This document shows positions 1-64,000 of a stretch of 64,000 bases of DNA, in pieces; position 1 is the stretch's first letter, and each line of letters starts with the position of its first letter. Below the pieces are notes generated by a model. That model was given only the letters and a program-made list of their open reading frames with translations. It was not told the DNA's origin and made no database searches. Source of the stretch: Methylophilus sp. QUAN (GTDB taxonomy: Bacteria > Pseudomonadota > Gammaproteobacteria > Burkholderiales > Methylophilaceae); contig NZ_JADKYT010000002.1 in NCBI RefSeq assembly GCF_015354445.1, forward strand, positions 496,001 through 560,000. The letters run 5' to 3'. A program made the position numbers and the translations under genes.

Positions 1-3000
1 TGAGTGGCTGGAAGATGTTGTCTGACGTATTGATGATCCAGAAGAAAGATGCCCGCGTAGCGGCCGGTAAGGCGCTTGCGTTGAATCATCAAAGCGCCGA
101 AGAGCATTGCTACTATGGGTTGGTGCTCAAGGCACAAAATGACCTCACGGCCGCGGCAGATGCCTTTGCCCAAGCCATACACCTGAAACCAGACTACGCC
201 GCAGCGTATAACAATCTGGGGATTGTGCTCAAGGACCTGGGCGAGGTGGATGAAGCGATCAAGCAGTTTAAACAGGCGCTGATAATACAGCCGCAATATG
301 CCGATTGCTTCAGCAATCTGCTGTTTTGTATGACGCATGCCGCCCACGTGGATAACGAGGCTTTGTTACAGGCGCATACCGCTTACGCCGCACTCTATGA
401 GGCGCCGTTAAAAGCCAATTGGCAGCCGCACAGCAATACGCGTGATGCAGCACGTCCACTGCGTGTAGGCTTGGTGTCCGCCGATTTGCGTGCACATTCA
501 GTGGCGCATTTCCTGTTGCCATTGTTGCCTGCGTTGGCGCAGGACAGCACATTGCAACTGTTTGCCTATGCCAATTACGCACTGGAGGACGAAGTCACTG
601 CCGAGATGCGTCAGTATTTCAAACAATGGCGCATGGTTTCAAGCGTATCCGATGAAGCACTGGCAGAGACCATCAGGCAAGACCAGATTGATGTCCTGAT
701 CGATTTGTCCGGGCACACTTCCGGCAACCGCTTACTGACGTTTGCTAGAAAACCAGCACCTGTGCAGGCCAGTTGGTTAGGCTATTTGAATACCACAGGC
801 CTGACATCTATAGATTATTACCTGGCTGACAGAGCGTTGTTGCCAGCCGGGCAGTTTGACCAGCAGTTTACCGAGCAACTGGTGCAATTACCGGTGAATG
901 CGCCATTTGTGCCGCATCCACAGGCACCAGCCGTCAATGTCTTGCCTGCGCTCAGCAATGGTTATATCACTTTTGGCTGCTTTAACCGTCCCAACAAAAT
1001 TACCCAGGCCACGGTGCAGCAATGGGCTGCAGTGATGCAGATTTTCTCAGACAGCCGTATGGTATTGGGTGGCATGGCAGAGGCAGGTGCCTGCGCGCAT
1101 GTGCAGCAATGGTTTGCCGAGGCAGGCATTACTGCAGACCGTTTATCGTTTTATGCCCGTACCGATATGCTGAGTTATTTACAGCAATATCATTTAGTCG
1201 ATATTTGCCTGGACACTTTCCCGTCTAATGGCGTGACCACCACCGCCCACGCTTTGTGGATGGGCGTGCCTACGCTATGTGTGGCCGGTGACCGCCTGGC
1301 CAGCCGTGGGGCCATGGCGTTGATGCAGCATCTTGGCTTGAATGACTATGCCGCAGCAAGCCCAGCGCACTATGTACAACAGGCTGGGCAGGTGTTGTCT
1401 GACCTGCAGGCACTGGCTGATTTACGCGCCACTATGCGCGCCCGTTTTACGCAGTCTCCGCTGGCACAAGCGGCACCCTTGGCGCAGGCTCTGTCACAGG
1501 CACTGCGGCAGATGTGGCAACGCTGGTGCCAGGGGCAGGCTGCGAGCAGTTTTGCTATTCCTTCTTTAACGCTGAAAGAACCTTCTGTTGCGCCGGGCGC
1601 GACTGAACCCTCTGATAAAGGTATCTCTATGAATACAACACTTAACCCACAAGCTAACACACTGCACGACTCGATTGCTGAAGTGTTTCAGCTGGCGCTG
1701 CAAATGCAGGAAAAAGGCGACTTGGCGCAGGCGATGAGCTTTTATCAGGAAATCTTGCGCATAGACGACAAGCACGCAGCAACGTATTTCCAGCTAGGCT
1801 TGTTGGCGCAGCAAGCGGGCAAGGCAGAGGAGGTCTTGCCGTTGCTGGAACAAGCTGTGATCCTGGCGCCGCAACAACCTGCCTACTGGCAGGCCTATAT
1901 AGAAGTGCTGTCACTCACCGCGCCAAGAAATGAGGTGCTGGATGTCATCACGTTTGCCCGCCAGAATGGCCTGGCTGCCGCCGATGCCGATGCGCTGCAA
2001 CACCAATACAGCCAGTCAGCGCCTGCCGCTGATGTGGTTCGCAAAGGGCCGTATATCTACCGTACTGAAGATAACTTCTACCAGCGCGCGCAGACTGAGG
2101 CGTTTGGTTACCAGGATGTTGGCAATGCCGAACAACGCCTGTATGACATGATCCGCCAGTCACGTGACAAAAGCGTATTCTCCAGCGAACTGGCGGCTAA
2201 AGCCACTGACTGGCCAAGCTACTACCACCTGACTTCGCAACGTGCCAATTTGCTGCGCCCGTTTGCGGACAAGATTGCTAACGGTAAGGTACTGGAGCTG
2301 GGCGCCGGTTGCGGCGCGATTACGCGCTTCCTTGGCGAGCTGGGCGGCGAAGTGGTGGCGCTGGAAGGCAGCCCGAACCGTGCGCGCGTGATTGGCCAGC
2401 GTTGTGCCGATCTCAACAATGTGACAATTTACTCTGACCTGATCCAATCGTTTGAAACTGACGAGAAATTTGATGTCGTGACCCTGATCGGCGTGCTTGA
2501 ATATGCGCAGGTCTATGTGAAAGAAGCGGATCCTTTGCGTTTCTTGCTGCAAACCGCCAAGTCATTTCTCAAAGAGGATGGCATGCTGATTGTGGCCATT
2601 GAAAACCAGCTTGGCCTCAAGTATTTCTGCGGTGCGCCTGAAGACCATATGGGACAGGTCATGTATGGGATTAATGACTCCTATAGCACTACCAGCCCGA
2701 TCACGTTCGGCCGTGTAGAGCTGGACGCCCTGATCCGTAGCGCCGGTTTTGAAACCACAGAACTCTATGTACCATTGCCTGACTACAAAACACCAGTCAG
2801 CGTGATTTACCCGGAAGGCTTTAACCAGGCGCATCGTGCAGCTGGCTGGGATGTTGGCGCCCTGGCAGCAGGCTCTGTGGTCCATGACAGACAATCGCCA
2901 CGTCACCCAACATTCTCACTGGAAAACGCCTGGCAGGTGATTGCACGTAACAACCTGGTGGAAGATGTCGCTAACTCATTTATGTTCGTGGCTTATCCGA

Positions 3001-3725
3001 AACGCCAGTCTGGCAAACTGCATCCGGATGTCTTGGCAGCGCATTATGGCTGCCAGCGCCAGGCCGTGTTTAGCAAGGAAACCCAGTTTGTGCATGATGC
3101 ACAAGGCTTGGCAACGCGTACACGTAATACCGGCGAAACAGCGCAATTGCTGCAAGCCGATTGGGAGCATGCGCCTTATCATGGCGGCCAGTTGTGGATG
3201 GACAAACTGACGCAGTTGATGAACCGTCCTGGCTGGCGTGTGGAAGACTTGGCGGCTTGGGCTGCACCTTGGTTGCAAGGTCTGGAAGCCGCCGCCCAGA
3301 CTGGTGGCAAAACCTTGCCGGAATTTGCCGGGTATTCCACGTTGCTGCCTTCTCAGTATTTTGATGCGACGCCGACCAATTTTGTGATGGACAAAGCCGG
3401 GCAGGGCCATTTCTTTGACCTGGAATGGGACTTTGCGATTCCACTGCCAGTGGCTTTTGTGGCCCTGCGCGGCCTGTTCCTCACGCTGCACCGAGTGCGT
3501 AGTTGCGGTAAACCACACGCCAGCACGCCAACCAATATTGGCAGCCTGACGCTGGCTGTGCTGGAGCAGAATGGATACTATTACCGCGATGACCAGTTGC
3601 AAGCGTTGATCAGCGTGTTTAACCGCCTGCAAAACATGACGCAAGGCGTACCAGAGCATGTGGTGAATGGCCTCACAGCGGAGTTCACACGAGCGGAGTT
3701 ACCAGTACGTCAGCTGTTTACGTAA
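1..3725 (+). CDS. TPR / O-GlcNAc transferase-like / methyltransferase fusion (5' partial)
   Basis: The reading frame is open to the left edge, so the true start lies outside the window; about 1240 residues are visible. From the N-terminus there are TPR repeats (about residues 25-110), a GT41 domain of the SPINDLY/OGT family (about 150-510), a Pro/Ser linker, a second TPR stretch (about 555-640), and a class I SAM methyltransferase with motif VLELGAGCGAITRF near residue 760. A C-terminal region of unknown role follows. Soluble TPR-OGT proteins such as Caulobacter FlmG glycosylate flagellin, and fliC is 6.6 kb away, so flagellin or another surface protein is a plausible substrate. That role is inference. 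An ATG at 1629 with AAAGG 7 nt upstream marks a possible old gene junction. Domain calls are firm; the substrate is not. Confidence 0.85.
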   Translation, partial: SGWKMLSDVLMIQKKDARVAAGKALALNHQSAEEHCYYGLVLKAQNDLTAAADAFAQAIHLKPDYAAAYNNLGIVLKDLGEVDEAIKQFKQALIIQPQYADCFSNLLFCMTHAAHVDNEALLQAHTAYAALYEAPLKANWQPHSNTRDAARPLRVGLVSADLRAHSVAHFLLPLLPALAQDSTLQLFAYANYALEDEVTAEMRQYFKQWRMVSSVSDEALAETIRQDQIDVLIDLSGHTSGNRLLTFARKPAPVQASWLGYLNTTGLTSIDYYLADRALLPAGQFDQQFTEQLVQLPVNAPFVPHPQAPAVNVLPALSNGYITFGCFNRPNKITQATVQQWAAVMQIFSDSRMVLGGMAEAGACAHVQQWFAEAGITADRLSFYARTDMLSYLQQYHLVDICLDTFPSNGVTTTAHALWMGVPTLCVAGDRLASRGAMALMQHLGLNDYAAASPAHYVQQAGQVLSDLQALADLRATMRARFTQSPLAQAAPLAQALSQALRQMWQRWCQGQAASSFAIPSLTLKEPSVAPGATEPSDKGISMNTTLNPQANTLHDSIAEVFQLALQMQEKGDLAQAMSFYQEILRIDDKHAATYFQLGLLAQQAGKAEEVLPLLEQAVILAPQQPAYWQAYIEVLSLTAPRNEVLDVITFARQNGLAAADADALQHQYSQSAPAADVVRKGPYIYRTEDNFYQRAQTEAFGYQDVGNAEQRLYDMIRQSRDKSVFSSELAAKATDWPSYYHLTSQRANLLRPFADKIANGKVLELGAGCGAITRFLGELGGEVVALEGSPNRARVIGQRCADLNNVTIYSDLIQSFETDEKFDVVTLIGVLEYAQVYVKEADPLRFLLQTAKSFLKEDGMLIVAIENQLGLKYFCGAPEDHMGQVMYGINDSYSTTSPITFGRVELDALIRSAGFETTELYVPLPDYKTPVSVIYPEGFNQAHRAAGWDVGALAAGSVVHDRQSPRHPTFSLENAWQVIARNNLVEDVANSFMFVAYPKRQSGKLHPDVLAAHYGCQRQAVFSKETQFVHDAQGLATRTRNTGETAQLLQADWEHAPYHGGQLWMDKLTQLMNRPGWRVEDLAAWAAPWLQGLEAAAQTGGKTLPEFAGYSTLLPSQYFDATPTNFVMDKAGQGHFFDLEWDFAIPLPVAFVALRGLFLTLHRVRSCGKPHASTPTNIGSLTLAVLEQNGYYYRDDQLQALISVFNRLQNMTQGVPEHVVNGLTAEFTRAELPVRQLFT
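1577..1613. repeat. Imperfect palindrome in the fusion linker
   Basis: The inverted repeat is centred on G1595, with core arms GCGCC and GGCGC and partly paired outer arms. It encodes the linker between the OGT-like and the TPR-methyltransferase modules. Such a hairpin is more usual between genes than inside one. TGA and TAA codons follow at once in another frame (1613-1618), then AAAGG and an ATG at 1629. Confidence 0.5.
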
Positions 3726-3743
3726 TACGGGACGTATGCATAC

Positions 3744-3776
3744 AAAAGCATGCACAGCAATGTGCATGCTTTTTTG
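3744..3776 (+). terminator. Rho-independent terminator after the OGT-like gene
   Basis: A 13-bp perfect stem (AAAAGCATGCACA and its complement) with a GCAA loop is followed by a run of T. It begins 18 nt after the stop codon, so it should end transcription of the plus-strand glycosyltransferase gene. Confidence 0.9.
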
Positions 3777-3801
3777 TTGTCTGTCAGAAATGACGGCCAA
3801 T

Positions 3802-3835
3802 AAAAATCCGGCGACTATCACGTGGCCGGATTTTT
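3802..3835 (-). terminator. Terminator at the end of the phosphonate operon
   Basis: The arms AAAAATCCGGC and GCCGGATTTTT form an 11-bp perfect stem around a 12-nt loop, with T runs on both strands. It can work in either direction. It lies 57 nt beyond the last gene of the minus-strand operon and so insulates it from the convergent glycosyltransferase gene. Confidence 0.85.
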
Positions 3836-3891
3836 AAGATGCCGTATGGCATTATTTAAAACTATTCCATGGCGAAAACTATTGAATGGCC

Positions 3892-5283
3892 TTAAAACAT
3901 GGTTTCCATGCAGCGGCGGATATGCGGGATAGAGCCGACCGGGTTAGGCGTGTATTTGCTCAGTTTGGCCAGGGTTGCCAGTGCTTTATCGGCTTTTTGT
4001 TGCAGGCAATAAACTTCTGTCAGATTGCTGAGCGGGATGGCAGGATTCTCTTGCGCCAGTAATACGGCTTTTTCCAGCAGCAGTTCGGCATCCTCAAATT
4101 GCCCCTGGCTCACCAGCAGGGTGCCAAGGTCATTATAGGGCTCCCAGCAACTACTTTCTTGCTTGATCAGTTCCAGCATCATTTGCGTAGACAGTTTCAT
4201 ATCACCTTCTGCCGCCAGTTTTTCGGCCTGCTGATAGGTGGTCCGGTCTATGTCTACTTGTGCCTTGAGCGCTTGGGTCGGTAAGTGCGTGTGTCCAGCC
4301 AGGGCGGCAAGAATATTGTCTGCAATCAAGGTTGCACTTTGGCCCAGGTGGGCAAATTGATGCTGCTTGTTTTGCGTGATCTGCTGCTGGTATTCGGCGG
4401 CGTTCTCTAAGACGTGCTCTACCGTACGGCGCAAATCAGCTTTGACGGTTTTAATCACATAGTCATAAGGCACACTGGCTGGGCGTGGTGGGTTAGTATC
4501 TGGAATCAGCCAGTCGGTGACCGCAATGCCAGGCACATCCAGCAACAAGGCTTCTGTGAGCACACTGGATTCATCCGATACCATGACATCAGCCAGGCCC
4601 AGGCAATACATGATGCTGACTTCGCGGTCGATGACATAGACATTGTCGGCGCAGTTTCTATGCAGCGCATCCATTGCGTCGATATTGTTCAGCACCCAGC
4701 GGTATTTGTCTGACCAGGGCGCCTGTTTCAGCAACAGGTTGACCGGCAGGTCTTTCAGGGCTTGCACAAATTCATCCTGCTTGCCGTGGTTTTCCCAGGA
4801 TGGTGCGTAGAGGATGGAGTGTTCGTATTTCAGGCCCAGTTGCTCACGCAACTTTTGTGCTTCCTGTTTAAAGGTTTCCTGATTGCGGTAAACCAGGTCG
4901 GCTTTGGGCCAGCCGAGGTCAAACACACCCAATTTAGGACGTGCCTGTTTAAAGTTGGTCTGTGTCTGCCAGCGCTCGACCCAGGCCGGGCCAGGCACAA
5001 TGCCCATATCAAAGGCGGTCCATGGTTCATGATGCCAGAAGTGTGGCCAGATATCATGGCGCTGCGCCAGGTCGTGCAGCAGCACGACAGAAAAACCGGC
5101 ATTCGGTTTGCAGGCGTGTTCACAATACACACCGACTTCGGCATATTGCCTGGAGTCTGTACTCCATTGAATGAGGTAGCCTCTGCTCGCAATTTCGTCG
5201 GCGACTGGCGCCAGGGCCTGGCGTTCGCAGTTGTCGGTATAAAAGAAAGTGAACACAGGCTGTGATGCTGGGGTATTCGTCAT
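3892..5283 (-). CDS. CDP-glycerol glycerophosphotransferase-like transferase with C-terminal TPRs
   Basis: The 463-residue protein has a TagF-like GT-B fold domain (about residues 10-320) with the family's SILYAPSWENHG and VSDESSVLTEALLL stretches. About 130 residues with TPR-type helical repeats follow. Enzymes of this family move a phospho-alcohol from a CDP donor to a glycan or teichoic acid acceptor. As the last gene of a PEP mutase operon with two cytidylyltransferases, it most likely uses a CDP-phosphonate such as CDP-aminoethylphosphonate; that is inference. The TPR tail could recognise a protein acceptor, as the TPRs of flagellin glycosyltransferases do. It starts 6 nt after the methyltransferase stop. 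A plain CDP-glycerol transferase cannot be excluded. Confidence 0.8.
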   Translation of the reverse strand: MTNTPASQPVFTFFYTDNCERQALAPVADEIASRGYLIQWSTDSRQYAEVGVYCEHACKPNAGFSVVLLHDLAQRHDIWPHFWHHEPWTAFDMGIVPGPAWVERWQTQTNFKQARPKLGVFDLGWPKADLVYRNQETFKQEAQKLREQLGLKYEHSILYAPSWENHGKQDEFVQALKDLPVNLLLKQAPWSDKYRWVLNNIDAMDALHRNCADNVYVIDREVSIMYCLGLADVMVSDESSVLTEALLLDVPGIAVTDWLIPDTNPPRPASVPYDYVIKTVKADLRRTVEHVLENAAEYQQQITQNKQHQFAHLGQSATLIADNILAALAGHTHLPTQALKAQVDIDRTTYQQAEKLAAEGDMKLSTQMMLELIKQESSCWEPYNDLGTLLVSQGQFEDAELLLEKAVLLAQENPAIPLSNLTEVYCLQQKADKALATLAKLSKYTPNPVGSIPHIRRCMETMF

Positions 5284-5289
5284 GATGGT

Positions 5290-5988
5290 TTATCCATGCA
5301 AGCGTTTAGAGAAAATGACACTAAAACGGTATTGGCTTTGTGCATAGTTAGGCACGCAGCTTTCAAATGCCTGCTGTGGTTTTTCCGGCAATTGCTGGCT
5401 AAACCACTCAGGGGTGTAATAGGTGTGGTGCAAGCCACGATATTTTTCTTCATATTCGGCAACAGTTAGCGCATCGCGGCGTGCGTGCTCGCAGGCTTCG
5501 CGGGTGGCTGCATGCGGAATATCGAGGATTGCTATGCCAACCTTGGCTTTTTTCCACATGGCCTGGAGCACTTCGGCGGCCATGGCTTCGTCAAAATAAT
5601 GAAATACACTGTTGGCAATCACAAAGTCATATTCCTTGCTGGTGTCTAGCGATTGCGCAGGAATGGCCTGGAAATCACCATCAGGCATGGCCTGTTGCGC
5701 GGCTTCAATCAGTCCGGCGGCATAATCTAGGCCACCAACAGTTAAAGGATGCTGCTGGCGTAGGGCATACAAGAATGCCCCGGCGCCACAACCTACCTCA
5801 AAGACTGAGTCACCAGACTGCATCCCCAGCTTGTCACTGATGCGGCGCGTATATTCCTGCCAGTCGGCGAGGTCAATTTTGCCTGCACCGCTATCAAAGC
5901 CATCCAGGGCAATTAGCGTCTCCAATGTGATGGCATGCTGCGGTTGCAGGCTGCGCTTTTCCCAAATCTGTTGCCAGTGGTTACTCAT
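5290..5988 (-). CDS. Class I SAM-dependent methyltransferase
   Basis: The 232-residue protein has the Rossmann motif I VFEVGCGAGAFLYAL near residue 62, an acidic motif II region (GGLDYAAGLI) and a post-I FVIANSVFHYF motif. Its start overlaps the stop of the cytidylyltransferase gene (ATGA), so the two are translationally coupled. In a phosphonate operon the obvious substrate is the amino group of 2-aminoethylphosphonate or its CDP ester; N-methyl-aminoethylphosphonate is a known bacterial headgroup. Methylation of the glycan acceptor is an alternative. The fold is certain and the substrate is inference. Confidence 0.75.
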   Translation of the reverse strand: MSNHWQQIWEKRSLQPQHAITLETLIALDGFDSGAGKIDLADWQEYTRRISDKLGMQSGDSVFEVGCGAGAFLYALRQQHPLTVGGLDYAAGLIEAAQQAMPDGDFQAIPAQSLDTSKEYDFVIANSVFHYFDEAMAAEVLQAMWKKAKVGIAILDIPHAATREACEHARRDALTVAEYEEKYRGLHHTYYTPEWFSQQLPEKPQQAFESCVPNYAQSQYRFSVIFSKRLHG

Positions 5989-6398
5989 GTGTTTGCTTCC
6001 ATTTTTTGACTGACGGCTTTGAGCACGCGGGCACGCAACAAGGTGCTGCTGATGCCTTCTGTGCGCGGCAAAATATGTAATTTTTCGGCTGCAATCGGGT
6101 TGCTGTTATCGTGGCCGTGCACCAGCAGGTCAATCTTGTGTTGCTGTATAAAAGCTTCATCAAGCAGCCAGGGGCTAGGCACAACCTCGTCTACATCGCG
6201 CATGGCCAGTAACACTTCGGCACGGGCGGCGTAATCCAGCTCAGGCTCATAGCCTTTCTTGGCGCGAATTTCTTCGTCGGTGGTCAGTGCAACTACCACA
6301 TGACCTAACTGTTTAGCCGCTTTTAACAGGCGCACATGACCATGATGGATTAAGGTCGCTGACATATCGACCATAATGCGTTTGGATGGCTGTGTCAT
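5985..6398 (-). CDS. Small cytidylyltransferase (GCT/TagD-like)
   Basis: At 137 residues this has the length of glycerol-3-phosphate cytidylyltransferases. The HHGH nucleotide-binding motif lies near residue 18 and the RTEGISSTLL signature near residue 112. It should join CMP from CTP to a phosphate or phosphonate. In context the substrate is probably 2-aminoethylphosphonate, giving CDP-aminoethylphosphonate as PntC-type enzymes do, or else a second alcohol phosphate. It overlaps its neighbours by 4 nt on each side. It is the second cytidylyltransferase in the operon, because the PEP mutase carries another at its N-terminus. Confidence 0.8.
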   Translation of the reverse strand: MTQPSKRIMVDMSATLIHHGHVRLLKAAKQLGHVVVALTTDEEIRAKKGYEPELDYAARAEVLLAMRDVDEVVPSPWLLDEAFIQQHKIDLLVHGHDNSNPIAAEKLHILPRTEGISSTLLRARVLKAVSQKMEANT

Positions 6399-7390
6399 GG
6401 CTGTAACTCCAGTAAATCGAGAATGGCGCCGCGTGCTGCACTGCCCAGGTGTGCTTCGCCCAGATGGCAGACGACGCTGCCACGGCTGATCCCGCGTGGC
6501 TGGTAGAGCACTGCGCGGCTATCCTGGCTGCTGACCGTGGCATCTACCCAGGTGCATAGCACGGGCTGGTAGTGCACGGGGTGTGTGGCATAAGTGCCAA
6601 TCTTTTTCAGCATCTGGGCTTTGTTGATAAACACCGCTTCACGCAAGTCATCATGCTTGGGCAACACTTCATATAACGAGGCCATGGCATGGTAAGGGCC
6701 GGTCATGCGGCGTTCCAAATGTGTCGCCAGATTGAGGTAAAACGAGTCGACCTCGTGTTTTGGTAACTGGTTAAATGCAATAAATGAGGCGCCTGTGAGG
6801 CCAAACAGGCCTTTGCAGGAGCTATAGGCAATCACATCTGCCAGGCCATGATCTATTTCCAGGCCGATTGAAGCGGTTGCATCCAGCATAAGCTGGGCGC
6901 CGACACGGTCTGCCAATGCGCGCAAATCAGCAATTGGCAACAACAGGCCTGCACTGGTTTCGGTATAGCAGGCGACGACCCAGTCGAAACGGCCGCTGAT
7001 ATTGGCCAGTTGCTGCCAGTCGCAGACGGTGACCAGTGACACCTGGCCAGCTGTACGCTGAGCCAGTTGCGCAAAGCTGACTAATCGCTGGGCGTAATAG
7101 CCGCTGTCTATCACAAGTACCTTGCCATGCAAGAAGTTCAGGCTGGCGATTTCCAGCGCCAGGCTGGCGGAGCCTTGCAGGCGCGCGATCTGTGCGTGGC
7201 CAGTCATGTGCTTGAGGGCGGACAGCACCGCATGATCAACCTGATTGTAGTCGAGGTCACCACGCCCGAAGCACGGGCGCAGGCCTAGCAGGTTTTCTTC
7301 AAGCAAGCTGGCCGGGCCCGCAGTAAACAGCACTTTATGCTGGTTTTGGGCCGCGACGTGCGCGTGTATGGTGGTGGTTGCTTCAAGCAT
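6395..7390 (-). CDS. Class V aminotransferase, 2-aminoethylphosphonate transaminase-like
   Basis: This PLP enzyme of 331 residues resembles the PhnW/AepZ group. The N-terminal KVLFTAGPASL matches the family's substrate-loop signature. The likely PLP lysine is in YSSCKGLFGLTG near residue 195. In the biosynthetic direction it would aminate phosphonoacetaldehyde to 2-aminoethylphosphonate, the third step after PEP mutase and phosphonopyruvate decarboxylase. It is slightly shorter than typical PhnW (about 360). The start overlaps the decarboxylase stop by 8 nt. A degradative role is unlikely, because no phosphonatase gene is nearby. Confidence 0.82.
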   Translation of the reverse strand: MLEATTTIHAHVAAQNQHKVLFTAGPASLLEENLLGLRPCFGRGDLDYNQVDHAVLSALKHMTGHAQIARLQGSASLALEIASLNFLHGKVLVIDSGYYAQRLVSFAQLAQRTAGQVSLVTVCDWQQLANISGRFDWVVACYTETSAGLLLPIADLRALADRVGAQLMLDATASIGLEIDHGLADVIAYSSCKGLFGLTGASFIAFNQLPKHEVDSFYLNLATHLERRMTGPYHAMASLYEVLPKHDDLREAVFINKAQMLKKIGTYATHPVHYQPVLCTWVDATVSSQDSRAVLYQPRGISRGSVVCHLGEAHLGSAARGAILDLLELQP

Positions 7391-8561
7391 ATTCCACCTC
7401 GGTTAAAAATTGCATAAAGTCCTGTTTGTTTTGGGCTGGTGTGCGGGTGGGTCGGCCCAGGTCGGCACGGGCACCTTTGCGGCACAGCACTTCAATCAGG
7501 CAGCTTTTGCCACTGCGCAGGACTTGTGGGATGAGTTGGTTTAGTTGTTCTGCGCCGGACACACTGTACACCTGCGTGTAGCCAGCCGCACTGGCAATGT
7601 CGGCCAATGCCAATTGCGCAGCGACGGTTGGTTGCCCACCCACGGAGTCATGCGCACCATTATTCAATACGATATGCAGCAAGTTGGCTTGCTGGGCGCT
7701 GATGGTCAGGCTACCCATGTGCATCAACATGGCGCCATCGCCGTCAATACAGACGACTTGCCGGTCTGGTTGTGCCAGCGCAATGCCACAGGCAATTTGC
7801 GAGGCATGGCCCATGCCGCCCACGGTGAGAAAGTCGCGGCCATGTCCGGCCTGTTGTGCTTTGCGCAGTTCAAACAACTCACGTGAGGCCATGCCGGTGG
7901 TCGCTACCACGGCAGCTTCTTGTGGCAAGGCTGACACAATTTGTCCAATCATGTGCTCACGGCTTTCGAGCACCGGCAATTTACCTGCCAGGGCAGAGGC
8001 GGGGGCTGCTGTTGTTTTGACTGGCTTATACGGCGCAAAGCTTTGTTTGCGCACCACCAGCGCTACAGGTCCCTGACGTGTCATCGCTTGCTGCAACAAT
8101 GTTTGGATTTGCGCATGGGCGGTGTCTATGTCATCAGCCATCACCTGGTAAGGCAAGCCGAGCACGTCAAGTTGTGACAGAGTGATTTGGCCTTGTTTGA
8201 CATGCTGTGGTTCATCATGGATTTGTGTGCCATCGGCAGCGAGTTCACCCCGCCAGCCGATAACCAATAACATAGGAATGCCATATACCTGTGGATCTGC
8301 CAGTGACGCAATCGGGTTGACCACATTGCCCAGGCCAGAGTTTTGCATATAGACCAGGCCAGGTTGTTGGGTGGCCAGGTAGTGGCCAATGGCCAAACCA
8401 ATCGCGCCACCCTCATTGGCGGCAATCACATGTTGATCCTTTGCCAGCTTGTCTGAAAAGCAGGCGCATAATTCTTTAAGTAATGAGTCGGGCACCCCGG
8501 CAAAAAATTGCACTTGTTCGGTTTGCAATGCACTTAAAAAGTCTTCAGCATGAATCATCAT
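7383..8561 (-). CDS. aepY: Phosphonopyruvate decarboxylase
   Basis: The 392-residue thiamine diphosphate enzyme converts phosphonopyruvate to phosphonoacetaldehyde, the irreversible step that pulls the unfavourable PEP mutase reaction forward. The N-terminal FFAGVPDSLLKELC is the family signature. The TPP/Mg motif GDGAMLMHMGSL with a downstream NN pair (HIVLNNGAHDSVGG) is near residues 270-300. GGAG lies just before two adjacent ATG codons (8561 and 8558), so either could be the start. The gap to the PEP mutase gene is 9 nt. Sulfopyruvate decarboxylase is related but is excluded by the context. Confidence 0.92.
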   Translation of the reverse strand: MMIHAEDFLSALQTEQVQFFAGVPDSLLKELCACFSDKLAKDQHVIAANEGGAIGLAIGHYLATQQPGLVYMQNSGLGNVVNPIASLADPQVYGIPMLLVIGWRGELAADGTQIHDEPQHVKQGQITLSQLDVLGLPYQVMADDIDTAHAQIQTLLQQAMTRQGPVALVVRKQSFAPYKPVKTTAAPASALAGKLPVLESREHMIGQIVSALPQEAAVVATTGMASRELFELRKAQQAGHGRDFLTVGGMGHASQIACGIALAQPDRQVVCIDGDGAMLMHMGSLTISAQQANLLHIVLNNGAHDSVGGQPTVAAQLALADIASAAGYTQVYSVSGAEQLNQLIPQVLRSGKSCLIEVLCRKGARADLGRPTRTPAQNKQDFMQFLTEVEYA

Positions 8562-8570
8562 GTGCTCCGC

Positions 8571-9869
8571 TTATTTAGTACCTGGAATCAGTTCCAGCAC
8601 GTCGTTAATCGACATCAGGCTGGATTCGATTTCTGCTGTCCTGCCATTTTTGAGGATTTCCATGGCGGCATTCTGCATGGCAGGGTAAGCCGCACGCATC
8701 ATGTGGTTGGCATAAATCACCAGGTTAAAGCCGTGTGCGGCCAGTTCTTCCTCTGTCACCTTGTTGTAGCTGGTTGGTACGCAGACTAAAGGAGTAGTCG
8801 GGAATTCTGATTTAAAGATTTTGGCAAACTCGAACACTTCGTCCGGGGCCTTCTGGCGGCTGTGGATCATGATGCCATCGACGCCAGCGCCGACATAGGC
8901 TTGTGCACGTTTGACGGCATCTGCAATGCCTTTTTCCAGGATCAGGCTTTCAATACGCGCAATCACCATAAAGTCATCGCTGACACGGGCAGCACGGCCA
9001 GCGGCAATTTTTTCGCAGAAGGGCTCAATCTCATCCTGCAATTGCGGCACTTCGTTGCCAAATAAGGAGTTCTTTTTTAAACCAATCTTGTCTTCAATAA
9101 TGGTGGCGGAAATACCCAGGCGTTCCATGCTGCGCACATTGAGTTCAAAATGCTCCAGTTTGCCGCCGGTGTCGGCATCCATAATTAAAGGTTTGGTGGT
9201 GACATCAAAAATGTCATTAATATTAGATAGGCGACTGTTGATCTCAACCGCTTCAATATCTGGTTTGCCGCGGGCGGTAGAGTCGGTCAGTGAGCTAGAC
9301 CAGAAGCCGTCGAACTGGCAGGTCTTGCCATTACGTTGTGCCGTCACATGCTCGGCAATCAGCGCCGAGATCGGGTTGTGTGCTTCAATAAAGCGTGAAA
9401 TCGGTTTGACGGTCAGCAATCTTTTCAAAGTGCGGCGGCGGATATCCGGTGTGGTACCCAATGCCTGGATCTGGCCGAGCATTTCATTCGAAGATACGCC
9501 ACGTGTATAAGGAATCTCAATCAGGTGGCCACCATATTCGGCCAATGCAGCACGCGCACGGTCACGGTAGGGCACCAATGGGCCTTCCAGCCAGTCGTCA
9601 CCATGCACCATGATGTCTGGTTTGTATTTGAGCAGGTTGGGTGCGTAGTCCCATTCTTCCTGCGGCACCACATTCACCACGCCGCGGATATTGCTGACAA
9701 TCTGTTTGCGCTGTTCGTAGGTGAGGTAGGGCAGGCGTTTGTGGTCGGCGACCGCCGCGTCGGATAACAGGCCGATGGTGACATCGCCATACTTTCTGGC
9801 TTGCTCAATAATATTGATATGGCCATGGTGCAGAATATCTACAGTCATACCTACATAAACGGATGCCAT
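8571..9869 (-). CDS. aepX: Phosphoenolpyruvate mutase fused to an N-terminal cytidylyltransferase
   Basis: The committed enzyme of phosphonate biosynthesis, isomerising PEP to phosphonopyruvate and forming the C-P bond. I place the start at 9869 (432 residues) because GAAGGAG lies 7 nt upstream; an in-frame extension of 25 residues to 9944 lacks such a site. Residues 1-130 are a cytidylyltransferase domain with HHGH at 14-17 and a RGVSSNEML motif. Residues of about 175-432 form the mutase barrel of the isocitrate lyase superfamily, and EDKIGLKKNS matches the mutase signature EDKxxxxxNS. It is the first gene of the operon. Fusions of this kind are known and link phosphonate synthesis to CDP activation. 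Confidence 0.95.
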   Translation of the reverse strand: MASVYVGMTVDILHHGHINIIEQARKYGDVTIGLLSDAAVADHKRLPYLTYEQRKQIVSNIRGVVNVVPQEEWDYAPNLLKYKPDIMVHGDDWLEGPLVPYRDRARAALAEYGGHLIEIPYTRGVSSNEMLGQIQALGTTPDIRRRTLKRLLTVKPISRFIEAHNPISALIAEHVTAQRNGKTCQFDGFWSSSLTDSTARGKPDIEAVEINSRLSNINDIFDVTTKPLIMDADTGGKLEHFELNVRSMERLGISATIIEDKIGLKKNSLFGNEVPQLQDEIEPFCEKIAAGRAARVSDDFMVIARIESLILEKGIADAVKRAQAYVGAGVDGIMIHSRQKAPDEVFEFAKIFKSEFPTTPLVCVPTSYNKVTEEELAAHGFNLVIYANHMMRAAYPAMQNAAMEILKNGRTAEIESSLMSINDVLELIPGTK

Positions 9870-9894
9870 GCAAAACTCCTTCGTAGTCTTTTGA

Positions 9895-9913
9895 ATACCT
9901 TTATATAAGGTAT
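9895..9913. promoter_or_regulatory. Perfect inverted repeat in the PEP mutase leader
   Basis: The arms ATACCTT and AAGGTAT flank a TATAT spacer, 26-44 nt upstream of the mutase start codon. The centre is AT-rich and could overlap a -10 element. It may be an operator for the phosphonate operon. I could not identify a convincing -35 element, and the binding factor is unknown. Confidence 0.35.
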
Positions 9914-10222
9914 GCGAATTGGATAGCCTGATTATCGTTGGCAATGCCCAGGAATGATTTGCAGATAAACGCGGAAAACCGGCCTTATATCTTGTGTGAT
10001 AGAGCGGTCATGAACGAGGCCTGAAAGCGGTGTGCTTTAAAAGCGGAATTAAGACTGATTCTCTATTTAGCTCGGTTAATGGTGAAGGCACATTCTTTTA
10101 TAGAATAGATTGATGTAAACAATTTTGTGCCGTTCTTGATTAAAGGCTAAAGATTTTGGTGGAGGGGTCGTAAATAGTTTCAAGTGCATGATTGATCGAA
10201 AAAAGAAATTTGCAATAAGTAT
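9914..10222. other. AT-rich intergenic region upstream of fliC
   Basis: No credible gene is seen between the phosphonate operon leader and the flagellin promoter. A short frame on the minus strand (10076-10327) spans the fliC promoter and shows no family features. The region probably carries regulatory sequence for the two divergent units. Confidence 0.5.
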
Positions 10223-10249
10223 TAAAGAAATTTCGCAAGCGGTCGATAA
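10223..10249 (+). promoter_or_regulatory. Sigma-28 (FliA) promoter of fliC
   Basis: TAAA at 10223-10226 and GTCGATAA at 10242-10249 are separated by 15 nt, against the consensus TAAA-N15-GCCGATAA, with one mismatch. Transcription should start near 10256 and leave a leader of about 105 nt. Confidence 0.88.
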
Positions 10250-10361
10250 CACAACTAACAACGCTAGATAGCAAACATTAAGTGGTAAATAGCGATCAAC
10301 GTTGAAAGTAACATGACGATTTGACACTTAACTGGATATACGACTCTAAAGGAGATTTAAC

Positions 10362-11159
10362 ATGGCTTCAGTAATTAACACCAACCTGGCTTCCTTGAAC
10401 GCACAACGTAACTTGACCGCTTCACAAAGCAGCCTGAACACTTCCATTCAACGTTTGTCTTCTGGTCTGCGTATTAACAGCGCTAAAGATGACGCGGCTG
10501 GTATGGCGATTGCAACACGTATGGACTCACAAGTTCGCGGTATGGATGTTGCAACACGTAACGCTAACGACGCGATTTCTTTCCTGCAAACTGCAGAAGG
10601 TGGCTTGAGCAGCGCAACTGATGCCTTACAACGTATGCGTGAACTGGCTGTACAAGCAGCTAACGGTTCCTACAGCTCTGGTGACCGTGCAAACCTGGAT
10701 ACAGAATTCTCACAACTGAAGTCAGAACTGACTCGTTTGGGTACTGCAACCAAGTTTAACGGCCAGGCAGCATTCGGTGCTGGTTACAACTTCCAGATCG
10801 GTGCAGACAGCGGTGACACCATCAGCGTGGCTTCTGTATCAGCAGCTTCTCTGTCCGGTTCCCTGTCTTCAGCAGATGCAGCTTCAGATGCGATTACAGC
10901 GATTGACGCACAACTGACGACAGTGAACACCAGCCGTGCGACATTGGGTGCTTACCAAAACCGTTTTGCTTCAGTAGTAAGCAACCTGGGCGTAGCGTCT
11001 GAGAACATGTCTGCTGCCAAGTCACGTATCACTGATGCTGACTTCGCTTCAGAAACAGCCAAGATGACACGTGCACAGATTCTGCAACAAGCTGGTACTG
11101 CGATGCTGGCTCAAGCGAACCAGTTGCCTAACCAAGTGATGACATTGCTGAGAGGCTAA
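10362..11159 (+). CDS. fliC: Flagellin
   Basis: This is the filament subunit, 265 residues. The conserved N-terminal D0/D1 region (NTNLASLNAQRNL, then LSSGLRINSAKDDAAGMAIA) and the C-terminal D1/D0 region (SRITDADFASETAKM and the LANQVMTLLRG-type end) are both complete. Between them is only a short Ser/Ala-rich segment, so the surface-exposed D2/D3 domains are nearly absent. That segment is a natural place for O-linked glycans. AAAGGAG gives a very strong ribosome site 6 nt before the ATG, and codon use is strongly biased, as expected for an abundant protein. It is under a sigma-28 promoter. Confidence 0.97.
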   Translation: MASVINTNLASLNAQRNLTASQSSLNTSIQRLSSGLRINSAKDDAAGMAIATRMDSQVRGMDVATRNANDAISFLQTAEGGLSSATDALQRMRELAVQAANGSYSSGDRANLDTEFSQLKSELTRLGTATKFNGQAAFGAGYNFQIGADSGDTISVASVSAASLSGSLSSADAASDAITAIDAQLTTVNTSRATLGAYQNRFASVVSNLGVASENMSAAKSRITDADFASETAKMTRAQILQQAGTAMLAQANQLPNQVMTLLRG

Positions 11160-11178
11160 TACATCATTCGGTAACGCT

Positions 11179-11207
11179 AAATCCACAGGCCTAGACCCTG
11201 TGGATTT
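11179..11207 (+). terminator. Hairpin after fliC
   Basis: AAATCCACAGG and CCTGTGGATTT form an 11-bp perfect stem with a 7-nt loop, 20 nt after the fliC stop. No T run follows, so it is probably a 3' stabiliser or partial attenuator that lowers flaG-fliD expression relative to flagellin. Confidence 0.65.
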
Positions 11208-11231
11208 GGCCTAGGTAAAAGGAGCAACATC

Positions 11232-11576
11232 ATGAGTGATTCATTTGTTAGTGGTGTAGGCGGTAGTTTGCAGGGTGTACAGGCAGCCAGTAGTTTGAAA
11301 CTGGTGAAATATGCTGAATCAGCTGCTGATAAAGCTGCTGCCGATGTGAATGACAAAGCCGCGATTAGCGGTGCAGTCAAAAAGTTAAATGAGTATGTAG
11401 CACCAGCGTTACAAACGATAGAGTTTTCTATCGATGATGACAGTGACCGTATCATTGTGAAAGTGGTGGATACCGAAACACAAAAGGTATTACGCCAGAT
11501 TCCCAATGAAGAAGTCCTGGCCATCAGTAAAACGCTGGATAAATTACGCGGGCTGGTGGTACGACAGACAGCCTGA
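11232..11576 (+). CDS. flaG: FlaG family flagellar protein
   Basis: The 114-residue protein has the FlaG domain in its C-terminal half (LQTIEFSIDDDSDRIIVKVVD followed by LRQIPNEEVLAISK). FlaG proteins affect filament length in several genera; the mechanism is not settled. It sits between fliC and fliD, the usual place, with AAAGGAG before the ATG and a hairpin between it and fliC. Confidence 0.9.
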   Translation: MSDSFVSGVGGSLQGVQAASSLKLVKYAESAADKAAADVNDKAAISGAVKKLNEYVAPALQTIEFSIDDDSDRIIVKVVDTETQKVLRQIPNEEVLAISKTLDKLRGLVVRQTA

Positions 11577-11609
11577 TATTGCGTTTTAATTCGGTTGGGA
11601 GATTAAGAA

Positions 11610-13289
11610 ATGGCATCGATTGTATCCTCTACTGGCGCATCTGGTCTGCCTATTGACTCTTTAGTCACAGCGCAGATGCAGGCGGAACAGCAACCCATTA
11701 CCGATATTAAAACCAAAATATCGTCTTACAATACCAAGCTGTCAGCCTATAGCACGCTCAAGAGCGGGCTAAGTACGTTTCAAACGGCCGTCGACAAATT
11801 GGCCACCGCTGCTAAGTTTAATGCGCAATCGGTGACCGCGAGTGATGCGACCAGCATCAGCGCCACCGCCAACGGCACTGCGGTGCTTGGTAACTATAGT
11901 GTGTCAGTCACGCAACTGGCGACCTCACAAAAACTGGCATCGCCTGCTTACAGCAGCGCGACCGATATTGTAGGCACCGGCAAACTCACCATCTCTTTCG
12001 GTACTTACACTGCTGCCAATGGCGGCACGCCTGCCTCATTTACAGCGAATGCCGATAAGTCCGATATCACGATAGACATCACCAGCAGCAACAATACGCT
12101 GGCAGGTATCCGTGATGCGATCAATGCAAAAAATGCGTCTGTCTCGGCTTCTATTGTTAATGACGGTACCGGTAATCGCCTGGTGATTACGTCTAAAGAT
12201 ACCGGCGAGGTGAATAGCCTCAAAATATCGGTAGCCGATGATGATGGTAACAACACCGACACTGGCGGCTTGTCTGCGCTCGCCTATGATCCGCTGGCCA
12301 GTAGCAATAACATGACACAAATGACCGCAGCGAAGAATGCTTTGCTGACGGTCGATGGCATGAGTATCAGTAAGGCCAGTAATACGGTCTCTGATGTGAT
12401 TCAGGGCGTCACTTTGACGCTGAAGACGGTCACCTCGGCCAGCAATACACTGAGTGTGGGGACAGACACGGATACCATTCAAAGCTCGGTACAAAGTTTT
12501 GTCGATGCTTATAACGCGCTGAATACCAGTATGCGTAACCTGACCAAGTTTGTGTCGGCGGGGTCGACCTCTAATGGTGCCTTGCTGGGCGATTCAACGG
12601 CGCGCAACATCATGGTCAAGTTAAAGTCGATGTTATCGGCTTCTTCGCCTACAGCGACCACTTATAAAACTCTGAGCGATATTGGCGTCAGCATGGGCTC
12701 GGATGGGTCGTTATCGCTGGATAGCACTAAATTACAAAAAGCCATTACCAACAACGTCGGTGACGTGGCCAAATTGTTCTCGCCGTCGGCGACCTCTACC
12801 GATCCGCAGGTGACTTTTCTCGGCAGCAAGGATGATACGGCCTCTGGGACCTATGCGGTGAATATCACGCAACTGGGCGGTAATGGTGTCAATGCGATTG
12901 GTACGATTAACGGCGTGACGGCCAATACCACTGGTTCTGTGCTTACTGGTGTGATCGGCAATGGCAGCTATGGACTGCAACTGAGCGTCACTGGGACTGC
13001 GACTGGCAGTCGTGGCACTGTGACCTTTAGCAAAGGCCTGGCAGGCGAGCTCAGCAGCTTGCTGGACGGCTGGTTAGATACCGATGGCGCATTGACAACA
13101 AAAACAGATGGTATTTCAAGTTCCATTAAAGATTTGAACAAAAAGGCCGATGATATAAGTGCCAAGCTGCCCGCCATTGAAGCACGTTACCGCGCCCAGT
13201 ACGCAAAACTGGATGCACTGCTCAGTAGCTTACAGAGCACCAGCAGTAACCTGACTTCACAACTGGCCGCGATTAGCGCTAATAGTTAG
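11610..13289 (+). CDS. fliD: Flagellar filament cap, hook-associated protein 2
   Basis: The 559-residue FliD forms the cap at the filament tip and catalyses flagellin insertion. The N-terminal domain (GLPIDSLVTAQMQAEQQPI, coiled-coil heptads to about residue 60) and the C-terminal coiled coil (about 495-559) flank a long Ser/Thr-rich exposed middle. It lies 33 nt after flaG, with GGGAG upstream of the ATG, and shares the filament operon with fliS and fliT. Confidence 0.95.
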   Translation: MASIVSSTGASGLPIDSLVTAQMQAEQQPITDIKTKISSYNTKLSAYSTLKSGLSTFQTAVDKLATAAKFNAQSVTASDATSISATANGTAVLGNYSVSVTQLATSQKLASPAYSSATDIVGTGKLTISFGTYTAANGGTPASFTANADKSDITIDITSSNNTLAGIRDAINAKNASVSASIVNDGTGNRLVITSKDTGEVNSLKISVADDDGNNTDTGGLSALAYDPLASSNNMTQMTAAKNALLTVDGMSISKASNTVSDVIQGVTLTLKTVTSASNTLSVGTDTDTIQSSVQSFVDAYNALNTSMRNLTKFVSAGSTSNGALLGDSTARNIMVKLKSMLSASSPTATTYKTLSDIGVSMGSDGSLSLDSTKLQKAITNNVGDVAKLFSPSATSTDPQVTFLGSKDDTASGTYAVNITQLGGNGVNAIGTINGVTANTTGSVLTGVIGNGSYGLQLSVTGTATGSRGTVTFSKGLAGELSSLLDGWLDTDGALTTKTDGISSSIKDLNKKADDISAKLPAIEARYRAQYAKLDALLSSLQSTSSNLTSQLAAISANS

Positions 13290-13370
13290 TTGAAGCGGTA
13301 GATGTCTGTAGCGAGCGGCTGGCAAATTATCGTAAACCATACGCTTTAAAGCAGAATTCAGGAGTCAAAA

Positions 13371-13874
13371 ATGTTCGGGATGAAAAAATTAGGTGTCAAT
13401 GCTTATGCAAGCGTAGGGTTGGAAACCGGTGTGGTAGATGCCAGTCCATTGAAACTGATCGTCATGCTGTATGACGGTGCAATTTCAGCCTGCATTCATG
13501 CCCAGCAAGCGATGGCTCAGCACGATATTGCCAAAAAAGGCGAATACCTGACACAAGCAGTCACCATCGTCGATAGCGGCTTGCGTGCCTGCCTGGACAA
13601 GCGCGCGGGTGGCAACATCGCACAAAACCTTGACCAGCTTTATCAATACATGACACGTACGCTGATGGAAGCCAGCGTGCGTCAGGATGTCAAAAAAGTA
13701 CAAGAAATTCAACATTTACTGATGGAATTAAAGAGCGCGTGGGAAACACTGGAAAAGTCAGCAATGGCGCGTCCAGTGCAAGCGGATATGTCTTTGGGCC
13801 AGATGGTCGCCCAGAAAACAAATGAATTGCAACAGATGGGGCAAGTTAACCGTTTGGCCACAGCCGGAGCCTAA
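13371..13874 (+). CDS. fliS: Flagellin export chaperone
   Basis: The 167-residue protein binds the flagellin C-terminus in the cytosol and stops early polymerisation. The family core is present: YASVGLETGV near the N-terminus, the SPLKLIVMLYDGAI motif (about residues 27-40) and the helical bundle to about residue 130. The C-terminal extension (about 30 residues) is longer than in the enteric protein. CAGGAG precedes the ATG. fliT follows after 1 nt. Confidence 0.93.
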   Translation: MFGMKKLGVNAYASVGLETGVVDASPLKLIVMLYDGAISACIHAQQAMAQHDIAKKGEYLTQAVTIVDSGLRACLDKRAGGNIAQNLDQLYQYMTRTLMEASVRQDVKKVQEIQHLLMELKSAWETLEKSAMARPVQADMSLGQMVAQKTNELQQMGQVNRLATAGA

Positions 13875-13875
13875 G

Positions 13876-14208
13876 ATGTCACAAGCACTGATTAATACGT
13901 ACGAATCTGCCGCAAAACTGATGGAGCAGATGCTGATTGCGGCACGCAAGGATGCCTGGGAAAAAGTCACCGAGCTGGAGCAGTCTTATATGCTTAAACT
14001 CGAAGTGGTTAAAAGCCTGGAGCAAACCATGCGCCTCGAATCTCAGGCATTGACGCCAGAACTCAATGCACGCAAGCAGGCACTGGTTCAGAAGATTTTG
14101 GCCGATGATGGTGAAATCAGAAATTTGCTCTATCCGGTGATGCACCGCATCACCGACATGATCTTTGATGCGCAATTACATGCACGCATCCCCCCGGACG
14201 TGATATAG
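13876..14208 (+). CDS. fliT: FliT-like flagellar chaperone
   Basis: The 110-residue alpha-helical protein lies directly after fliS, where FliT is found. I start it at ATG 13876, which has GGAG 6 nt upstream, rather than at an in-frame codon inside fliS. Helices covering YESAAKLMEQMLIAARKDAW and a long heptad helix match the FliT pattern. FliT chaperones the cap protein FliD and, in enterics, restrains the master regulator. Sequence conservation is low in this family, so the name rests on position, length and helical pattern. Confidence 0.75.
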   Translation: MSQALINTYESAAKLMEQMLIAARKDAWEKVTELEQSYMLKLEVVKSLEQTMRLESQALTPELNARKQALVQKILADDGEIRNLLYPVMHRITDMIFDAQLHARIPPDVI

Positions 14209-15348
14209 ATGTTACCGATTCCGCAAGTTCTCTCACAACGTATTATCGCGAGTGAAACAGAGAGCTTGCGTGCAGTTTCTTCGATCATGCCGGTCGAAGG
14301 CACGCAGTCTGAAGCCCCGTTATGGGAGCGCATGCGGCCTGGCATGCAGTTCACTGGCCTGATCCTGCAAAAAGAAGCAGGGGGCGCCAAAGCCTCAGAA
14401 CTGGCACAGTTCAAGGTTCAAATCCAACTTCCTAATCAAGCACCAGCAACGGTACAGATGCAGTTGCCTGCCCACCTGGCACAACAGCAAACCCTGCATA
14501 TGCAGTTTATGGGCCTGGCGCAGCAAGGCGCAGGCAAAGATATCCTGCCGCAAGTAAAATGGGGTGTGCAACCTGGGAGTGGCCAGGCTAATGCTGGCAC
14601 GGCACGCTTGGCTGAGACTGCCTTGCTGACGGATATGTCACAGTCTGATCATGGCGAGCATCTGCAAGACATGGTGAAAACAGCTGCTGGCCAAGCCAGC
14701 CTGGTTGAACTGAGCAGCCCGGCCAAGCATTTGCAACGCTGGCTCAGCTCTTCTGAGTTTCAGCAACAAACCACTGCTTTGCAAGCGCAAACAGTAGTGA
14801 GCCATAGCCCGCAAAAACCACAAGTACTGGCACAAGACCTGAAACATGCGCTGGATAGCTCTGGCCTGTTTTACGAGTCGCACCTGAAGGAGGCTGCACT
14901 AGGCAGCCGCCCCTGGCACCAGCTATTACAAGAGCCGCAAAACAAACCCGGTCTGGTGCCACCAGAGATGGTCGCGCAGCAGTTACAGGTGCTGGAACAG
15001 CAGCGCGTCGTGTGGCATGGCGAGGTTTGGCCAGGACAAACCATGCAATGGCAAGTGAACGAGCAGGAAACCTCGGCCCATTCGACAGAAGAACCTGTGC
15101 TGAACAGTTTACAGAGTGACCTGACCTTGCATTTGCCACGTCTGGGTGAGGTGTCAGTCAAGATCACCATGGTTAACGGCCGCTTTAGCGTGCGTGTTGA
15201 ACCGGAAGATGCCAAGGCGTTGAAAGAGATGCAGTCTGGCCGTAGCCAGTTGGCCATGAGTTTGCAGTCTGCGGGATTGAAACTGGAGTCTTTGCAGATT
15301 AGCCAGGATGACACAGCGCAAGACAGGCGGCAGTATGCAGCAGGATAA
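14209..15348 (+). CDS. Second FliK-like hook-length-control domain protein
   Basis: The 379-residue protein has a Gln/Ala-rich, low-complexity N-terminal two-thirds and a C-terminal Flg_hook (FliK-type) domain of about 80 residues (LTLHLPRLGEVSVKITMVNG, then LAMSLQSAGLKLESLQIS). It starts at the base after the fliT stop. The canonical fliK is in the fliF operon, so this is an extra copy. Its partner gene encodes a free FlhB C-terminal domain, which suggests that the two form an accessory substrate-switch module. Its actual role is not known to me. Confidence 0.75.
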   Translation: MLPIPQVLSQRIIASETESLRAVSSIMPVEGTQSEAPLWERMRPGMQFTGLILQKEAGGAKASELAQFKVQIQLPNQAPATVQMQLPAHLAQQQTLHMQFMGLAQQGAGKDILPQVKWGVQPGSGQANAGTARLAETALLTDMSQSDHGEHLQDMVKTAAGQASLVELSSPAKHLQRWLSSSEFQQQTTALQAQTVVSHSPQKPQVLAQDLKHALDSSGLFYESHLKEAALGSRPWHQLLQEPQNKPGLVPPEMVAQQLQVLEQQRVVWHGEVWPGQTMQWQVNEQETSAHSTEEPVLNSLQSDLTLHLPRLGEVSVKITMVNGRFSVRVEPEDAKALKEMQSGRSQLAMSLQSAGLKLESLQISQDDTAQDRRQYAAG

Positions 15349-15625
15349 ACTGTATACGCAGTCTGCTGTCGCCCTGGCTTATGAGGCCGGTGACCTGGCG
15401 CCACGCGTGGTTGCCAAAGGCAATGGTTTACTGGCTGAGCGCATTATTGCGCTGGCGAAAGAACATGAGGTGTATGTGCATGAGTCACAGGCTTTATTAA
15501 GCCTGTTGATGCAAGTAGAGCTGGATGCCCATATTCCGCCACAGTTGTATCAGGCGATTGCCGAGATCCTGGCATGGTTATATCAATTAGAGCAGGGTGA
15601 AACGCGGGAACCGCCAGCTGTGTAG
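15335..15625 (+). CDS. Stand-alone FlhB C-terminal-domain protein
   Basis: The 96-residue protein matches only the cytoplasmic end of FlhB: SAVALAYEAGDLAPRVVAKG, then ELDAHIPPQLYQAIAEILAW. The NPTH autocleavage motif and the membrane domain are missing, so it corresponds to the part of FlhB after the cleavage site. Known as FlhB2 or FlhX in other bacteria, such proteins can stand in for FlhB-C at the export gate. The start at 15335 overlaps the preceding FliK-like gene by 14 nt; an alternative ATG is at 15308. Confidence 0.82.
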   Translation: MQQDKLYTQSAVALAYEAGDLAPRVVAKGNGLLAERIIALAKEHEVYVHESQALLSLLMQVELDAHIPPQLYQAIAEILAWLYQLEQGETREPPAV

Positions 15626-15649
15626 CCGGTCAATGCAGAATATGCCGCT

Positions 15650-16015
15650 TTAGACTTGCATGTTCATCATGTCTTGGTAAGCGGTGACCAGTTTATTGCG
15701 TACCTGCACCGTGGCCTGGAAGGCGATATTGGCTTTCTGGCCTGAAATCATGACATCAGACAAGCTGACATTGTCATTACCCATGGCGAAATCCTGCCCC
15801 AGCTTTTCTGATTGCAGTTGCATATTGTTGACCTGGTCCAGAGAGGCTTTCAATGCATCGCTAAAGCTGACCTGGCTGGTCGGGGCTGCTGCATTGGTTT
15901 TCTGCACTGGATTTGCGATGGCCGCGCTACCCAAACCTTCAGGTTTTTGAGCGGCTGCACGCAATTGTGCCAGCATGGACGAGATGCGTTGTGCATCAAT
16001 ACCGCCTGCGTTCAT
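15650..16015 (-). CDS. fliE: Flagellar hook-basal body adaptor
   Basis: The 121-residue FliE joins the MS ring to the rod. The conserved C-terminal half is complete (VSFSDALKASLDQVNNMQ, then VMISGQKANIAFQATVQVRNKLV). It is transcribed away from fliF, unlike the usual fliEF order, and converges on the FlhB-like gene with a gap of 24 nt. AAGGAG is 8 nt before the ATG. Confidence 0.94.
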   Translation of the reverse strand: MNAGGIDAQRISSMLAQLRAAAQKPEGLGSAAIANPVQKTNAAAPTSQVSFSDALKASLDQVNNMQLQSEKLGQDFAMGNDNVSLSDVMISGQKANIAFQATVQVRNKLVTAYQDMMNMQV

Positions 16016-16281
16016 GGTGGGCTCCTTTCATCGTCATGGGCAGATTAAGCCCTTAATTGTCATGGTAGACACTTTAGCATTCTGTGCTACCGGGCGCTTT
16101 GTAAAATAGGCAACATTAATCCGTCTTATTTGCGCATTTGAAAATAAAGAGTCAGTGCATAATGTGATCCATGTGAATGTGTCCTTAAAGCGCATTCGAG
16201 TTCAAGAAGGTGTTTTTGAGTCAGCTAAGCCGAATCGGGGCAGGGCTCAGAAAACCTGCGGTAGTAAACATGGAGGTTCAG
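16016..16281. promoter_or_regulatory. Divergent fliE / fliF control region
   Basis: This 266-nt AT-rich intergenic region must hold promoters for fliE (minus) and the fliF-fliR operon (plus). I found no clear sigma-28 site and no GG-N10-GC sigma-54 site; the nearest candidates have an 11-nt spacer. The promoters are therefore unassigned. Confidence 0.4.
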
Positions 16282-17997
16282 ATGGCTGCTGATGCTGCCT
16301 TACTTACATCAACTGGTGAGTCCAACGGTACACCGAATATGTTTGGTCAACTCGGACAGAAGCTGCTATTGGTCGCAGGTATTGCGGCTGTGGTTGCCGT
16401 GATGGTGGTGTTCTGGCTGTGGAGCCAGAAGCCGGATTACCGTGTGTTGTTCTCTAACTTTGCCGACAAAGATGGTGGCGCCATTGTGGCCGAACTCGAC
16501 AAGTTAAGTGTGCCTTACCAGTTTGCTGAAGGCGGCAATGCGATTTTGGTGCCTGCTGATCAGGTGCATCAGGTGCGTTTGAAGCTGGCCGCACAAGGTT
16601 TGCCTAAAGGTGGCAATATCGGCTTCGAATTACTGGAAAACCAGAAGTTTGGTGTGTCGCAGTTTGTGGAGCAAGTCAATTTTCAACGTGGCCTGGAAGG
16701 TGAGCTCGAACGCAGTATCCAGTCTATTTCAGCTGTGCAGGCTGCCCGTATCCATTTAGCCATTCCAAAGCCAAGCGTGTTCGTGCGCGAACAACAATAT
16801 CCAACGGCTTCCGTGTTGTTAAACCTGCATAATGGCCGCCGCCTGGATGGCCAGCAAGTGGCTGCAGTCGTCCATCTGGTGGCCAGTAGCGTGCCTAATT
16901 TATCTGCCGATCATGTGACGGTTGTGGACCAGAACGGTAACTTATTGTCTGACAATGCCAACAAGACAAAACAAAACGGCCTGGATCCGGAACAAATGGC
17001 TTACGTGGAAAATATGCAGAACAGCATTGCCCGCCGCGTAGAGTCGATTATTACCCCTATCGTGGGTGCCAAGAACGTGCACGCTGAAACCAGCGCAGAG
17101 ATTGACTTCTCGATGACCGAGCAAGCCAACGAGTCATACAAGCCCAATACCAAACCTGACGATATGGCGATCCGCAGCGCGCAAAGCCATGAGTCACAAA
17201 ATGCCAGCGGCAGTAATGGTGCGGTGCCTGGTGCCTTGTCTAACCAGCCACCAGGTGAGTCTACTGCCCCGATTAATGCGCCGGGTGCGCAGGCGCCGGG
17301 CGCAGAAGGTGCTGCCCCAGCCGCGCCACCCGCACCGCCACAAAATACCCAAAAAGATAACACCACCAACTACGAGCTGGACAAAACAGTCAGCTACATC
17401 CAGCAAGCCAAAGGCGGCATCAAGCGCCTGCACGTAGCGGTGGTGGTGAATCATATCCCGGTGGTTGATAGCACAGGCAAAACGACTTACCGTGCCTTGA
17501 GCAATGCCGAGAAGCAGCAAGTGAGTGATCTCGCCATGCAGGCCATGGGCTTTAATAAAGAACGTGGTGATACGATTTCTGTAGTCAACACGCCGTTTAT
17601 TGCCGAAGCGCAGGAAAAACTGGCTGAGCCACCATTGTGGAAAGACCCACTGGTGATTGAGTATGGTAAAGATGCGTTGCGCTTCCTGGCTGGTGTGATT
17701 GTGTTGATGATGGTTTACAAGAAACTGCTCAAACCCATGGCCAATAAACTGACAGGCGCCGACAAGAAGGAGCAGGCGCTGGCTGCCGGCGCTGCCGCCC
17801 TGACTGGTCCTGACGGGCTGCCTATTGCAGGCGCCGCAGGGGCAGAAGGTGATGATACTTTAGTGACCCTGAGTGGTGATGCGACAGCGTTACCAAGCGG
17901 CCTGGATCAGACCTTGCAGGCCGCAAAGCAAGTGGCAAAAGATAACCCACGTATGGTGGCTAATGTTGTGTCCAGCTGGACCTCCGCGGAGAAGTAG
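16282..17997 (+). CDS. fliF: Flagellar MS-ring protein
   Basis: I start FliF at ATG 16282 (571 residues), because GGAGG lies 6 nt upstream; in-frame GTG 16210 and ATG 16270 are weaker. Membrane segments lie near residues 27-46 and 460-480. The ring-building motifs are present (NQKFGVSQFVEQVNFQRGLE and the AARIHLAIPKPSVF segment). A Pro/Ala-rich insert near residues 335-360 is species-specific. The C-terminal tail binds FliG. It is the first gene of the export and motor operon. Confidence 0.95.
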   Translation: MAADAALLTSTGESNGTPNMFGQLGQKLLLVAGIAAVVAVMVVFWLWSQKPDYRVLFSNFADKDGGAIVAELDKLSVPYQFAEGGNAILVPADQVHQVRLKLAAQGLPKGGNIGFELLENQKFGVSQFVEQVNFQRGLEGELERSIQSISAVQAARIHLAIPKPSVFVREQQYPTASVLLNLHNGRRLDGQQVAAVVHLVASSVPNLSADHVTVVDQNGNLLSDNANKTKQNGLDPEQMAYVENMQNSIARRVESIITPIVGAKNVHAETSAEIDFSMTEQANESYKPNTKPDDMAIRSAQSHESQNASGSNGAVPGALSNQPPGESTAPINAPGAQAPGAEGAAPAAPPAPPQNTQKDNTTNYELDKTVSYIQQAKGGIKRLHVAVVVNHIPVVDSTGKTTYRALSNAEKQQVSDLAMQAMGFNKERGDTISVVNTPFIAEAQEKLAEPPLWKDPLVIEYGKDALRFLAGVIVLMMVYKKLLKPMANKLTGADKKEQALAAGAAALTGPDGLPIAGAAGAEGDDTLVTLSGDATALPSGLDQTLQAAKQVAKDNPRMVANVVSSWTSAEK

Positions 17998-18000
17998 TGC

Positions 18001-18999
18001 ATGAGTGACCAGGGATTAACCAGAAGTGCAATCTTGATGCTGGCGCTCGGCGAAGACGAGGCGGCTGAAGTGATGAAGCATTTGTCTCCGAAAGAGGTAC
18101 AACGCTTGGGTATCGTCATGGCGTCGATGAAACCGGTGCCACGCGAAGAGGTCGAGCAGGTGCTGGAAAAATTCATGCTGGACTTTGCCAGCAGCAGTGA
18201 TTTCGGCCTTGATTCAGACAGCTATATCCGCTCGGTGTTGATCAAAGCCTTTGGCGACGACAAAGCCTCCAACTTGCTGAACCGCATTCCACAGTCACAA
18301 GATGCGGCCGGCATAGAAAGCCTGAAGTGGATGGATGCCTTTAGCGTGGCGGACTTTATCAAGAACGAACATCCACAGATTATCGCCACCATTTTGTCTC
18401 ACTTGGAAGCAGAACAGTCAGCAGAAATTTTGAGTCATTTTACCGAGCGTTTACGCCAGGACGTGATCTTGCGTATTGCCACGCTGGATAGTATCAAGCC
18501 GACGGCCTTGCGAGAGTTGAATGAAGGCATGCTGAAAATGCTGGCCGGTAATGACAACATTAAGCGGCAAGCGATTGGTGGTGTCAAAACCGCTGCCGAG
18601 ATCATGAACTATATCAGTGGCGAACATGAGGCCAAACTGATGGATGGCCTTAAAAGCTACGATGACAATATGGCGCAGCAAATCATGGACCAGATGTTTG
18701 TGTTTGACAACATCATGGAGATCGATGACAGAGGTATTCAGGTGTTGTTGCGTGAAGTGCAGTCAGACATGCTGATCGTGGCCCTCAAAGGCACGTCCGA
18801 TGAAATGAAAGAAAAATTCTTCCGCAATATGTCATCGCGTGCAGCTGACATGATGCGTGAAGACCTGGAAAGCCGTGGGCCGGTCAAGCTGTCAGAGGTT
18901 GAAGGCCAGCAGAAACAAATATTGCAAATTATCCGTCGCCTGTCAGATGAAGGCCAGATCATGCTGGCCGGTAAAGGCGACAGTGAGCAGTATCTATAA
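18001..18999 (+). CDS. fliG: Flagellar motor switch protein FliG
   Basis: The 332-residue rotor protein couples the stator to rotation. The middle-domain EHPQ motif is at about residues 124-127 (KNEHPQIIATILSHL), and the charged torque helix lies in the C-terminal domain (DDRGIQVLLREVQSDMLIVALKG). It begins 3 nt after the fliF stop. Confidence 0.97.
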   Translation: MSDQGLTRSAILMLALGEDEAAEVMKHLSPKEVQRLGIVMASMKPVPREEVEQVLEKFMLDFASSSDFGLDSDSYIRSVLIKAFGDDKASNLLNRIPQSQDAAGIESLKWMDAFSVADFIKNEHPQIIATILSHLEAEQSAEILSHFTERLRQDVILRIATLDSIKPTALRELNEGMLKMLAGNDNIKRQAIGGVKTAAEIMNYISGEHEAKLMDGLKSYDDNMAQQIMDQMFVFDNIMEIDDRGIQVLLREVQSDMLIVALKGTSDEMKEKFFRNMSSRAADMMREDLESRGPVKLSEVEGQQKQILQIIRRLSDEGQIMLAGKGDSEQYL

Positions 19000-19024
19000 A
19001 CAGATGATATAAGGAAAGTGCCTC

Positions 19025-19693
19025 ATGGTAGCTTCTGCAATTCCAAAAGAACAAATGAGCGCTTATCAACGCTGGGAGATGGCCAGCTTTGATGATTCCA
19101 TCTCCAGTGAGCGTGTTAAACGTGAACGCGAGCAGGCTGAGGAAAATGCACGTACGGTCAGCCAGATTCTGAAGCAGGTCAGACAAGAAGCTTATGAAGA
19201 GGGCTTTAAAACCGGTTATAGCGATGGCCTGATACAGGCACAATCGCAAGTAGCGGAAGAGCGTCAGCAGTTGGCGCACATGGCTGCCAGCTTCCAGCAG
19301 GCATTGGCCATGCAGGACGTCGACGTGGCCGAGTCTGTGTTGAGCCTGGCGCTGGACCTGGCAAAAGCCATGATGAAAACCAAATTGCAGGTGGATCCGC
19401 AAGCGGTGATTCCTGTGGTACTCGATGCCATGCATTACTTGCCTCAAGTCAAACAGCCTGCCAGGTTGATCGTGCATCATGAAGATGCCAAAGTACTGCG
19501 TGCCCATATTGGTGAGCAACTGAAAGAACAAGGCTGGCAACTGGTTGAGGATAGCCAGATTGAGCGTGGTGGCTGCCTGGTGGAAACCGCAGAAAACCAG
19601 ATTGATGCCAGCAATGAAATGCGCTGGAAACGCCTGGTGCAAGGCTTGTCACGCGTGGATGACTGGCATAAACCTGTCGCTAGCAATGAATAA
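19025..19693 (+). CDS. fliH: Flagellar export ATPase regulator
   Basis: The 222-residue FliH dimerises, holds FliI and docks it to the C-ring. The central glycine-poor helix (EEGFKTGYSDGLIQAQSQ and onward) is coiled-coil-like, and the C-terminal domain has the LAKAMMKTKLQVDP and LRAHIGEQLKEQGWQL segments. GGAAAG precedes the ATG. It lies between fliG and fliI, as expected. Confidence 0.92.
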   Translation: MVASAIPKEQMSAYQRWEMASFDDSISSERVKREREQAEENARTVSQILKQVRQEAYEEGFKTGYSDGLIQAQSQVAEERQQLAHMAASFQQALAMQDVDVAESVLSLALDLAKAMMKTKLQVDPQAVIPVVLDAMHYLPQVKQPARLIVHHEDAKVLRAHIGEQLKEQGWQLVEDSQIERGGCLVETAENQIDASNEMRWKRLVQGLSRVDDWHKPVASNE

Positions 19694-19734
19694 TGTGTGC
19701 AGCCTATTGAGCAGCGATTGTGATTGATGCAAGC

Positions 19735-21273
19735 ATGACAGACCCTAATAGCGCCGTAGATGCCAGCCCAGTGTTGGCAGAAGACTTGGTTAATGATGCG
19801 GGTGTGACGCCAACCGCAGATGCCAATGTCATGGCAGACCAGGCAGAAATTGCCGCGCCTGCCGAACAGGACTTGCCACCCAATGTGCATAACCAGCGTT
19901 GGCAAAGTTACCTCAAAGACTGTAGAGAACTGATTCATTTGGTTGAACCACTGGAAGTGGCTGGACGTATCGTCAAAGTCACCGGCCTGATCATGGTTGC
20001 AACCGGTATCAAAATGCCGATTGGCGGCGCCTGTTTTATTCCGCTGCAAGATGGCGGCCGCGTTGAAGCCGAAGTCGTCGGTTTTGATGGCGAAAACTTG
20101 CTGTTAATGCCACAGTCAGCCGTTGATGGTGTCGTGCCTGGCGCCAAAGTATTCAGTATGGAAGTCACCGAGACCTTGCCTAAACCGCAATTTGGTCGCC
20201 CGCCACGCCGTCGTGCACAAGACCGTGCACGTCATTTTCCGGTAGGCGATGGTTTGCTCGGCCGCGTGGTCGATGCTGCGGGTAATCCGCTGGATAACCT
20301 GGGCCCGATCTCCACTGAAGTCATGGCGCCGTTAAGTGGGCGTGTGATTAACCCGCTGATGCGCGCACCGATTGAAGATACGCTGGATGTAGGCGTACGC
20401 GCAATCAATGCCATGTTAACCGTTGGTCGCGGGCAACGCCTGGGGCTGTTTGCGGGTTCTGGTGTGGGTAAAAGCGTATTGCTGGGCATGATGGCGCGTT
20501 ACACTACCGCCGATGTGATTGTGGTTGGCCTGATTGGTGAGCGGGGCCGCGAAGTACAAGAGTTTATTGAACAGATTTTAGGGCCAGAAGGCCTGGCACG
20601 CTCTGTCGTTGTGGCTGCCCCGGCAGACGTTTCGGCACTGATGCGTTTGCAAGGGGCCAATTACGCCACTGCGATTGCCGAGCGCTTTCGCCAGCAAGGC
20701 AAAAACGTATTGTTAATCATGGATTCACTGACACGCTATGCCATGGCGCAACGTGAAATCGCCTTGGCGATTGGTGAACCACCAGCGACCAAAGGCTACC
20801 CACCTTCAGTGTTTGCCAAATTACCCGCGCTGGTTGAGCGTACCGGTAACGGCGCCAGGGGCGAGGGCTCAATTACTGCTTTTTATACCGTGCTGACCGA
20901 GGGCGATGACCAGCAGGATCCGATTGCCGATTCTGCACGCGCCATTCTCGATGGTCATATTGTGCTTAACCGTACCTTGGCTGAGAGCGGGCATTATCCG
21001 GCGATTGATATTGAACAGTCGATCAGCCGCGCCATGCACAACATCACCAGTAAAGAGCACCAACAGGCAGCACGTTTACTCAAACAGTTATATTCGCGTT
21101 ATTTGCGTAACCAGGACCTGATTGCCGTTGGTGCTTATCAGCCAGGCTCTGATCCTATGCTTGATATCGCAATTAAGAAACGTGACCAGATCAATGCATT
21201 TTTGCAGCAGGACATCGACGAAAGTGCCTATATGCAAGCCTGTTTGCAGCAATTGGCGCAAACTATTTCCTAG
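19735..21273 (+). CDS. fliI: Flagellar export ATPase
   Basis: FliI is the F1-beta-like ATPase of the flagellar type III apparatus. Walker [15 protein letters not shown] is near residue 240 and Walker [19 protein letters not shown] near 325. An acidic, Ala-rich N-terminal extension of about 45 residues precedes the usual start of the family. The start is uncertain: ATG 19735 gives 512 residues and GTG 19720 five more, and neither has a good ribosome site. Confidence 0.95.
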
Positions 21274-21286
21274 GCAATAGTGCGCG

Positions 21287-21733
21287 ATGGCCAAACAGTC
21301 GACACAAACGCTGACACTGCTGATTCAACTGGCGACAGATGAGGTAGATGTTGCCATGCAAGAGCTGGCGCAAGCCATGCAGTTGCTTGAACAGGCACAA
21401 CAGCAGCGCAGCATGCTGGAACAATACCAGCAGGAATATGAGCAGCAATGGCAACTGGCCTCTCAAAAAGGGCTCAAAGCCGATTTATACCGCAATTTTC
21501 AGGGCTTTTTCTCGCAATTGGAATTGGCGGTGCGCAGTCAAAATGCTCAAATCGAACAATGTCAGGCGAATGTCCTGCACAAACGACAGCTATTGCAGGA
21601 AAAACAGCGCAAGCAAAAATCCTTTGAGGTACTGATGACACGGGCGGAAACGATGCAAGCAAAAGCAGAGGGCAAGCGCGATCAGAAACTGATGGATGAG
21701 TTTGCAAGCCGTGCCAAACGCACGCGTCTGTAA
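21287..21733 (+). CDS. fliJ: Flagellar export chaperone / ATPase stalk
   Basis: The 148-residue, Gln-rich, almost wholly coiled-coil protein lies between fliI and fliK. FliJ is the gamma-like stalk of the export ATPase and recycles chaperones. Sequence conservation is weak, so the name rests on length, heptad pattern and position. The start has no strong ribosome site (the region holds GCGCG 14 nt after fliI). Confidence 0.85.
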   Translation: MAKQSTQTLTLLIQLATDEVDVAMQELAQAMQLLEQAQQQRSMLEQYQQEYEQQWQLASQKGLKADLYRNFQGFFSQLELAVRSQNAQIEQCQANVLHKRQLLQEKQRKQKSFEVLMTRAETMQAKAEGKRDQKLMDEFASRAKRTRL

Positions 21734-21758
21734 AACAAATGTTGACCGGGAGAGTCAT

Positions 21759-23162
21759 ATGGCGTTTTTAAATTCCGCAACTCTATTGAATATGGGCGCA
21801 GATGCCGTGAAAACAGCATCTGCCAATCAGGTGTCGCAAGACGCACAGAACAATGGCTCTGATGAGTTTGCCCAGGCTTTGCGCAAGCAAATGCAGCAAA
21901 GCAGCAAGCCTGTCATACCTGTCGCCAATAAAACAATGGCTGACAAGGCCGACACCCCTAAACCTGAGTCAGCGCCAGCCACCTCGGCTGCAGAAAAAGC
22001 ACCAGCGGCACAATCCAATACCGTCAAATCAGAAGACGGCTCACAAAAGACTGCGGCTGAGAGCAGCACCGAAAATACGAGTGCTGAAGCAGCAGCCAGC
22101 ACCGAAGAGACTGCTGCGTCCGCAACGACCAGCAATACAAAAGACCCCGCGGCCGTGATTGAAACTGCGCAAGAGCGTAAAAAACGTTTATTGGCTGACC
22201 TGGCTGCAAATGATCAATTGCCGACGGGCATTTCGCCATGGATGCAAACCATGATTGCCATGCGCCCAACGACAGCACAAACCGATAGCTTGCCTAAAGC
22301 CGAGTTGAGTACCGATGGCGCTGCCGTGACGGTGGATAGCGAGCAACTGCCTGTCGTTGATAGCAATGCCCTGGCTTTGCCGCTGAGCTCTGAAGCAATG
22401 ACCAAAACCACCGCTGTGCCGATGCCGACGACGTCCGCAGTCAACGCAGGCCAGGATGATCAGGCCGCCGATTTCAAACAGTTACTGGCTGGCAATGCGC
22501 AAGCCGATACTGGTAAAGAAGCCGCTGGTATTTCTGAAACCCAGGTCAATGCTCAATTGATGGCAGAGACGACAGGCGAGACCGGCCGTACAACGCAGGC
22601 GTTTAATGAAATGCGTGGTGCAGATGCACAAGCCGATATATTGAATTTACCGCAGCAGTCAGCGGCGCAGGTGTTGCCTAATAGTACATGGCTGAATGCG
22701 GCCGGTGTGGCACAAAGCAGCCCTGTGATGATGTCGCAAATTGCAGCGCCGTTTGGTAATGAGCGCTGGCAAACCGCCATGAACCAGCATGTGATGAATA
22801 TGGTGGGCAGCGGCGATGACGTGGCCAGCCTGACCTTATCCCCGCCAGATTTGGGCCCGATTCAAGTAGTGTTGAAAGTGGATAACCAGTCTGTGAATAC
22901 CAGCTTTATTACCGATAACCCATTGGTCCGTCAGGCATTGGAAGATGGTATGCAGGATTTGCGTGACCGCATGCAGTCACAAGGCTTGCAACTGGGCCAA
23001 ACCTTTGTTGGTGATGGCCAGCAGGCACAACAGCATTTTGAGCAGCAGACTTCGCGTCAAGGTGGCCAGTCAGTGGGCACCGCAGGTGAAGCTGACGCAG
23101 TGGTTGCCCCGCAAGCGGTTAAAACCACGGTCGCACGTGGCCTGGTCGACACCTTTGTTTAA
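21759..23162 (+). CDS. fliK: Flagellar hook-length control protein
   Basis: I start the canonical FliK at ATG 21759 (467 residues), where GGGAGAG lies just upstream, rather than at an in-frame codon inside fliJ. The long N-terminal ruler is Ala/Thr/Ser-rich. The C-terminal Flg_hook domain (VASLTLSPPDLGPIQVVLKV, then LRDRMQSQGLQLGQTFV) contacts FlhB and switches export from hook to filament substrates. Confidence 0.92.
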   Translation: MAFLNSATLLNMGADAVKTASANQVSQDAQNNGSDEFAQALRKQMQQSSKPVIPVANKTMADKADTPKPESAPATSAAEKAPAAQSNTVKSEDGSQKTAAESSTENTSAEAAASTEETAASATTSNTKDPAAVIETAQERKKRLLADLAANDQLPTGISPWMQTMIAMRPTTAQTDSLPKAELSTDGAAVTVDSEQLPVVDSNALALPLSSEAMTKTTAVPMPTTSAVNAGQDDQAADFKQLLAGNAQADTGKEAAGISETQVNAQLMAETTGETGRTTQAFNEMRGADAQADILNLPQQSAAQVLPNSTWLNAAGVAQSSPVMMSQIAAPFGNERWQTAMNQHVMNMVGSGDDVASLTLSPPDLGPIQVVLKVDNQSVNTSFITDNPLVRQALEDGMQDLRDRMQSQGLQLGQTFVGDGQQAQQHFEQQTSRQGGQSVGTAGEADAVVAPQAVKTTVARGLVDTFV

Positions 23163-23168
23163 GCTGTG

Positions 23169-23187
23169 GGCAGGCAAGCTGCCTGCC
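23169..23187 (+). terminator. Hairpin between fliK and fliL
   Basis: GGCAGGCA and TGCCTGCC form an 8-bp GC-rich stem with a 3-nt loop, 7 nt after the fliK stop. There is no T run. It may be an RNA processing or partial termination point within the operon, in a 146-nt gap where a promoter for fliL-fliR could also lie. Confidence 0.5.
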
Positions 23188-23308
23188 TGTGGGTGTAAAT
23201 TTCGATTAAACGCTGATTTAACCCTTTTATCCGCCAATCTCCAGCGCGCTGTTTTGCGCATAATGACACCATAAACACTCTAGGTTTAATGTAAGAAAGG
23301 TTTGTGTC

Positions 23309-23893
23309 ATGGCTCAACAACCGGCAAAAGCAGAAGGCGCAGCAGACGCGGCGCCAAAATCCAAGAAAAAACTCATTGTCATATTGGCTGTGGTGCTGGC
23401 ATTGGCTGCCGGTGGCGGCGCTGCTGCTTTCTTTTTACTGAAAAAGCCGGAGGCACAACAAGCCAAAGCCAAGCATGCAGAGAAGGCAGAAGGCCATGAA
23501 GAGGCAGCTGCTGAAGATGAAGCTGCTGAGGAAGAGGCACCTGAAGAGGAGGCTGGTGGTCATGCTGACCCTAAAACAGCCCTGACTTATGTGCAGTTTG
23601 AAACATTTACCGTGAATTTGTTGCCAGACCCTGATGACAAGTTCCTGCAACTGGATTTGACCGTAGAGGTGAAAGGCGCTGAGCTGGCAGAAAAAATGAA
23701 AGCACAGATGCCAGCCTTGCGTAACCGCGTGCTGTTATTGCTCACCAGCAAAAAAGCCTCCGATATTTCTACGCCGGAAGGCAAAGCACAACTGAGTGCA
23801 GAGTTGCTGGTTGAACTGAAAAAGCCGCTTGCTGCACACGGTAAGCCACTGAAAGTCACCCAGGTATTATTTACCTCGTTCGTGATTCAGTAA
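23309..23893 (+). CDS. fliL: Flagellar basal body-associated protein FliL
   Basis: This 194-residue single-span membrane protein surrounds the stator. A lysine-rich cytoplasmic N-terminus precedes a hydrophobic helix (about residues 21-44). A Glu/Ala-rich low-complexity stretch (about 58-88) links to the FliL domain (FETFTVNLLPDPDDKFLQLD, ending LFTSFVIQ). The acidic linker is longer than in enteric FliL. GTAAGAAAGG lies upstream of the ATG. Confidence 0.93.
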   Translation: MAQQPAKAEGAADAAPKSKKKLIVILAVVLALAAGGGAAAFFLLKKPEAQQAKAKHAEKAEGHEEAAAEDEAAEEEAPEEEAGGHADPKTALTYVQFETFTVNLLPDPDDKFLQLDLTVEVKGAELAEKMKAQMPALRNRVLLLLTSKKASDISTPEGKAQLSAELLVELKKPLAAHGKPLKVTQVLFTSFVIQ

Positions 23894-23926
23894 TGTTATG
23901 AGCCCAGTTGTTTAAAGTGAGTCATC

Positions 23927-24928
23927 ATGTCAGCTGACAAGTTTCTATCACAAGACGAAATTGATGCGCTACTCAAAGGTGTTGAGGGCGACGACGAAAG
24001 TGATGCGTCTGGCAAAGACGAGGCTGGCGTTCGTAATTACAACCTGGCCACGCAAGAGCGGATTGTGCGCGGCCGCATGGCCACGCTGGAAATGATTAAT
24101 GAACGCTATGCGCGTTTACTGCGTGTTGAGCTGTTCAACTTCCTGCGGCGCACCGTTGAAGTCTCGGTCGGGCCGGTCAGGATTATCAAATATACCGATT
24201 TTATCCGTAACCTGGTGGTGCCTACCAACCTCAACCTGATTCACATAAGTCCTTTACGCGGCACCGGTGTGCTCGTGATAGATCCGACCTTGGTGTTTTT
24301 GGTGGTGGACAATATGTTTGGCGGCGATGGCCGCTTTCACACCCGCGTCGAAGGCCGTGATTTTACCGCGACCGAACAGCGCATTATCCAGCGCATCCTG
24401 GGCATCATGTTCGAATCGTATGAGAAGGCTTGGGCACCGGTATATCCGATCAAATTTGAGTACCTGCGTTCGGAAATGAATACGCAGTTTGCCAACATCG
24501 CCACGCCGAATGAGGTGGTGGTGGCCATTACCTTCAATATTGAGCTGGGCCCGAATAGTGGCGAAATGCATTTCTGCGTGCCGTATTCGATGGTTGAGCC
24601 GATCAAAGACCTGCTGACCTCTCCATTACAAGGTGAAAACCTGGGGGGCGATAAGCGTTGGGTTAAGTTGATGACGCAGCAAATTCAAGCCGCAGAAGTC
24701 GAGATAGTCGCTAACCTGGCCACGCGCAAACTGACGGTGGCAGATTTGCTGGAGCTCAAAGAGGGCGATGTGATCCCGATTAATATCAGTGACAGCATAG
24801 AAGGACAAATTGACAACATTCCGGTCATGGAGTGTCGTTATGGAGTATTTAACGGGCAGTACGCCCTCAAGGTTGAAAAGTTAATTCGCGCTGACGGTAG
24901 TCAGGAGCAATTGCAAGGAGAGTCATAA
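23927..24928 (+). CDS. fliM: Flagellar motor switch protein FliM
   Basis: The 333-residue C-ring protein binds phospho-CheY. The CheY-binding peptide LSQDEIDALLKG is at residues 7-18. The middle CheC-like domain (GTGVLVIDPTLVFLVVDNMFGG) and the C-terminal SpoA domain are complete. Its stop overlaps the fliN start (TAATG), so the two are coupled. Confidence 0.97.
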   Translation: MSADKFLSQDEIDALLKGVEGDDESDASGKDEAGVRNYNLATQERIVRGRMATLEMINERYARLLRVELFNFLRRTVEVSVGPVRIIKYTDFIRNLVVPTNLNLIHISPLRGTGVLVIDPTLVFLVVDNMFGGDGRFHTRVEGRDFTATEQRIIQRILGIMFESYEKAWAPVYPIKFEYLRSEMNTQFANIATPNEVVVAITFNIELGPNSGEMHFCVPYSMVEPIKDLLTSPLQGENLGGDKRWVKLMTQQIQAAEVEIVANLATRKLTVADLLELKEGDVIPINISDSIEGQIDNIPVMECRYGVFNGQYALKVEKLIRADGSQEQLQGES

Positions 24929-25413
24929 TGGCTATGGATCCCGCCACGAACAGTGCAGATGATGATATGAATGCAGCGATGGCTGCCATGGGGGTATCTG
25001 ACCCCGGTGATGTGCAGACGATTGCGGAAGATGACTGGGGAGCAGCCTTGGCTGAGCAAACCCAGGCGGAGTCTTCGGCGTTGCAGGAGCCAACCAGCAA
25101 GACGGCTGTATTTAACGAATTCAGTGCCAACAATAAACTGGAAGGCACCCAGAATGACATTGATTTCATCCTGGATATTCCGGTACAACTGACCGTTGAG
25201 CTAGGCCGCACCAAGATTTCGATCAAGAACCTGTTGCAACTGGCGCAGGGCTCTGTTGTTGAGCTGGACGGCATGGCGGGCGAGCCGATGGACGTGCTGG
25301 TGAATGGCTGCCTGATTGCCCAGGGTGAGGTGGTGGTGGTGAATGACAAATTTGGTATTCGCTTAACCGATATCATTACCCCGGCCGAGCGTATTCGCAA
25401 ACTGAATCGTTAA
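24928..25413 (+). CDS. fliN: Flagellar motor switch protein FliN
   Basis: The 161-residue protein has a C-terminal SpoA domain (VQLTVELGRTKISIKNLLQL, then VVNDKFGIRLTDIITPAER) that builds the base of the C-ring with FliM. The N-terminal 75 residues are acidic and variable. Start and stop are clear from the TAATG overlap with fliM. Confidence 0.96.
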   Translation: MAMDPATNSADDDMNAAMAAMGVSDPGDVQTIAEDDWGAALAEQTQAESSALQEPTSKTAVFNEFSANNKLEGTQNDIDFILDIPVQLTVELGRTKISIKNLLQLAQGSVVELDGMAGEPMDVLVNGCLIAQGEVVVVNDKFGIRLTDIITPAERIRKLNR

Positions 25414-25447
25414 TGGCTTTTTTGAATTCCTTTTTGTTTAGATCGCC

Positions 25448-25948
25448 ATGAAAATTATCAGTCAGTTGTTGATCGCCTTGTTTAGCAGCCTGGTTACCGG
25501 CGTGGCATGGGCGGTTGTGCCTGCCGCGACTGCCGCGGCAGCACCGAGTGCGAGTGATAGCCTGGGCCGTATGGTTTATGGCACGGTAATTGTCTTGCTG
25601 GTGATCGCGGCGATTGCCTGGTTGTTACGGCGTGTGATGCCTGGGCAAACCATGGCTCAACGTGGTGTGATCAAACAAGTAGGTGGTTTGCAGCTAAGCC
25701 CCAGGGAGCGTGTGGTGGTGCTTGAAGTGGCTGGCCGCTGGCTGGTGGTGGGCATCAATGCAGGCCAGATGACGGCCCTCGGCGAAGTCGCCCCACCTGC
25801 GACGGAATCCTCAGTGGAAGAGGGTGCAAGTGCTGCTCAATCCGCGTCTTCTGGTATTGATCCACAAGCTTCTTTTGCTGTCCGTTTGCAACAAGCCATG
25901 CAAGCGACGTTGCAGCAAACCGTCAAATCCCTCAAAAACAAGCCTTGA
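25448..25948 (+). CDS. fliO: Flagellar biosynthetic protein FliO
   Basis: The 166-residue protein has a signal-like N-terminus (about residues 1-24), one membrane span (VYGTVIVLLVIAAIAWLLRRV, about 43-63) and a FliO cytoplasmic domain (GVIKQVGGLQLSPRERVVVL). FliO helps to assemble the FliP ring of the export gate. The gene is between fliN and fliP. Confidence 0.93.
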   Translation: MKIISQLLIALFSSLVTGVAWAVVPAATAAAAPSASDSLGRMVYGTVIVLLVIAAIAWLLRRVMPGQTMAQRGVIKQVGGLQLSPRERVVVLEVAGRWLVVGINAGQMTALGEVAPPATESSVEEGASAAQSASSGIDPQASFAVRLQQAMQATLQQTVKSLKNKP

Positions 25949-26061
25949 GTCGCTCATTTCCGGCCTTTGATTTAACCTGGCCGGGCGTACTATAGCCCTA
26001 ACTTATTGATAGTCTTGTGTCTGCCGTGCGCAGTTGCAAGCAAGTTTCGGGTGCCATACAC

Positions 26062-26829
26062 ATGCGTGTTTTTTCAGTGTTAAAGTCTATATTGTCCTTG
26101 TTGCTGCCGGTCGGCTTGCTGCTTGGTTTCCCGCTATTGTCGTGCGCGGCTGGCGGACTACCGATTGGCACAGTGACCCCTGGGGCAGGCGGTGGCCAGG
26201 ACTATACGCTGAGCCTGCAAACCCTGATTTTACTCACTTCGTTGACATTCATCCCGGCCGCGATGCTGATGATGACTGGCTTTACGCGTATCGTGATTGT
26301 GTTGTCTTTGCTGCGCCAGGCCTTGGGCACCCAGTCTGCGCCTTCTAACCAGGTATTGATTGGCCTGGCCTTGTTTATTACCTTTTTTGTCATGGGGCCG
26401 GTGTTCGACAAAATCTATACCGACGCCTACCAGCCTTTATCCGAAAGCAAAATAACCATGCAGGAAGCATTAGAGCGCGGCGTGTTGCCACTCAAAGGCT
26501 TTATGCTCAAACAAACCCGCGAGAATGACCTGGCCATGTTTGCCAATATGGCACACGTCGAGACCATTCAAACGCCTGAGGATGTACCGCTCAGAATACT
26601 GGTGCCTGCCTTTATGACCAGTGAGCTCAAAACAGCCTTCCAGATTGGCTTTGCCATCTATATCCCGTTTTTGATTATCGATATGGTGGTAGCCAGTATC
26701 TTGATGGCCATGGGCATGATGATGGTCTCACCAGCCATTGTGTCGCTGCCTTTCAAGCTTATGCTGTTTGTGCTGGTCGATGGCTGGCAGCTGATACTCG
26801 GCTCGTTGGCGCAAAGCTTTGTGATTTAA
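26062..26829 (+). CDS. fliP: Flagellar export gate protein FliP
   Basis: The 255-residue inner-membrane gate subunit has a cleavable-type signal (to about LSCAAG) and four membrane helices. The family hallmark [20 protein letters not shown] lies near residue 85. I start at ATG 26062, which begins a good signal peptide; GTG 26017 would add 15 polar residues. Confidence 0.95.
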
Positions 26830-26873
26830 CCTTTTGATTTAACACAGCATACTTTCATTTTCAGGAGTACATC

Positions 26874-27143
26874 ATGAGTCCGGAACAGGTATTGACCATA
26901 GGCAGTGAAGCCATGCAAACCACATTGATGGTAGCAGCACCAGTGCTGGGGACTGCGCTGATGATAGGCTTGATCGTGAGTATTTTTCAAGCCGCCACGC
27001 AAATCAATGAGCAAACCTTGTCGTTTATCCCCAAGCTGGTGGGCGTCATGGCGGTGCTGTTATTGGCAGGCCACTGGATGCTGATGACCATGGTGGACTA
27101 TATGCACCATATTTTCACCATGATCCCGCAATTGGTGAACTAA
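26874..27143 (+). CDS. fliQ: Flagellar export gate protein FliQ
   Basis: The 89-residue protein has two membrane helices and the family motif MIGLIVSIFQAATQINEQTL. It packs around FliP-FliR in the export gate. AGGAG is 8 nt before the ATG. Confidence 0.97.
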   Translation: MSPEQVLTIGSEAMQTTLMVAAPVLGTALMIGLIVSIFQAATQINEQTLSFIPKLVGVMAVLLLAGHWMLMTMVDYMHHIFTMIPQLVN

Positions 27144-27174
27144 GCGGCTATTGGGTAACTAGGCAACAGACTGC

Positions 27175-27942
27175 ATGCTGACCATCCATGCTTCGGATCT
27201 GCAATTGTGGATCGTCCAGCTATTGTGGCCGCTCACGCGCGTGCTAGGCTGCCTCACCGTCGTTCCGCTATTTAGCCATCCTTCTATTCCCAAACGCATC
27301 AAGCTGGCCATTGGCTTCGTCATTACGCTGGCGATTGTGCCTGCCATTCAGGTACCACCCATCGAAGTGTTGTCATGGCAAGGCTTGTTGTCATTGCTGG
27401 CCCAGTTCCTGATCGGCATCAGCATGGGCTTTGTTATGCGGCTCTTGTTTACCGCGGTCGAAATGGCTGGGTTTATGATGGGTATGAGCATGGGCCTAGG
27501 CTTTGCCAGCTTTTATGACCCACAGGCACATGGCCAAACCATTGCGGTTGGTCAATTTTTAACTATGCTGGCATTGCTGGTGTTTTTGAGCCTGGATGGT
27601 CATTTAATCGTGGTGGCCGTCATGCTGCAAAGCTTTGAAACCATGCCGATAGGCATGGAGCACTGGCAGCTGAATAGCCAGGCCATCGCCAGTCTGGGCG
27701 GGCATATTTTTTCACAAGGACTGTTGCTGTCATTGCCGGTGGTCGCCAGCCTGTTGATTACCAACATGGCCTTGGGGGTGTTAACCAAGGCGGCGCCACA
27801 ATTCAATATTTTCGGTATCGGTTTCCCGATCACCATCTCTGTGGGCTTTTTAATGACGCTGTTAAGCCTGCCTTCTCTCGTCAGCCCCATCAGTCGTTGG
27901 TTGGTTGAGGCGCAACAACTGATGTTGCAAGTGCTGCACTAG
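27175..27942 (+). CDS. fliR: Flagellar export gate protein FliR
   Basis: The 255-residue protein has several membrane helices and ends the fliF operon. Family stretches include RVLGCLTVVPLFSHPSIPKR, MGMSMGLGFASFYDPQ and NIFGIGFPITISVGF. Its stop is only 20 nt from that of flgL on the other strand, and no terminator hairpin is seen in between. Confidence 0.96.
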   Translation: MLTIHASDLQLWIVQLLWPLTRVLGCLTVVPLFSHPSIPKRIKLAIGFVITLAIVPAIQVPPIEVLSWQGLLSLLAQFLIGISMGFVMRLLFTAVEMAGFMMGMSMGLGFASFYDPQAHGQTIAVGQFLTMLALLVFLSLDGHLIVVAVMLQSFETMPIGMEHWQLNSQAIASLGGHIFSQGLLLSLPVVASLLITNMALGVLTKAAPQFNIFGIGFPITISVGFLMTLLSLPSLVSPISRWLVEAQQLMLQVLH

Positions 27943-27962
27943 TGGCGATTAAATGGTGATGC

Positions 27963-28868
27963 TTAAATCAGGCTGAATAGCGAGATATTCGAGGTGGCGA
28001 CAAATGCTTTCTGCGCCGCTTGCAAGATCGTCGTTTTCTTGGAAATATCTGATAATGCCTGCGCATAATCCAGATCCTGCAGCGTTGAAATAGACGCATC
28101 ATATTGCAGGTCCAGGCTATCCCCTGTGATGTTCAGGGTATCCAGCAAATTCAGGCTGCTGCCGATTTCTGAACGCGCATCCAATACCGAATTCAACGAA
28201 CCTTTCATTTTGTCGATACTGGTTGCCAGGCCGGTATTAAATGCGTCTTGGGTGGTGCTGTCTGTGATCGGTGTTTTTAACAGCGCAATAATGTCCTGCA
28301 AATTAGTAAATACATTGTCGCCGTTGGCACCAAACACCTGGTCGCCGGTGAACGTGACTGGCAACTGGCTTTGCACATCAATTTGCAAGCTGGTGCGGGT
28401 TGAGTTGGCAACAAAGTCAAAGTTGCCATCAAACGGCACGGTAGACGAGGCATAGCCGGAATACATGTAGTTGCCCTGCGAGTCTTTTGTATTGGCCAGG
28501 CCCTTCAGCGTGTCCAGGCTACCTTGCAGTTCATTGGCCAGCTTGGCACGTTCTGCATCCGTATAAGCACCATTACCGGCAGCAATCAGGGTCGATTGGA
28601 TGGACTGGATGGTGTCTGTCACGCTACTCAGGTTAGCCTCATAGGTTTGCAGCAGCGTTTCTGCAGTTTTACGCGTGCTGGTGTAATTCGCGTTCTGGTC
28701 TTTGGCCGTATTGAGCTCGAGTATGCGTGCCGCCGCCACCGGGTCGTCTGCTGGCGAGTTTACGCGCTTACCAGTCGCAGTTTGAATGCTCAGCTTGTTC
28801 AGGTCTGCTTGCAGATTCATTAACTGGTTGGTACCAGATTGATAGATGGTATTGGTACTGATTCTCAT
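27963..28868 (-). CDS. flgL: Flagellar hook-associated protein 3
   Basis: The 301-residue hook-filament junction protein has a flagellin-like N-terminus (MRISTNTIYQSGTNQLMNLQ, then GKRVNSPADDPVAAARIL) and a C-terminal helix (YAQALSDISKKTTILQAAQ). AAGGA precedes the ATG. It follows flgK after 21 nt, and both are probably driven by the sigma-28 promoter upstream of flgK. Confidence 0.95.
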   Translation of the reverse strand: MRISTNTIYQSGTNQLMNLQADLNKLSIQTATGKRVNSPADDPVAAARILELNTAKDQNANYTSTRKTAETLLQTYEANLSSVTDTIQSIQSTLIAAGNGAYTDAERAKLANELQGSLDTLKGLANTKDSQGNYMYSGYASSTVPFDGNFDFVANSTRTSLQIDVQSQLPVTFTGDQVFGANGDNVFTNLQDIIALLKTPITDSTTQDAFNTGLATSIDKMKGSLNSVLDARSEIGSSLNLLDTLNITGDSLDLQYDASISTLQDLDYAQALSDISKKTTILQAAQKAFVATSNISLFSLI

Positions 28869-28889
28869 GATGGCCTATCCTTCAAAAAC

Positions 28890-30542
28890 TTATTGACCCA
28901 TTTGCAGTAAAACTTCAAACAGCTGGCTGGCGATTTGCATCATTTTGCCCGCCGCCTGGTAGGCTTGCTGATAACGCAGCAAATCAGTGGCTTCTTCGTC
29001 CAGGTTGACGCCTGACTCTGATTGCATGGCACTGGTTGCATTTTCCAGTGCAGTGGCATCGGCCTTGCTGGTAATACTGAGCTCATTGGTTTTAGTGCCG
29101 ACGGCACTCACCATTTGTGCAAAGGCCTGTGCATAGGTTCTATTCGTGCTGCTGCCTGCCACACGCACGTTGGCACCGGTTTGCAAGGCCGCCAGTTTGA
29201 GGCCGTTTTCGTTATCATTAGGACCGGTAGAGGCTGAGCCTGCCAGTGCTAGTTTATCGACATTGGTAAACGCCAGTGACAGTTGACCCGCAGCATACTG
29301 CGTCGGCTTGATCAGGTAAGAATCGCCTTCTGTCGGTGTGCTGGTATTGACATCAATCTGCATGCCGTCGACGGTAGCAGGCAGCGAAGCGCCTTGCCAC
29401 ATGACAGATTTATCACTGAGGCGGGTAATGGTGTATTGACCACTGTTATATTTCACTGTGTAGTCGCTGCTGGTCAGCAGACTGGCATCAGTGATGGTGG
29501 CAGAGGCCGCTTTGGTCGGGTCTGTGTTGTAGGCGCTGCTGACCGCGGTCGGTCCACCGACATTAAACAGGTTGGTACCCAATACGCCATTTAAATCATA
29601 GCCCTGAGTTTGCTGGGCATTAAACTGACTGGCCAGGGTCACGGCCAACTGACCCACCTGGTTCTGCACCACGTCCAGCGTTTCACTCCTGAATTGCAAG
29701 ACACCGCCAAGGGTGCCGCCAGACAAGGTATCCGTGCTCAGGATTTTAGGACTGGCCGGGTTGCCATAAGCTACTTCCATGCGGGTAGGGTCGGTATCAC
29801 TGGCGCGTGTATATAAAGAGTACTGTTGCGTACCAACAACCAGTGGCATACCGCTACCGGCAAATACGTTGTAAGAACCGTCATCCTGCTTGATGACGGT
29901 GGTTTTGATTTGCTCACTGAGCTTGGCTACCAGCTGATCACGTTGGTCCATCAGGTCATTCGGCGTATTGCCTGTTGAGTTAATGGCCTTGCTGATGGTG
30001 TCATTCAAGTTGGCAATTTGTGAGGAGTAGCTGTTAATAGCATCTACACTGGCGGTAATTTGCGTATTAATGCTATCGCGCATCTGGTCCAACTGGGTGT
30101 TTACCGCATTAAAACGGTTCACCATGGATTGTGCGGAAGAGATCAATGTCTGACGCGTGGCCGTGTCACTTGGATTGGCGGCCGCCGCGCTCACGGCACT
30201 GAAAAAGCTCGTAATCACTGGGTTCAAACCGGCAGTGCTGTCGGACAGCAAGCTGTTGATCTGACTGATATTACTGTAATAGGCACCGCTGGCATTGGCA
30301 GTCGCCGTGGCATTCAGTACCTGTTTAGCCAGCGTCTCGTTGAACACGCGTTGTATGCCCACCACATTGGTACCCTGGCCGACATAGCCATAGCCAAAGT
30401 TCTGTGCTTGTGCAGCAGCTTGCACGACAGTTTGACGGTTGTAGCCCTCGGTTGACGCGTTGGCAATGTTGTGGCCAACGGTGGCAATGCCTATTTGCGC
30501 GGCATTGAGGGCGCTTTTACCAATGCTGAGTACATTTGACAT
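28890..30542 (-). CDS. flgK: Flagellar hook-associated protein 1
   Basis: The 550-residue HAP1 is the first hook-filament junction protein. The rod/hook N-terminal motif (TVGHNIANASTEGYNRQTV) and the C-terminal motif (DEEATDLLRYQQAYQAAGKM) are intact. GAGGAAA precedes the ATG. A sigma-28 promoter is 67-93 nt upstream. Confidence 0.96.
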   Translation of the reverse strand: MSNVLSIGKSALNAAQIGIATVGHNIANASTEGYNRQTVVQAAAQAQNFGYGYVGQGTNVVGIQRVFNETLAKQVLNATATANASGAYYSNISQINSLLSDSTAGLNPVITSFFSAVSAAAANPSDTATRQTLISSAQSMVNRFNAVNTQLDQMRDSINTQITASVDAINSYSSQIANLNDTISKAINSTGNTPNDLMDQRDQLVAKLSEQIKTTVIKQDDGSYNVFAGSGMPLVVGTQQYSLYTRASDTDPTRMEVAYGNPASPKILSTDTLSGGTLGGVLQFRSETLDVVQNQVGQLAVTLASQFNAQQTQGYDLNGVLGTNLFNVGGPTAVSSAYNTDPTKAASATITDASLLTSSDYTVKYNSGQYTITRLSDKSVMWQGASLPATVDGMQIDVNTSTPTEGDSYLIKPTQYAAGQLSLAFTNVDKLALAGSASTGPNDNENGLKLAALQTGANVRVAGSSTNRTYAQAFAQMVSAVGTKTNELSITSKADATALENATSAMQSESGVNLDEEATDLLRYQQAYQAAGKMMQIASQLFEVLLQMGQ

Positions 30543-30608
30543 GTGATTTCCTCATGTGTCAGCCCCCTGCAGAGAGTCAGACACGACTTTAAAGTGTGGT
30601 TAAGTAGC

Positions 30609-30635
30609 CTATCGGCAGTTTTTTTTGTTTCTTTA
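30609..30635 (-). promoter_or_regulatory. Sigma-28 (FliA) promoter of flgK-flgL
   Basis: On the minus strand, TAAA (30632-30635) is followed after 15 nt by GCCGATAG (30609-30616), differing from the consensus only at the last base. It lies in the 106-nt flgJ-flgK gap, so the junction proteins can be made late, apart from the rod-hook genes upstream. Confidence 0.9.
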
Positions 30636-30648
30636 GGGTTGCGTCTGC

Positions 30649-31734
30649 TTAGCCTTGTAAATTCTTGATGACTTGCGTCAGTTTCTTGCCATATTGCGGG
30701 TCGGTGGCATAGCCTGCGCGTTGCAATGCATTGGCATACGCGCTGGCATCATGGGTGTTGCTCATGGCTTGCTGGTAGCGCGGATTCTGTGAAATCAGTT
30801 TGGCGTAATCCTTGAAGGCATCGCTATAGCTATCGTAGGCACGGAATTTTTCAACCCGGGTCTGTTTTACACCGTTGATGTATTCGGTTGTGGTGCTGCT
30901 GGCGACTTTGCCTTTCCAGTTAGCGTCAGCCTTGATGCCAAACAGGTTGTGGCTGTTCACACCATTGTCCGTTTTAATTTCATGTTTGCCCCAGCCGCTT
31001 TCGAGGGCGGCCTGGCCAATCATAAATTTAGCTGGAATGCCGGAAGTACTGCTGGCCGCTTGTGCATGCGGCAACATACTCTGGATAAATTGTTGTGTTT
31101 TACCTGCCACTTCACGCATGGCCGTGGCTAATGGGGCTTGCGGCAGGGTAAAGCTCTGGACGTTGGCCTGAGTTTCTTCCACGAGCGGTGGTAACTCGGG
31201 AATACCGCGTGCCCACGCAGTATCGGTGTTGCTATCGGAAGTACTGTCAGTGGCTTCCCACTGCTGGTAAGCTTCGCGGATTTTTTGTGCCGCTTGCGCC
31301 AGCACGGCTTTGCCATTGCTATTGCTTGTTAGTGGATTGGTTTGGCTGGTGTGGGGCAGGGCAGCGTTGCTATCGAGCTTACCTGTAGACTTGGTGTCTT
31401 TACTGCCATCGGTGGCATCGCTCGGTTTTTGGCTGAACTTGCTTAGTTGTCTGACCAGCACGTCCGTCAGCCCCATGCCTTTCTGGCTGAGGTTGGTGCT
31501 CAGTTGCTGGTCCAGCATGCCCATGAACATTTTGCCTTGTTCGCTATCGGTAATGCCATCTTGCGGCACGGTGTCACGCATGCTTTTCAGCATCATGTTC
31601 ATCAACACCGCTTCAAACTGGCGTGCGACCGCCCGAATAGATTCGGGCGAATCAGTATTGCCGCGCTTCAGGCTATTGAGCGAGTTACCGTCAATGGCCA
31701 GGCTTTGCGTCGTAGGATCGATACGGGGTTGCAT
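30649..31734 (-). CDS. flgJ: Rod-capping protein / peptidoglycan hydrolase
   Basis: The 361-residue two-domain FlgJ has an N-terminal rod-cap domain (ARQFEAVLMNMMLKSMRDTV) and a C-terminal glucosaminidase-type domain. The putative catalytic Glu is in IGQAALESGWGKHE (about residue 250). A low-complexity linker of about 100 residues separates them. It opens the wall for the growing rod. Confidence 0.95.
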   Translation of the reverse strand: MQPRIDPTTQSLAIDGNSLNSLKRGNTDSPESIRAVARQFEAVLMNMMLKSMRDTVPQDGITDSEQGKMFMGMLDQQLSTNLSQKGMGLTDVLVRQLSKFSQKPSDATDGSKDTKSTGKLDSNAALPHTSQTNPLTSNSNGKAVLAQAAQKIREAYQQWEATDSTSDSNTDTAWARGIPELPPLVEETQANVQSFTLPQAPLATAMREVAGKTQQFIQSMLPHAQAASSTSGIPAKFMIGQAALESGWGKHEIKTDNGVNSHNLFGIKADANWKGKVASSTTTEYINGVKQTRVEKFRAYDSYSDAFKDYAKLISQNPRYQQAMSNTHDASAYANALQRAGYATDPQYGKKLTQVIKNLQG

Positions 31735-31747
31735 TGCCGTCTCTCGC

Positions 31748-32893
31748 TTAAATCACCTCAAGCTCGGCATTCAAGGCACCGGCAGCTTTCATGGCTTGCA
31801 AAATCGCCAGTAAGTCCTGTGGTGTGGTACCAATCGCGTTGAGCGCTTTGACTACATCAGACAAGTTTGCGCCGTTATTCAGCTTAAGTACTTTGCCTGG
31901 CTCTTTGTTAATGTTAATTTCTGACACGGCGGTGGAAATCGTCTGGCCATTGGAGAATGGGCCAGGCTGGCTGATCACCGGTGAAGTATTAATCACCACC
32001 GACAGGTTGCCGTGCGAGACTGCGCAGCTATCCAGTGTCACCGCTTTGTTCATGACCACAGAGCCGGTACGTGCATTAAGGATAATCTTGGCCGGGGTTG
32101 CCGCCAGGGCGACATTAATCGTTTCCAGGTTAGCCAGGAAAGAAACGCGGCTCATGCTTTCAGGTGGGCGCACCTGAATCACGCGGCCACTCTCGGCTTG
32201 CGCAGTCATCGGGCCAAATTTCTTGTTAATGGCTTCCACCACATTGTTAGCGGTCGAGAAGTCACTTTCTTTCAATTCGAGTTTCACTACATCCTGGTGC
32301 AGCAGGGTGTTTGGCAGGGCACGTTCAACCGTGGCGCCTTCAGAAATACGGCCTACGCTTAAGTGGTTGATCTGGGTCTGGCTGCCATTGGCTGCCGCGC
32401 CGACACCACCGACGACCAGGTTGCCCTGGCCCATGGCATAAATTTGACCGTCAGCGCCTTTTAATGGCGTCATCAGCAAGGTGCCGCCGCGCAGGCTCTT
32501 GGCGTTACCCATGGAGGATACTGTCACATCCAAGGTTTGGCCCGGTTGTGCGAAAGCGGGCAGGGAGCTGGTGACCATCACTGCAGCCACGTTTTTCAAT
32601 TGCAGGTTGGTGCCAGGTGGTAAGGTAATACCCATCTGGTTCATCATGCTGATAATACTTTGCACAGTGAACGGGGTTTGCGTAGTCATGTCGCCTGTGC
32701 CATCCAGGCCAACGACCAAGCCGTAACCAATCAACTGGTTGGCGCGTACGCCCTGAATATTGCTGATATCCTTGATGCGCTCCGCTTGAGCGAAAGGCGT
32801 GGCCAGTAACAGGCCACATGCCAGCAGTCCATAGGCAACAGCGCGTTGGCCGCGCTGTACGGTGCGAAATAAGCTGTGTGTCAGTATGGGCAT
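31748..32893 (-). CDS. flgI: Flagellar P-ring protein
   Basis: The 381-residue periplasmic protein forms the rod bushing in the peptidoglycan. A signal peptide ends near LLATPFAQA, and the mature part begins with RIKDISNIQGVRANQLIGYG, the family start. ATG 32893 is chosen because AGGAG lies upstream; a TTG two codons earlier is the alternative. Confidence 0.96.
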   Translation of the reverse strand: MPILTHSLFRTVQRGQRAVAYGLLACGLLLATPFAQAERIKDISNIQGVRANQLIGYGLVVGLDGTGDMTTQTPFTVQSIISMMNQMGITLPPGTNLQLKNVAAVMVTSSLPAFAQPGQTLDVTVSSMGNAKSLRGGTLLMTPLKGADGQIYAMGQGNLVVGGVGAAANGSQTQINHLSVGRISEGATVERALPNTLLHQDVVKLELKESDFSTANNVVEAINKKFGPMTAQAESGRVIQVRPPESMSRVSFLANLETINVALAATPAKIILNARTGSVVMNKAVTLDSCAVSHGNLSVVINTSPVISQPGPFSNGQTISTAVSEININKEPGKVLKLNNGANLSDVVKALNAIGTTPQDLLAILQAMKAAGALNAELEVI

Positions 32894-32904
32894 GATCAAC
32901 TCTC

Positions 32905-33573
32905 CTACAATGGAATCATGCTAAGGAAAAAGCGCGAGAACATGGACAGCACTTCGGCGGCATCCATTTTGCTGTTGCTGCGGTATTCAATACGCGCATC
33001 AGCTACTTTGGTTGAGACCACTTCGTTGCCGATGGTAATCATGTCCGGGTTGACAATGCCTGAGAACCTGACGTATTCAGTGCCCTTGTCAAAGCCGATC
33101 TGTTTCTCGCCGCTGATCACCAGGTAGCCATTTGGCAGCACATCGGTCACGGTCGCTGTCACAGAGCCACTAAAGGTATTGCTGGCATCAGCCGCTGCTT
33201 TGTCTTTAAATGACAGGGCTGAGCTGGCGTTAAAGGCGGCTTTAGGCACATTGTGACCAAACAGGCCAGTCACAGAAGCGGCTGTTGAGCCATCTTTGGT
33301 TTGCTCGTTATCAGAAGCCTTGTTAGCGGTGGTATTTTCTGCAATGCGAACAGTGACGATATCGCCTACATAGCGTGGGCGGCGGTCTTCAAACAATGGG
33401 CGAAAGCCTGCACTGTTGAAAATGGCGCCTTCAGTGCGCGCATCCGGACGCGCCATCGCTACTCGCGGCGTGTCCGGTTTTTGCACAATGGTTGACGGCG
33501 TAATGGAGCAGCCGTTCAGTAATTGGGAAAACGCCAAGCAAAGTAGTAAGCTCATGATCGTTCTATTCATCAT
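32905..33573 (-). CDS. flgH: Flagellar L-ring lipoprotein
   Basis: The 222-residue outer-membrane ring protein has a lipobox (LLNGC) after the signal peptide. The core motif RYVGDIVTVRIAENTTANK and the C-terminal RFSGIVNPDMITIGNEV are present. I start at ATG 33573 (or 33570), after TGAGGA; longer in-frame starts would put an Arg/Cys-rich stretch before the signal. Confidence 0.95.
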   Translation of the reverse strand: MMNRTIMSLLLCLAFSQLLNGCSITPSTIVQKPDTPRVAMARPDARTEGAIFNSAGFRPLFEDRRPRYVGDIVTVRIAENTTANKASDNEQTKDGSTAASVTGLFGHNVPKAAFNASSALSFKDKAAADASNTFSGSVTATVTDVLPNGYLVISGEKQIGFDKGTEYVRFSGIVNPDMITIGNEVVSTKVADARIEYRSNSKMDAAEVLSMFSRFFLSMIPL

Positions 33574-33595
33574 TTGAGTGATCCTCAAGCAGGGA

Positions 33596-34378
33596 TTACA
33601 TCTGCGACAGTTTTTGCAGCATCTGGTCCGAGGTTGTAATCGCCTTGCTGTTAATTTCATACGCACGCTGGGTTTGAATCATGCTCACCAGCTCTTCGAC
33701 CACGTTAACGTTAGACGTTTCAACATAGCCTTGTGAAAGCAGACCCGCACCATTGGTGCCTGGTACATTGGTATTCGGGTTGCCTGATGCCGTGGTTTCT
33801 ACATACAGGTTTTCACCTTTAGACTGCAAACCAGTTGGGTTGATAAACGTGGCTAACTGAATCTGGCCAATCTGGGTCGTGGCTGTTGAGTTAGGGGTGG
33901 TAATCGAGACCACACCATCTCTGCCAATGGATAAGCTTTGCGCATTGGCTGGAATCGTAATTGACGGTTGTACCGGAAAGCCGCTGGCAGTGACCAGTTG
34001 ACCCTGGCTATCGACCTGGAATGAGCCGTCACGGGTATAAGCCGTGGTGCCATCTGGCAAGAGGATTTGGAAGAAGCCCTGGCCCTGAATAGCGACGTCT
34101 TTGTCGTTGCTGGTTTGTTGCAAGTTGCCTTGCGTGAAAATACGCTCGGTCGCCACCGGTTTTACACCGGTACCTAATTGCAAACCGCTGGGCAGCTGGC
34201 TTTGTTGCGAGCTTTGTGAGCCTACCTGGCGAATGTTCTGGTAGAGCAGGTCCTCAAACACTGCGCGTGATTTTTTAAAGCCGCTGGTGCTGACGTTGGC
34301 CAGGTTGTTTGAAATCACGTCCATCTGCATTTGTTGTGCATCCAGACCGGTTTTGGAAATCCATAATGAGCGTATCAT
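33596..34378 (-). CDS. flgG: Flagellar distal rod protein
   Basis: The 260-residue distal rod subunit has the N-terminal rod motif ([17 protein letters not shown]) and the C-terminal motif ([20 protein letters not shown]). The start is [12 protein letters not shown], typical of FlgG. It lies 22 nt upstream of flgH. Confidence 0.97.
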
Positions 34379-34431
34379 CGTTCACTCCTTGGGCTTAAAC
34401 CCGTTTTCATACTGCAATATTAGTGCAAGCC

Positions 34432-35175
34432 TTAGCCATTCATACTGAAGAGCTGATCGGCTTTTCCAGCGTTGTTTTGCGCGTTTTCCAGCATTTTCAT
34501 TTGCATTTCAAACTGGCGCGCCAGGCTGATCATGTTCACCATGGTCTCGACCACGTTGACATTGCTGGTTTCCAAAGCGCCGCCAGCTACTTTTACGTTA
34601 GGGTCCAGTGGTGCGGCCTGGCCGTTGCTGGTCACAAACAGGCCATCATCTGCGCGCTTGAGCGAAGCTTCTGGCGGGTTCGCCAGTTTGATCCGGCCCA
34701 GAATGGTGGTCGCGCCTGGTGCAGTAAAGTCGTTGACGCTGGAAATCGTGCCATCGCCACCGATACTGACAATCACGTTAGGCGGAATGCTGATCGGGCC
34801 TGCATCGCCCATCACATTAAGGCCGGATTCGGTTTGCAACTGGCCGTTCTCATTAATCTTGAGTGAACCGTTGCGGGTATAGCCTTCTGAACCATCGGCA
34901 CGTTGCACGGCAATCCAGCCCTGGCCTTGCACCGCGACATCCAGGTCGCGGCCCGTATGCTGGATACTGCCAGCCTTGTAGTCGGTGCCAACTGTGGCAT
35001 CGACGACAAAGGCGCGCGTAGGCAAGCCATCGCCTAGAATCGGCACTGCACGGAAACTGTCCACCTGTGCTTTAAAGCCGGTCGTGGTGGCGTTAGCCAG
35101 GTTATGGGCAGTGGTCGCCTGTTGCTCCAAAATATGCTTGGCGCCAGTCATTGCAGTGTATATCAGACGATCCAT
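34432..35175 (-). CDS. flgF: Flagellar proximal rod protein FlgF
   Basis: The 247-residue protein starts MDRLIYTAMTGAKHILEQQ, as FlgF does. It has the TAHNLANATTTGFKAQV motif and the C-terminal SNVNVVETMVNMISLARQFE. The order flgE-flgF-flgG supports the call. Confidence 0.96.
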   Translation of the reverse strand: MDRLIYTAMTGAKHILEQQATTAHNLANATTTGFKAQVDSFRAVPILGDGLPTRAFVVDATVGTDYKAGSIQHTGRDLDVAVQGQGWIAVQRADGSEGYTRNGSLKINENGQLQTESGLNVMGDAGPISIPPNVIVSIGGDGTISSVNDFTAPGATTILGRIKLANPPEASLKRADDGLFVTSNGQAAPLDPNVKVAGGALETSNVNVVETMVNMISLARQFEMQMKMLENAQNNAGKADQLFSMNG

Positions 35176-35211
35176 AAAGCTGCCCCTATCAAGAAGTTAA
35201 TCAAACCCTTA

Positions 35212-36423
35212 TTAACGCAGGTTAACCAAAGTCTGCATGACCTGATCTTGCGTTTTAATGGTTTGCGCGTTGGCCTGGTAGATACGTTGTGCGGTAATCA
35301 TGTTGACCAGTTCTGCGGTCAGGTCGACGTTTGAATCTTCTACTGCAGATGACTGCAGTACGCCCAGTGTGCTGCTGCCTGGCGCACCGATCAGTTCATC
35401 ACCGGATTCGTAGGTGGATGCCCATTGGTTGCCGCCCAGTGATTGCAAACCATTCGGGTTGACAAAGTTAGCCAGGACGACGCGACCCAGGTCTTTGGAT
35501 TGACCGTTGGTGTAGCGGCCTTGAATAATGCCATCATCACCAATGGTGAAGCTGGCGATACGGCCTGAAGAGTAACCATCCTGGCTCAGCTTGTTGACGC
35601 TGAACGATGAGCCGTATTGTGTGCTTTTCGAATAATCAAAGCTGATATTCATGGTGGCACCACCGGTGGTAGGTGTAAAACTGATCGGCGTGACGCTGGA
35701 GTTGGTTGAGTCATAGCCACCAGCATTAAATACCATGGATGGTGTAGGTGTAGGTGTCACATCGCTGCCATCTACCGTGGTGTAAACACTCCAGGTGTTC
35801 GCAGCAGTTTTCACATAGTAGTTTTGTACATTGTGCGAGTTACCCAGGTTGTCATAGACCGTGATCGCGGTGGAGTTGGTATAGCTGGTTGGGTCAGTCG
35901 AGCTGAATGGCGTCACTGTCTGGTCAATGTTGGCACTGGCGGAGTTGAGGTTCAAGGTGCCGGTGATTTTACTACTCGCCACTGGTTGCAGGTCGCTGGT
36001 ATCGATCTGGATCTCTACCGGGCTGGAACCGTTCAGGTTGTCAGCGCTGTTACCCATCAGGCGTTTGCCATCACTGGTGACGATATAACCATTTTTATCC
36101 ATCTGGAACTGGCCGTTACGGGTGTAAGTCACTGCGCCATTGTTACTCAGGCGGAAGAAGCCAGCACCGTTAATCGCCACGTCCAGGGTATTGTTGGTGG
36201 CGGTAATGTTGCCCTGGGTAAACTGTTGGGCCACATCTGAAATTTTGGTACCAATACCGATTTGTGTTGTACCGGCACCACTCAGGGACGCCGCGAATAC
36301 ATCAGAAAACTCTGCACGAGACTGTTTAAAGCCAACAGTGTTGGCGTTAGAAACGTTGTTGCCAATCACTTCCAGCGCTTTGGACGCTGCGTTTAAACCA
36401 CTTAAGCCTTGTGAAAAAGCCAT
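35212..36423 (-). CDS. flgE: Flagellar hook protein
   Basis: The 403-residue hook subunit has VIGNNVSNANTVGFKQSRAE at its N-terminus and SNVDLTAELVNMITAQRIYQ at its C-terminus. The variable Ser/Thr-rich middle is exposed on the hook. GAGAG precedes the ATG. Confidence 0.97.
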   Translation of the reverse strand: MAFSQGLSGLNAASKALEVIGNNVSNANTVGFKQSRAEFSDVFAASLSGAGTTQIGIGTKISDVAQQFTQGNITATNNTLDVAINGAGFFRLSNNGAVTYTRNGQFQMDKNGYIVTSDGKRLMGNSADNLNGSSPVEIQIDTSDLQPVASSKITGTLNLNSASANIDQTVTPFSSTDPTSYTNSTAITVYDNLGNSHNVQNYYVKTAANTWSVYTTVDGSDVTPTPTPSMVFNAGGYDSTNSSVTPISFTPTTGGATMNISFDYSKSTQYGSSFSVNKLSQDGYSSGRIASFTIGDDGIIQGRYTNGQSKDLGRVVLANFVNPNGLQSLGGNQWASTYESGDELIGAPGSSTLGVLQSSAVEDSNVDLTAELVNMITAQRIYQANAQTIKTQDQVMQTLVNLR

Positions 36424-36462
36424 GTTATCTCTCCTTGATAAAGACTAAAATCTAAGTAGGAA

Positions 36463-37131
36463 TTAGAAAATCTCTTGAATGTCTGCAATCGCCACCGACG
36501 TGTTGTTGCTTAAGTTCAGTTTCGCGCCACTGGTGCTGGTGGTCACGCTTTGTACCTGTGCCAGGCTGAGGGCGGTACTCTTCACTGTGGTATCGCCGGT
36601 TTTTGCCGTGATTTCATAGGTGTAGTCACCGCTTGGTGCGGTCGTGCCATCATCCATCTTGCCATCCCAGTTTAAGGCGTTCACACCAACATCTTGCTTG
36701 CCAAACGTGAGGGTACGTATGGTGGCACCCGAGCCGTTTTTAATGGCAACCGTCAAGCCGTCTGCACCATTCGGCACATTCACGCCGAAATAACCGCCGC
36801 TTTCGGTATGGGTTAGGGTTTTGCCTTCCACCAATACGTTGCGGCCTATCATGCTGGTGGCCTGGTAAGACTGGCCAAGCTGTACGCTGCCGATCAGGCT
36901 GCTCATGGTTTCATTCAGCTTGTTGATGCCAGTCACAGTGTTCAACTGCGCCATCTGGCTGGTCACCTGGGCGTTATCCATCGGGTTCAACGGGTCCTGG
37001 TTTTTCATCTGCGTCACCAGCAGGGTCATGAAACGGTCCTGTGTTTCATCGGTGGTGCTGGCACTGTTGCGAGTGTTCACTGAATTCAGTAAATCCTGTG
37101 ACACCTGGTTGTTGGTATTAACGGTGGTCAT
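36463..37131 (-). CDS. flgD: Hook-cap (scaffold) protein
   Basis: The 222-residue protein has the FlgD N-terminal motif FMTLLVTQMKNQDPLNPMDN (about residues 32-51) and a C-terminal Ig-like/Tudor region (LNWDGKMDDGTTAPSGDYTY). It caps the growing hook. Confidence 0.96.
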   Translation of the reverse strand: MTTVNTNNQVSQDLLNSVNTRNSASTTDETQDRFMTLLVTQMKNQDPLNPMDNAQVTSQMAQLNTVTGINKLNETMSSLIGSVQLGQSYQATSMIGRNVLVEGKTLTHTESGGYFGVNVPNGADGLTVAIKNGSGATIRTLTFGKQDVGVNALNWDGKMDDGTTAPSGDYTYEITAKTGDTTVKSTALSLAQVQSVTTSTSGAKLNLSNNTSVAIADIQEIF

Positions 37132-37151
37132 GCTGAAGTCCTTTCTGCAGG

Positions 37152-37556
37152 TTATTGACCGATATTCAGTGTTTTAAGCAACATGGTTTTCGCCGCATTC
37201 ATGGTTTCCACGTTGTTTTGATAAGCGCGAGACGCGGAAATCATGTTCACCATTTCTTCAGTCACATTGACATTCGGCATGGTGATGTAGCCATCGGCAT
37301 TGGCCATCGGGTGCTTGGGGTCGTAGACCATTTTGCCGGGCTTGGTATCTTCAATCACACGCTCGACTTCGACCGTGCTGCTCTTATTCGCTGCGTCCTG
37401 CACCGCCTTGAACACGACTTGTTTAGACTGGTAGGGCTTGCCATCTGAACTCACCACGCTGTCGGCGTTGGCGAGGTTACTGGCCACGGTATTGAGGCGC
37501 ATGGATTGCGCACTCATGGCTGAGCCGGAAATTTTGAATACGTTAAACAGAGACAT
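37152..37556 (-). CDS. flgC: Flagellar proximal rod protein FlgC
   Basis: The 134-residue rod protein has RLNTVASNLANADSV at the N-terminus and PNVNVTEEMVNMISASRAYQ near the C-terminus. It lies 16 nt after flgB. Confidence 0.97.
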   Translation of the reverse strand: MSLFNVFKISGSAMSAQSMRLNTVASNLANADSVVSSDGKPYQSKQVVFKAVQDAANKSSTVEVERVIEDTKPGKMVYDPKHPMANADGYITMPNVNVTEEMVNMISASRAYQNNVETMNAAKTMLLKTLNIGQ

Positions 37557-37572
37557 GACAGACCTCCTTTAA

Positions 37573-38007
37573 TTATTGCTGGCCGTTAATTGCGGACAAC
37601 ATTTTCTTAATCTGGCCGCCTATCATGGTCAGGCTGGCCTCGTAACGGATACCGTTATCGACATAAGCATTACGCTCCACATCCATGTCGACCGTGTTGC
37701 CATCGGCAGAGCCTTGCACCACGGAGCGGAACAGTGGGTCACTGGCGCCACTGACATAGCCGCTGCTGCCCGTGCCATTCATATGGCCCGCATTGGTTTG
37801 TTGCAATGCACCATTGGTGGTGGCTGTGCCAGCAGAGGCATTGGGTTGCAGTGCTGCCTTCATGGCAGACTGAAAGTCGATGTCACGCGCTTTATATTGC
37901 GGCGTATCTGCATTGGCAATATTCGATGCCAACAGCTCTTGACGTTGATTGCGCACGCGCAATGCCGTCTGATGGAAATTCAGTGCGGCGTCCAGTTTGT
38001 TTATCAT
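37573..38007 (-). CDS. flgB: Flagellar proximal rod protein FlgB
   Basis: The 144-residue rod protein has the motif ELLASNIANADTPQYKARDI and is the first gene of the rod-hook operon flgB-flgL. AAAGGA precedes the ATG. The promoter must lie in the gap shared with the divergent flgA. Confidence 0.96.
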   Translation of the reverse strand: MINKLDAALNFHQTALRVRNQRQELLASNIANADTPQYKARDIDFQSAMKAALQPNASAGTATTNGALQQTNAGHMNGTGSSGYVSGASDPLFRSVVQGSADGNTVDMDVERNAYVDNGIRYEASLTMIGGQIKKMLSAINGQQ

Positions 38008-38243
38008 CGTTTCATCCTTTCCTGGCTGTTTCTCAAGCCCTGTTCGAATCCTGTTGCTTTCGAACCTCTAAAGTTTTGCCATCTGCAGCCGTTAACCCGA
38101 TTAAGCAGGTCTGCTTTCACACATGACTTTTACTAGCTATGCCTAGTGTACGCCGCGGCCTATGCAATGATTCTTCAATTAAACGGGGGAAATCCCCTTT
38201 AATTCCGGGATTAAACTTGCCCGTGATGCGTAGAATAGGGCAC
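38008..38243. promoter_or_regulatory. Divergent flgB / flgA control region
   Basis: This 236-nt gap contains a repeated TTCGAA (38045-38050 and 38063-38068 approximately) and the short inverted repeat GGGG-AAAT-CCCC just upstream of flgA. No sigma-28 site is visible. The class II promoter type is unresolved. Confidence 0.35.
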
Positions 38244-39005
38244 ATGAAACAACTCCAGCCCCAGATTGTGATGATGCTTATTGTTAGCCTGTTATGGCTG
38301 ATGAGTGGCTCTGCGCACGCGGCAGACCGCACTGTGATTGCGAATCAGCATGCAGCGGGCGCTGCCACGGCAGGCAATGACATGCACAGCCGCTTGTATC
38401 AGACGGCGATGCAATATGTGCAAAGCCAGACACAAGGCTATCCGGGCAAAGTCAATATCGAGATTCAGCCGCTGGACAGCCGTATCCGCATTGCTGAGTG
38501 TGCCTTGATGGAAGGATTTACCGTACAGGGCGCACGTTTGTGGGGTAAAACCCATATTGGTGTGCGTTGCCTGCAATCTGACACCAAGCCATGGACACTC
38601 TATGTACAGGCGGATGTGCAGGTGTGGGGAGAATATGCCGTCACTGGCTTGCCGGTCAGCCAGGGCTCACCAGTACAAACCACAGACGTGGTCATGCAGT
38701 CTGGGGATTTAAGTAAATTGCCAGCTGGCATTATTACCGATCTTTCTATGCTGGAGGGTAAACAGGCAGCATTGAATTTGCCACTGGGCACCGTGTTAAG
38801 ACCTGAACTGCTTAAGTCTGTACCGGTGATTAAGCAAGGGCAAACTGTTCAATTAAATAGTCGTGGTGACGGCTTTGTCATCTCGGCTGATGGCACCGCC
38901 ATGCAAACCGCGAATGTTGGTCAGGTGGTTGATGTGAAAGTCAGCAGCGGCCAGATTGTAAAAGGCGTTGCGCAGTCTTCCGGTAAGGTAGACGTGCGCT
39001 TTTAG
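38244..39005 (+). CDS. flgA: P-ring assembly chaperone
   Basis: The 253-residue periplasmic chaperone for FlgI has a signal peptide (LIVSLLWLMSGSAHAA) and a C-terminal SAF-type domain (PVIKQGQTVQLNSRGDGFVI, ending SGKVDVRF). ATG 38244 starts the signal peptide properly; upstream in-frame codons would add a basic extension with no support. Confidence 0.92.
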   Translation: MKQLQPQIVMMLIVSLLWLMSGSAHAADRTVIANQHAAGAATAGNDMHSRLYQTAMQYVQSQTQGYPGKVNIEIQPLDSRIRIAECALMEGFTVQGARLWGKTHIGVRCLQSDTKPWTLYVQADVQVWGEYAVTGLPVSQGSPVQTTDVVMQSGDLSKLPAGIITDLSMLEGKQAALNLPLGTVLRPELLKSVPVIKQGQTVQLNSRGDGFVISADGTAMQTANVGQVVDVKVSSGQIVKGVAQSSGKVDVRF

Positions 39006-39077
39006 TCAGATGGACAACCTTTTTAATTAAAAAATGTCTGAAAATTATAAACATGCGATAAAAAGTATATTAAGCAC

Positions 39078-39104
39078 TAAAGTTCGCTTAAACTATGCCG
39101 ATAG
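39078..39104 (+). promoter_or_regulatory. Sigma-28 (FliA) promoter of flgM-flgN
   Basis: TAAA (39078-39081) and GCCGATAG (39097-39104) are 15 nt apart, differing from the consensus at one base. It drives flgM, giving the usual loop in which FliA raises the level of its own anti-sigma factor. Confidence 0.92.
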
Positions 39105-39173
39105 TACTGTTAACGAATGAGGGTTTTGACTTTGATAAGCCCTGACACAATTCAAAATCAGAAGAGGTACGGC

Positions 39174-39497
39174 ATGAACATTTCAGATTCTATTAAAAAA
39201 TTGGGTGTTGGCGTAGACAAGCCGACATTGGACAAAGGGTCTGCGAGCAAAGGTAGTGACAAAGCGGCAAATACGTCTAGCACTGCCTCTACAGACAATG
39301 TGACTTTATCTTCTGCCTCTGTGCAGTTGCAGTCATTAGAAGCCGGATTAGCGTCTGGTGAAGTCTTTGATACAAACAAGGTCGAAGAAATCAAAGCGGC
39401 GATTGCGCGCGGTGACTTCTCCGTTGATACGGCCAAAGTGGCAGATGGTTTGCTGCAAACCGTAAAAGATTTGATACAACCGAATAATAAAGGGTGA
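39174..39497 (+). CDS. flgM: Anti-sigma-28 factor
   Basis: The 107-residue FlgM binds FliA until the hook is complete and is then exported. The C-terminal sigma-binding region is clear (VEEIKAAIARGDFSVDTAKVADGLL). I start at ATG 39174 (MNISDSIKKLG) after GAGG; an in-frame GTG/ATG further upstream overlaps the leader. It is transcribed from the adjacent sigma-28 promoter. Confidence 0.94.
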   Translation: MNISDSIKKLGVGVDKPTLDKGSASKGSDKAANTSSTASTDNVTLSSASVQLQSLEAGLASGEVFDTNKVEEIKAAIARGDFSVDTAKVADGLLQTVKDLIQPNNKG

Positions 39498-39499
39498 CT

Positions 39500-39982
39500 A
39501 TGATGGCGACTGCAACGCATTTATCTTCTTCTCCAGTAACGTTTGAAAAAGACGCCGCACTGGTTTCAGAACTTTTGAATGATTTGCAGTCTGAACAGTC
39601 CGCTTTGGTCAGCGCGGACCTGGATGTGATTGAGCGCATGGTAGATAAACGTGTTGAACTGCTACAAGCATTAGGTGCCGCCGCTAATTCACGTTATGAC
39701 GCACTGGCCGCGGCCGGTTTTGAGCCAAATGAACAAGGCATGTCTGCCTGGTTGCAAACACAGTCTAGCCCATTGCTGGATTCCGCCTGGGTGACTTTCC
39801 AGCAACAACTGGTACAGGCCAAAGAACTGAATCGCCTGAATGGCATCCTGATCAACAAGAATTTCATACGTAACCAGGAAAAACTGGATGCATTGAACGG
39901 CAAGAGCTCTGCCCCGCAGTTTTATGGTAAGAATGGTCAAGCCCATAGAGCCAACGCCAGCCGCAGTGGTTTTTCAGTGTAA
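39500..39982 (+). CDS. flgN: FlgK/FlgL export chaperone
   Basis: The 160-residue helical protein has the FlgN pattern (ELLNDLQSEQSALVSADLDV, then LVQAKELNRLNGILINKNF). ATG 39500 has AGGG at the right distance, and the flgM stop lies just before it. FlgN delivers the hook-associated proteins to the export gate. Confidence 0.92.
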   Translation: MMATATHLSSSPVTFEKDAALVSELLNDLQSEQSALVSADLDVIERMVDKRVELLQALGAAANSRYDALAAAGFEPNEQGMSAWLQTQSSPLLDSAWVTFQQQLVQAKELNRLNGILINKNFIRNQEKLDALNGKSSAPQFYGKNGQAHRANASRSGFSV

Positions 39983-40000
39983 ACACGCTTCATACGATTA

Positions 40001-40043
40001 AAAACACAACAGCCGAAGAGAATCTCTTCGGCTGTTGTGTTTT
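40001..40043. terminator. Bidirectional terminator between flgN and uup
   Basis: This is a 21-bp perfect inverted repeat around a single central base (40022), with A and T runs at its ends. It lies 18 nt from each gene's end, so it can terminate both convergent units. Confidence 0.92.
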
Positions 40044-40060
40044 AAGGCTCTAGAAATGGC

Positions 40061-41983
40061 TTAAGCCAGGTTTTCCAACGCTTCCCAGCGCGCGAGTTTT
40101 TCCAGGATCAACAATTCAATGTCGTCCAGCCTGTCTTGCAACTGTTTGACCTGCTCAGGCGCCTGTTTATAAATATCACCTTGGGCAAACTGGGTCTGGA
40201 TTTCGGCTTGCTCTTGTTCCAACTGCTCAATCTCTGCCGGCAACGCTTCCAGCTCACGCTGTTCTTTAAAGCTCAATGTTTTTCGGGGTGTGATCTTAGG
40301 TGCGGGTGTGTTTGCTACTGGCGCGGCCACAGATACTTTGGGCGTAGGCGCTGATTTGCTAATACTCGGTTTGCTGGCACGATCCTGGGTAAATCTTAAC
40401 CAGTCATCGTAGCCACCACCAAATTCGGTTAGTTTGCCTTGCCCTTCAAAAGCAATCACTTGCGTGACGGTGTTTTCTAAAAACGCCCGATCATGGCTGA
40501 CGAGGAAAAGGGTGCCTGAATAATCCTGTAATAGCGTCTCCAATAATTCCAGCGTATCAATATCTAGGTCATTGGTAGGTTCATCTAATACCAGGACATT
40601 GGCAGGGCGCGCAAACAGGCGCGCTAGCAGTAAACGGTTGCGTTCACCACCGGAAAGGGATTTCACTGGTGAGCGTGAGCGTTGTGGTGGAAACAGGAAG
40701 TCTTCCAGATAACTGATCACATGTTTACGTTCATTGCCGATTTCAACAAAGTCCGAACCAGGGCTAATGGTGTCGGCTAATGTGGCTTCTTCATCTAATT
40801 GCTCACGCATCTGGTCAAAATAAGCGACATTGATTTTTGTGCCGCGCTGAATCTCGCCACTATCTGCTTCAATGTCACCTAAGATCAGTTTCAATAACGT
40901 GGATTTCCCAATGCCGTTGGGCCCTAATAAACCGATTTTATCGCCACGCAAAATACGGGTACTGAAGCCTTTGATTAAGGTTTTGTCACCATAAGACTTA
41001 TAGACCTGATCAAGCTCTGCCACCAGTTTCCCGCTACGTTCTCCAGCATCCAGGTTGAGTTTGACATCGCCCTGGCGCTCGCGTCTGGCTGCACGGTCTA
41101 AACGTAGCGCTTCCAGTCTTCTTACGCGTCCTTCATTACGTGTACGGCGTGCTTTAATGCCTTGGCGGATCCAGACTTCTTCCTGTGCCAGGAATTTGTC
41201 GAACTTGGCGGCATGGGTTTCTTCGACGGCGAGCAGCTCTTCTTTTTTAACTTGATATTGGGAAAAATTGCCTACAAAGTCTGTCAGATTGCCGCGGTCC
41301 AGCTCGGTAATACGTGTGGCCAGCTTGTCCAGAAAGCGACGGTCATGGGTAATGAACAACACACTGCCATTAAACCCTAGTAACAAATCTTCCAGCCACT
41401 CGATGGCTTCCAGGTCTAAATGGTTGGTTGGCTCATCCAATAGTAAAACTTCAGGCTCCGCAACAAGCGCCCGGCCAAGCGCTACGCGTTTACGCCAGCC
41501 ACCAGAAAGTGTAGAGATCAGGACATCTGCATCCAGCTTTAAGCGGCTAAGCACAGTTTCGACACGTGATTGCGCTACCCATCCATTTTGCGCATCCATT
41601 TCATGCTGTAATGCCTGCATGCGCTCCATCAGCGCCTCAATATTGGCATCCGGCAGGCCCATGTCATGGGTCACTTGATGGTAGTCAATGATGGTTTGCT
41701 GCAAGCTGCCCAAGCCTTCTGCCACCGCTTCAAATACGGTGTGTGCCTTATCCAGCTCAGGCTCTTGTGGCACATAGACCACGCGTACATTTGGTGCCCG
41801 CCATACAGTGCCGTCATCCAGTTTGATGGTACCGGCAATGGCTTTCAGTAAACTGGATTTACCGGCACCATTGCGGCCAATCAAACCGACGCGCTCGCCT
41901 GGGTCTAACTGGAAAGAGGCTTGGGCAAGCAAGGCATGATGGCCAAATGCCAGGCTGGCATTATCAAGCGTAATATGAGGCAT
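40061..41983 (-). CDS. uup: ABC-F ATPase Uup
   Basis: The 640-residue soluble protein has two ABC domains and no membrane segments. Walker A motifs are GRNGAGKSSLL (about residue 37) and GPNGIGKSTLL (about 355), with signatures LSGGWRKR and LSGGERNR. The C-terminal coiled coil after a Pro/Ala/Lys linker is typical of Uup rather than EttA. Uup acts on ribosomes and in tolerance of DNA-structure stress. It is not related in function to its flagellar or polysaccharide neighbours. Confidence 0.92.
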   Translation of the reverse strand: MPHITLDNASLAFGHHALLAQASFQLDPGERVGLIGRNGAGKSSLLKAIAGTIKLDDGTVWRAPNVRVVYVPQEPELDKAHTVFEAVAEGLGSLQQTIIDYHQVTHDMGLPDANIEALMERMQALQHEMDAQNGWVAQSRVETVLSRLKLDADVLISTLSGGWRKRVALGRALVAEPEVLLLDEPTNHLDLEAIEWLEDLLLGFNGSVLFITHDRRFLDKLATRITELDRGNLTDFVGNFSQYQVKKEELLAVEETHAAKFDKFLAQEEVWIRQGIKARRTRNEGRVRRLEALRLDRAARRERQGDVKLNLDAGERSGKLVAELDQVYKSYGDKTLIKGFSTRILRGDKIGLLGPNGIGKSTLLKLILGDIEADSGEIQRGTKINVAYFDQMREQLDEEATLADTISPGSDFVEIGNERKHVISYLEDFLFPPQRSRSPVKSLSGGERNRLLLARLFARPANVLVLDEPTNDLDIDTLELLETLLQDYSGTLFLVSHDRAFLENTVTQVIAFEGQGKLTEFGGGYDDWLRFTQDRASKPSISKSAPTPKVSVAAPVANTPAPKITPRKTLSFKEQRELEALPAEIEQLEQEQAEIQTQFAQGDIYKQAPEQVKQLQDRLDDIELLILEKLARWEALENLA

Positions 41984-42076
41984 AAAGGGGGATGTGGCAG
42001 AGGTTGTTGAATCGATTCGATATTGTAAACGACATCAAACCATACACTACGCTTAATGCGTAAATAAAAGAATCAC

Positions 42077-44017
42077 TCAGTGTATCTGCTGTGAAGGCGA
42101 GGGCAGGGTATCTAGCGATAACGCACCGCCGCGTAGGGAAACATCAGGTGCCGGGCGGGTATCAGGTTGATATTCTTCTACCCAGCGCTGCAAGTCTTGC
42201 TTGATTTGTGCTTCTTGCAAGTGTGGAATATTGCTTAACCAATCCAGCAGATTGGCCAACCAAAGCGCATCTGCACTGCGTGCTTGCGCAATGCGTAATT
42301 TTTCATGGCTGGTGGGCAAGGTACTTTCATCATCTGCTAGCAGTTCTTCATATAGTTTTTCACCCGGGCGCAAGCCGGTAAACTCTATGCGAATATCCTG
42401 CTCTTGCAGGCCTGATAATTTAATCATATCGCGTGCCAAGTCGATAATTCTGACCGGTGTGCCCATGTCCAGCACAAACACCTCGCCGCCATTACCCATG
42501 GTGGCTGCCTGCAACACTAATTGCGCCGCCTCGGGGATAGACATAAAGTAGCGTGTGATTTCTGGGTGGGTAATGGTAATCGGGCCGCCATGGGCAATCT
42601 GCTCACGGAACTTGGGAATCACACTACCGCTACTGCCCAATACGTTGCCAAAACGCACCGTGATAAAACGCGTGCGGCTATTCTCGCCATGCTGCAATCC
42701 CTGGCAAATCAGCTCCGCCAGCCGTTTGCTGGCACCCATCACATTGGTGGGGTTCACGGCTTTATCGGTTGAAACCAGCACAAACGTTGGGACACCCGCC
42801 GCCTGGCAAGCTGACGCAATCTGGTAGGTGCCATGGGCGTTATTCTGCAAGGCCTCCACCACATTAAAATGCTCCATCATCGGCACGTGCTTGTAAGCGC
42901 CAGCATGCAACACCACATCAGGTTGATGGCTTTGCAAAATACGCTGAATACGCGTCTGGTTTTTCACATCTGCCACCAGGTACACCAGCTCGGTATCCGT
43001 CACCCACTGGCTAAATTCCTGTTGCAGGGTATAAAGCGCATATTCAGAAATATCCAGGCAAATTAACTGCGTCGGGTGAAAGCTCAATATCTGGCGGCAT
43101 AACTCAGAACCTATCGAGCCCGCAGCACCAGACACCAGCACCACTTTGTTCGCTAGCATACTGCTCAGACCATGCGTGTCTAACTGCACCACATCGCGCC
43201 CTAGCAAATCCTCCACATCAATCTTGCGAATCTGAGACAAACTGATGCGGCCACTGATCAGGTCCGACATCGCAGGCAAAGTTAACACCTCCATGCCCTC
43301 GACTTTACGCGCCGCTTCAACAGCCAGGCGACGCTTTTCATGACGACTCCCCGGCATCGCAATCATGCAATGCTGGCAACCATGCCGTGCCGCAATCTGC
43401 GCCATATCTTCCAACCCACCCTCGACCTTGGTGTGCATAATCTCGCGCCCAACCAGTTTGTTACTAGGGTCAACCATCGCCACGACACGCCACTCAGGGT
43501 TCTTGCTCAACTCTTTAATCAGGCTAAACGAAGCGTCTTCAACGCCAATCACAATCACAGGCTTGCCTTGCAAGGCAATGCCATTGAATAAACGACGTTC
43601 CTTCCATGCTCGGTAAATAAAACGGCTACCGCCCATGGCTAGTGTCAATAACATGGGGTGAAGAATAAGTACAGAACGTGGAATGATAATGGAGGGATGC
43701 ACCAATAAGGCATATGATGCACTCAGTAGTGCTGCAAAACCAATTGCACGCATAATACGCTTCAAGTCAGGCAGGCTGGCAAATCGCCATACACCTTTGT
43801 ACAGGCCAAATGTATAAAAAGAAATCGCGTGGAATATAAAAATGACAGGCAGGCTTTGCCAGATATAGTGCTTGAATTCAACAGGGATTTGAAAATTAAA
43901 ACGCAACGAAAATGCCATCCACCATGCAGCTATGACAATAGTGGCGTCATGTATGAACGCTAATAAGGATAAGAGTCGGCCAGGAATTCTAAGCATATTG
44001 ATTGCTGTGATGATCAA
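42077..44017 (-). CDS. FlaA1/PglF/WbpM-type UDP-GlcNAc 4,6-dehydratase, membrane form
   Basis: The 646-residue protein has an N-terminal membrane domain (about four helices to residue 120) and two Rossmann regions. The catalytic SDR part has GAAGSIGSELCRQI (about 293) and STDKAVNPTNVMGASKRLAE, where Met replaces the SDR tyrosine and TDK supplies catalysis, as in PglF. The product would be a UDP-4-keto-6-deoxy-HexNAc for a QuiNAc or FucNAc-type first sugar. It overlaps the sugar-transferase gene by 4 nt and is the last gene of the operon. Confidence 0.9.
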   Translation of the reverse strand: MIITAINMLRIPGRLLSLLAFIHDATIVIAAWWMAFSLRFNFQIPVEFKHYIWQSLPVIFIFHAISFYTFGLYKGVWRFASLPDLKRIMRAIGFAALLSASYALLVHPSIIIPRSVLILHPMLLTLAMGGSRFIYRAWKERRLFNGIALQGKPVIVIGVEDASFSLIKELSKNPEWRVVAMVDPSNKLVGREIMHTKVEGGLEDMAQIAARHGCQHCMIAMPGSRHEKRRLAVEAARKVEGMEVLTLPAMSDLISGRISLSQIRKIDVEDLLGRDVVQLDTHGLSSMLANKVVLVSGAAGSIGSELCRQILSFHPTQLICLDISEYALYTLQQEFSQWVTDTELVYLVADVKNQTRIQRILQSHQPDVVLHAGAYKHVPMMEHFNVVEALQNNAHGTYQIASACQAAGVPTFVLVSTDKAVNPTNVMGASKRLAELICQGLQHGENSRTRFITVRFGNVLGSSGSVIPKFREQIAHGGPITITHPEITRYFMSIPEAAQLVLQAATMGNGGEVFVLDMGTPVRIIDLARDMIKLSGLQEQDIRIEFTGLRPGEKLYEELLADDESTLPTSHEKLRIAQARSADALWLANLLDWLSNIPHLQEAQIKQDLQRWVEEYQPDTRPAPDVSLRGGALSLDTLPSPSQQIH

Positions 44018-44583
44018 TGAGTGATGTTATCACGTTTGATCACTTTGACAGCAGTCATGCAAACTATCCTAATATCCAACCATAACGATTTATGACTTAG
44101 ATAGTAAGCGTCCAAAGCAACTTTTTGCGGGATCGGGATTTCATCGCGGCCATTAACTTGTGCCCAACCGGTGATGCCGGGTTGCAGAGTGTGTACGCGA
44201 TGCGACGTTCGTAGCGTGATTAGATCGTCCTGGTTGAATAATGCAGGTCGCGGGCCTACTATAGACATGTCTCCTTTAAGTACGCTCCATAATTGCGGCA
44301 ACTCATCCAGGCTGGTCTTGCGAATAAAGCTACCTACAGGTGTCAGGTAACTGCCGGATTGTGTCTGTTGCTGCATGAGGTGGGTAGCAAGCTGTGGAGT
44401 GCCTACCTGCATGGAGCGAAATTTAGGCATATTAAATAGCTTGTTATGTTTGCCTACTCTCTGGCTCCAGTAAAGTGCTGGTCCAGAGGAGGTCATTTTG
44501 ACCAGCAATAGGGTCAAAATGATCAGCGGCAATAACAACAGTGATGCAGAGAGTGATAATACGATATCAAACAGGCGTTTCAT
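44014..44583 (-). CDS. Initiating phosphoglycosyltransferase (PglC/WcaJ C-terminal type)
   Basis: The 189-residue monotopic transferase moves a sugar-1-phosphate to undecaprenyl phosphate, starting the repeat or glycan. One N-terminal hydrophobic hairpin (LFDIVLSLSASLLLLPLIIL) precedes the family motifs FNMPKFRSM, TSLDELPQLWSVLKG (with the catalytic Asp-Glu pair) and IVGPRPAL. The start at 44583 overlaps the preceding glycosyltransferase stop (ATGA); longer starts run into that gene. The small size fits PglC. Confidence 0.92.
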   Translation of the reverse strand: MKRLFDIVLSLSASLLLLPLIILTLLLVKMTSSGPALYWSQRVGKHNKLFNMPKFRSMQVGTPQLATHLMQQQTQSGSYLTPVGSFIRKTSLDELPQLWSVLKGDMSIVGPRPALFNQDDLITLRTSHRVHTLQPGITGWAQVNGRDEIPIPQKVALDAYYLSHKSLWLDIRIVCMTAVKVIKRDNITH

Positions 44584-45716
44584 GATTCTTGGTGTAGATG
44601 TTGTTGATAAAAAGTCAGCCACGCATGAGTGATGAGTCGACTGTCAAAGGAGTGTTGTACTCGCGCAAGCGCCTGCTGCCCTAGTGTTTGCCTTAAGGCA
44701 GTATCGTGGACCAGTACTTGCAGTTTCTCATGAATGTCTCCCACTTGTCTGGGTGCATGTAATAGGCCTGTATGTCCATCCACCAATGCGTCGGTGATGC
44801 CATAGATATTAGAGGCTAGGCTTGGTATGGCACAAGCAGCGGCTTCTATAATTACAACACCAAATCCCTCTCGATAACTTGGTAAGCAAAGGACGTCAGC
44901 AGCATTCATATAGTCGGCAGGCTGATTTGTTTCAGGCTGAATGTGCAATAGATGTCTTTTGTGCATGAGTTGTTGCGAAATTACTGACAGTAGTTTGTGT
45001 TCATCAGGACCCACAATCAGCAGATGTACATCCAATTGAGGCATCTGCGCATAAGCATTGACTAAGTCAAGAAGGCCTTTGTCACGATTCAAGCGACCAA
45101 TAAATAGCAGTACTACGGCGCTCTTAGGAATTCCCAAGCGCTGCCTTATAGCATGTCTTTTATCTTTATCTGGGGAGAAACGTTTCAAATCAACGCCGGC
45201 AATTGATCCCTCATTGAATACGATTGCTTTACCTGCATCGATGATATTGTGTTGCAGTAGAAAGTTCTTTTCTGACTTACTGACAATGGTCAAATGTGTA
45301 GCTAGTTTAGCGACCAGCTTATCCAGCGTGATCAATAACCAGCGCATAAACCCGCGTTGAGTAATCCATACCTCTCCCTGAAAAGTATGCACCCGCATTG
45401 GTCGTCGTGTAAACCAGCCTGCTAGCATGGTCAATAAACCTGCCTTAGGCGTGACGGAATGCACTGCATCGTAGCGTTGGCTAGCAAATAGCCACATCAG
45501 TTTGAGTAGGCACAAAACGTCAAACAGTGGATGTATCTCGCGTCTGATAGCTATTGGAATTAGAGTGATATTCAGATCGAGATCAGCTAGCAGTTGCTTG
45601 TTTTGTGTATTAACTACCAGCGACACATCAAACTGTTTTGACAGCATATGTAGATGCTCACGCATAAACGCTTTGACGGCAAATTCAGCAGTTAAAACAA
45701 AACAGATCTTTTTCAT
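44580..45716 (-). CDS. Glycosyltransferase family 4
   Basis: The 378-residue GT-B enzyme has an N-terminal acceptor domain (RVHTFQGEVW) and donor-site motifs FIGRLNRDKGLLDLV and YREGFGVVIIEAA (the EX7E pattern). It should add the second or a later sugar on the lipid carrier. The start at 45716 overlaps the upstream stop (ATGA), so it is coupled to the GT2 gene. Donor and linkage are unknown. Confidence 0.88.
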   Translation of the reverse strand: MKKICFVLTAEFAVKAFMREHLHMLSKQFDVSLVVNTQNKQLLADLDLNITLIPIAIRREIHPLFDVLCLLKLMWLFASQRYDAVHSVTPKAGLLTMLAGWFTRRPMRVHTFQGEVWITQRGFMRWLLITLDKLVAKLATHLTIVSKSEKNFLLQHNIIDAGKAIVFNEGSIAGVDLKRFSPDKDKRHAIRQRLGIPKSAVVLLFIGRLNRDKGLLDLVNAYAQMPQLDVHLLIVGPDEHKLLSVISQQLMHKRHLLHIQPETNQPADYMNAADVLCLPSYREGFGVVIIEAAACAIPSLASNIYGITDALVDGHTGLLHAPRQVGDIHEKLQVLVHDTALRQTLGQQALARVQHSFDSRLITHAWLTFYQQHLHQES

Positions 45717-46519
45717 ACTAGCGATTGTTTCATCCATGTCTGCAACACTTTGATGTTTCTTGCAAAAAATACTGCAGTGGCTGGCAGTAAATGACAGGGG
45801 TTAGACTGCAGAAAGTAACGGCATTGTAGTTGATAGACAGCAAAGTAAGTGCCCCACAATTTGCGGATATTGACTCTGTCGCGGACTCGATAGTGCAGCA
45901 GAACCTCGTTTAGACAGGCAAACGTGCTCTGTGCATGGGTGCGCAGGAGCAACTCTTGGTCCTCACAAAAGTAGGGCGCCGGGGTAGCATAGCGGTATGT
46001 TCTGAACCAGCTGGTTTTTCCCATCCAGGTCGGATGTGGCATGTAGATGCTGCGCCATGGTTTATTGCATAGAGACGTGTGCTCCAATTCGTAAGGTAGG
46101 CTGCCATTAACCTGCCCTTGACCATCAATCGTGTTCACGCGGGTAGATAGTAGGTCTACATCCGGATGTTTTTGCAAATAGGCAACTTGCTTTTCAAAGC
46201 GGCGTGGTAAGGCGACATCGTCCTGATCCATACGGGCAAAAAATGTGCCTTGTGCCAGATCTATACATTCATTTAGTCGCGCGGCCAGACCGTAATTATT
46301 GCCATCATTGAACAAGTGTATTCTTGGGTCATCCAGTATCCCGATCTGCCGCAGGTTTGCGATGGCATGATCCGTCGAGCCGTCATCGATTATCAGTAAC
46401 TCCCAATATGGATAACTTTGCTGGAGGAGAGATTTGATCGCTTCAGCAAGCAAAGGTCCGGCATTGTAAATTGGCATGCCTATGCTAATAAGAGGTGGTG
46501 TGTGTGTAGACATTTGCAT
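45713..46519 (-). CDS. Glycosyltransferase family 2
   Basis: The 268-residue GT-A enzyme has ISIGMPIYNAGPLLAEAI and IDDGSTD in its nucleotide-binding half and ARMDQDDVALP as the DXD metal motif. A C-terminal segment is hydrophobic-aromatic but not clearly a membrane span. ATG 46519 and 46513 are both possible. Donor and acceptor are unknown. Confidence 0.88.
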   Translation of the reverse strand: MQMSTHTPPLISIGMPIYNAGPLLAEAIKSLLQQSYPYWELLIIDDGSTDHAIANLRQIGILDDPRIHLFNDGNNYGLAARLNECIDLAQGTFFARMDQDDVALPRRFEKQVAYLQKHPDVDLLSTRVNTIDGQGQVNGSLPYELEHTSLCNKPWRSIYMPHPTWMGKTSWFRTYRYATPAPYFCEDQELLLRTHAQSTFACLNEVLLHYRVRDRVNIRKLWGTYFAVYQLQCRYFLQSNPCHLLPATAVFFARNIKVLQTWMKQSLV

Positions 46520-46531
46520 GAAGAGTTCATT

Positions 46532-47467
46532 TTATAGGAACAGGTTATCTATAGTCATTGATAGGCCTTGCTCCAGTGACACAAGCGGCTCCCACCCTGT
46601 GTGGTGATTGAGTTTAGCGTAGTCAAGTACATTACATTTGACATCGAATGGTCTACTAGGTACGTATTCCACGTGAAGGGGGGCATGATGCTTTACTCGC
46701 AGTAACGTATTGATGTAGTTGATCAACTCCAAGTTGTTATAACCGATGCCGGTACCTATGTTATAGCACTCGTTGGCACGGCCAGCGGTGAGTGTGGACA
46801 CGATTGCATTGGCAAGGTCAGTGATGTAAATGTAATCCCTCACTGAACCGTTGAGACCAAATATTTTGATTGCTTTGCCCAAGCGGGCAGACGCAATAGC
46901 TGTTGCGACAAAGCCCTGGCCCTTAAACGGGGTTTGACCTATACCATAGGCGTTGCCGGGACGGACCACCATATATTCGAGCCCGTGAGTGACACTATAC
47001 AAGTTGGCGTAATTTTCTAGTGTCAATTTGGTTAGTCCATATGGTGAGATCGGATGTTTGGGATGTACCTCTGAAATAGGGATGTAACAAGCTTCGCCAT
47101 AGACAGTGCCACCGGACGAGACTAGCAGCAGCCTCTTGCCCAGCTTTGCAGTTTCAAGAAACAATTGTACGGAAGGAGTCAAATTTTCTTGTAAGTCCGT
47201 TAGCGGATTTTCAAACGAAGTGTTAGGAACTGAGGCGTAAGCCAGATGTACTATTTCGTCATGTGCTGCTATCAGGGGGGAAATAAATGCCAGATCACCA
47301 AAGTTACCTTGATGATAGGCAATTGAGGCATCTAACAATGGGTTTTTATTGGGCGATCTGCTCACCACGGAGACGCTGCGTTGCGTTGCATGTAATGCTT
47401 GTGCCAGCGCGGCGCCAATAAAGCCATTGCCACCGATTAACAGTGTTTTTTTTAAGTGTGACTGCAT
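46532..47467 (-). CDS. SDR nucleotide-sugar epimerase/reductase
   Basis: The 311-residue extended SDR has the NAD(P) motif GGNGFIGAAL (about residues 12-21), the SSGGTVYG strand and the catalytic YGLTK motif (YxxxK). It resembles UDP-hexose 4-epimerases and the WbpV-like reductases that act after WbpM-type dehydratases. In this operon it could reduce or epimerise the FlaA1/PglF product to UDP-QuiNAc or a related sugar. That assignment is inference. Confidence 0.8.
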   Translation of the reverse strand: MQSHLKKTLLIGGNGFIGAALAQALHATQRSVSVVSRSPNKNPLLDASIAYHQGNFGDLAFISPLIAAHDEIVHLAYASVPNTSFENPLTDLQENLTPSVQLFLETAKLGKRLLLVSSGGTVYGEACYIPISEVHPKHPISPYGLTKLTLENYANLYSVTHGLEYMVVRPGNAYGIGQTPFKGQGFVATAIASARLGKAIKIFGLNGSVRDYIYITDLANAIVSTLTAGRANECYNIGTGIGYNNLELINYINTLLRVKHHAPLHVEYVPSRPFDVKCNVLDYAKLNHHTGWEPLVSLEQGLSMTIDNLFL

Positions 47468-47474
47468 GGTGTGA

Positions 47475-48347
47475 CTATATTTTTATCCAGTTTTCCGGAA
47501 TTAGGTCCTTTGATGAGCGGCCATTTACAAACCATTCTCGTGGAGAAATGACAATTTTTGCCTGATTTTCATTGAGCCAAGCCCCCCACCAGCTAAATGT
47601 GCTATTAGCAATAATATTGTGTTTGCATAGGCTCATTAGCTGCATGTCCACGTAATTCTGGTCGCCAGTGTTATGTGAAACAAAGCTGTGTATATCATAA
47701 TCCGCAAAAGTTTCTTTGGCCCAAGCAATATCATCAGAAAAAATAAAATATCTAGGATTGCGGACGTTGGCGTTTATATGTGCCATCGCAGCGCGATAGT
47801 AGTCCATGTCGCATTGGTAATAAATCGATTGATTCACGGTTTGAGATACATAGTCTCCGCGACGTATATGAAGGCTCACTGCCACACTTTCGGCGATCTC
47901 ATTTGCAAGGGCTTGGTTAGCTGGAGATTTCAAAGGTGGAAAATTAAAATCTGCGCGAATTTGATTAGCATAATTGGAAAAGTAACGCTCCGACTGCCAG
48001 TAGCCATCTAGATAGACATTATTTGGTAGTGCCGGAAATTGTTGCCAGTAATGCTCTGAAGGCTCGAAAATGATGGGCTGGCTCAGTTGGGGAGTATTCA
48101 GCTTTCTTAGAATTTTCTTACACATGGGATGTGTGCGAAAGCCAATTAAGTGTTTCATTGTGGCAGGCTCAATTGGCCGACATACAGCTGGAAATAGACG
48201 CATCAGCAATAGAGGGTGTAGGCTATACCCGTCGAAGTCTGCGGTATCGAGAAAAAGTCCGGTCTGATGCTGTAAGGCGAGTGCTTTGCCTGCAGCATAT
48301 TGAAACATCTGATTGCCCAGACCGCCAATGACATTCGAAATAATCAT
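47475..48347 (-). CDS. GT11 alpha-1,2-fucosyltransferase-like enzyme
   Basis: The 290-residue GT11 enzyme has the N-terminal GGLGNQMFQYAAGKAL and the donor-site motif SLHIRRGDYV (HxRRxD). The family uses GDP-L-fucose; members from colitose-containing O-antigens act with GDP-colitose, the 3-deoxy analogue. With gmd, a ColD-type enzyme and a ColC-like enzyme nearby, colitose transfer is likely. The gene is notably AT-rich compared with the flagellar genes. Confidence 0.88.
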   Translation of the reverse strand: MIISNVIGGLGNQMFQYAAGKALALQHQTGLFLDTADFDGYSLHPLLLMRLFPAVCRPIEPATMKHLIGFRTHPMCKKILRKLNTPQLSQPIIFEPSEHYWQQFPALPNNVYLDGYWQSERYFSNYANQIRADFNFPPLKSPANQALANEIAESVAVSLHIRRGDYVSQTVNQSIYYQCDMDYYRAAMAHINANVRNPRYFIFSDDIAWAKETFADYDIHSFVSHNTGDQNYVDMQLMSLCKHNIIANSTFSWWGAWLNENQAKIVISPREWFVNGRSSKDLIPENWIKI

Positions 48348-48358
48348 AATTTATACGT

Positions 48359-49822
48359 TTAAATTCTTGTTTTCAAAAGTGCATGTACGTGATGATTGTT
48401 GCGAAAGAGGTAACTGCAGTAAATCATGAACAGCATCCCTTCAAGACAAAGAACCATGGTTGCATAGCCAATACTGGGTCTGAGTAATGGTTTTAAGACT
48501 AAATTGATGATAACCATGCATAGTGGCAATGCTATCAGGTATAAGTCTATATGAAACGCTATATGGTTGAACATGGATTTAAACATGGCTGCAAATAACA
48601 GTGCTCCTGAAGCAACGAGAAGCAGGGCAAGATAAATGACTGGCCAATCCATGATTGCGCTGATTAGGCTACTGGCCAAGACCAATCCCCCTCCCACTAC
48701 ATATGGAGTAATATTGTCACTCGTGTTTTTTGTTACTTGGGTAGCTTGTGAAAGTAGGGCTGAAATCACACGAAAGAATTCGAATATAAAAGCGAACGGT
48801 AGCAGCCAAGACATAGCTTGATAGGCTTGGTGTCCAGAAACTAGCGGTAATACTAAATCTGCGCCCATGATAAAGAGAGCAAGCAAAAAAAGGTAAATGG
48901 GTAATACCGCATTTACCAGATGACAAAAGGCCTTTGCAGGCATGTCCGATGCGCTTACAGACAGCGTCCGGTAAAAGTAGGGATAAATAAACTGGGTCAT
49001 CAGTGCCTCAAAAACGGCCCAAATTTGTGATGCAAAAATATATGCAAAGGCAAATGTGCCTAGTATCTCGGCACCCCAAAACCACTCGATCACAAAGCGA
49101 TAGCTCGTTGTGTAAAACCATAATAGCGCTGCGGAGACTGCCAATGGTGCACAATAATGACGCAGGATTTGTTTGTTCATAAAGGGTTGAGTTGGCTGTA
49201 GCTGCGGGCCTAAAATCTGACCTAAGGCGATCCATGCCAGCCCGCTTCCGATCACGCAGCCTATAATTGAACCTGCAAACCACATGCTGCCAGTGTCGTG
49301 AATTTTGCATAGTATGACTGCTGACATTAGCGTGCACAATGATGTGATGAACTCCAGACATACCGCTTGTAGTCGTTGTCCAAGCATGTTTAGCATTGGC
49401 ACCAGTGTTGCGTTCCATGTACCGCTTAGAACTACCAGCCCCATCATCACGGACGTCCATACAATTGGCTCTTTAAATATTGTGCCATGTAGCCATGACC
49501 AGATAACCAAGCTGATAGTTGCTATCACCGAAACAGCCAGGATATAACCCTGATATGCTTTTAAATACGAGCGTAGCGTGTGCTGGTCAAACCACTCGTG
49601 GGTGTGGCGATTGACGTGCTGTCCAACCGGACTGATTAGAAATAGACCAAAAAAGGCTCTAAATCCTGTGAGTAGTGCAAACAGGCCAAACTCAGCAGGG
49701 CTTAGCATGGTAGTCGCTATCCTCAGGGTTGCGAATGCGATTACGACTTGTGCAGCCCGCCCCAAAGCCAATAAGAGAAAGTCACGTGAGATGTTCAAGG
49801 TCTTTTGTAACCGTATCGACAA
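48359..49822 (-). CDS. wzx: Wzx-type polysaccharide flippase
   Basis: The protein has about 487 residues and 12-14 predicted membrane helices of the polysaccharide-transport/MOP superfamily, beginning ALGRAAQVVIAFATLRIA. It should flip the lipid-linked glycan to the periplasm. No ATG starts the frame before the first helix; TTG 49822 or TTG 49798 is the likely start. The first overlaps the GT10 gene by 41 nt. Confidence 0.85.
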   Translation of the reverse strand: MSIRLQKTLNISRDFLLLALGRAAQVVIAFATLRIATTMLSPAEFGLFALLTGFRAFFGLFLISPVGQHVNRHTHEWFDQHTLRSYLKAYQGYILAVSVIATISLVIWSWLHGTIFKEPIVWTSVMMGLVVLSGTWNATLVPMLNMLGQRLQAVCLEFITSLCTLMSAVILCKIHDTGSMWFAGSIIGCVIGSGLAWIALGQILGPQLQPTQPFMNKQILRHYCAPLAVSAALLWFYTTSYRFVIEWFWGAEILGTFAFAYIFASQIWAVFEALMTQFIYPYFYRTLSVSASDMPAKAFCHLVNAVLPIYLFLLALFIMGADLVLPLVSGHQAYQAMSWLLPFAFIFEFFRVISALLSQATQVTKNTSDNITPYVVGGGLVLASSLISAIMDWPVIYLALLLVASGALLFAAMFKSMFNHIAFHIDLYLIALPLCMVIINLVLKPLLRPSIGYATMVLCLEGMLFMIYCSYLFRNNHHVHALLKTRI

Positions 49823-50813
49823 TTGTATTTACGAAGGTTGCAGAGGAAAATTCTTGTGCCTTCTCACTTTGAAGAAAATGTACAATATTTCTTTGGTACT
49901 CTATGTATTCCATCTCTGTGATTGTGTTTAGGAAAACATACATCTCTGCCGTGTCTTTGAATTGCTTGCGATTTATGAAGCAGTTCGCTGGAATGTACTG
50001 TGTAATATTTGATGCCCCCCAATACACCGGAACACAACCATAGAAGAAACTATCGAATATTTTTTCGGTAATGTAACCTGGTAAGTCAGCGACATTTTCA
50101 TAGCAAATATTGAATTTTGTTGTTAATAAAGCGTCGCTTTTTCGGTTCAATTTACCCTTGTATATTTGCAGCTTTTTGAAAGGCCACACCGACTTGAGTT
50201 TTTTAAAAAAGACACGCAATATTTTTCCAGTAAGCCCATGACCAAGCATTGGTAGATCCCAATCGGTTCCATAAAGGTTTAGCGCATCTTTGGCATGTTT
50301 CTCAAACCATTTAATTGTTTTAATACGTTCCACGTAAAGATCACGTTTGTCTGTGCGAGCTAGCGATTTATTGCCCGCTATCAGGCAACAAAGTTGGTGC
50401 CTTTGCTGCCAGCCATCAATGTCTGGGATGCGTATTTGCTGGGGATAATTGATTTTTATGAACTGGTTGCCATCGACCAGATCGTCTCGCCAAGTGAATA
50501 CCTTGTTATATTGTTGCCATAAAGTTGGCTTTGCATTGAGTGGTTTGATTAAGTGTGACTCAAGCATCAGAAGGTAACTGTTGATTGCATGAGTAGTTGG
50601 CCTGCAGTCAAGATGTAGTTCGAAGTCAGCATGAGCGAGATTAATGAACTTGTCGGCAGTATCTAGGCTGATCTTGTGAGTAGCAAAGGCCTCTTTGAGG
50701 CTGATCCAACTTTTAAATCCATCGTCCCTATTTAGCGGATTGTTTAGGTCAAAGATGGCGTTGTCGCTGAATCCTTGAATATCGATACTTCCTTTGTAAT
50801 TTTGGTTGTCCAT
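49782..50813 (-). CDS. GT10 alpha-1,3-fucosyltransferase-like enzyme
   Basis: The 343-residue protein carries the GT10 signature: FNICYENVADLPGYITEKIF followed by FYGCVPVYWGASN (about residues 232-268), where the Glu-Lys pair binds GDP-fucose. The N-terminal half is the variable acceptor domain. The coding sequence is AT-rich. With GDP-colitose probable in this locus, the donor may be colitose rather than fucose. The start MDNQNYKGS has no strong ribosome site. Confidence 0.85.
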   Translation of the reverse strand: MDNQNYKGSIDIQGFSDNAIFDLNNPLNRDDGFKSWISLKEAFATHKISLDTADKFINLAHADFELHLDCRPTTHAINSYLLMLESHLIKPLNAKPTLWQQYNKVFTWRDDLVDGNQFIKINYPQQIRIPDIDGWQQRHQLCCLIAGNKSLARTDKRDLYVERIKTIKWFEKHAKDALNLYGTDWDLPMLGHGLTGKILRVFFKKLKSVWPFKKLQIYKGKLNRKSDALLTTKFNICYENVADLPGYITEKIFDSFFYGCVPVYWGASNITQYIPANCFINRKQFKDTAEMYVFLNTITEMEYIEYQRNIVHFLQSEKAQEFSSATFVNTIVDTVTKDLEHLT

Positions 50814-50860
50814 GTGGAGTGACTAATTTTGATATTTGAGCCTAACCCTTAGTGAAGTTT

Positions 50861-51469
50861 TCAAGCGGTAACGTTTTGGTGTTCTAGTTGTTTAAAGATA
50901 ACTGCGGCCTGTTCTAGAGACTGCTCCCACCATTTTGATGCCAGTATTTGCTGTTGTTTTGCTTCGCTAAACCGATATCTCAAGATTCTTGCTGGTACTC
51001 CTGCAACGATGGCAAATGGTGGAACATCTCGGGTAACTACTGCGTTGGCAGCAATTACAGCACCTACACCGACTTTAACGCCTCTAAGGATGATGGCATC
51101 TACGCCAATCCAAACATCGCTTTCGATAAGGCACTCTTCACGTGTAAGCTCTTGCCAAGGGTCGGCATAAAATAATGATGAGGTTGAAATGCGATTCAAG
51201 TGGTGTTCGCCATGACCAATTGAAACATTGTTTGCGATGGAGCAAAATCGCCCAATAGTACTCCTGGTTATGAAGCTACTTTTTCCAATATAAGTATAAC
51301 TTCCAATGCTTGAGCTTGCATCGATTACCACATCCTTCATGGTGCTGATAAACCATGCATGTTTAATTGCTTGCGGAGCAATCCAGCAGCTTCTGATGTT
51401 ACATTTTCTGGACAGGTTCGCCCAAAGTGCAAATCCAGAATTGATTATGCCTCTGGCTAGATAGCGCAT
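50861..51469 (-). CDS. Hexapeptide-repeat acetyltransferase (CatB/Vat type)
   Basis: The 202-residue left-handed beta-helix enzyme has repeats such as [19 protein letters not shown] and [20 protein letters not shown]. The catalytic His is probably in IGHGEHHLN (about residue 88). It should O-acetylate a sugar of the glycan with acetyl-CoA. Its start overlaps the ColD-type gene by 13 nt. Confidence 0.85.
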
Positions 51470-52623
51470 AATGTGTGAATCGCCTCGTCAATCTTATAAT
51501 GATGGTTACCAATAAATAGGCCATGCTGATCGATATGTTCTGCATTTTTTAGTTGGCCATGCACTGTTGCATCGAAGTATTTGACGACTTCGTTTTTGGC
51601 AAAGTTACCTGCCACAATCGGTCTACACTCAAAGCCTAGCGTGTTTAATCGCTCAATTAGTGTTTTACGAGTCCATTGGCTGCCAGGGCGAATCACTAGG
51701 CTAAAACCAAACCAGCTGCTTTCTCCAATTTCTTTCTGTATCATGATGTCTGGATGGTCTGATAGTGTGGTTTGTAGCAGTTTTGCATTTTCCCTTCTGG
51801 CTTTAACCAGGCTTGGTAGTTTTTCAACCTGATACAGGCCGATGGCGCCAGAAAGCTCTAGGGGGCGCAGGTTGTAGCCTGGTAATACGAATCGGAATGA
51901 CTCTTCAAATGGGTCATCGCTCTTTTCGCTGCAAACAAGATTATGTTTTGGCAGGTTACGTGTCCATCCATGTGCACGCAGTGAAAGCATGATTTGGTAA
52001 AGCTCTTCGTCGTCGGTGACGACCAAGCCACCTTCCATGGTAGAGATATGATGGCTGAAGAACGAACTATAAGTGCCCATTAGGCCAAAAGTGCCGGCTT
52101 GTTTGCCTTCGAAGGTTGCTCCCATGGATTCACAATTGTCTTCCAGCAACAGGATGTTTTTACCTTTTGTGATCTGTTGTATGCGCTTAAAGTCATTGGG
52201 GTTGCCCAGCAGGTTTACTGCCAGGATGGCGCGTGTGTTTTCAGTAATCGCCGATTCCAGCTGTTCCAGATCAAGGTTCAGTGTTTCCAGGTCGATATCG
52301 ACAAATTTCAGTTTCAGGCCGTATTGGTATAAAGGGTAATAAGTGGTGCTCCAAGAGACCGCTGGCACGATCACTTCATCACCACGTTTCAGCTGGTAGG
52401 CTGGGTTTTGGCTATAGAACAGTGCAGCGATCATGATCAGATTGGCGGAGGAGCCGGAGTTGACCATAATGGCATACTTGCTGCCTGTGAATGCGGCAAA
52501 CTGTTCTTCGAATGCTTTGACGTGGCTGCCCATGGTGAACATGCCAGAGTCGATCACGCGGTGCATGGCCGCGATTTCCTTCTCATCCCAAGTGGTGGTT
52601 GCGAGAGGGTATTTAAACGACAT
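51457..52623 (-). CDS. colD: GDP-4-keto-6-deoxy-D-mannose 3-dehydratase (ColD type)
   Basis: The 388-residue DegT-fold PLP enzyme has [13 protein letters not shown] (His191-His192) where aminotransferases of this family have the PLP-binding lysine. The Lys-to-His change is the hallmark of ColD-type 3-dehydratases, which use PLP and glutamate to remove the 3-hydroxyl. Flanking sequence ([46 protein letters not shown]) also fits ColD as I remember it. It acts after gmd and before the ColC-like enzyme to give GDP-L-colitose. The stop of the ColC-like gene overlaps its start. Confidence 0.93.
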
Positions 52624-53543
52624 TATTGCTGTTCCTTCAGATAAAAGTGATAGGTGCTGGCGATACCTTGCTTGAGTGAGTGAGTAGGCTGCCAGCCCCA
52701 GGCCGTTTGCTTGTCGACATTGACCAGTTTGCGCGCCATGCCCACAGGCTTACTTAAGTCATGTACGAAGGTACCTTCATAGCCGATGACTTCGGCTGTT
52801 GCTTCATAGTATTCGTTGATTGTATAGTCATAGCCGAGGCCGACATTCATCAGCGCTGGCAATGAAGAAAATCGACCAATGGCGGAAACTATGAGCTGTG
52901 CCAAATCGCCGGCATACATGAATTCGCGTCTTGCCTCGCCTGTGCCCCATATTTCAACGGTTTTATCGCCATGCTGTTTGGCTAGGTGGATTTTGTGGAT
53001 GATAGCTGGAATTAGGTGTGAATGTTTGGGATCAAACTTGTCGTACTTCCCATACAGGTTGCAGGGTATTAGCGTCTTGTAATTAAAATCCGGATTTTCC
53101 CGCTGAATGTATTCCCCCAAACGCGCCGTGACAATCTTGGCTAGTGCGTAACCCTCATTGGTCGGCTCCAACTCACCGGTTAGAATCATTTCTTCCGTTA
53201 GTGGTTCCTGATGGTTTCTGGGATACATACAGGAACTTCCCAGATTTAGCACTTGTTTTACACCGTTTTCCAGGCAGGCCATGAGCAGGTTGCGGCCCAT
53301 GTCAAGGTTGTTGACCAGAAAGCTAACAGGTTCACGGATATTTGCCTGTATGCCGCCTACCATGCCGGCGGCATGTATGACTAACTCCGGTTTGAGCTCG
53401 GTAATCATTTGACGGGTTTGGGGATAGTCAAGCAGGTTCATCTGTTGACTTGTTGGTGCAAACCATTCGATGGATGTGTCGGCAAAGGCATCAATCAGAT
53501 TTTTGCCAACTAGCCCGCTGCCGCCAGTAAGTAAAATACGCAT
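52623..53543 (-). CDS. colC: GDP-L-colitose synthase (ColC-like; GDP-fucose synthase family)
   Basis: The 306-residue extended SDR has LLTGGSGLVGKNL at its N-terminus, SSCMYP and the catalytic YALAK. The family is that of GDP-L-fucose synthase (Fcl), which epimerises and reduces a 4-keto sugar. The context with ColD and the CNLYGKYDKFDPKHSHLIPA segment favour the colitose branch. Plain Fcl activity on the undeoxygenated intermediate is the alternative, and the enzyme may do both. It starts 7 nt after gmd. Confidence 0.85.
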   Translation of the reverse strand: MRILLTGGSGLVGKNLIDAFADTSIEWFAPTSQQMNLLDYPQTRQMITELKPELVIHAAGMVGGIQANIREPVSFLVNNLDMGRNLLMACLENGVKQVLNLGSSCMYPRNHQEPLTEEMILTGELEPTNEGYALAKIVTARLGEYIQRENPDFNYKTLIPCNLYGKYDKFDPKHSHLIPAIIHKIHLAKQHGDKTVEIWGTGEARREFMYAGDLAQLIVSAIGRFSSLPALMNVGLGYDYTINEYYEATAEVIGYEGTFVHDLSKPVGMARKLVNVDKQTAWGWQPTHSLKQGIASTYHFYLKEQQ

Positions 53544-53550
53544 GACTGAT

Positions 53551-54639
53551 TTATTCGAAATAATTTTGCACCACGTAGCCGTGTTTTTTTACTAACTCGT
53601 CGCGTTCTGCAATACGTAAGTCCTCTCTCACCATTTCTGCGACCAGGTCTGCAAACGGAATTTTAGGAGTCCAGCCTAACTTTTCTCTGGCTTTAGAGGC
53701 ATCACCCAATAGGGTCTCTACTTCAGTTGGGCGGAAGTAGCGAGGATCCACTTGGACGATACATTTTCCTTGCTGGTCATAGCCTTTTTCATCAATGCCC
53801 GCGCCTTGCCACTGAATGTTTATACCAAGTTCTGTGGCAGCCGCATCGACAAAGTCGCGCACACTGAATTGCACACCAGTAGCAATAACAAAATCTTCAG
53901 CGGCCTCCTGTTGTAGCATCAGCCACTGCATCTCGACATAATCCTTGGCGTGTCCCCAGTCACGTTTGGCATCCAAATTGCCTAGGTAGAGGGAGTCCTG
54001 CAAGCCGAGTTTTATACGAGCAAGAGCACGTGTGATTTTGCGTGTGACAAAGGTTTCGCCTCGGATAGGGCTTTCGTGGTTGAAGAGAATACCGTTACAG
54101 GCATAGATACCGTAAGCTTCACGATAGTTGACCGTGATCCAGTAGGCGTATAACTTGGCTACGGCATATGGGCTTCGTGGATAGAAGGGAGTGGTTTCCT
54201 TTTGCGGGGTTTCTTGTACCAGGCCATACAATTCGGAAGTCGACGCCTGATAAAACCTGGTTTTCTTGGTTAATCCCAGAATGCGAATTGCTTCTAGGAT
54301 TCGCAATGCTCCGAGGGCATCTGAATTGGCTGTATATTCTGGCTCTTCAAATGAAACGGCGACATGGCTTTGAGCAGCTAGGTTGTAAATTTCATCTGGC
54401 TGAACTTTCTGGATGATACGGGTCAGGCTGGAGGAGTCTGTCATGTCTCCATGATGTAAGTAAAAAGGCTTGCCTTCTGCATGCGGGTCATGAAACAAGT
54501 GATCTACACGTGCTGTGTTAAATAATGATGAACGTCTTTTAATGCCATGGACAATATAGCCCTTGTTAAGCAGCAGTTCTGCCAGATAGGCGCCATCTTG
54601 ACCAGTTACGCCCGTGATCAATGCAACTTTTTGTGTCAT
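53551..54639 (-). CDS. gmd: GDP-mannose 4,6-dehydratase
   Basis: The 362-residue SDR makes GDP-4-keto-6-deoxy-D-mannose, the branch point for fucose, colitose and perosamine. [15 protein letters not shown] binds [12 protein letters not shown] and [10 protein letters not shown] carry the catalytic Ser/Glu and YxxxK. I start at ATG 54639 ([10 protein letters not shown]); 26 further residues upstream are not part of the family and would read through the promoter. It is the first gene of the polysaccharide operon. Confidence 0.95.
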
Positions 54640-54670
54640 TTTAGCCAGTATGTAAGTCAGTAAATGTAGA

Positions 54671-54679
54671 ATTATAGCA
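54671..54679 (-). promoter_or_regulatory. Extended -10 promoter of the polysaccharide operon
   Basis: On the minus strand TGC precedes a perfect TATAAT, giving the TGn extended -10 element. There is no good -35. Transcription would start near 54664, about 25 nt before the gmd start codon, and could run to the last gene at 42077. Confidence 0.6.
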
Positions 54680-54719
54680 TGAGGAAAAAGCAGTACCGGG
54701 CTGGACCTGTCAGTCATTT

Positions 54720-56747
54720 TTATGTGGGCTTGCTAGCCAGCATCGCCTTAATATTCGCCATCTTGCTCTTGCCATAGTCTTTGCTCAAGACCTGATCTGG
54801 CCCGTTAAACGGGTTGCCGAAGTGTTTGACGTCGTCTTTGGGCAGTTCGGCGATAAAGCGGCTGGGTTCACAGGCTTGCATTTCGCCAGCGCGTTTGCGT
54901 TTTTTACACCAGGTGATATTGAGTGATTTTTGCGCGCGCGTGATGCCTACGTACATGAGGCGGCGTTCTTCTTCGATTTGGTCGGCGTCGATTGAGTTGG
55001 TGTGCGGCAAGATGCCTTCTTCGCAGCCGATTAAGAAGACGTGGCCGTACTCCAGGCCTTTGGAAGCGTGCAGGGTGGAGAGTTTGACTGCATCGGGTTC
55101 GCTGTCTTCGCGGCCTTCGAGCATGGTGATGAGCGAAACCATTTGTGTGAGTTCGAGCAGGTTTTTGCCTTCGGACTCATTGCCGTATTCTGTGGAGCCT
55201 TCGCCTTTTTTGCTGAGCCAAGAGACAAATTCGATGACGTTGCCCCAGCGTGTTTCGGCTGCGCGCGCTTCTTCGCCGTCATACAAATAGGTTTCGTATT
55301 GAATGGCAGTTAGCAGGTCGTTGAGCACTTCGTTGGCAGGGTCTTTGACGGCGCGGCCTTGTAGCGTCTGGATGTAGCGGCAGAAGGTGAGCAGGTCTTC
55401 GAGCTGTTTGGCGCCGACGTCGTGCTGAAAACCACCTTCAAAGGCGGCAGCAAATAGCGACATTTTATGCGCGCTGGCGTATTCACCCAGACGCTCCAGC
55501 GTGGTATTGCCTATGCCTTTTTTGGGCGTGGTTGCAGCACGGATGAACGCAGGATCGTCATCTTCATTGGCGACCAGGCGCAGGTAGCTGATGATGTCCT
55601 TGATTTCGGTTTTGTCGAAAAACGAGGAGCCGCCAGAGATTGTGTAGGGGATTTTGTGGTTGCGCAAAAACTTTTCAATGATGCGCGCCTGGTGGTTGCT
55701 GCGGTAGAGAATCGCATAATCTTTGTAGGTGGTGCGATGCTCGAATTTGTGCGCCTGCAATTTCATGACCACGGTTTCGGCTTCGTGTTCTTCGCTTTGT
55801 GTGGCGGTGACATGTAATAGCTCGCCGGTGCCAAGTTCGCTCCACAGTTTTTTCTCAAACAATTTTGGGTTGTTGGCAATCACCTGGTTGGCTGCGCGCA
55901 AAATACGCACGGTGGAGCGGTAGTTTTGCTCCAGTTTAATCACCTTGAGTTTTGAAAAGTCTGTGGTGAGCTGGCGCAGGTTTTCTACGTCGGCGCCACG
56001 CCAGCCGTAAATCGCCTGGTCATCATCGCCTACGGCGGTAAATTGACCGCGCAGACCGGTGAGCTGCTTAATTAGCTTGTACTGGCAGGCGTTGGTGTCC
56101 TGGTATTCGTCAATCAGCAGGTAGTGCAGTTTACGTTGCCATTTATCCAGCATCTCGCTGTGCTGGTCAAAGAGTTCAACCGGGACCTTGATCAGGTCGT
56201 CAAAGTCCACTGCCTGGTAGGCACGCAGGGTTTGCTGGTAAAGCTGGTAAACACGGGCTGCGGCATGCGCCATTTCTTCATCCGCCAGCGCTTTTGCCTG
56301 GTCAGGGCTGACAAACGCGTTTTTCCAGCTGGAAATCTGCCATTGGGTTTTGCGCAGCAATTGCTTGTCTGTCGTGGCGAGAATGTCGCTCAGGATTTTA
56401 AAGCTGTCTGACGCATCTAGAATCGAGAATTGTGGCTTGTAGCCCAGTAGTGCCGCCTCCTGGCGCAGGATCTGCAGGCCCAGTGAGTGAAACGTGGTCA
56501 CGGTCAGGCCTTTGCCACTTTTGCCTTCCAGCAGCGGCGTGACGCGCTCCTGCATTTCGCGCGCAGCCTTGTTGGTAAAGGTGATGGCGGCAATCTGGGT
56601 GCCTTTATAGCCCGCCTGGTTAATCAGGTAGGCAATTTTTTGCGTGATGACACGTGTTTTACCACTACCGGCACCGGCTAACACTAGTAGAGGGCCGTCA
56701 AGGTAGTGAATTGCTTCGCGCTGTGGGGGATTCAGTAGATGCTGCAT
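54720..56747 (-). CDS. rep: ATP-dependent DNA helicase Rep
   Basis: The 675-residue UvrD/Rep superfamily 1A helicase has Walker [11 protein letters not shown] (about residue 26), DEYQDTN (motif II), [13 protein letters not shown] (motif III), QNYRST (motif IV), [12 protein letters not shown] and YVGITRAQ (motifs V-VI). Length and motif set fit Rep rather than UvrD (about 720) or PcrA. It helps forks pass protein blocks. It has no link to the polysaccharide genes beyond position. Confidence 0.93.
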
Positions 56748-56876
56748 GGGACTTCAGGGGTTTGTGCTAAACAACAAAAGCGGATTAGGAATTAGCCTGT
56801 ATGGACTATTTAACCCCTTCATTTATATGGGTATAGTCGCTCAACCATAGTATTATGTTTTTCAGGTAAACAAACT

Positions 56877-58142
56877 TTGTCCGCCCCTGTGTTTGATCTC
56901 AACAGTGTCATTCTATCATCAATTGGACTTACCTTTACGCTGGTTCTGGTCTTGTTGATCTTTGGCGCCCATCAGCAACGCAGCCTGATTATGCATTGGG
57001 TACGCGGCCTGTTGGTCTTAGGCGCCGGGCTCTGTGTTTACTTTCTGTCGCAAACCTCTTTGATACTCGGCCCGCAAAGCGTTTACGTGGCCGCTTCAGT
57101 CACCATTATTGCGCTTGGCATCAGCCTGTTTGTGAACGGTATCCGCTTGTTCAGGGGCTACCGGGTGTATCGTTATTGGGCTTTGCTGGTGGTGACCACC
57201 TTGCTGGCCTGTAATGCGGTGATGCTGAATATGCACGCGCCAAGCCGGTGGGTATTGCTCAGCAACCTGTTGGTGTTGATGTGGGTGTTTGGTTACGGCA
57301 GTCGCAGCCTGGTCGGCCATGGCAAAGACTTTGTCGCGCACGTATTCTGGCTATGTTGCAGTCTGTTTGCGCTGGTCAGCTTGATGCTGGCTTTTTTAGC
57401 GGTGAAGGTGATCTTGAGTGAGCAGGAGAGTTTGCAGTCGTTTTCACAGTGGGGCATCCATGCTTATATGATGAGTGCTACCTTGCTGGTGATGACAATC
57501 GTCACCAGTTTGTTGCTGCTGGTGATGCATGTGCGTGCGCAGGCCGGACTGCAAGCCATCGCCACGCTGGATGGCCTCACTGGCGTCTTGAACCGTCGCG
57601 GCCTGCAAGAAGCCGCCACGCGTATGCAGGCAGTTTCGCAGCGCATACGCCTGCCGATGGGTATGCTGATTGTTGACCTGGACTACTTTAAAAAGGTCAA
57701 TGATGTGTATGGACACCTGGTGGGGGACGTGGTGTTAAAAGCGTGCGCAGGCACCATACGTGCCGCTTTGCGTGGTGGCGATGTGATCGGCCGCTATGGC
57801 GGTGAAGAGTTTTGTATTTTAATGCCGAACACCGGCGAACATGAGGCAATGATCTTGGCGGAGCGTATCCGCCGTATTATTGAGGTGACACCGGTGAGTA
57901 TTGCGGGCGTGGAAAGCATGAGCAGTGATACACAGGCCATCAAGTGTACGGTCAGTGTTGGCTCTGTCAGTTCCGAAACCGTCGGTTATGGCCTGGAAGG
58001 CTTGTTTGCGGGGGCGGACCAGAATCTTTACAAAGCCAAGCAGAATGGCCGTAACCGCATTGCCAGCAATATTGATCAGCTACTTAATCAACCACCCGAG
58101 GCAGGTAAGCCTGCCAAGCGGCATGCCAGTCTGATTGCCTAA
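56877..58142 (+). CDS. Diguanylate cyclase with an N-terminal membrane domain
   Basis: The 421-residue protein has six or so N-terminal membrane helices and a C-terminal GGDEF domain of about 165 residues. The active site reads RYGGEEF (about residue 303), so cyclase activity is expected. An RxxD inhibitory site is not obvious upstream of it. It should make cyclic di-GMP. The frame opens with TTG 56877; GTG 56889 is another option, and no ATG is present near the start. Confidence 0.88.
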   Translation: MSAPVFDLNSVILSSIGLTFTLVLVLLIFGAHQQRSLIMHWVRGLLVLGAGLCVYFLSQTSLILGPQSVYVAASVTIIALGISLFVNGIRLFRGYRVYRYWALLVVTTLLACNAVMLNMHAPSRWVLLSNLLVLMWVFGYGSRSLVGHGKDFVAHVFWLCCSLFALVSLMLAFLAVKVILSEQESLQSFSQWGIHAYMMSATLLVMTIVTSLLLLVMHVRAQAGLQAIATLDGLTGVLNRRGLQEAATRMQAVSQRIRLPMGMLIVDLDYFKKVNDVYGHLVGDVVLKACAGTIRAALRGGDVIGRYGGEEFCILMPNTGEHEAMILAERIRRIIEVTPVSIAGVESMSSDTQAIKCTVSVGSVSSETVGYGLEGLFAGADQNLYKAKQNGRNRIASNIDQLLNQPPEAGKPAKRHASLIA

Positions 58143-58158
58143 GTATTTTCGTAAACGG

Positions 58159-59100
58159 TTATACGCTATCTGGCTCAGGCGTAGCCTGGTCTTCTTTTGC
58201 TTTTTTCGCTGCCGCAGCCTGTTCTGCGGCCAGCGCCAGCATCTCAGCCCGGCTTTGTGGCGATTCCAGGCTGACACGGCCAATGGCACCACTGCGGTAG
58301 TCGGTCAGCAAGGCCATGGCAGTGCGCTCCATATCCCATTCGCCATCATTACGTTTGTAAGTGCGGCGCTTGGCAATGGCTTGCAACAGGTCTATGCCAT
58401 CCATGGTGGCAACATCCAGCTTCATCACCTCCAGTTTGTAGCGCGTATTCATCAACGCCGGGTACTGTTTTAATAGCAGGTTGCCCAGAAACTCGGCCAC
58501 ATCTTCATCAATCACGGCGTTACGGCCAATGGCGTGGCTGGCCGCCAGCAAGTAACCGTCAGATTCATGCTCGATTTTTGGCCACATCATGCCCGGCGTG
58601 TCGGTGATGTTCTGGCTATCATTTAAATCAAAGCGCTGCTGGCTTTTGGTCACAGCAGGTTCATCACCTACTTTGGCCGCGCGGCGGTTAAGCAGGGCGT
58701 TCATCAGGGTGGATTTGCCGACGTTGGGAATGCCCATGATCATCATGCGCAACGGTTTTAACGGCGTGCCACGATGTGACGCTAGTTGGCGGCACAAGCC
58801 CGGGATCTTTTTTGCATCGCCAGGCTTTTTACACGACAGCGCGACCGCCTTGGTATTAGGTTGTTTATTAAAGTAATTCAACCAGGCTTGGGTGACTTGC
58901 GGGTCAGCCAGGTCGGCTTTGTTGAGGATCTTGAGGTTAGGGCGCTGGCGAAAGTTGCGCATTTCCTCAATCATGGGGTTGTGGCTGGCGGCAGGTACGC
59001 GTGCGTCCAGCACTTCAATCACGACGTCGATATGCTCCAGTGTTTCCTCTGCCTTTTTGCGGGCAGAAGTCATGTGTCCCGGAAACCATTGTATCGCCAT
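58159..59100 (-). CDS. Ribosome biogenesis GTPase RbgA/YlqF type
   Basis: The 313-residue circularly permuted GTPase has G4 (LNKADL, about residue 60) before G1 (GIPNVGKSTLMNAL, about 123) and G3 (DTPGMMWPK, about 167). The N-terminal IQWFPGHMTSARKKAEE is the family start. It assists late assembly of the large ribosomal subunit. GGAG lies 7 nt before the ATG. It converges on the cyclase gene with a 16-nt gap. Confidence 0.92.
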   Translation of the reverse strand: MAIQWFPGHMTSARKKAEETLEHIDVVIEVLDARVPAASHNPMIEEMRNFRQRPNLKILNKADLADPQVTQAWLNYFNKQPNTKAVALSCKKPGDAKKIPGLCRQLASHRGTPLKPLRMMIMGIPNVGKSTLMNALLNRRAAKVGDEPAVTKSQQRFDLNDSQNITDTPGMMWPKIEHESDGYLLAASHAIGRNAVIDEDVAEFLGNLLLKQYPALMNTRYKLEVMKLDVATMDGIDLLQAIAKRRTYKRNDGEWDMERTAMALLTDYRSGAIGRVSLESPQSRAEMLALAAEQAAAAKKAKEDQATPEPDSV

Positions 59101-59271
59101 ATTTTTGCTCCATCTTCAACTCAAAAAATACGGTATCAATGTCCCTTGCCGTACCCCGCATTGTTTTATGCCATGATGCTCTACAAAAGAGATTCAAAGA
59201 CAGTTAAAACAATGAAGCGCTTATTTTAACATTTAAGCAGCCACTCCTTACAGGTTGCAGCGATCTCCTTG

Positions 59272-60339
59272 CTATTTCCAGCTATAGCCCAGCGTAAACA
59301 GTGCACGCGTATCGCCTTTTACACGGTCATCGACCGGGCGGCTGTCGTAGTTGTAGTCTAGTTGTGTAGACGCACTCAAGCCGAAAATAAACGGGAAGCG
59401 CAGGCCGGTTGAGCTGTAAACCAGGATTTGTGAGGGATCTCTAGGCGTGTATAACACTTCGTGACGATGAAAGGCCTGTACAAAGGAGTCAAACAGGTAT
59501 TGGTTATAGTTCACCGCCCAACGCAATGCGGCATGGCTGTCGTCGCTCTCTTCGTAATAATCCTGCTTAATCAGTGACACACCGCCTTCCACAGACAGGT
59601 TAAGCTTTTCACCTTCAAAAATCTGGTAACCCGTACCCACACCGTAGGTGCTGCGTAGCTTGATATCCCTGAAACGGTCTTTTTCCTGAATGGTGTTGAG
59701 GTAGCTAAACCATTTTTTTGTGAAAAAGTGGTCATACTGGCCGCGCACGCGCGCGTTGTTTTGTGTTTGCTGGTCGTTATCCTCAGCCCAGTAGTAATAG
59801 CCTTGTACCGTATAACGATTATCCAGGCCGCGTAACACTGACTCGCCGTTAAATTGCATGTTGCGGTTGGTACTGTTGCCATTGTTAAACGCGCCGCCCA
59901 GGCTCAGGTTGCCGGTCCAGACATAGCCTTCACCGATCAGGTCGCGCGTCGGGTTGATGTAATGTATTTCGTCGAGCTCGGTATCGACCAGCGGCGTGCT
60001 GGTTTCTTCATCGAGGATGACCTGGCCTTCGTCTGAATGCACCAGTCGGCCATTGACGATGCTGCCATCCATCAGTTGCATCAACATCGGTTTGTCAGCA
60101 TCTATGCTGTGAATGTCATTCCAGTTGATTTTCACTTCATCTGCGTAACTGGTTTTGACCGTGAGCTTGTTAGAGACTTTGACGCCTATGGTGCCGGTTA
60201 TTTTGTCACCGTTTTTTAGCCATACCGTATCAGCAAAGGCTGCGTTGGTGAACAGTGAATAAATCGCCAGCACTGAAAAAGCAGGCTTTATTGTTCTGTG
60301 TAAATTAAAAAAAGCCATGCCGGCAGAATCATGTGACAT
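59272..60339 (-). CDS. DUF481 outer-membrane beta-barrel protein
   Basis: The 355-residue protein has a signal peptide (to about NAAFA), a small N-terminal beta domain (DTVWLKNGDKITGTIGVKV) and a C-terminal DUF481 barrel with alternating aromatic strands, ending GYSWK as outer-membrane barrels often do. It resembles E. coli YdiY, of unknown function. GGGAG is 5 nt before the ATG. Confidence 0.85.
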   Translation of the reverse strand: MSHDSAGMAFFNLHRTIKPAFSVLAIYSLFTNAAFADTVWLKNGDKITGTIGVKVSNKLTVKTSYADEVKINWNDIHSIDADKPMLMQLMDGSIVNGRLVHSDEGQVILDEETSTPLVDTELDEIHYINPTRDLIGEGYVWTGNLSLGGAFNNGNSTNRNMQFNGESVLRGLDNRYTVQGYYYWAEDNDQQTQNNARVRGQYDHFFTKKWFSYLNTIQEKDRFRDIKLRSTYGVGTGYQIFEGEKLNLSVEGGVSLIKQDYYEESDDSHAALRWAVNYNQYLFDSFVQAFHRHEVLYTPRDPSQILVYSSTGLRFPFIFGLSASTQLDYNYDSRPVDDRVKGDTRALFTLGYSWK

Positions 60340-60563
60340 ACATACTCCCTGATACGATTGAACAACAGCGCTGGATGTAGCGAATTGAAACAGCGCGCAT
60401 GTGCGTCGCTGCAGCAGTGATAACCGGCTTGATGGCCATTGTCTATCGACTGCTTATAGTCATGATTCCTGAACCATGCCGAGAGTTCCCGAATGTTGGC
60501 AGTCATGGCAACAGCAGCCATTGCTGTTAAACTTACAGCTTATATTTTAAAGCAGCATGACGC

Positions 60564-61397
60564 ATGGTCAAAACTCAATTGCCTCCCGAAGTCAAATCCG
60601 GCCAATCCCTGCCGTTATTGCAGGCGCTCCATATTCTGACGCGCGACGGCAAACTCAATCAGGATAGCCGCCGTAAACTCAAGCAGGTCTACCACCTGGT
60701 TAATTTTATCGAGCCCCTGATGCAGACAGTGATGGATAAACAGTCGCAGCCAGTGCTGGTTGACCATGGGGCAGGCAAGTCTTATCTGGGATTTATTCTT
60801 TACGACCTGTTACTCAAGCAGCATGCTGGTGGACAGGTGATTGGTATTGAAAGCCGTGGTGAGTTGATAGATAAATCACGCCAACTGGCGCAAGAGTGCG
60901 GCTTTGACCGTATGCAGTTTGAGCATTTAACCGTGGCTGAGGCCATGCAGTCGCAGCAACTGCCTGAAACCGTAGATATTGTCACGGCCTTGCATGCCTG
61001 CAATACGGCGACAGATGATGCGATCCAGTTCGGTTTGCAAAAGCAGGCGCAATTTATGGTGCTGGTGCCTTGCTGCCAGGCAGAAGTGGCCGAGGTCATG
61101 CGTCAGCACAAGGCTGAAACGCTGGCCCAGACTTTTCTCAGTGAATTGTGGCGGCATCCTATCCATACGCGTGAGTTTGGCAGCCAGGTGACCAATGTGT
61201 TGCGCTGCCTGGAACTGGAAGCGCACGGCTACCAGGTGACGGTGACTGAGCTGGTGGGCTGGGAGCACTCAATGAAAAACGAGCTCATCATTGCCAAATA
61301 TACTGGCCAGCGCAAACGCAGTGCACGCGAGCGCGGACAACAGTTGCTGGAACAACTGAATTTGACCAGCCTCTCCGCGCGCTTTAACTTTCAGTAA
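60564..61397 (+). CDS. Methyltransferase-fold protein (Methyltransf_32-like)
   Basis: The 277-residue protein has a SAM-type motif I (VDHGAGKSYLGFILYDLL, about residue 64), VTALHACNTATDDAIQF and MVLVPCCQAEVAEVM. The PCC-containing motif IV is typical of the Methyltransf_32 group. The substrate is not known. The start MVKTQLPPE has no strong ribosome site. It does not appear to be in an operon. Confidence 0.75.
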   Translation: MVKTQLPPEVKSGQSLPLLQALHILTRDGKLNQDSRRKLKQVYHLVNFIEPLMQTVMDKQSQPVLVDHGAGKSYLGFILYDLLLKQHAGGQVIGIESRGELIDKSRQLAQECGFDRMQFEHLTVAEAMQSQQLPETVDIVTALHACNTATDDAIQFGLQKQAQFMVLVPCCQAEVAEVMRQHKAETLAQTFLSELWRHPIHTREFGSQVTNVLRCLELEAHGYQVTVTELVGWEHSMKNELIIAKYTGQRKRSARERGQQLLEQLNLTSLSARFNFQ

Positions 61398-61415
61398 ATA
61401 AGTCTCTCCGCATAT

Positions 61416-61448
61416 AAAAAAACTTCTGACACTGGGGTGGCGTCAGAG
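61416..61448 (-). terminator. Terminator after ompW
   Basis: On the minus strand, TCTGAC and GTCAGA form a short stem followed by seven T residues, about 50 nt past the ompW stop. Confidence 0.7.
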
Positions 61449-61498
61449 GTGAATGGAGCGCATTAATGCCCCAGGGAAGAGACTTTAAAATATCCAGT

Positions 61499-62200
61499 TT
61501 AGAAGCGTTTGCCGACCCCTAAGCTGATTACCCAAGGGTTAATGTCCAGAGAGTCGATTTTTGCCCAGCGGTTGCCAGTGGTTGCACTCTTCATTTCAAC
61601 GTCGGTATCCATCCAGACGTATTTCACATCCGCGTTCAATAACCAGCCATCTTTCAGGTTGATATCTACACCCGCTTGCAGGGCAGGTCCAAAGCTGCTG
61701 CGGTCAATTTTGATTTTCTCGCCTGCAGTCGCACCAGAAGTAAAACGCAGGTTACGGTCCAGCATAAACGTTGCATTCAAGCCTGCGCCTACATACGGGT
61801 CTATGGTCTGGTCTGGATTAAAGTGCCATTGCACGGTGAGTGTCGGTGGCAATGCATCAATACTACCCAAATGCTGGTTACCAACCACACCCGCGCTGTC
61901 ACCGCTGATTTTGACATCATGTTTGCTACCCAGCGCCAGAATCAGCTCGGTTGCAATATTTTTAGTCCAGTAGTAACTAATATCCAATTCAGGGATGGTG
62001 TTGCTGTCGACTTTCAGGTCAGCACTAGGCGTCATCACATTGGCGCCTACCGCTTTGTTCACCGTACTGCCCAGGCGGCTGCTTTCATTGGGGCTGACAT
62101 TGGTTGCACGCAGGCGTACAACCCAGTCACCTTGTTCGGCATAGGCGTTGGTGGCAGGCAACAAGGCGGCCAACATAAAACTGATTGCGGTTTTTTTCAT
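61499..62200 (-). CDS. ompW: OmpW family outer-membrane protein
   Basis: The 233-residue protein has a signal peptide (KKTAISFMLAALLPATNAYA) and an eight-stranded barrel with the family pieces GDWVVRLRATNVSP, DISYYWTKNIATELIL and DPYVGAGLNATFM, ending VGKRF. OmpW forms a narrow hydrophobic channel. The start at 62200 has GGAG 8 nt upstream; a longer frame would add a polar stretch before the signal. An FNR-like box lies about 65 nt upstream, in line with the FNR control known for E. coli ompW. Confidence 0.94.
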   Translation of the reverse strand: MKKTAISFMLAALLPATNAYAEQGDWVVRLRATNVSPNESSRLGSTVNKAVGANVMTPSADLKVDSNTIPELDISYYWTKNIATELILALGSKHDVKISGDSAGVVGNQHLGSIDALPPTLTVQWHFNPDQTIDPYVGAGLNATFMLDRNLRFTSGATAGEKIKIDRSSFGPALQAGVDINLKDGWLLNADVKYVWMDTDVEMKSATTGNRWAKIDSLDINPWVISLGVGKRF

Positions 62201-62264
62201 TGTGATCACTCCATTAGGTGCATTGAATTTAGGGTCATTGTAGGTTTGCTCACCAAACCTGGTA

Positions 62265-62278
62265 TTGACCCAAATCAA
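62265..62278 (-). promoter_or_regulatory. FNR/Anr-like box upstream of ompW
   Basis: TTGAC-CCAA-ATCAA differs from the palindromic consensus TTGAT-N4-ATCAA at one base. It is centred about 71 nt upstream of the ompW start codon. Confidence 0.6.
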
Positions 62279-62280
62279 CT

Positions 62281-62353
62281 CAGCACGGCTTTGTGCTGCG
62301 CATGTACACCTAAGGGGTGATGGGGATGCGGATAGCGCTGCGTGGCTATCCGC
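62281..62353. repeat. Two perfect hairpins downstream of the coiled-coil gene
   Basis: CAGCAC / GTGCTG (62281-62298) and GCGGATAGC / GCTATCCGC (62328-62353) are perfect stems of 6 and 9 bp without T runs. They lie 21-93 nt past the stop of the minus-strand gene and may protect its 3' end. Confidence 0.5.
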
Positions 62354-62373
62354 GAGGGAGTGCTCTGCTAAAA

Positions 62374-62688
62374 CTAATAGTCGTTGCGCTGTTTCCAGGC
62401 GTCATCCAGCACTTTGGATTTTTGCTCAAAAATAGACTTTTGGGTTTCCAGGTCTTTTTCTGTCTGCACTTTGTCGGCTTGATATTGCTGTAACTTCGCT
62501 TGTTCCTGTGCAACCAGGGCTTCCTGGGATTTAATTTTTTGCTCAAGGTCACTGAGCTTGCTCATGGCATCTCCCACCGCATCCCGTGCTTTAGCCGCTT
62601 CGGCTTGCTCATTACTGATATTGCGGGCAAACACTGGCTGGCTCAGTGTGGCGATCAAGAGTAGAACAGAAAGGGCTTGTAAACGCAT
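62374..62688 (-). CDS. Small secreted coiled-coil protein
   Basis: I start this 104-residue protein at 62688, with GGAG 6 nt upstream. A signal peptide (LQALSVLLLIATLSQPVFA) is followed by one long Gln/Lys/Glu-rich helix with heptad spacing (AKARDAVGDAMSKLSDLEQ onwards). I do not recognise the family. It is probably periplasmic. It precedes ompW on the same strand but is separated from it by hairpins and an FNR-like box. Confidence 0.7.
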   Translation of the reverse strand: MRLQALSVLLLIATLSQPVFARNISNEQAEAAKARDAVGDAMSKLSDLEQKIKSQEALVAQEQAKLQQYQADKVQTEKDLETQKSIFEQKSKVLDDAWKQRNDY

Positions 62689-63194
62689 GCGAGACTCCAT
62701 AAAAACGACATAACAACATTTCGGCACGATTATAAAGCCAAAATGCCTTCGGGCTTGATATTCGCTAGTTACTTGATATTGGCTGGTCACGATTAATTGC
62801 CGATGATGCGTGGTTAGTAAGCTGTCATGGCATTAGGTTCCTGCATCCATCAATATCAGCCACACGGCTTGAGTGTCAATTTGGTCGATGATTCAGCAGA
62901 TTTATTGATCTACCTCAATATGTAATTTATTAATTAAGTTATTGTATTTAAAAATAAAAGTAATGTTTTTTGTAAGACAAATTCTGACATGTCTAACAGA
63001 AAAAATGGATATCAGCCAGCGTGATTTTGTGTCAAACGTGACGGCTATCCAGCTGGGAGAAGCAGAGGTTCAAGCAGTCTTTTAATTGCAAGCCATGCAC
63101 ATGTAAAACCATGGGCATGAGTGCAATGAGAGGCGGATTGACTCTCCATTATTAAATTAAATTGTCTCAATGACTCAGGGATAGAAAGCGATAG
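62689..63194. other. AT-rich intergenic region
   Basis: No gene is seen in this 506-nt stretch. It holds an FNR-like sequence (62905-62918, TTGAT-CTAC-CTCAA) and AT-rich sequence around 62930-62965. It must contain the promoters of the two divergent neighbours. Confidence 0.5.
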
Positions 63195-64000
63195 ATGATG
63201 AAATTAAATTTGCCAGTCACTGCCACAGAAGTCCAGTTTGATGATGCCCAGTTTATGTTGACGAGAACAGATCTCAAGGGCGTGATTACCTATGCCAACA
63301 AGGATTTTATTCAAGTCAGCGGCTTTAGCGAAGCTGAGCTGGTTGGCAGCAGTCACAATATTGTACGCCACCCGGATATGCCCGCTGCCGCCTTTGCCGA
63401 TATGTGGCGCAGCTTGAAAGCCGGTAAGCCATGGACAGGGCTGGTGAAAAACCGCACCAAGCATGGCGACTTTTATTGGGTGGTGGCGAATGCGACGCCG
63501 GTGACAGAAAACAACCAGGTGGTGGGCTACTTATCGGCGCGCCGAAAACCAACGCGCGCGCAAATTGAAGAGGCTTCTGCCGCCTATGCACTATTTAATG
63601 CCGGCAATGCCAAGGGCCTGGCGATTGTCGATGGAAAAGTGGTCAGCGTGTCCTGGGTGAATAAACTAAAAAATAGGCTGGGTGCGATTACCGTCAAGCA
63701 ACGCTTGGTCGGCCTGGCGGCCACGGCTTTTGCATTGCTGGCGGCGCAAACCGGACTGGATGTGGCCAATCACGCACAATCGCTAGTCATGTCTTTTGCC
63801 GGGTTGGGCCTGGCCTTACCCGTGTTGCTCGCTTTGGCGATGATCATTGCACGCTCTGTTACCCAGCCACTGGCGCAAACGCTGAATGCGGTGAAAGAAA
63901 TCACGACTGGCAACTACAGCACTTATATTGACGCACGCGGTAGCAATGAGCTCAGCGAGGTGCTGCAAGCGTTGAAGAAAATGCAGACCTTGCTGAGTGT
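63195..64000 (+). CDS. Aer-like PAS/HAMP methyl-accepting chemotaxis protein (3' partial)
   Basis: About 268 residues are visible; the frame runs off the right edge. A PAS domain (about residues 13-120) contains VRHPDMPAAAFADMW and the TKHGDFYWVVANATPV segment typical of Aer-type redox/oxygen receptors with FAD. Two hydrophobic segments (about 172-190 and 199-221) precede a HAMP region (RSVTQPLAQTLNAVKEITTG). The signalling domain should follow outside the window. ATG 63195 and 63198 are adjacent candidates, and the ribosome site is weak (GAAAG). Confidence 0.9.
   Translation, partial: MMKLNLPVTATEVQFDDAQFMLTRTDLKGVITYANKDFIQVSGFSEAELVGSSHNIVRHPDMPAAAFADMWRSLKAGKPWTGLVKNRTKHGDFYWVVANATPVTENNQVVGYLSARRKPTRAQIEEASAAYALFNAGNAKGLAIVDGKVVSVSWVNKLKNRLGAITVKQRLVGLAATAFALLAAQTGLDVANHAQSLVMSFAGLGLALPVLLALAMIIARSVTQPLAQTLNAVKEITTGNYSTYIDARGSNELSEVLQALKKMQTLLS

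Follow-up and report, generated by a model that had tools for sequence, protein, structure and literature searches.

Methylophilus sp. QUAN carries a group of phosphonate genes next to its flagellin gene fliC, which raises the question whether the phosphonate is made for the flagellum. We analyzed this locus within a stretch of 64,000 nucleotides, called the window below, and compared it with related genomes.

Organization of the locus

The window contains a six-gene operon on the minus strand, running from 9869 to 3892. All genes named in the initial annotation were found where it had placed them. The operon does not, however, end beside fliC as had been stated: it begins there and is transcribed away from fliC, the two 5′ ends being about 490 bp apart. 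From its 5′ end the operon codes for a nucleotidyltransferase–PEP mutase fusion (PepM), a phosphonopyruvate decarboxylase (Ppd), a transaminase, a cytidylyltransferase, a methyltransferase and a TagF-like protein with a TPR tail. The features are:

15..3725, plus strand: TPR-OGT (GT41) protein, window part of 2226 aa, with C-terminal region MT2; convergent with the operon
3892..5283, minus strand: TagF-like putative CDP-dependent transferase (PF04464) with C-terminal TPR tail (TPR_19)
5290..5988, minus strand: class I SAM methyltransferase (family search), proposed to N-methylate the amine of 2-aminoethylphosphonate (AEP)
5985..6398, minus strand: standalone cytidylyltransferase (PF01467), proposed CTP:AEP cytidylyltransferase
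6395..7390, minus strand: class V transaminase, putative divergent AEP transaminase (TIGR03301 below cut-off; best PDB match 7e7g)
7383..8561, minus strand: Ppd (TIGR03297)
8571..9869, minus strand: PepM fusion, PF01467 cytidylyltransferase-like N-domain and PEP mutase, 432 aa from the ATG
9870..10361: intergenic region between the divergent 5′ ends of operon and fliC
10362..11159, plus strand: fliC, flagellin of 265 aa (PF00669 and PF00700), proposed acceptor through its glycan
11232..13874, plus strand: flaG, fliD and fliS (by position), start of the flagellar cluster after fliC

The best start of PepM is the ATG at 9869, behind an AAGGAG ribosome site; a TTG at 9944 is less good, and the PepM domain searches used the protein read from this TTG. 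Pfam searches of the six operon proteins found no flippase or exporter domain, and none of the cassette proteins matched a polymerase or an initiating transferase.

Synthesis of the phosphonate

The initial annotation had recognized a PEP mutase with the motif EDKxxxxxNS. The motif is present, as at all 16 loci checked (window included), and the protein scores 411.6 bits with TIGR02320, above the equivalog cut-off of 319.55, and 188.9 bits with PF13714; with the phosphonopyruvate hydrolase model it reaches 161 (cut-off 374.4). The N-domain matches PF01467, and its best PDB match is 5x3d (E 6.8e-45, entry title PEP phosphomutase), which we take to be the cytidylyltransferase domain of Fom1. A second gene over the PF13714 cut-off in this genome was considered as PepM and rejected: it is a PrpB-like paralogue without EDKxxxxxNS, presumably a methylisocitrate lyase, next to what we take to be a citrate-synthase-like gene.

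The decarboxylase scores 474.8 bits with TIGR03297 (cut-off 312.5). The transaminase gives 73.9 bits with the AEP transaminase equivalog TIGR03301, far under the cut-off of 360.8, and its Dechloromonas counterpart only 55.4; its best PDB match is the AEP–pyruvate transaminase 7e7g (E 1.8e-13). The C–P lyase gene product PhnJ was not found in the organism's own genome. Taken with the enzymes described below, family searches and PDB matches support well the biosynthetic route that had been proposed, from PEP over an activated AEP to a transferase.

Candidate enzymes of activation, methylation and transfer

The nearest PDB relatives of the standalone cytidylyltransferase are ethanolamine-phosphate, glycerol-3-phosphate and choline-phosphate cytidylyltransferases, and it carries HxGH and RTEGISST motifs. 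HxGH is kept in this enzyme and in the PepM N-domain alike, and the last motif of the N-domain differs from its 5x3d counterpart. Neither window enzyme is of the PF12804/LicC type (PntC); both belong to PF01467. The methyltransferase has relatives at the same place of the cassette in Dechloromonas (46% identity) and Andreprevotia (48%).

The TagF-like protein passes the gathering score of PF04464 with a weak homology (29.4 bits versus 22.1, E 5.2e-7). Its AlphaFold model has a pLDDT of 87.7, and the 13 best Foldseek matches of this model were TagF, TarL and Cps3D, the serotype 3 capsule multienzyme. TagF 3l7m ranks first (3.1e-10), closely followed by UDP-GlcNAc 2-epimerases (6.9e-9), and the TM-scores of the best TagF-fold matches are only 0.43–0.50 by query length. 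Judged from this family relationship, the enzyme would transfer from a CMP-linked donor.

The TPR-OGT protein reported on the far side of the operon is indeed present, but the window holds only part of it: the complete protein has 2226 aa and starts upstream of the window. TPR repeats are found both on this protein and on the TagF-like protein. The OGT protein also bears a second methyltransferase-type region, MT2, from about 2052. At each of the 15 TagF loci compared, an MT2 homologue is either the neighbor of the TagF homologue or part of one protein with it. A PDB sequence search with MT2 gave methyltransferases only (best E 0.001), and so did its structure model among the 50 matches listed, several of which are phosphoethanolamine N-methyltransferases. 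We considered MT2 as a WbdD-like methyltransferase-kinase and dropped this assignment, the C-terminal region being without Pfam match at E up to 5; its conserved D-N-DxEW residues show at most a resemblance to such a kinase.

The flagellar side

A sigma28-like promoter lies at 10223 on the fliC side, and the corresponding motif TAAA-N15-GTCGATAA is present at all 11 Methylophilus loci. On the operon side no sigma28-like site with up to two mismatches was found at any of these 11 loci; therefore co-regulation of fliC and the operon is not supported. Further flagellar genes follow downstream in the window according to Pfam, and the order fliC-flaG-fliD-fliS is kept in relatives, where the names flaG, fliD and fliS are assumed from position. 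The flagellins of genomes with the cassette are not enriched in Ser/Thr compared with those of relatives without it. At alignment column 209 all 14 flagellins from genomes with the cassette have Ser and 11 of the 12 others (from 8 genomes) have Ala, a sample too small to use.

Conservation of the pairing with fliC

The cassette lies beside fliC in every Methylophilus genome in which pepM was matched (11/11), in two of three Methylotenera genomes, in Dechloromonas and in Andreprevotia. In Methylophilus the starts of pepM and fliC are 475–512 bp apart (11/11 genomes), whereas in the two Methylotenera genomes, Dechloromonas and Andreprevotia the distance is 8.5–11.8 kb and spans the cassette; in the third Methylotenera genome fliC is 30 kb from pepM. 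The pairing thus occurs in two different orientations across four genera. The initial annotation had named loss of this synteny in all relatives as an argument against its proposal; examination of the relatives showed the synteny kept in these four genera. A related PepM is also encoded in 10 further genomes, which served as a control. Five of these have flagellin, and none of the five showed one at 50 kb or less from pepM, the view in one of them (G543) being limited to the 13.6-kb pepM contig. Of the genomes of the family, 83 gave a flagellin match and 14 of these have the pepM cassette, against 0 of the 104 without such a match (raw counts, kinship ignored). The pairing of cassette and fliC across genera is more than chance.

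Eight congeners have fliC and no pepM match; therefore the cassette is not needed for flagellation. At fourfold-degenerate sites the six cassette genes are 35–71% identical to the window in 5 of the 10 congeners measured, while the proteins are 73–99% identical. Since the degenerate sites have diverged and the proteins are kept, the cassette genes are under purifying selection.

The TPR tail of the TagF-like protein aligns through in the Methylotenera and Dechloromonas homologues. No TPR match was found on the Andreprevotia TagF homologue, so that not every flagellar version has the tail. Andreprevotia has instead a 2061-aa protein directly upstream of fliC in which TagF, MT2 and two glycosyltransferase domains are combined. 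PntC makes CMP-AEP, and PntC enzymes favour AEP over phosphocholine, according to the available text of PMC6697681; the standalone nucleotidyltransferase of Andreprevotia is a PntC homologue (6pd1, E 4e-44). With the window proteins its PepM and Ppd share only 34% identity, the nucleotidyltransferase domain on PepM is of another kind (PF12804), and its transaminase just reaches the TIGR03301 cut-off (362.0 versus 360.8). Following these synthesis genes, the methyltransferase and TagF homologues are 48 and 58% identical to the window. Andreprevotia is the most telling case, since distant or unrelated phosphonate enzymes appear to feed a related methyltransferase and TagF.

Proposed pathway and alternatives

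A cassette dedicated to phosphonylation of flagellin is the best explanation of this locus, with a probability of roughly 0.6. Gene content, family membership, motifs, purifying selection and the conserved pairing with fliC, all read from the sequences, are what this proposal builds on; we infer the substrates, the order of steps and the methylation target, and the position beside fliC suggests flagellin as acceptor. PepM would convert PEP to phosphonopyruvate, Ppd would form phosphonoacetaldehyde and the transaminase would yield AEP, which the standalone cytidylyltransferase, perhaps together with the PepM N-domain, would activate to CMP-AEP. The methyltransferase would probably add N-methylation. 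In the cytoplasm the TPR-OGT protein would glycosylate flagellin, the TPR-tailed TagF-like enzyme would take the phosphonyl group of (methyl)AEP off CMP and attach it to a sugar hydroxyl in the flagellin glycan, and MT2 would modify the same glycan before the decorated FliC leaves through the flagellar secretion channel. For the Betaproteobacteria we consider it reasonably probable that a dedicated and self-sufficient pathway puts AEP made from PEP, probably N-methylated, onto the flagellin glycan, that a polysaccharide phosphonyltransferase was redirected to flagellin when it acquired a TPR tail or was fused with glycosyltransferases, and that the synthesis module is a different and partly unrelated one in Andreprevotia.

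The acceptor might also be the LPS O-antigen or another surface polysaccharide, the position beside fliC being stable but functionally neutral. According to PMC6697681, the capacity of bacteria to make phosphonates serves for the most part to tailor the cell surface, and an O-antigen-like cluster is located at 42–55 kb of the window. In a gammaproteobacterial MAG (L096/L071) a TagF homologue (53% identity, no TPR tail) and an MT2 homologue (30%) adjoin a predicted flippase and GDP-sugar genes in a polysaccharide cluster. The TagF family can therefore serve polysaccharide, and a polysaccharide target has to be reckoned with. We nevertheless regard it as rather unlikely: a flippase, a polymerase and an initiating transferase are all missing from the cassette, some 32 kb separate it from the O-antigen-like cluster, four genera have it paired with fliC, in two orientations, no flagellin was seen near pepM in the other PepM genomes, and the flagellar TagF versions are TPR-tailed or glycosyltransferase-fused whereas the TagF of the polysaccharide cluster is neither.

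A doubtful reading with even less in its favor is that the product of the operon, though still meant for the flagellin glycan, is not AEP but a different phosphonate headgroup or a group linked through phosphate. The divergent transaminase, the presence of two cytidylyltransferase domains with the PepM N-domain closest to 5x3d, and the action of Fom1 on hydroxyethylphosphonate (PMC6697681, available text) would fit such a product. The six operon proteins, however, include no hydroxyethylphosphonate reductase, in Andreprevotia the related transferase is preceded by a PntC homologue and by an AEP transaminase that scores at its family cut-off, and the same text reports AEP-tailoring clusters in which one nucleotidyltransferase is fused and another lies nearby. 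PepM pathways also yield antibiotics. A free small molecule such as an antimetabolite is nonetheless very improbable here, as the last gene of the operon codes for a TagF-like transferase, the operon has no exporter domain, and several genera keep the locus together with genes for flagellin and glycosyltransferases.

Relation to known systems

The type A genes of Clostridioides difficile lie near fliC. The pathway models for type A and the b-type of Pseudomonas aeruginosa comprise nucleotidyl activation, a methyltransferase and a TagF-like transferase (PMC10714395, PMC11833859, available parts), and in type A (CD0240-CD0244) a glycosyltransferase, a nucleotidyltransferase for a CDP-type donor, the methyltransferase and the TagF-like protein act in the model on a flagellin-linked sugar (PMC10714395). 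The Methylophilus locus has this layout, with a flagellin neighbor and genes for a glycosyltransferase, nucleotidyltransferase, methyltransferase and TagF-like protein. The headgroups differ. Type A carries phosphothreonine, proposed in the accessible text from CD0241, a phosphoserine-phosphatase homologue, whereas the Methylophilus operon has a full C–P pathway: its six proteins contain no phosphatase-like domain of the CD0241/PA1089 type and include PepM, Ppd and the transaminase instead. In P. aeruginosa PAO1 (PA1088-PA1091) the headgroup is N,N-dimethylthreonine phosphate, and the available parts of PMC11833859 do not mention phosphonate; PA1091 combines a glycosyltransferase and a CD0244 homologue in one gene, comparable to the fusion in Andreprevotia. 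By analogy, the best reading is that the cassette works like these systems with a C–P headgroup made on site.

With the PntC pathways of Treponema denticola and others the operon would share PepM, AEP production, CTP activation and surface tailoring (PMC6697681), but those use PF12804 enzymes versus PF01467 in the window, and the available main text does not mention flagella. The PF01467 domain at the PepM N-terminus is the fusion known from Fom1 of fosfomycin synthesis (same source, in part); unlike the proposed cassette product, the CMP-hydroxyethylphosphonate made by Fom1 serves a free antibiotic. Phosphonates on cell-surface glycoproteins have likewise been proposed for marine producers, where, according to the available text, an oligosaccharyltransferase-like domain co-localizes (PMC8931226), whereas we propose a cytoplasmic modification of OGT/TagF type. 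The statement in the initial annotation that known examples concern lipids and polysaccharides is incomplete: on the flagellin glycan of C. difficile, mass spectrometry found 2-AEP as a minor variant, with an AEP ion at m/z 126.031, and the same paper gives a negative outcome for pepM in this organism (PMC8861647, available text). This is the sole report of AEP on flagellin that we found in the open-access literature, and among the titles and abstract beginnings searched there, none reports a PepM cluster that adjoins flagellin or acts on it.

If our reading is true, a rare modification of flagellin by AEP would become genetically testable in tractable methylotrophs such as Methylophilus methylotrophus. 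The cassette would offer a clean system for the role of the C–P bond on a protein glycan with regard to phosphatase stability, phages, grazers and motility, and with it the type A logic would also cover phosphonates.

Gene organization and enzyme assignments

The source genome (3.15 Mb, six contigs) belongs to the genus Methylophilus, and the window spans C2:496001-560000. The region of interest is organized as follows:

9869 to 3892, minus strand: cassette of six tightly packed genes for NTase-PepM, Ppd, a class V transaminase, a PF01467 cytidylyltransferase, a SAM methyltransferase (MT) and a TagF-like protein with a TPR tail
10362-11159, plus strand: fliC, divergent from the cassette
3′ of fliC: flaG, fliD and fliS (names presumed from their position after fliC), then a long flagellar cluster
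Far side of the cassette, plus strand: TPR-OGT protein of 2226 aa with a C-terminal methyltransferase-type region (MT2), its 3′ end convergent with the cassette

The 5′ ends of the cassette and fliC lie about 490 bp apart. The C-terminal half of MT2 (2952-3722) matched no Pfam family; its D, N and DxEW residues are invariant in 14 of 14 homologues and may resemble a kinase-like catalytic loop. Farther away, 42077-54717 holds an O-antigen-like cluster with a predicted flippase, glycosyltransferases, a GDP-mannose dehydratase, a DegT aminotransferase and an initiating sugar transferase.

Judged by profile scores, the assignments of PepM (TIGR02320, 411.6 with a cut-off of 319.55; EDKxxxxxNS present) and Ppd (TIGR03297, 474.8 with a cut-off of 312.5) are secure. 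The transaminase falls below the TIGR03301 cut-off (73.9 versus 360.8 bits) and has an AEP-pyruvate transaminase as best PDB match (1.8e-13); it is a divergent relative. The nearest PDB entry to the N-domain of PepM is 5x3d (6.8e-45), which we take as the Fom1 cytidylyltransferase domain. The standalone cytidylyltransferase is nearest to the enzymes for ethanolamine-phosphate, glycerol-3-phosphate and choline-phosphate, and it keeps HxGH in all 15 loci having the enzyme and, by pattern match, the RTEGISS-type motif in 14 of them. The TagF-like protein exceeds the PF04464 threshold (29.4 versus 22.1), and the 13 best fold-search matches of its predicted structure (pLDDT 87.7) are to TagF, the serotype 3 capsule multienzyme and TarL, UDP-GlcNAc 2-epimerases coming next.

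Distribution and conservation within the family

PepM was detected at E 1e-30 in 15 of 187 family genomes, 14 of which (11 Methylophilus, three Methylotenera) carry the same cassette. Gene order and divergent fliC are identical in all 11 Methylophilus loci; in two Methylotenera loci the cassette lies upstream of and co-directional with fliC with MT2 in between, and the third (G141) has fliC on the same contig at a distance of 30 kb. A flagellin domain was matched in 83 of the 187 genomes including all 14 with the cassette, a raw count that ignores kinship. The fifteenth genome, the small G045, has a different cluster (L033:9473-13412) of NTase-PepM, a TPP enzyme and a cytidylyltransferase-AEP transaminase fusion, the latter above the TIGR03301 cut-off; no flagellin was found in this 48% complete assembly.

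fliC was matched in 19 of the 22 Methylophilus genomes sampled, and eight of these 19 have no pepM match. Pfam analysis of the ORFs of three of the eight (L057, L063 and L059) gave the genes at the cassette site. In G060 they encode a sugar aminotransferase, a formyltransferase-ankyrin protein and a TPR-glycosyltransferase; G075 has glycosyltransferase genes there, and G067 regulatory ones. Two congeners without the cassette (L057 and L058) each possess three copies of fliC, two of which flank a 370-aa gene. Its DegT aminotransferase domain is confirmed in L057 only, where formyltransferase-ankyrin and TPR-GT61 genes also lie in the vicinity; this is perhaps another flagellin glycan type.

Measured in five of the ten congeners, identity to the window is 35-71% at the fourfold sites of the cassette genes and 73-99% for the six proteins, and the cassette is therefore under purifying selection. 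Among these proteins, PepM shows the highest conservation in all five congeners. Over ten congeners PepM (8571-9869) is 93-99% identical to the window (in L028, whose copy is broken, across 69% of the length), and the other five proteins 72-99%. At fourfold sites PepM ranks first among the six genes in two of the five congeners and second in three, perhaps a sign of high expression; fliC is higher still in all five. The Methylophilus copy L028:9437-10735 (G064) has an in-frame stop in the NTase-PepM inter-domain linker, followed immediately by an ATG codon.

Relatives outside the family and pairing with flagellin

A TagF profile scan of one genome per species (84,980 species, the window's own genome possibly left out) returned 15 loci: nine Methylophilus, three Methylotenera, Dechloromonas, Andreprevotia and a Gammaproteobacteria MAG (L096). 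Among the Methylophilus loci, two (L085 and L090), on contigs below 5 kb, show a partial cassette and MT2 and end before fliC would be visible. In Dechloromonas (L094) the cassette proteins are 76% (PepM), 59% (Ppd), 62% (transaminase), 70-71% (cytidylyltransferase), 46% (MT) and 57% (TagF) identical; a 1754-aa protein with MT2 and GT2 domains, a distant fliC (39%), flaG, fliD and fliS follow. Andreprevotia (L095) has a PepM of 34% identity with a C-terminal PF12804 domain, a Ppd of 34%, an AEP transaminase barely above the cut-off (362.0 versus 360.8), a standalone nucleotidyltransferase matching PntC-AEPT 6pd1 (4e-44) and an MT of 48%, followed by a 2061-aa TagF-MT2-RgpF-GT2 protein, in which no TPR was matched, and fliC. 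These gene comparisons show synthesis modules of two kinds, related distantly if at all, preceding one common transfer module beside flagellin. PntC enzymes favour AEP (PMC6697681), so the shared donor would most simply be CMP-AEP. The initial annotation had placed a phosphonate operon beside fliC, and a neighbourhood of this kind indeed recurs in Methylophilus, Methylotenera (two of three), Dechloromonas and Andreprevotia.

As controls, TagF at E 1e-15 was found in two of 369 class-sampled genomes, the window's own and G283 (apparently the L096 MAG), and PepM at E 1e-60 in six of 369 class-sampled and five of 398 phylum-sampled genomes, the window's own counted in each. Ten PepM genomes without a flagellin-side cassette (nine sampled ones and G045) served for comparison. 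Five have flagellin, and none of these showed it less than 50 kb from pepM; the closest case is G715, at about 76 kb. In G543 the pepM contig is just 13.6 kb long, so that a pairing could lie beyond view.

Flagellin or surface polysaccharide as acceptor

The cassette stands as a real and conserved unit with a coherent function. We infer, with a probability of about 0.6, that its acceptor is flagellin. No sigma28-like site was found on the operon side of the cassette-fliC intergenic region, nor a Ser/Thr signature in flagellin. It is possible that the cassette serves a surface polysaccharide instead, as is suggested by the O-antigen-like cluster in the window and by the TagF homologue of L096. 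In the MAG (L096/L071, gene names assigned by reading translations) this homologue lacks the TPR tail and lies beside MT2, a predicted flippase and GDP-sugar genes, a polysaccharide setting. The versions beside flagellin seem to be this chemistry carried over to a protein-linked glycan.

With flagellin as acceptor, AEP would be synthesised, activated to CMP-AEP and probably N-methylated; OGT or GT2-type enzymes would put a sugar on flagellin in the cytoplasm, the TagF-like enzyme would move AEP to that sugar, and the filament protein would be exported after modification. A similar logic is proposed in PMC10714395 and PMC11833859 for type A modification of Clostridioides difficile flagellin, with a proposed CDP-threonine donor and CD0244, and for the b-type glycan of Pseudomonas aeruginosa PAO1, where PA1091 combines a glycosyltransferase and a CD0244 homologue in a single gene. 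Those systems have a phosphothreonine branch, whereas the cassette would have a C-P branch in its place. AEP on C. difficile FliC has been shown by MS, its origin being left open (PMC8861647). The cassette would represent a new form of nucleotide-activated flagellin glycan modification, with a self-made phosphonate and flagellin as the probable acceptor.
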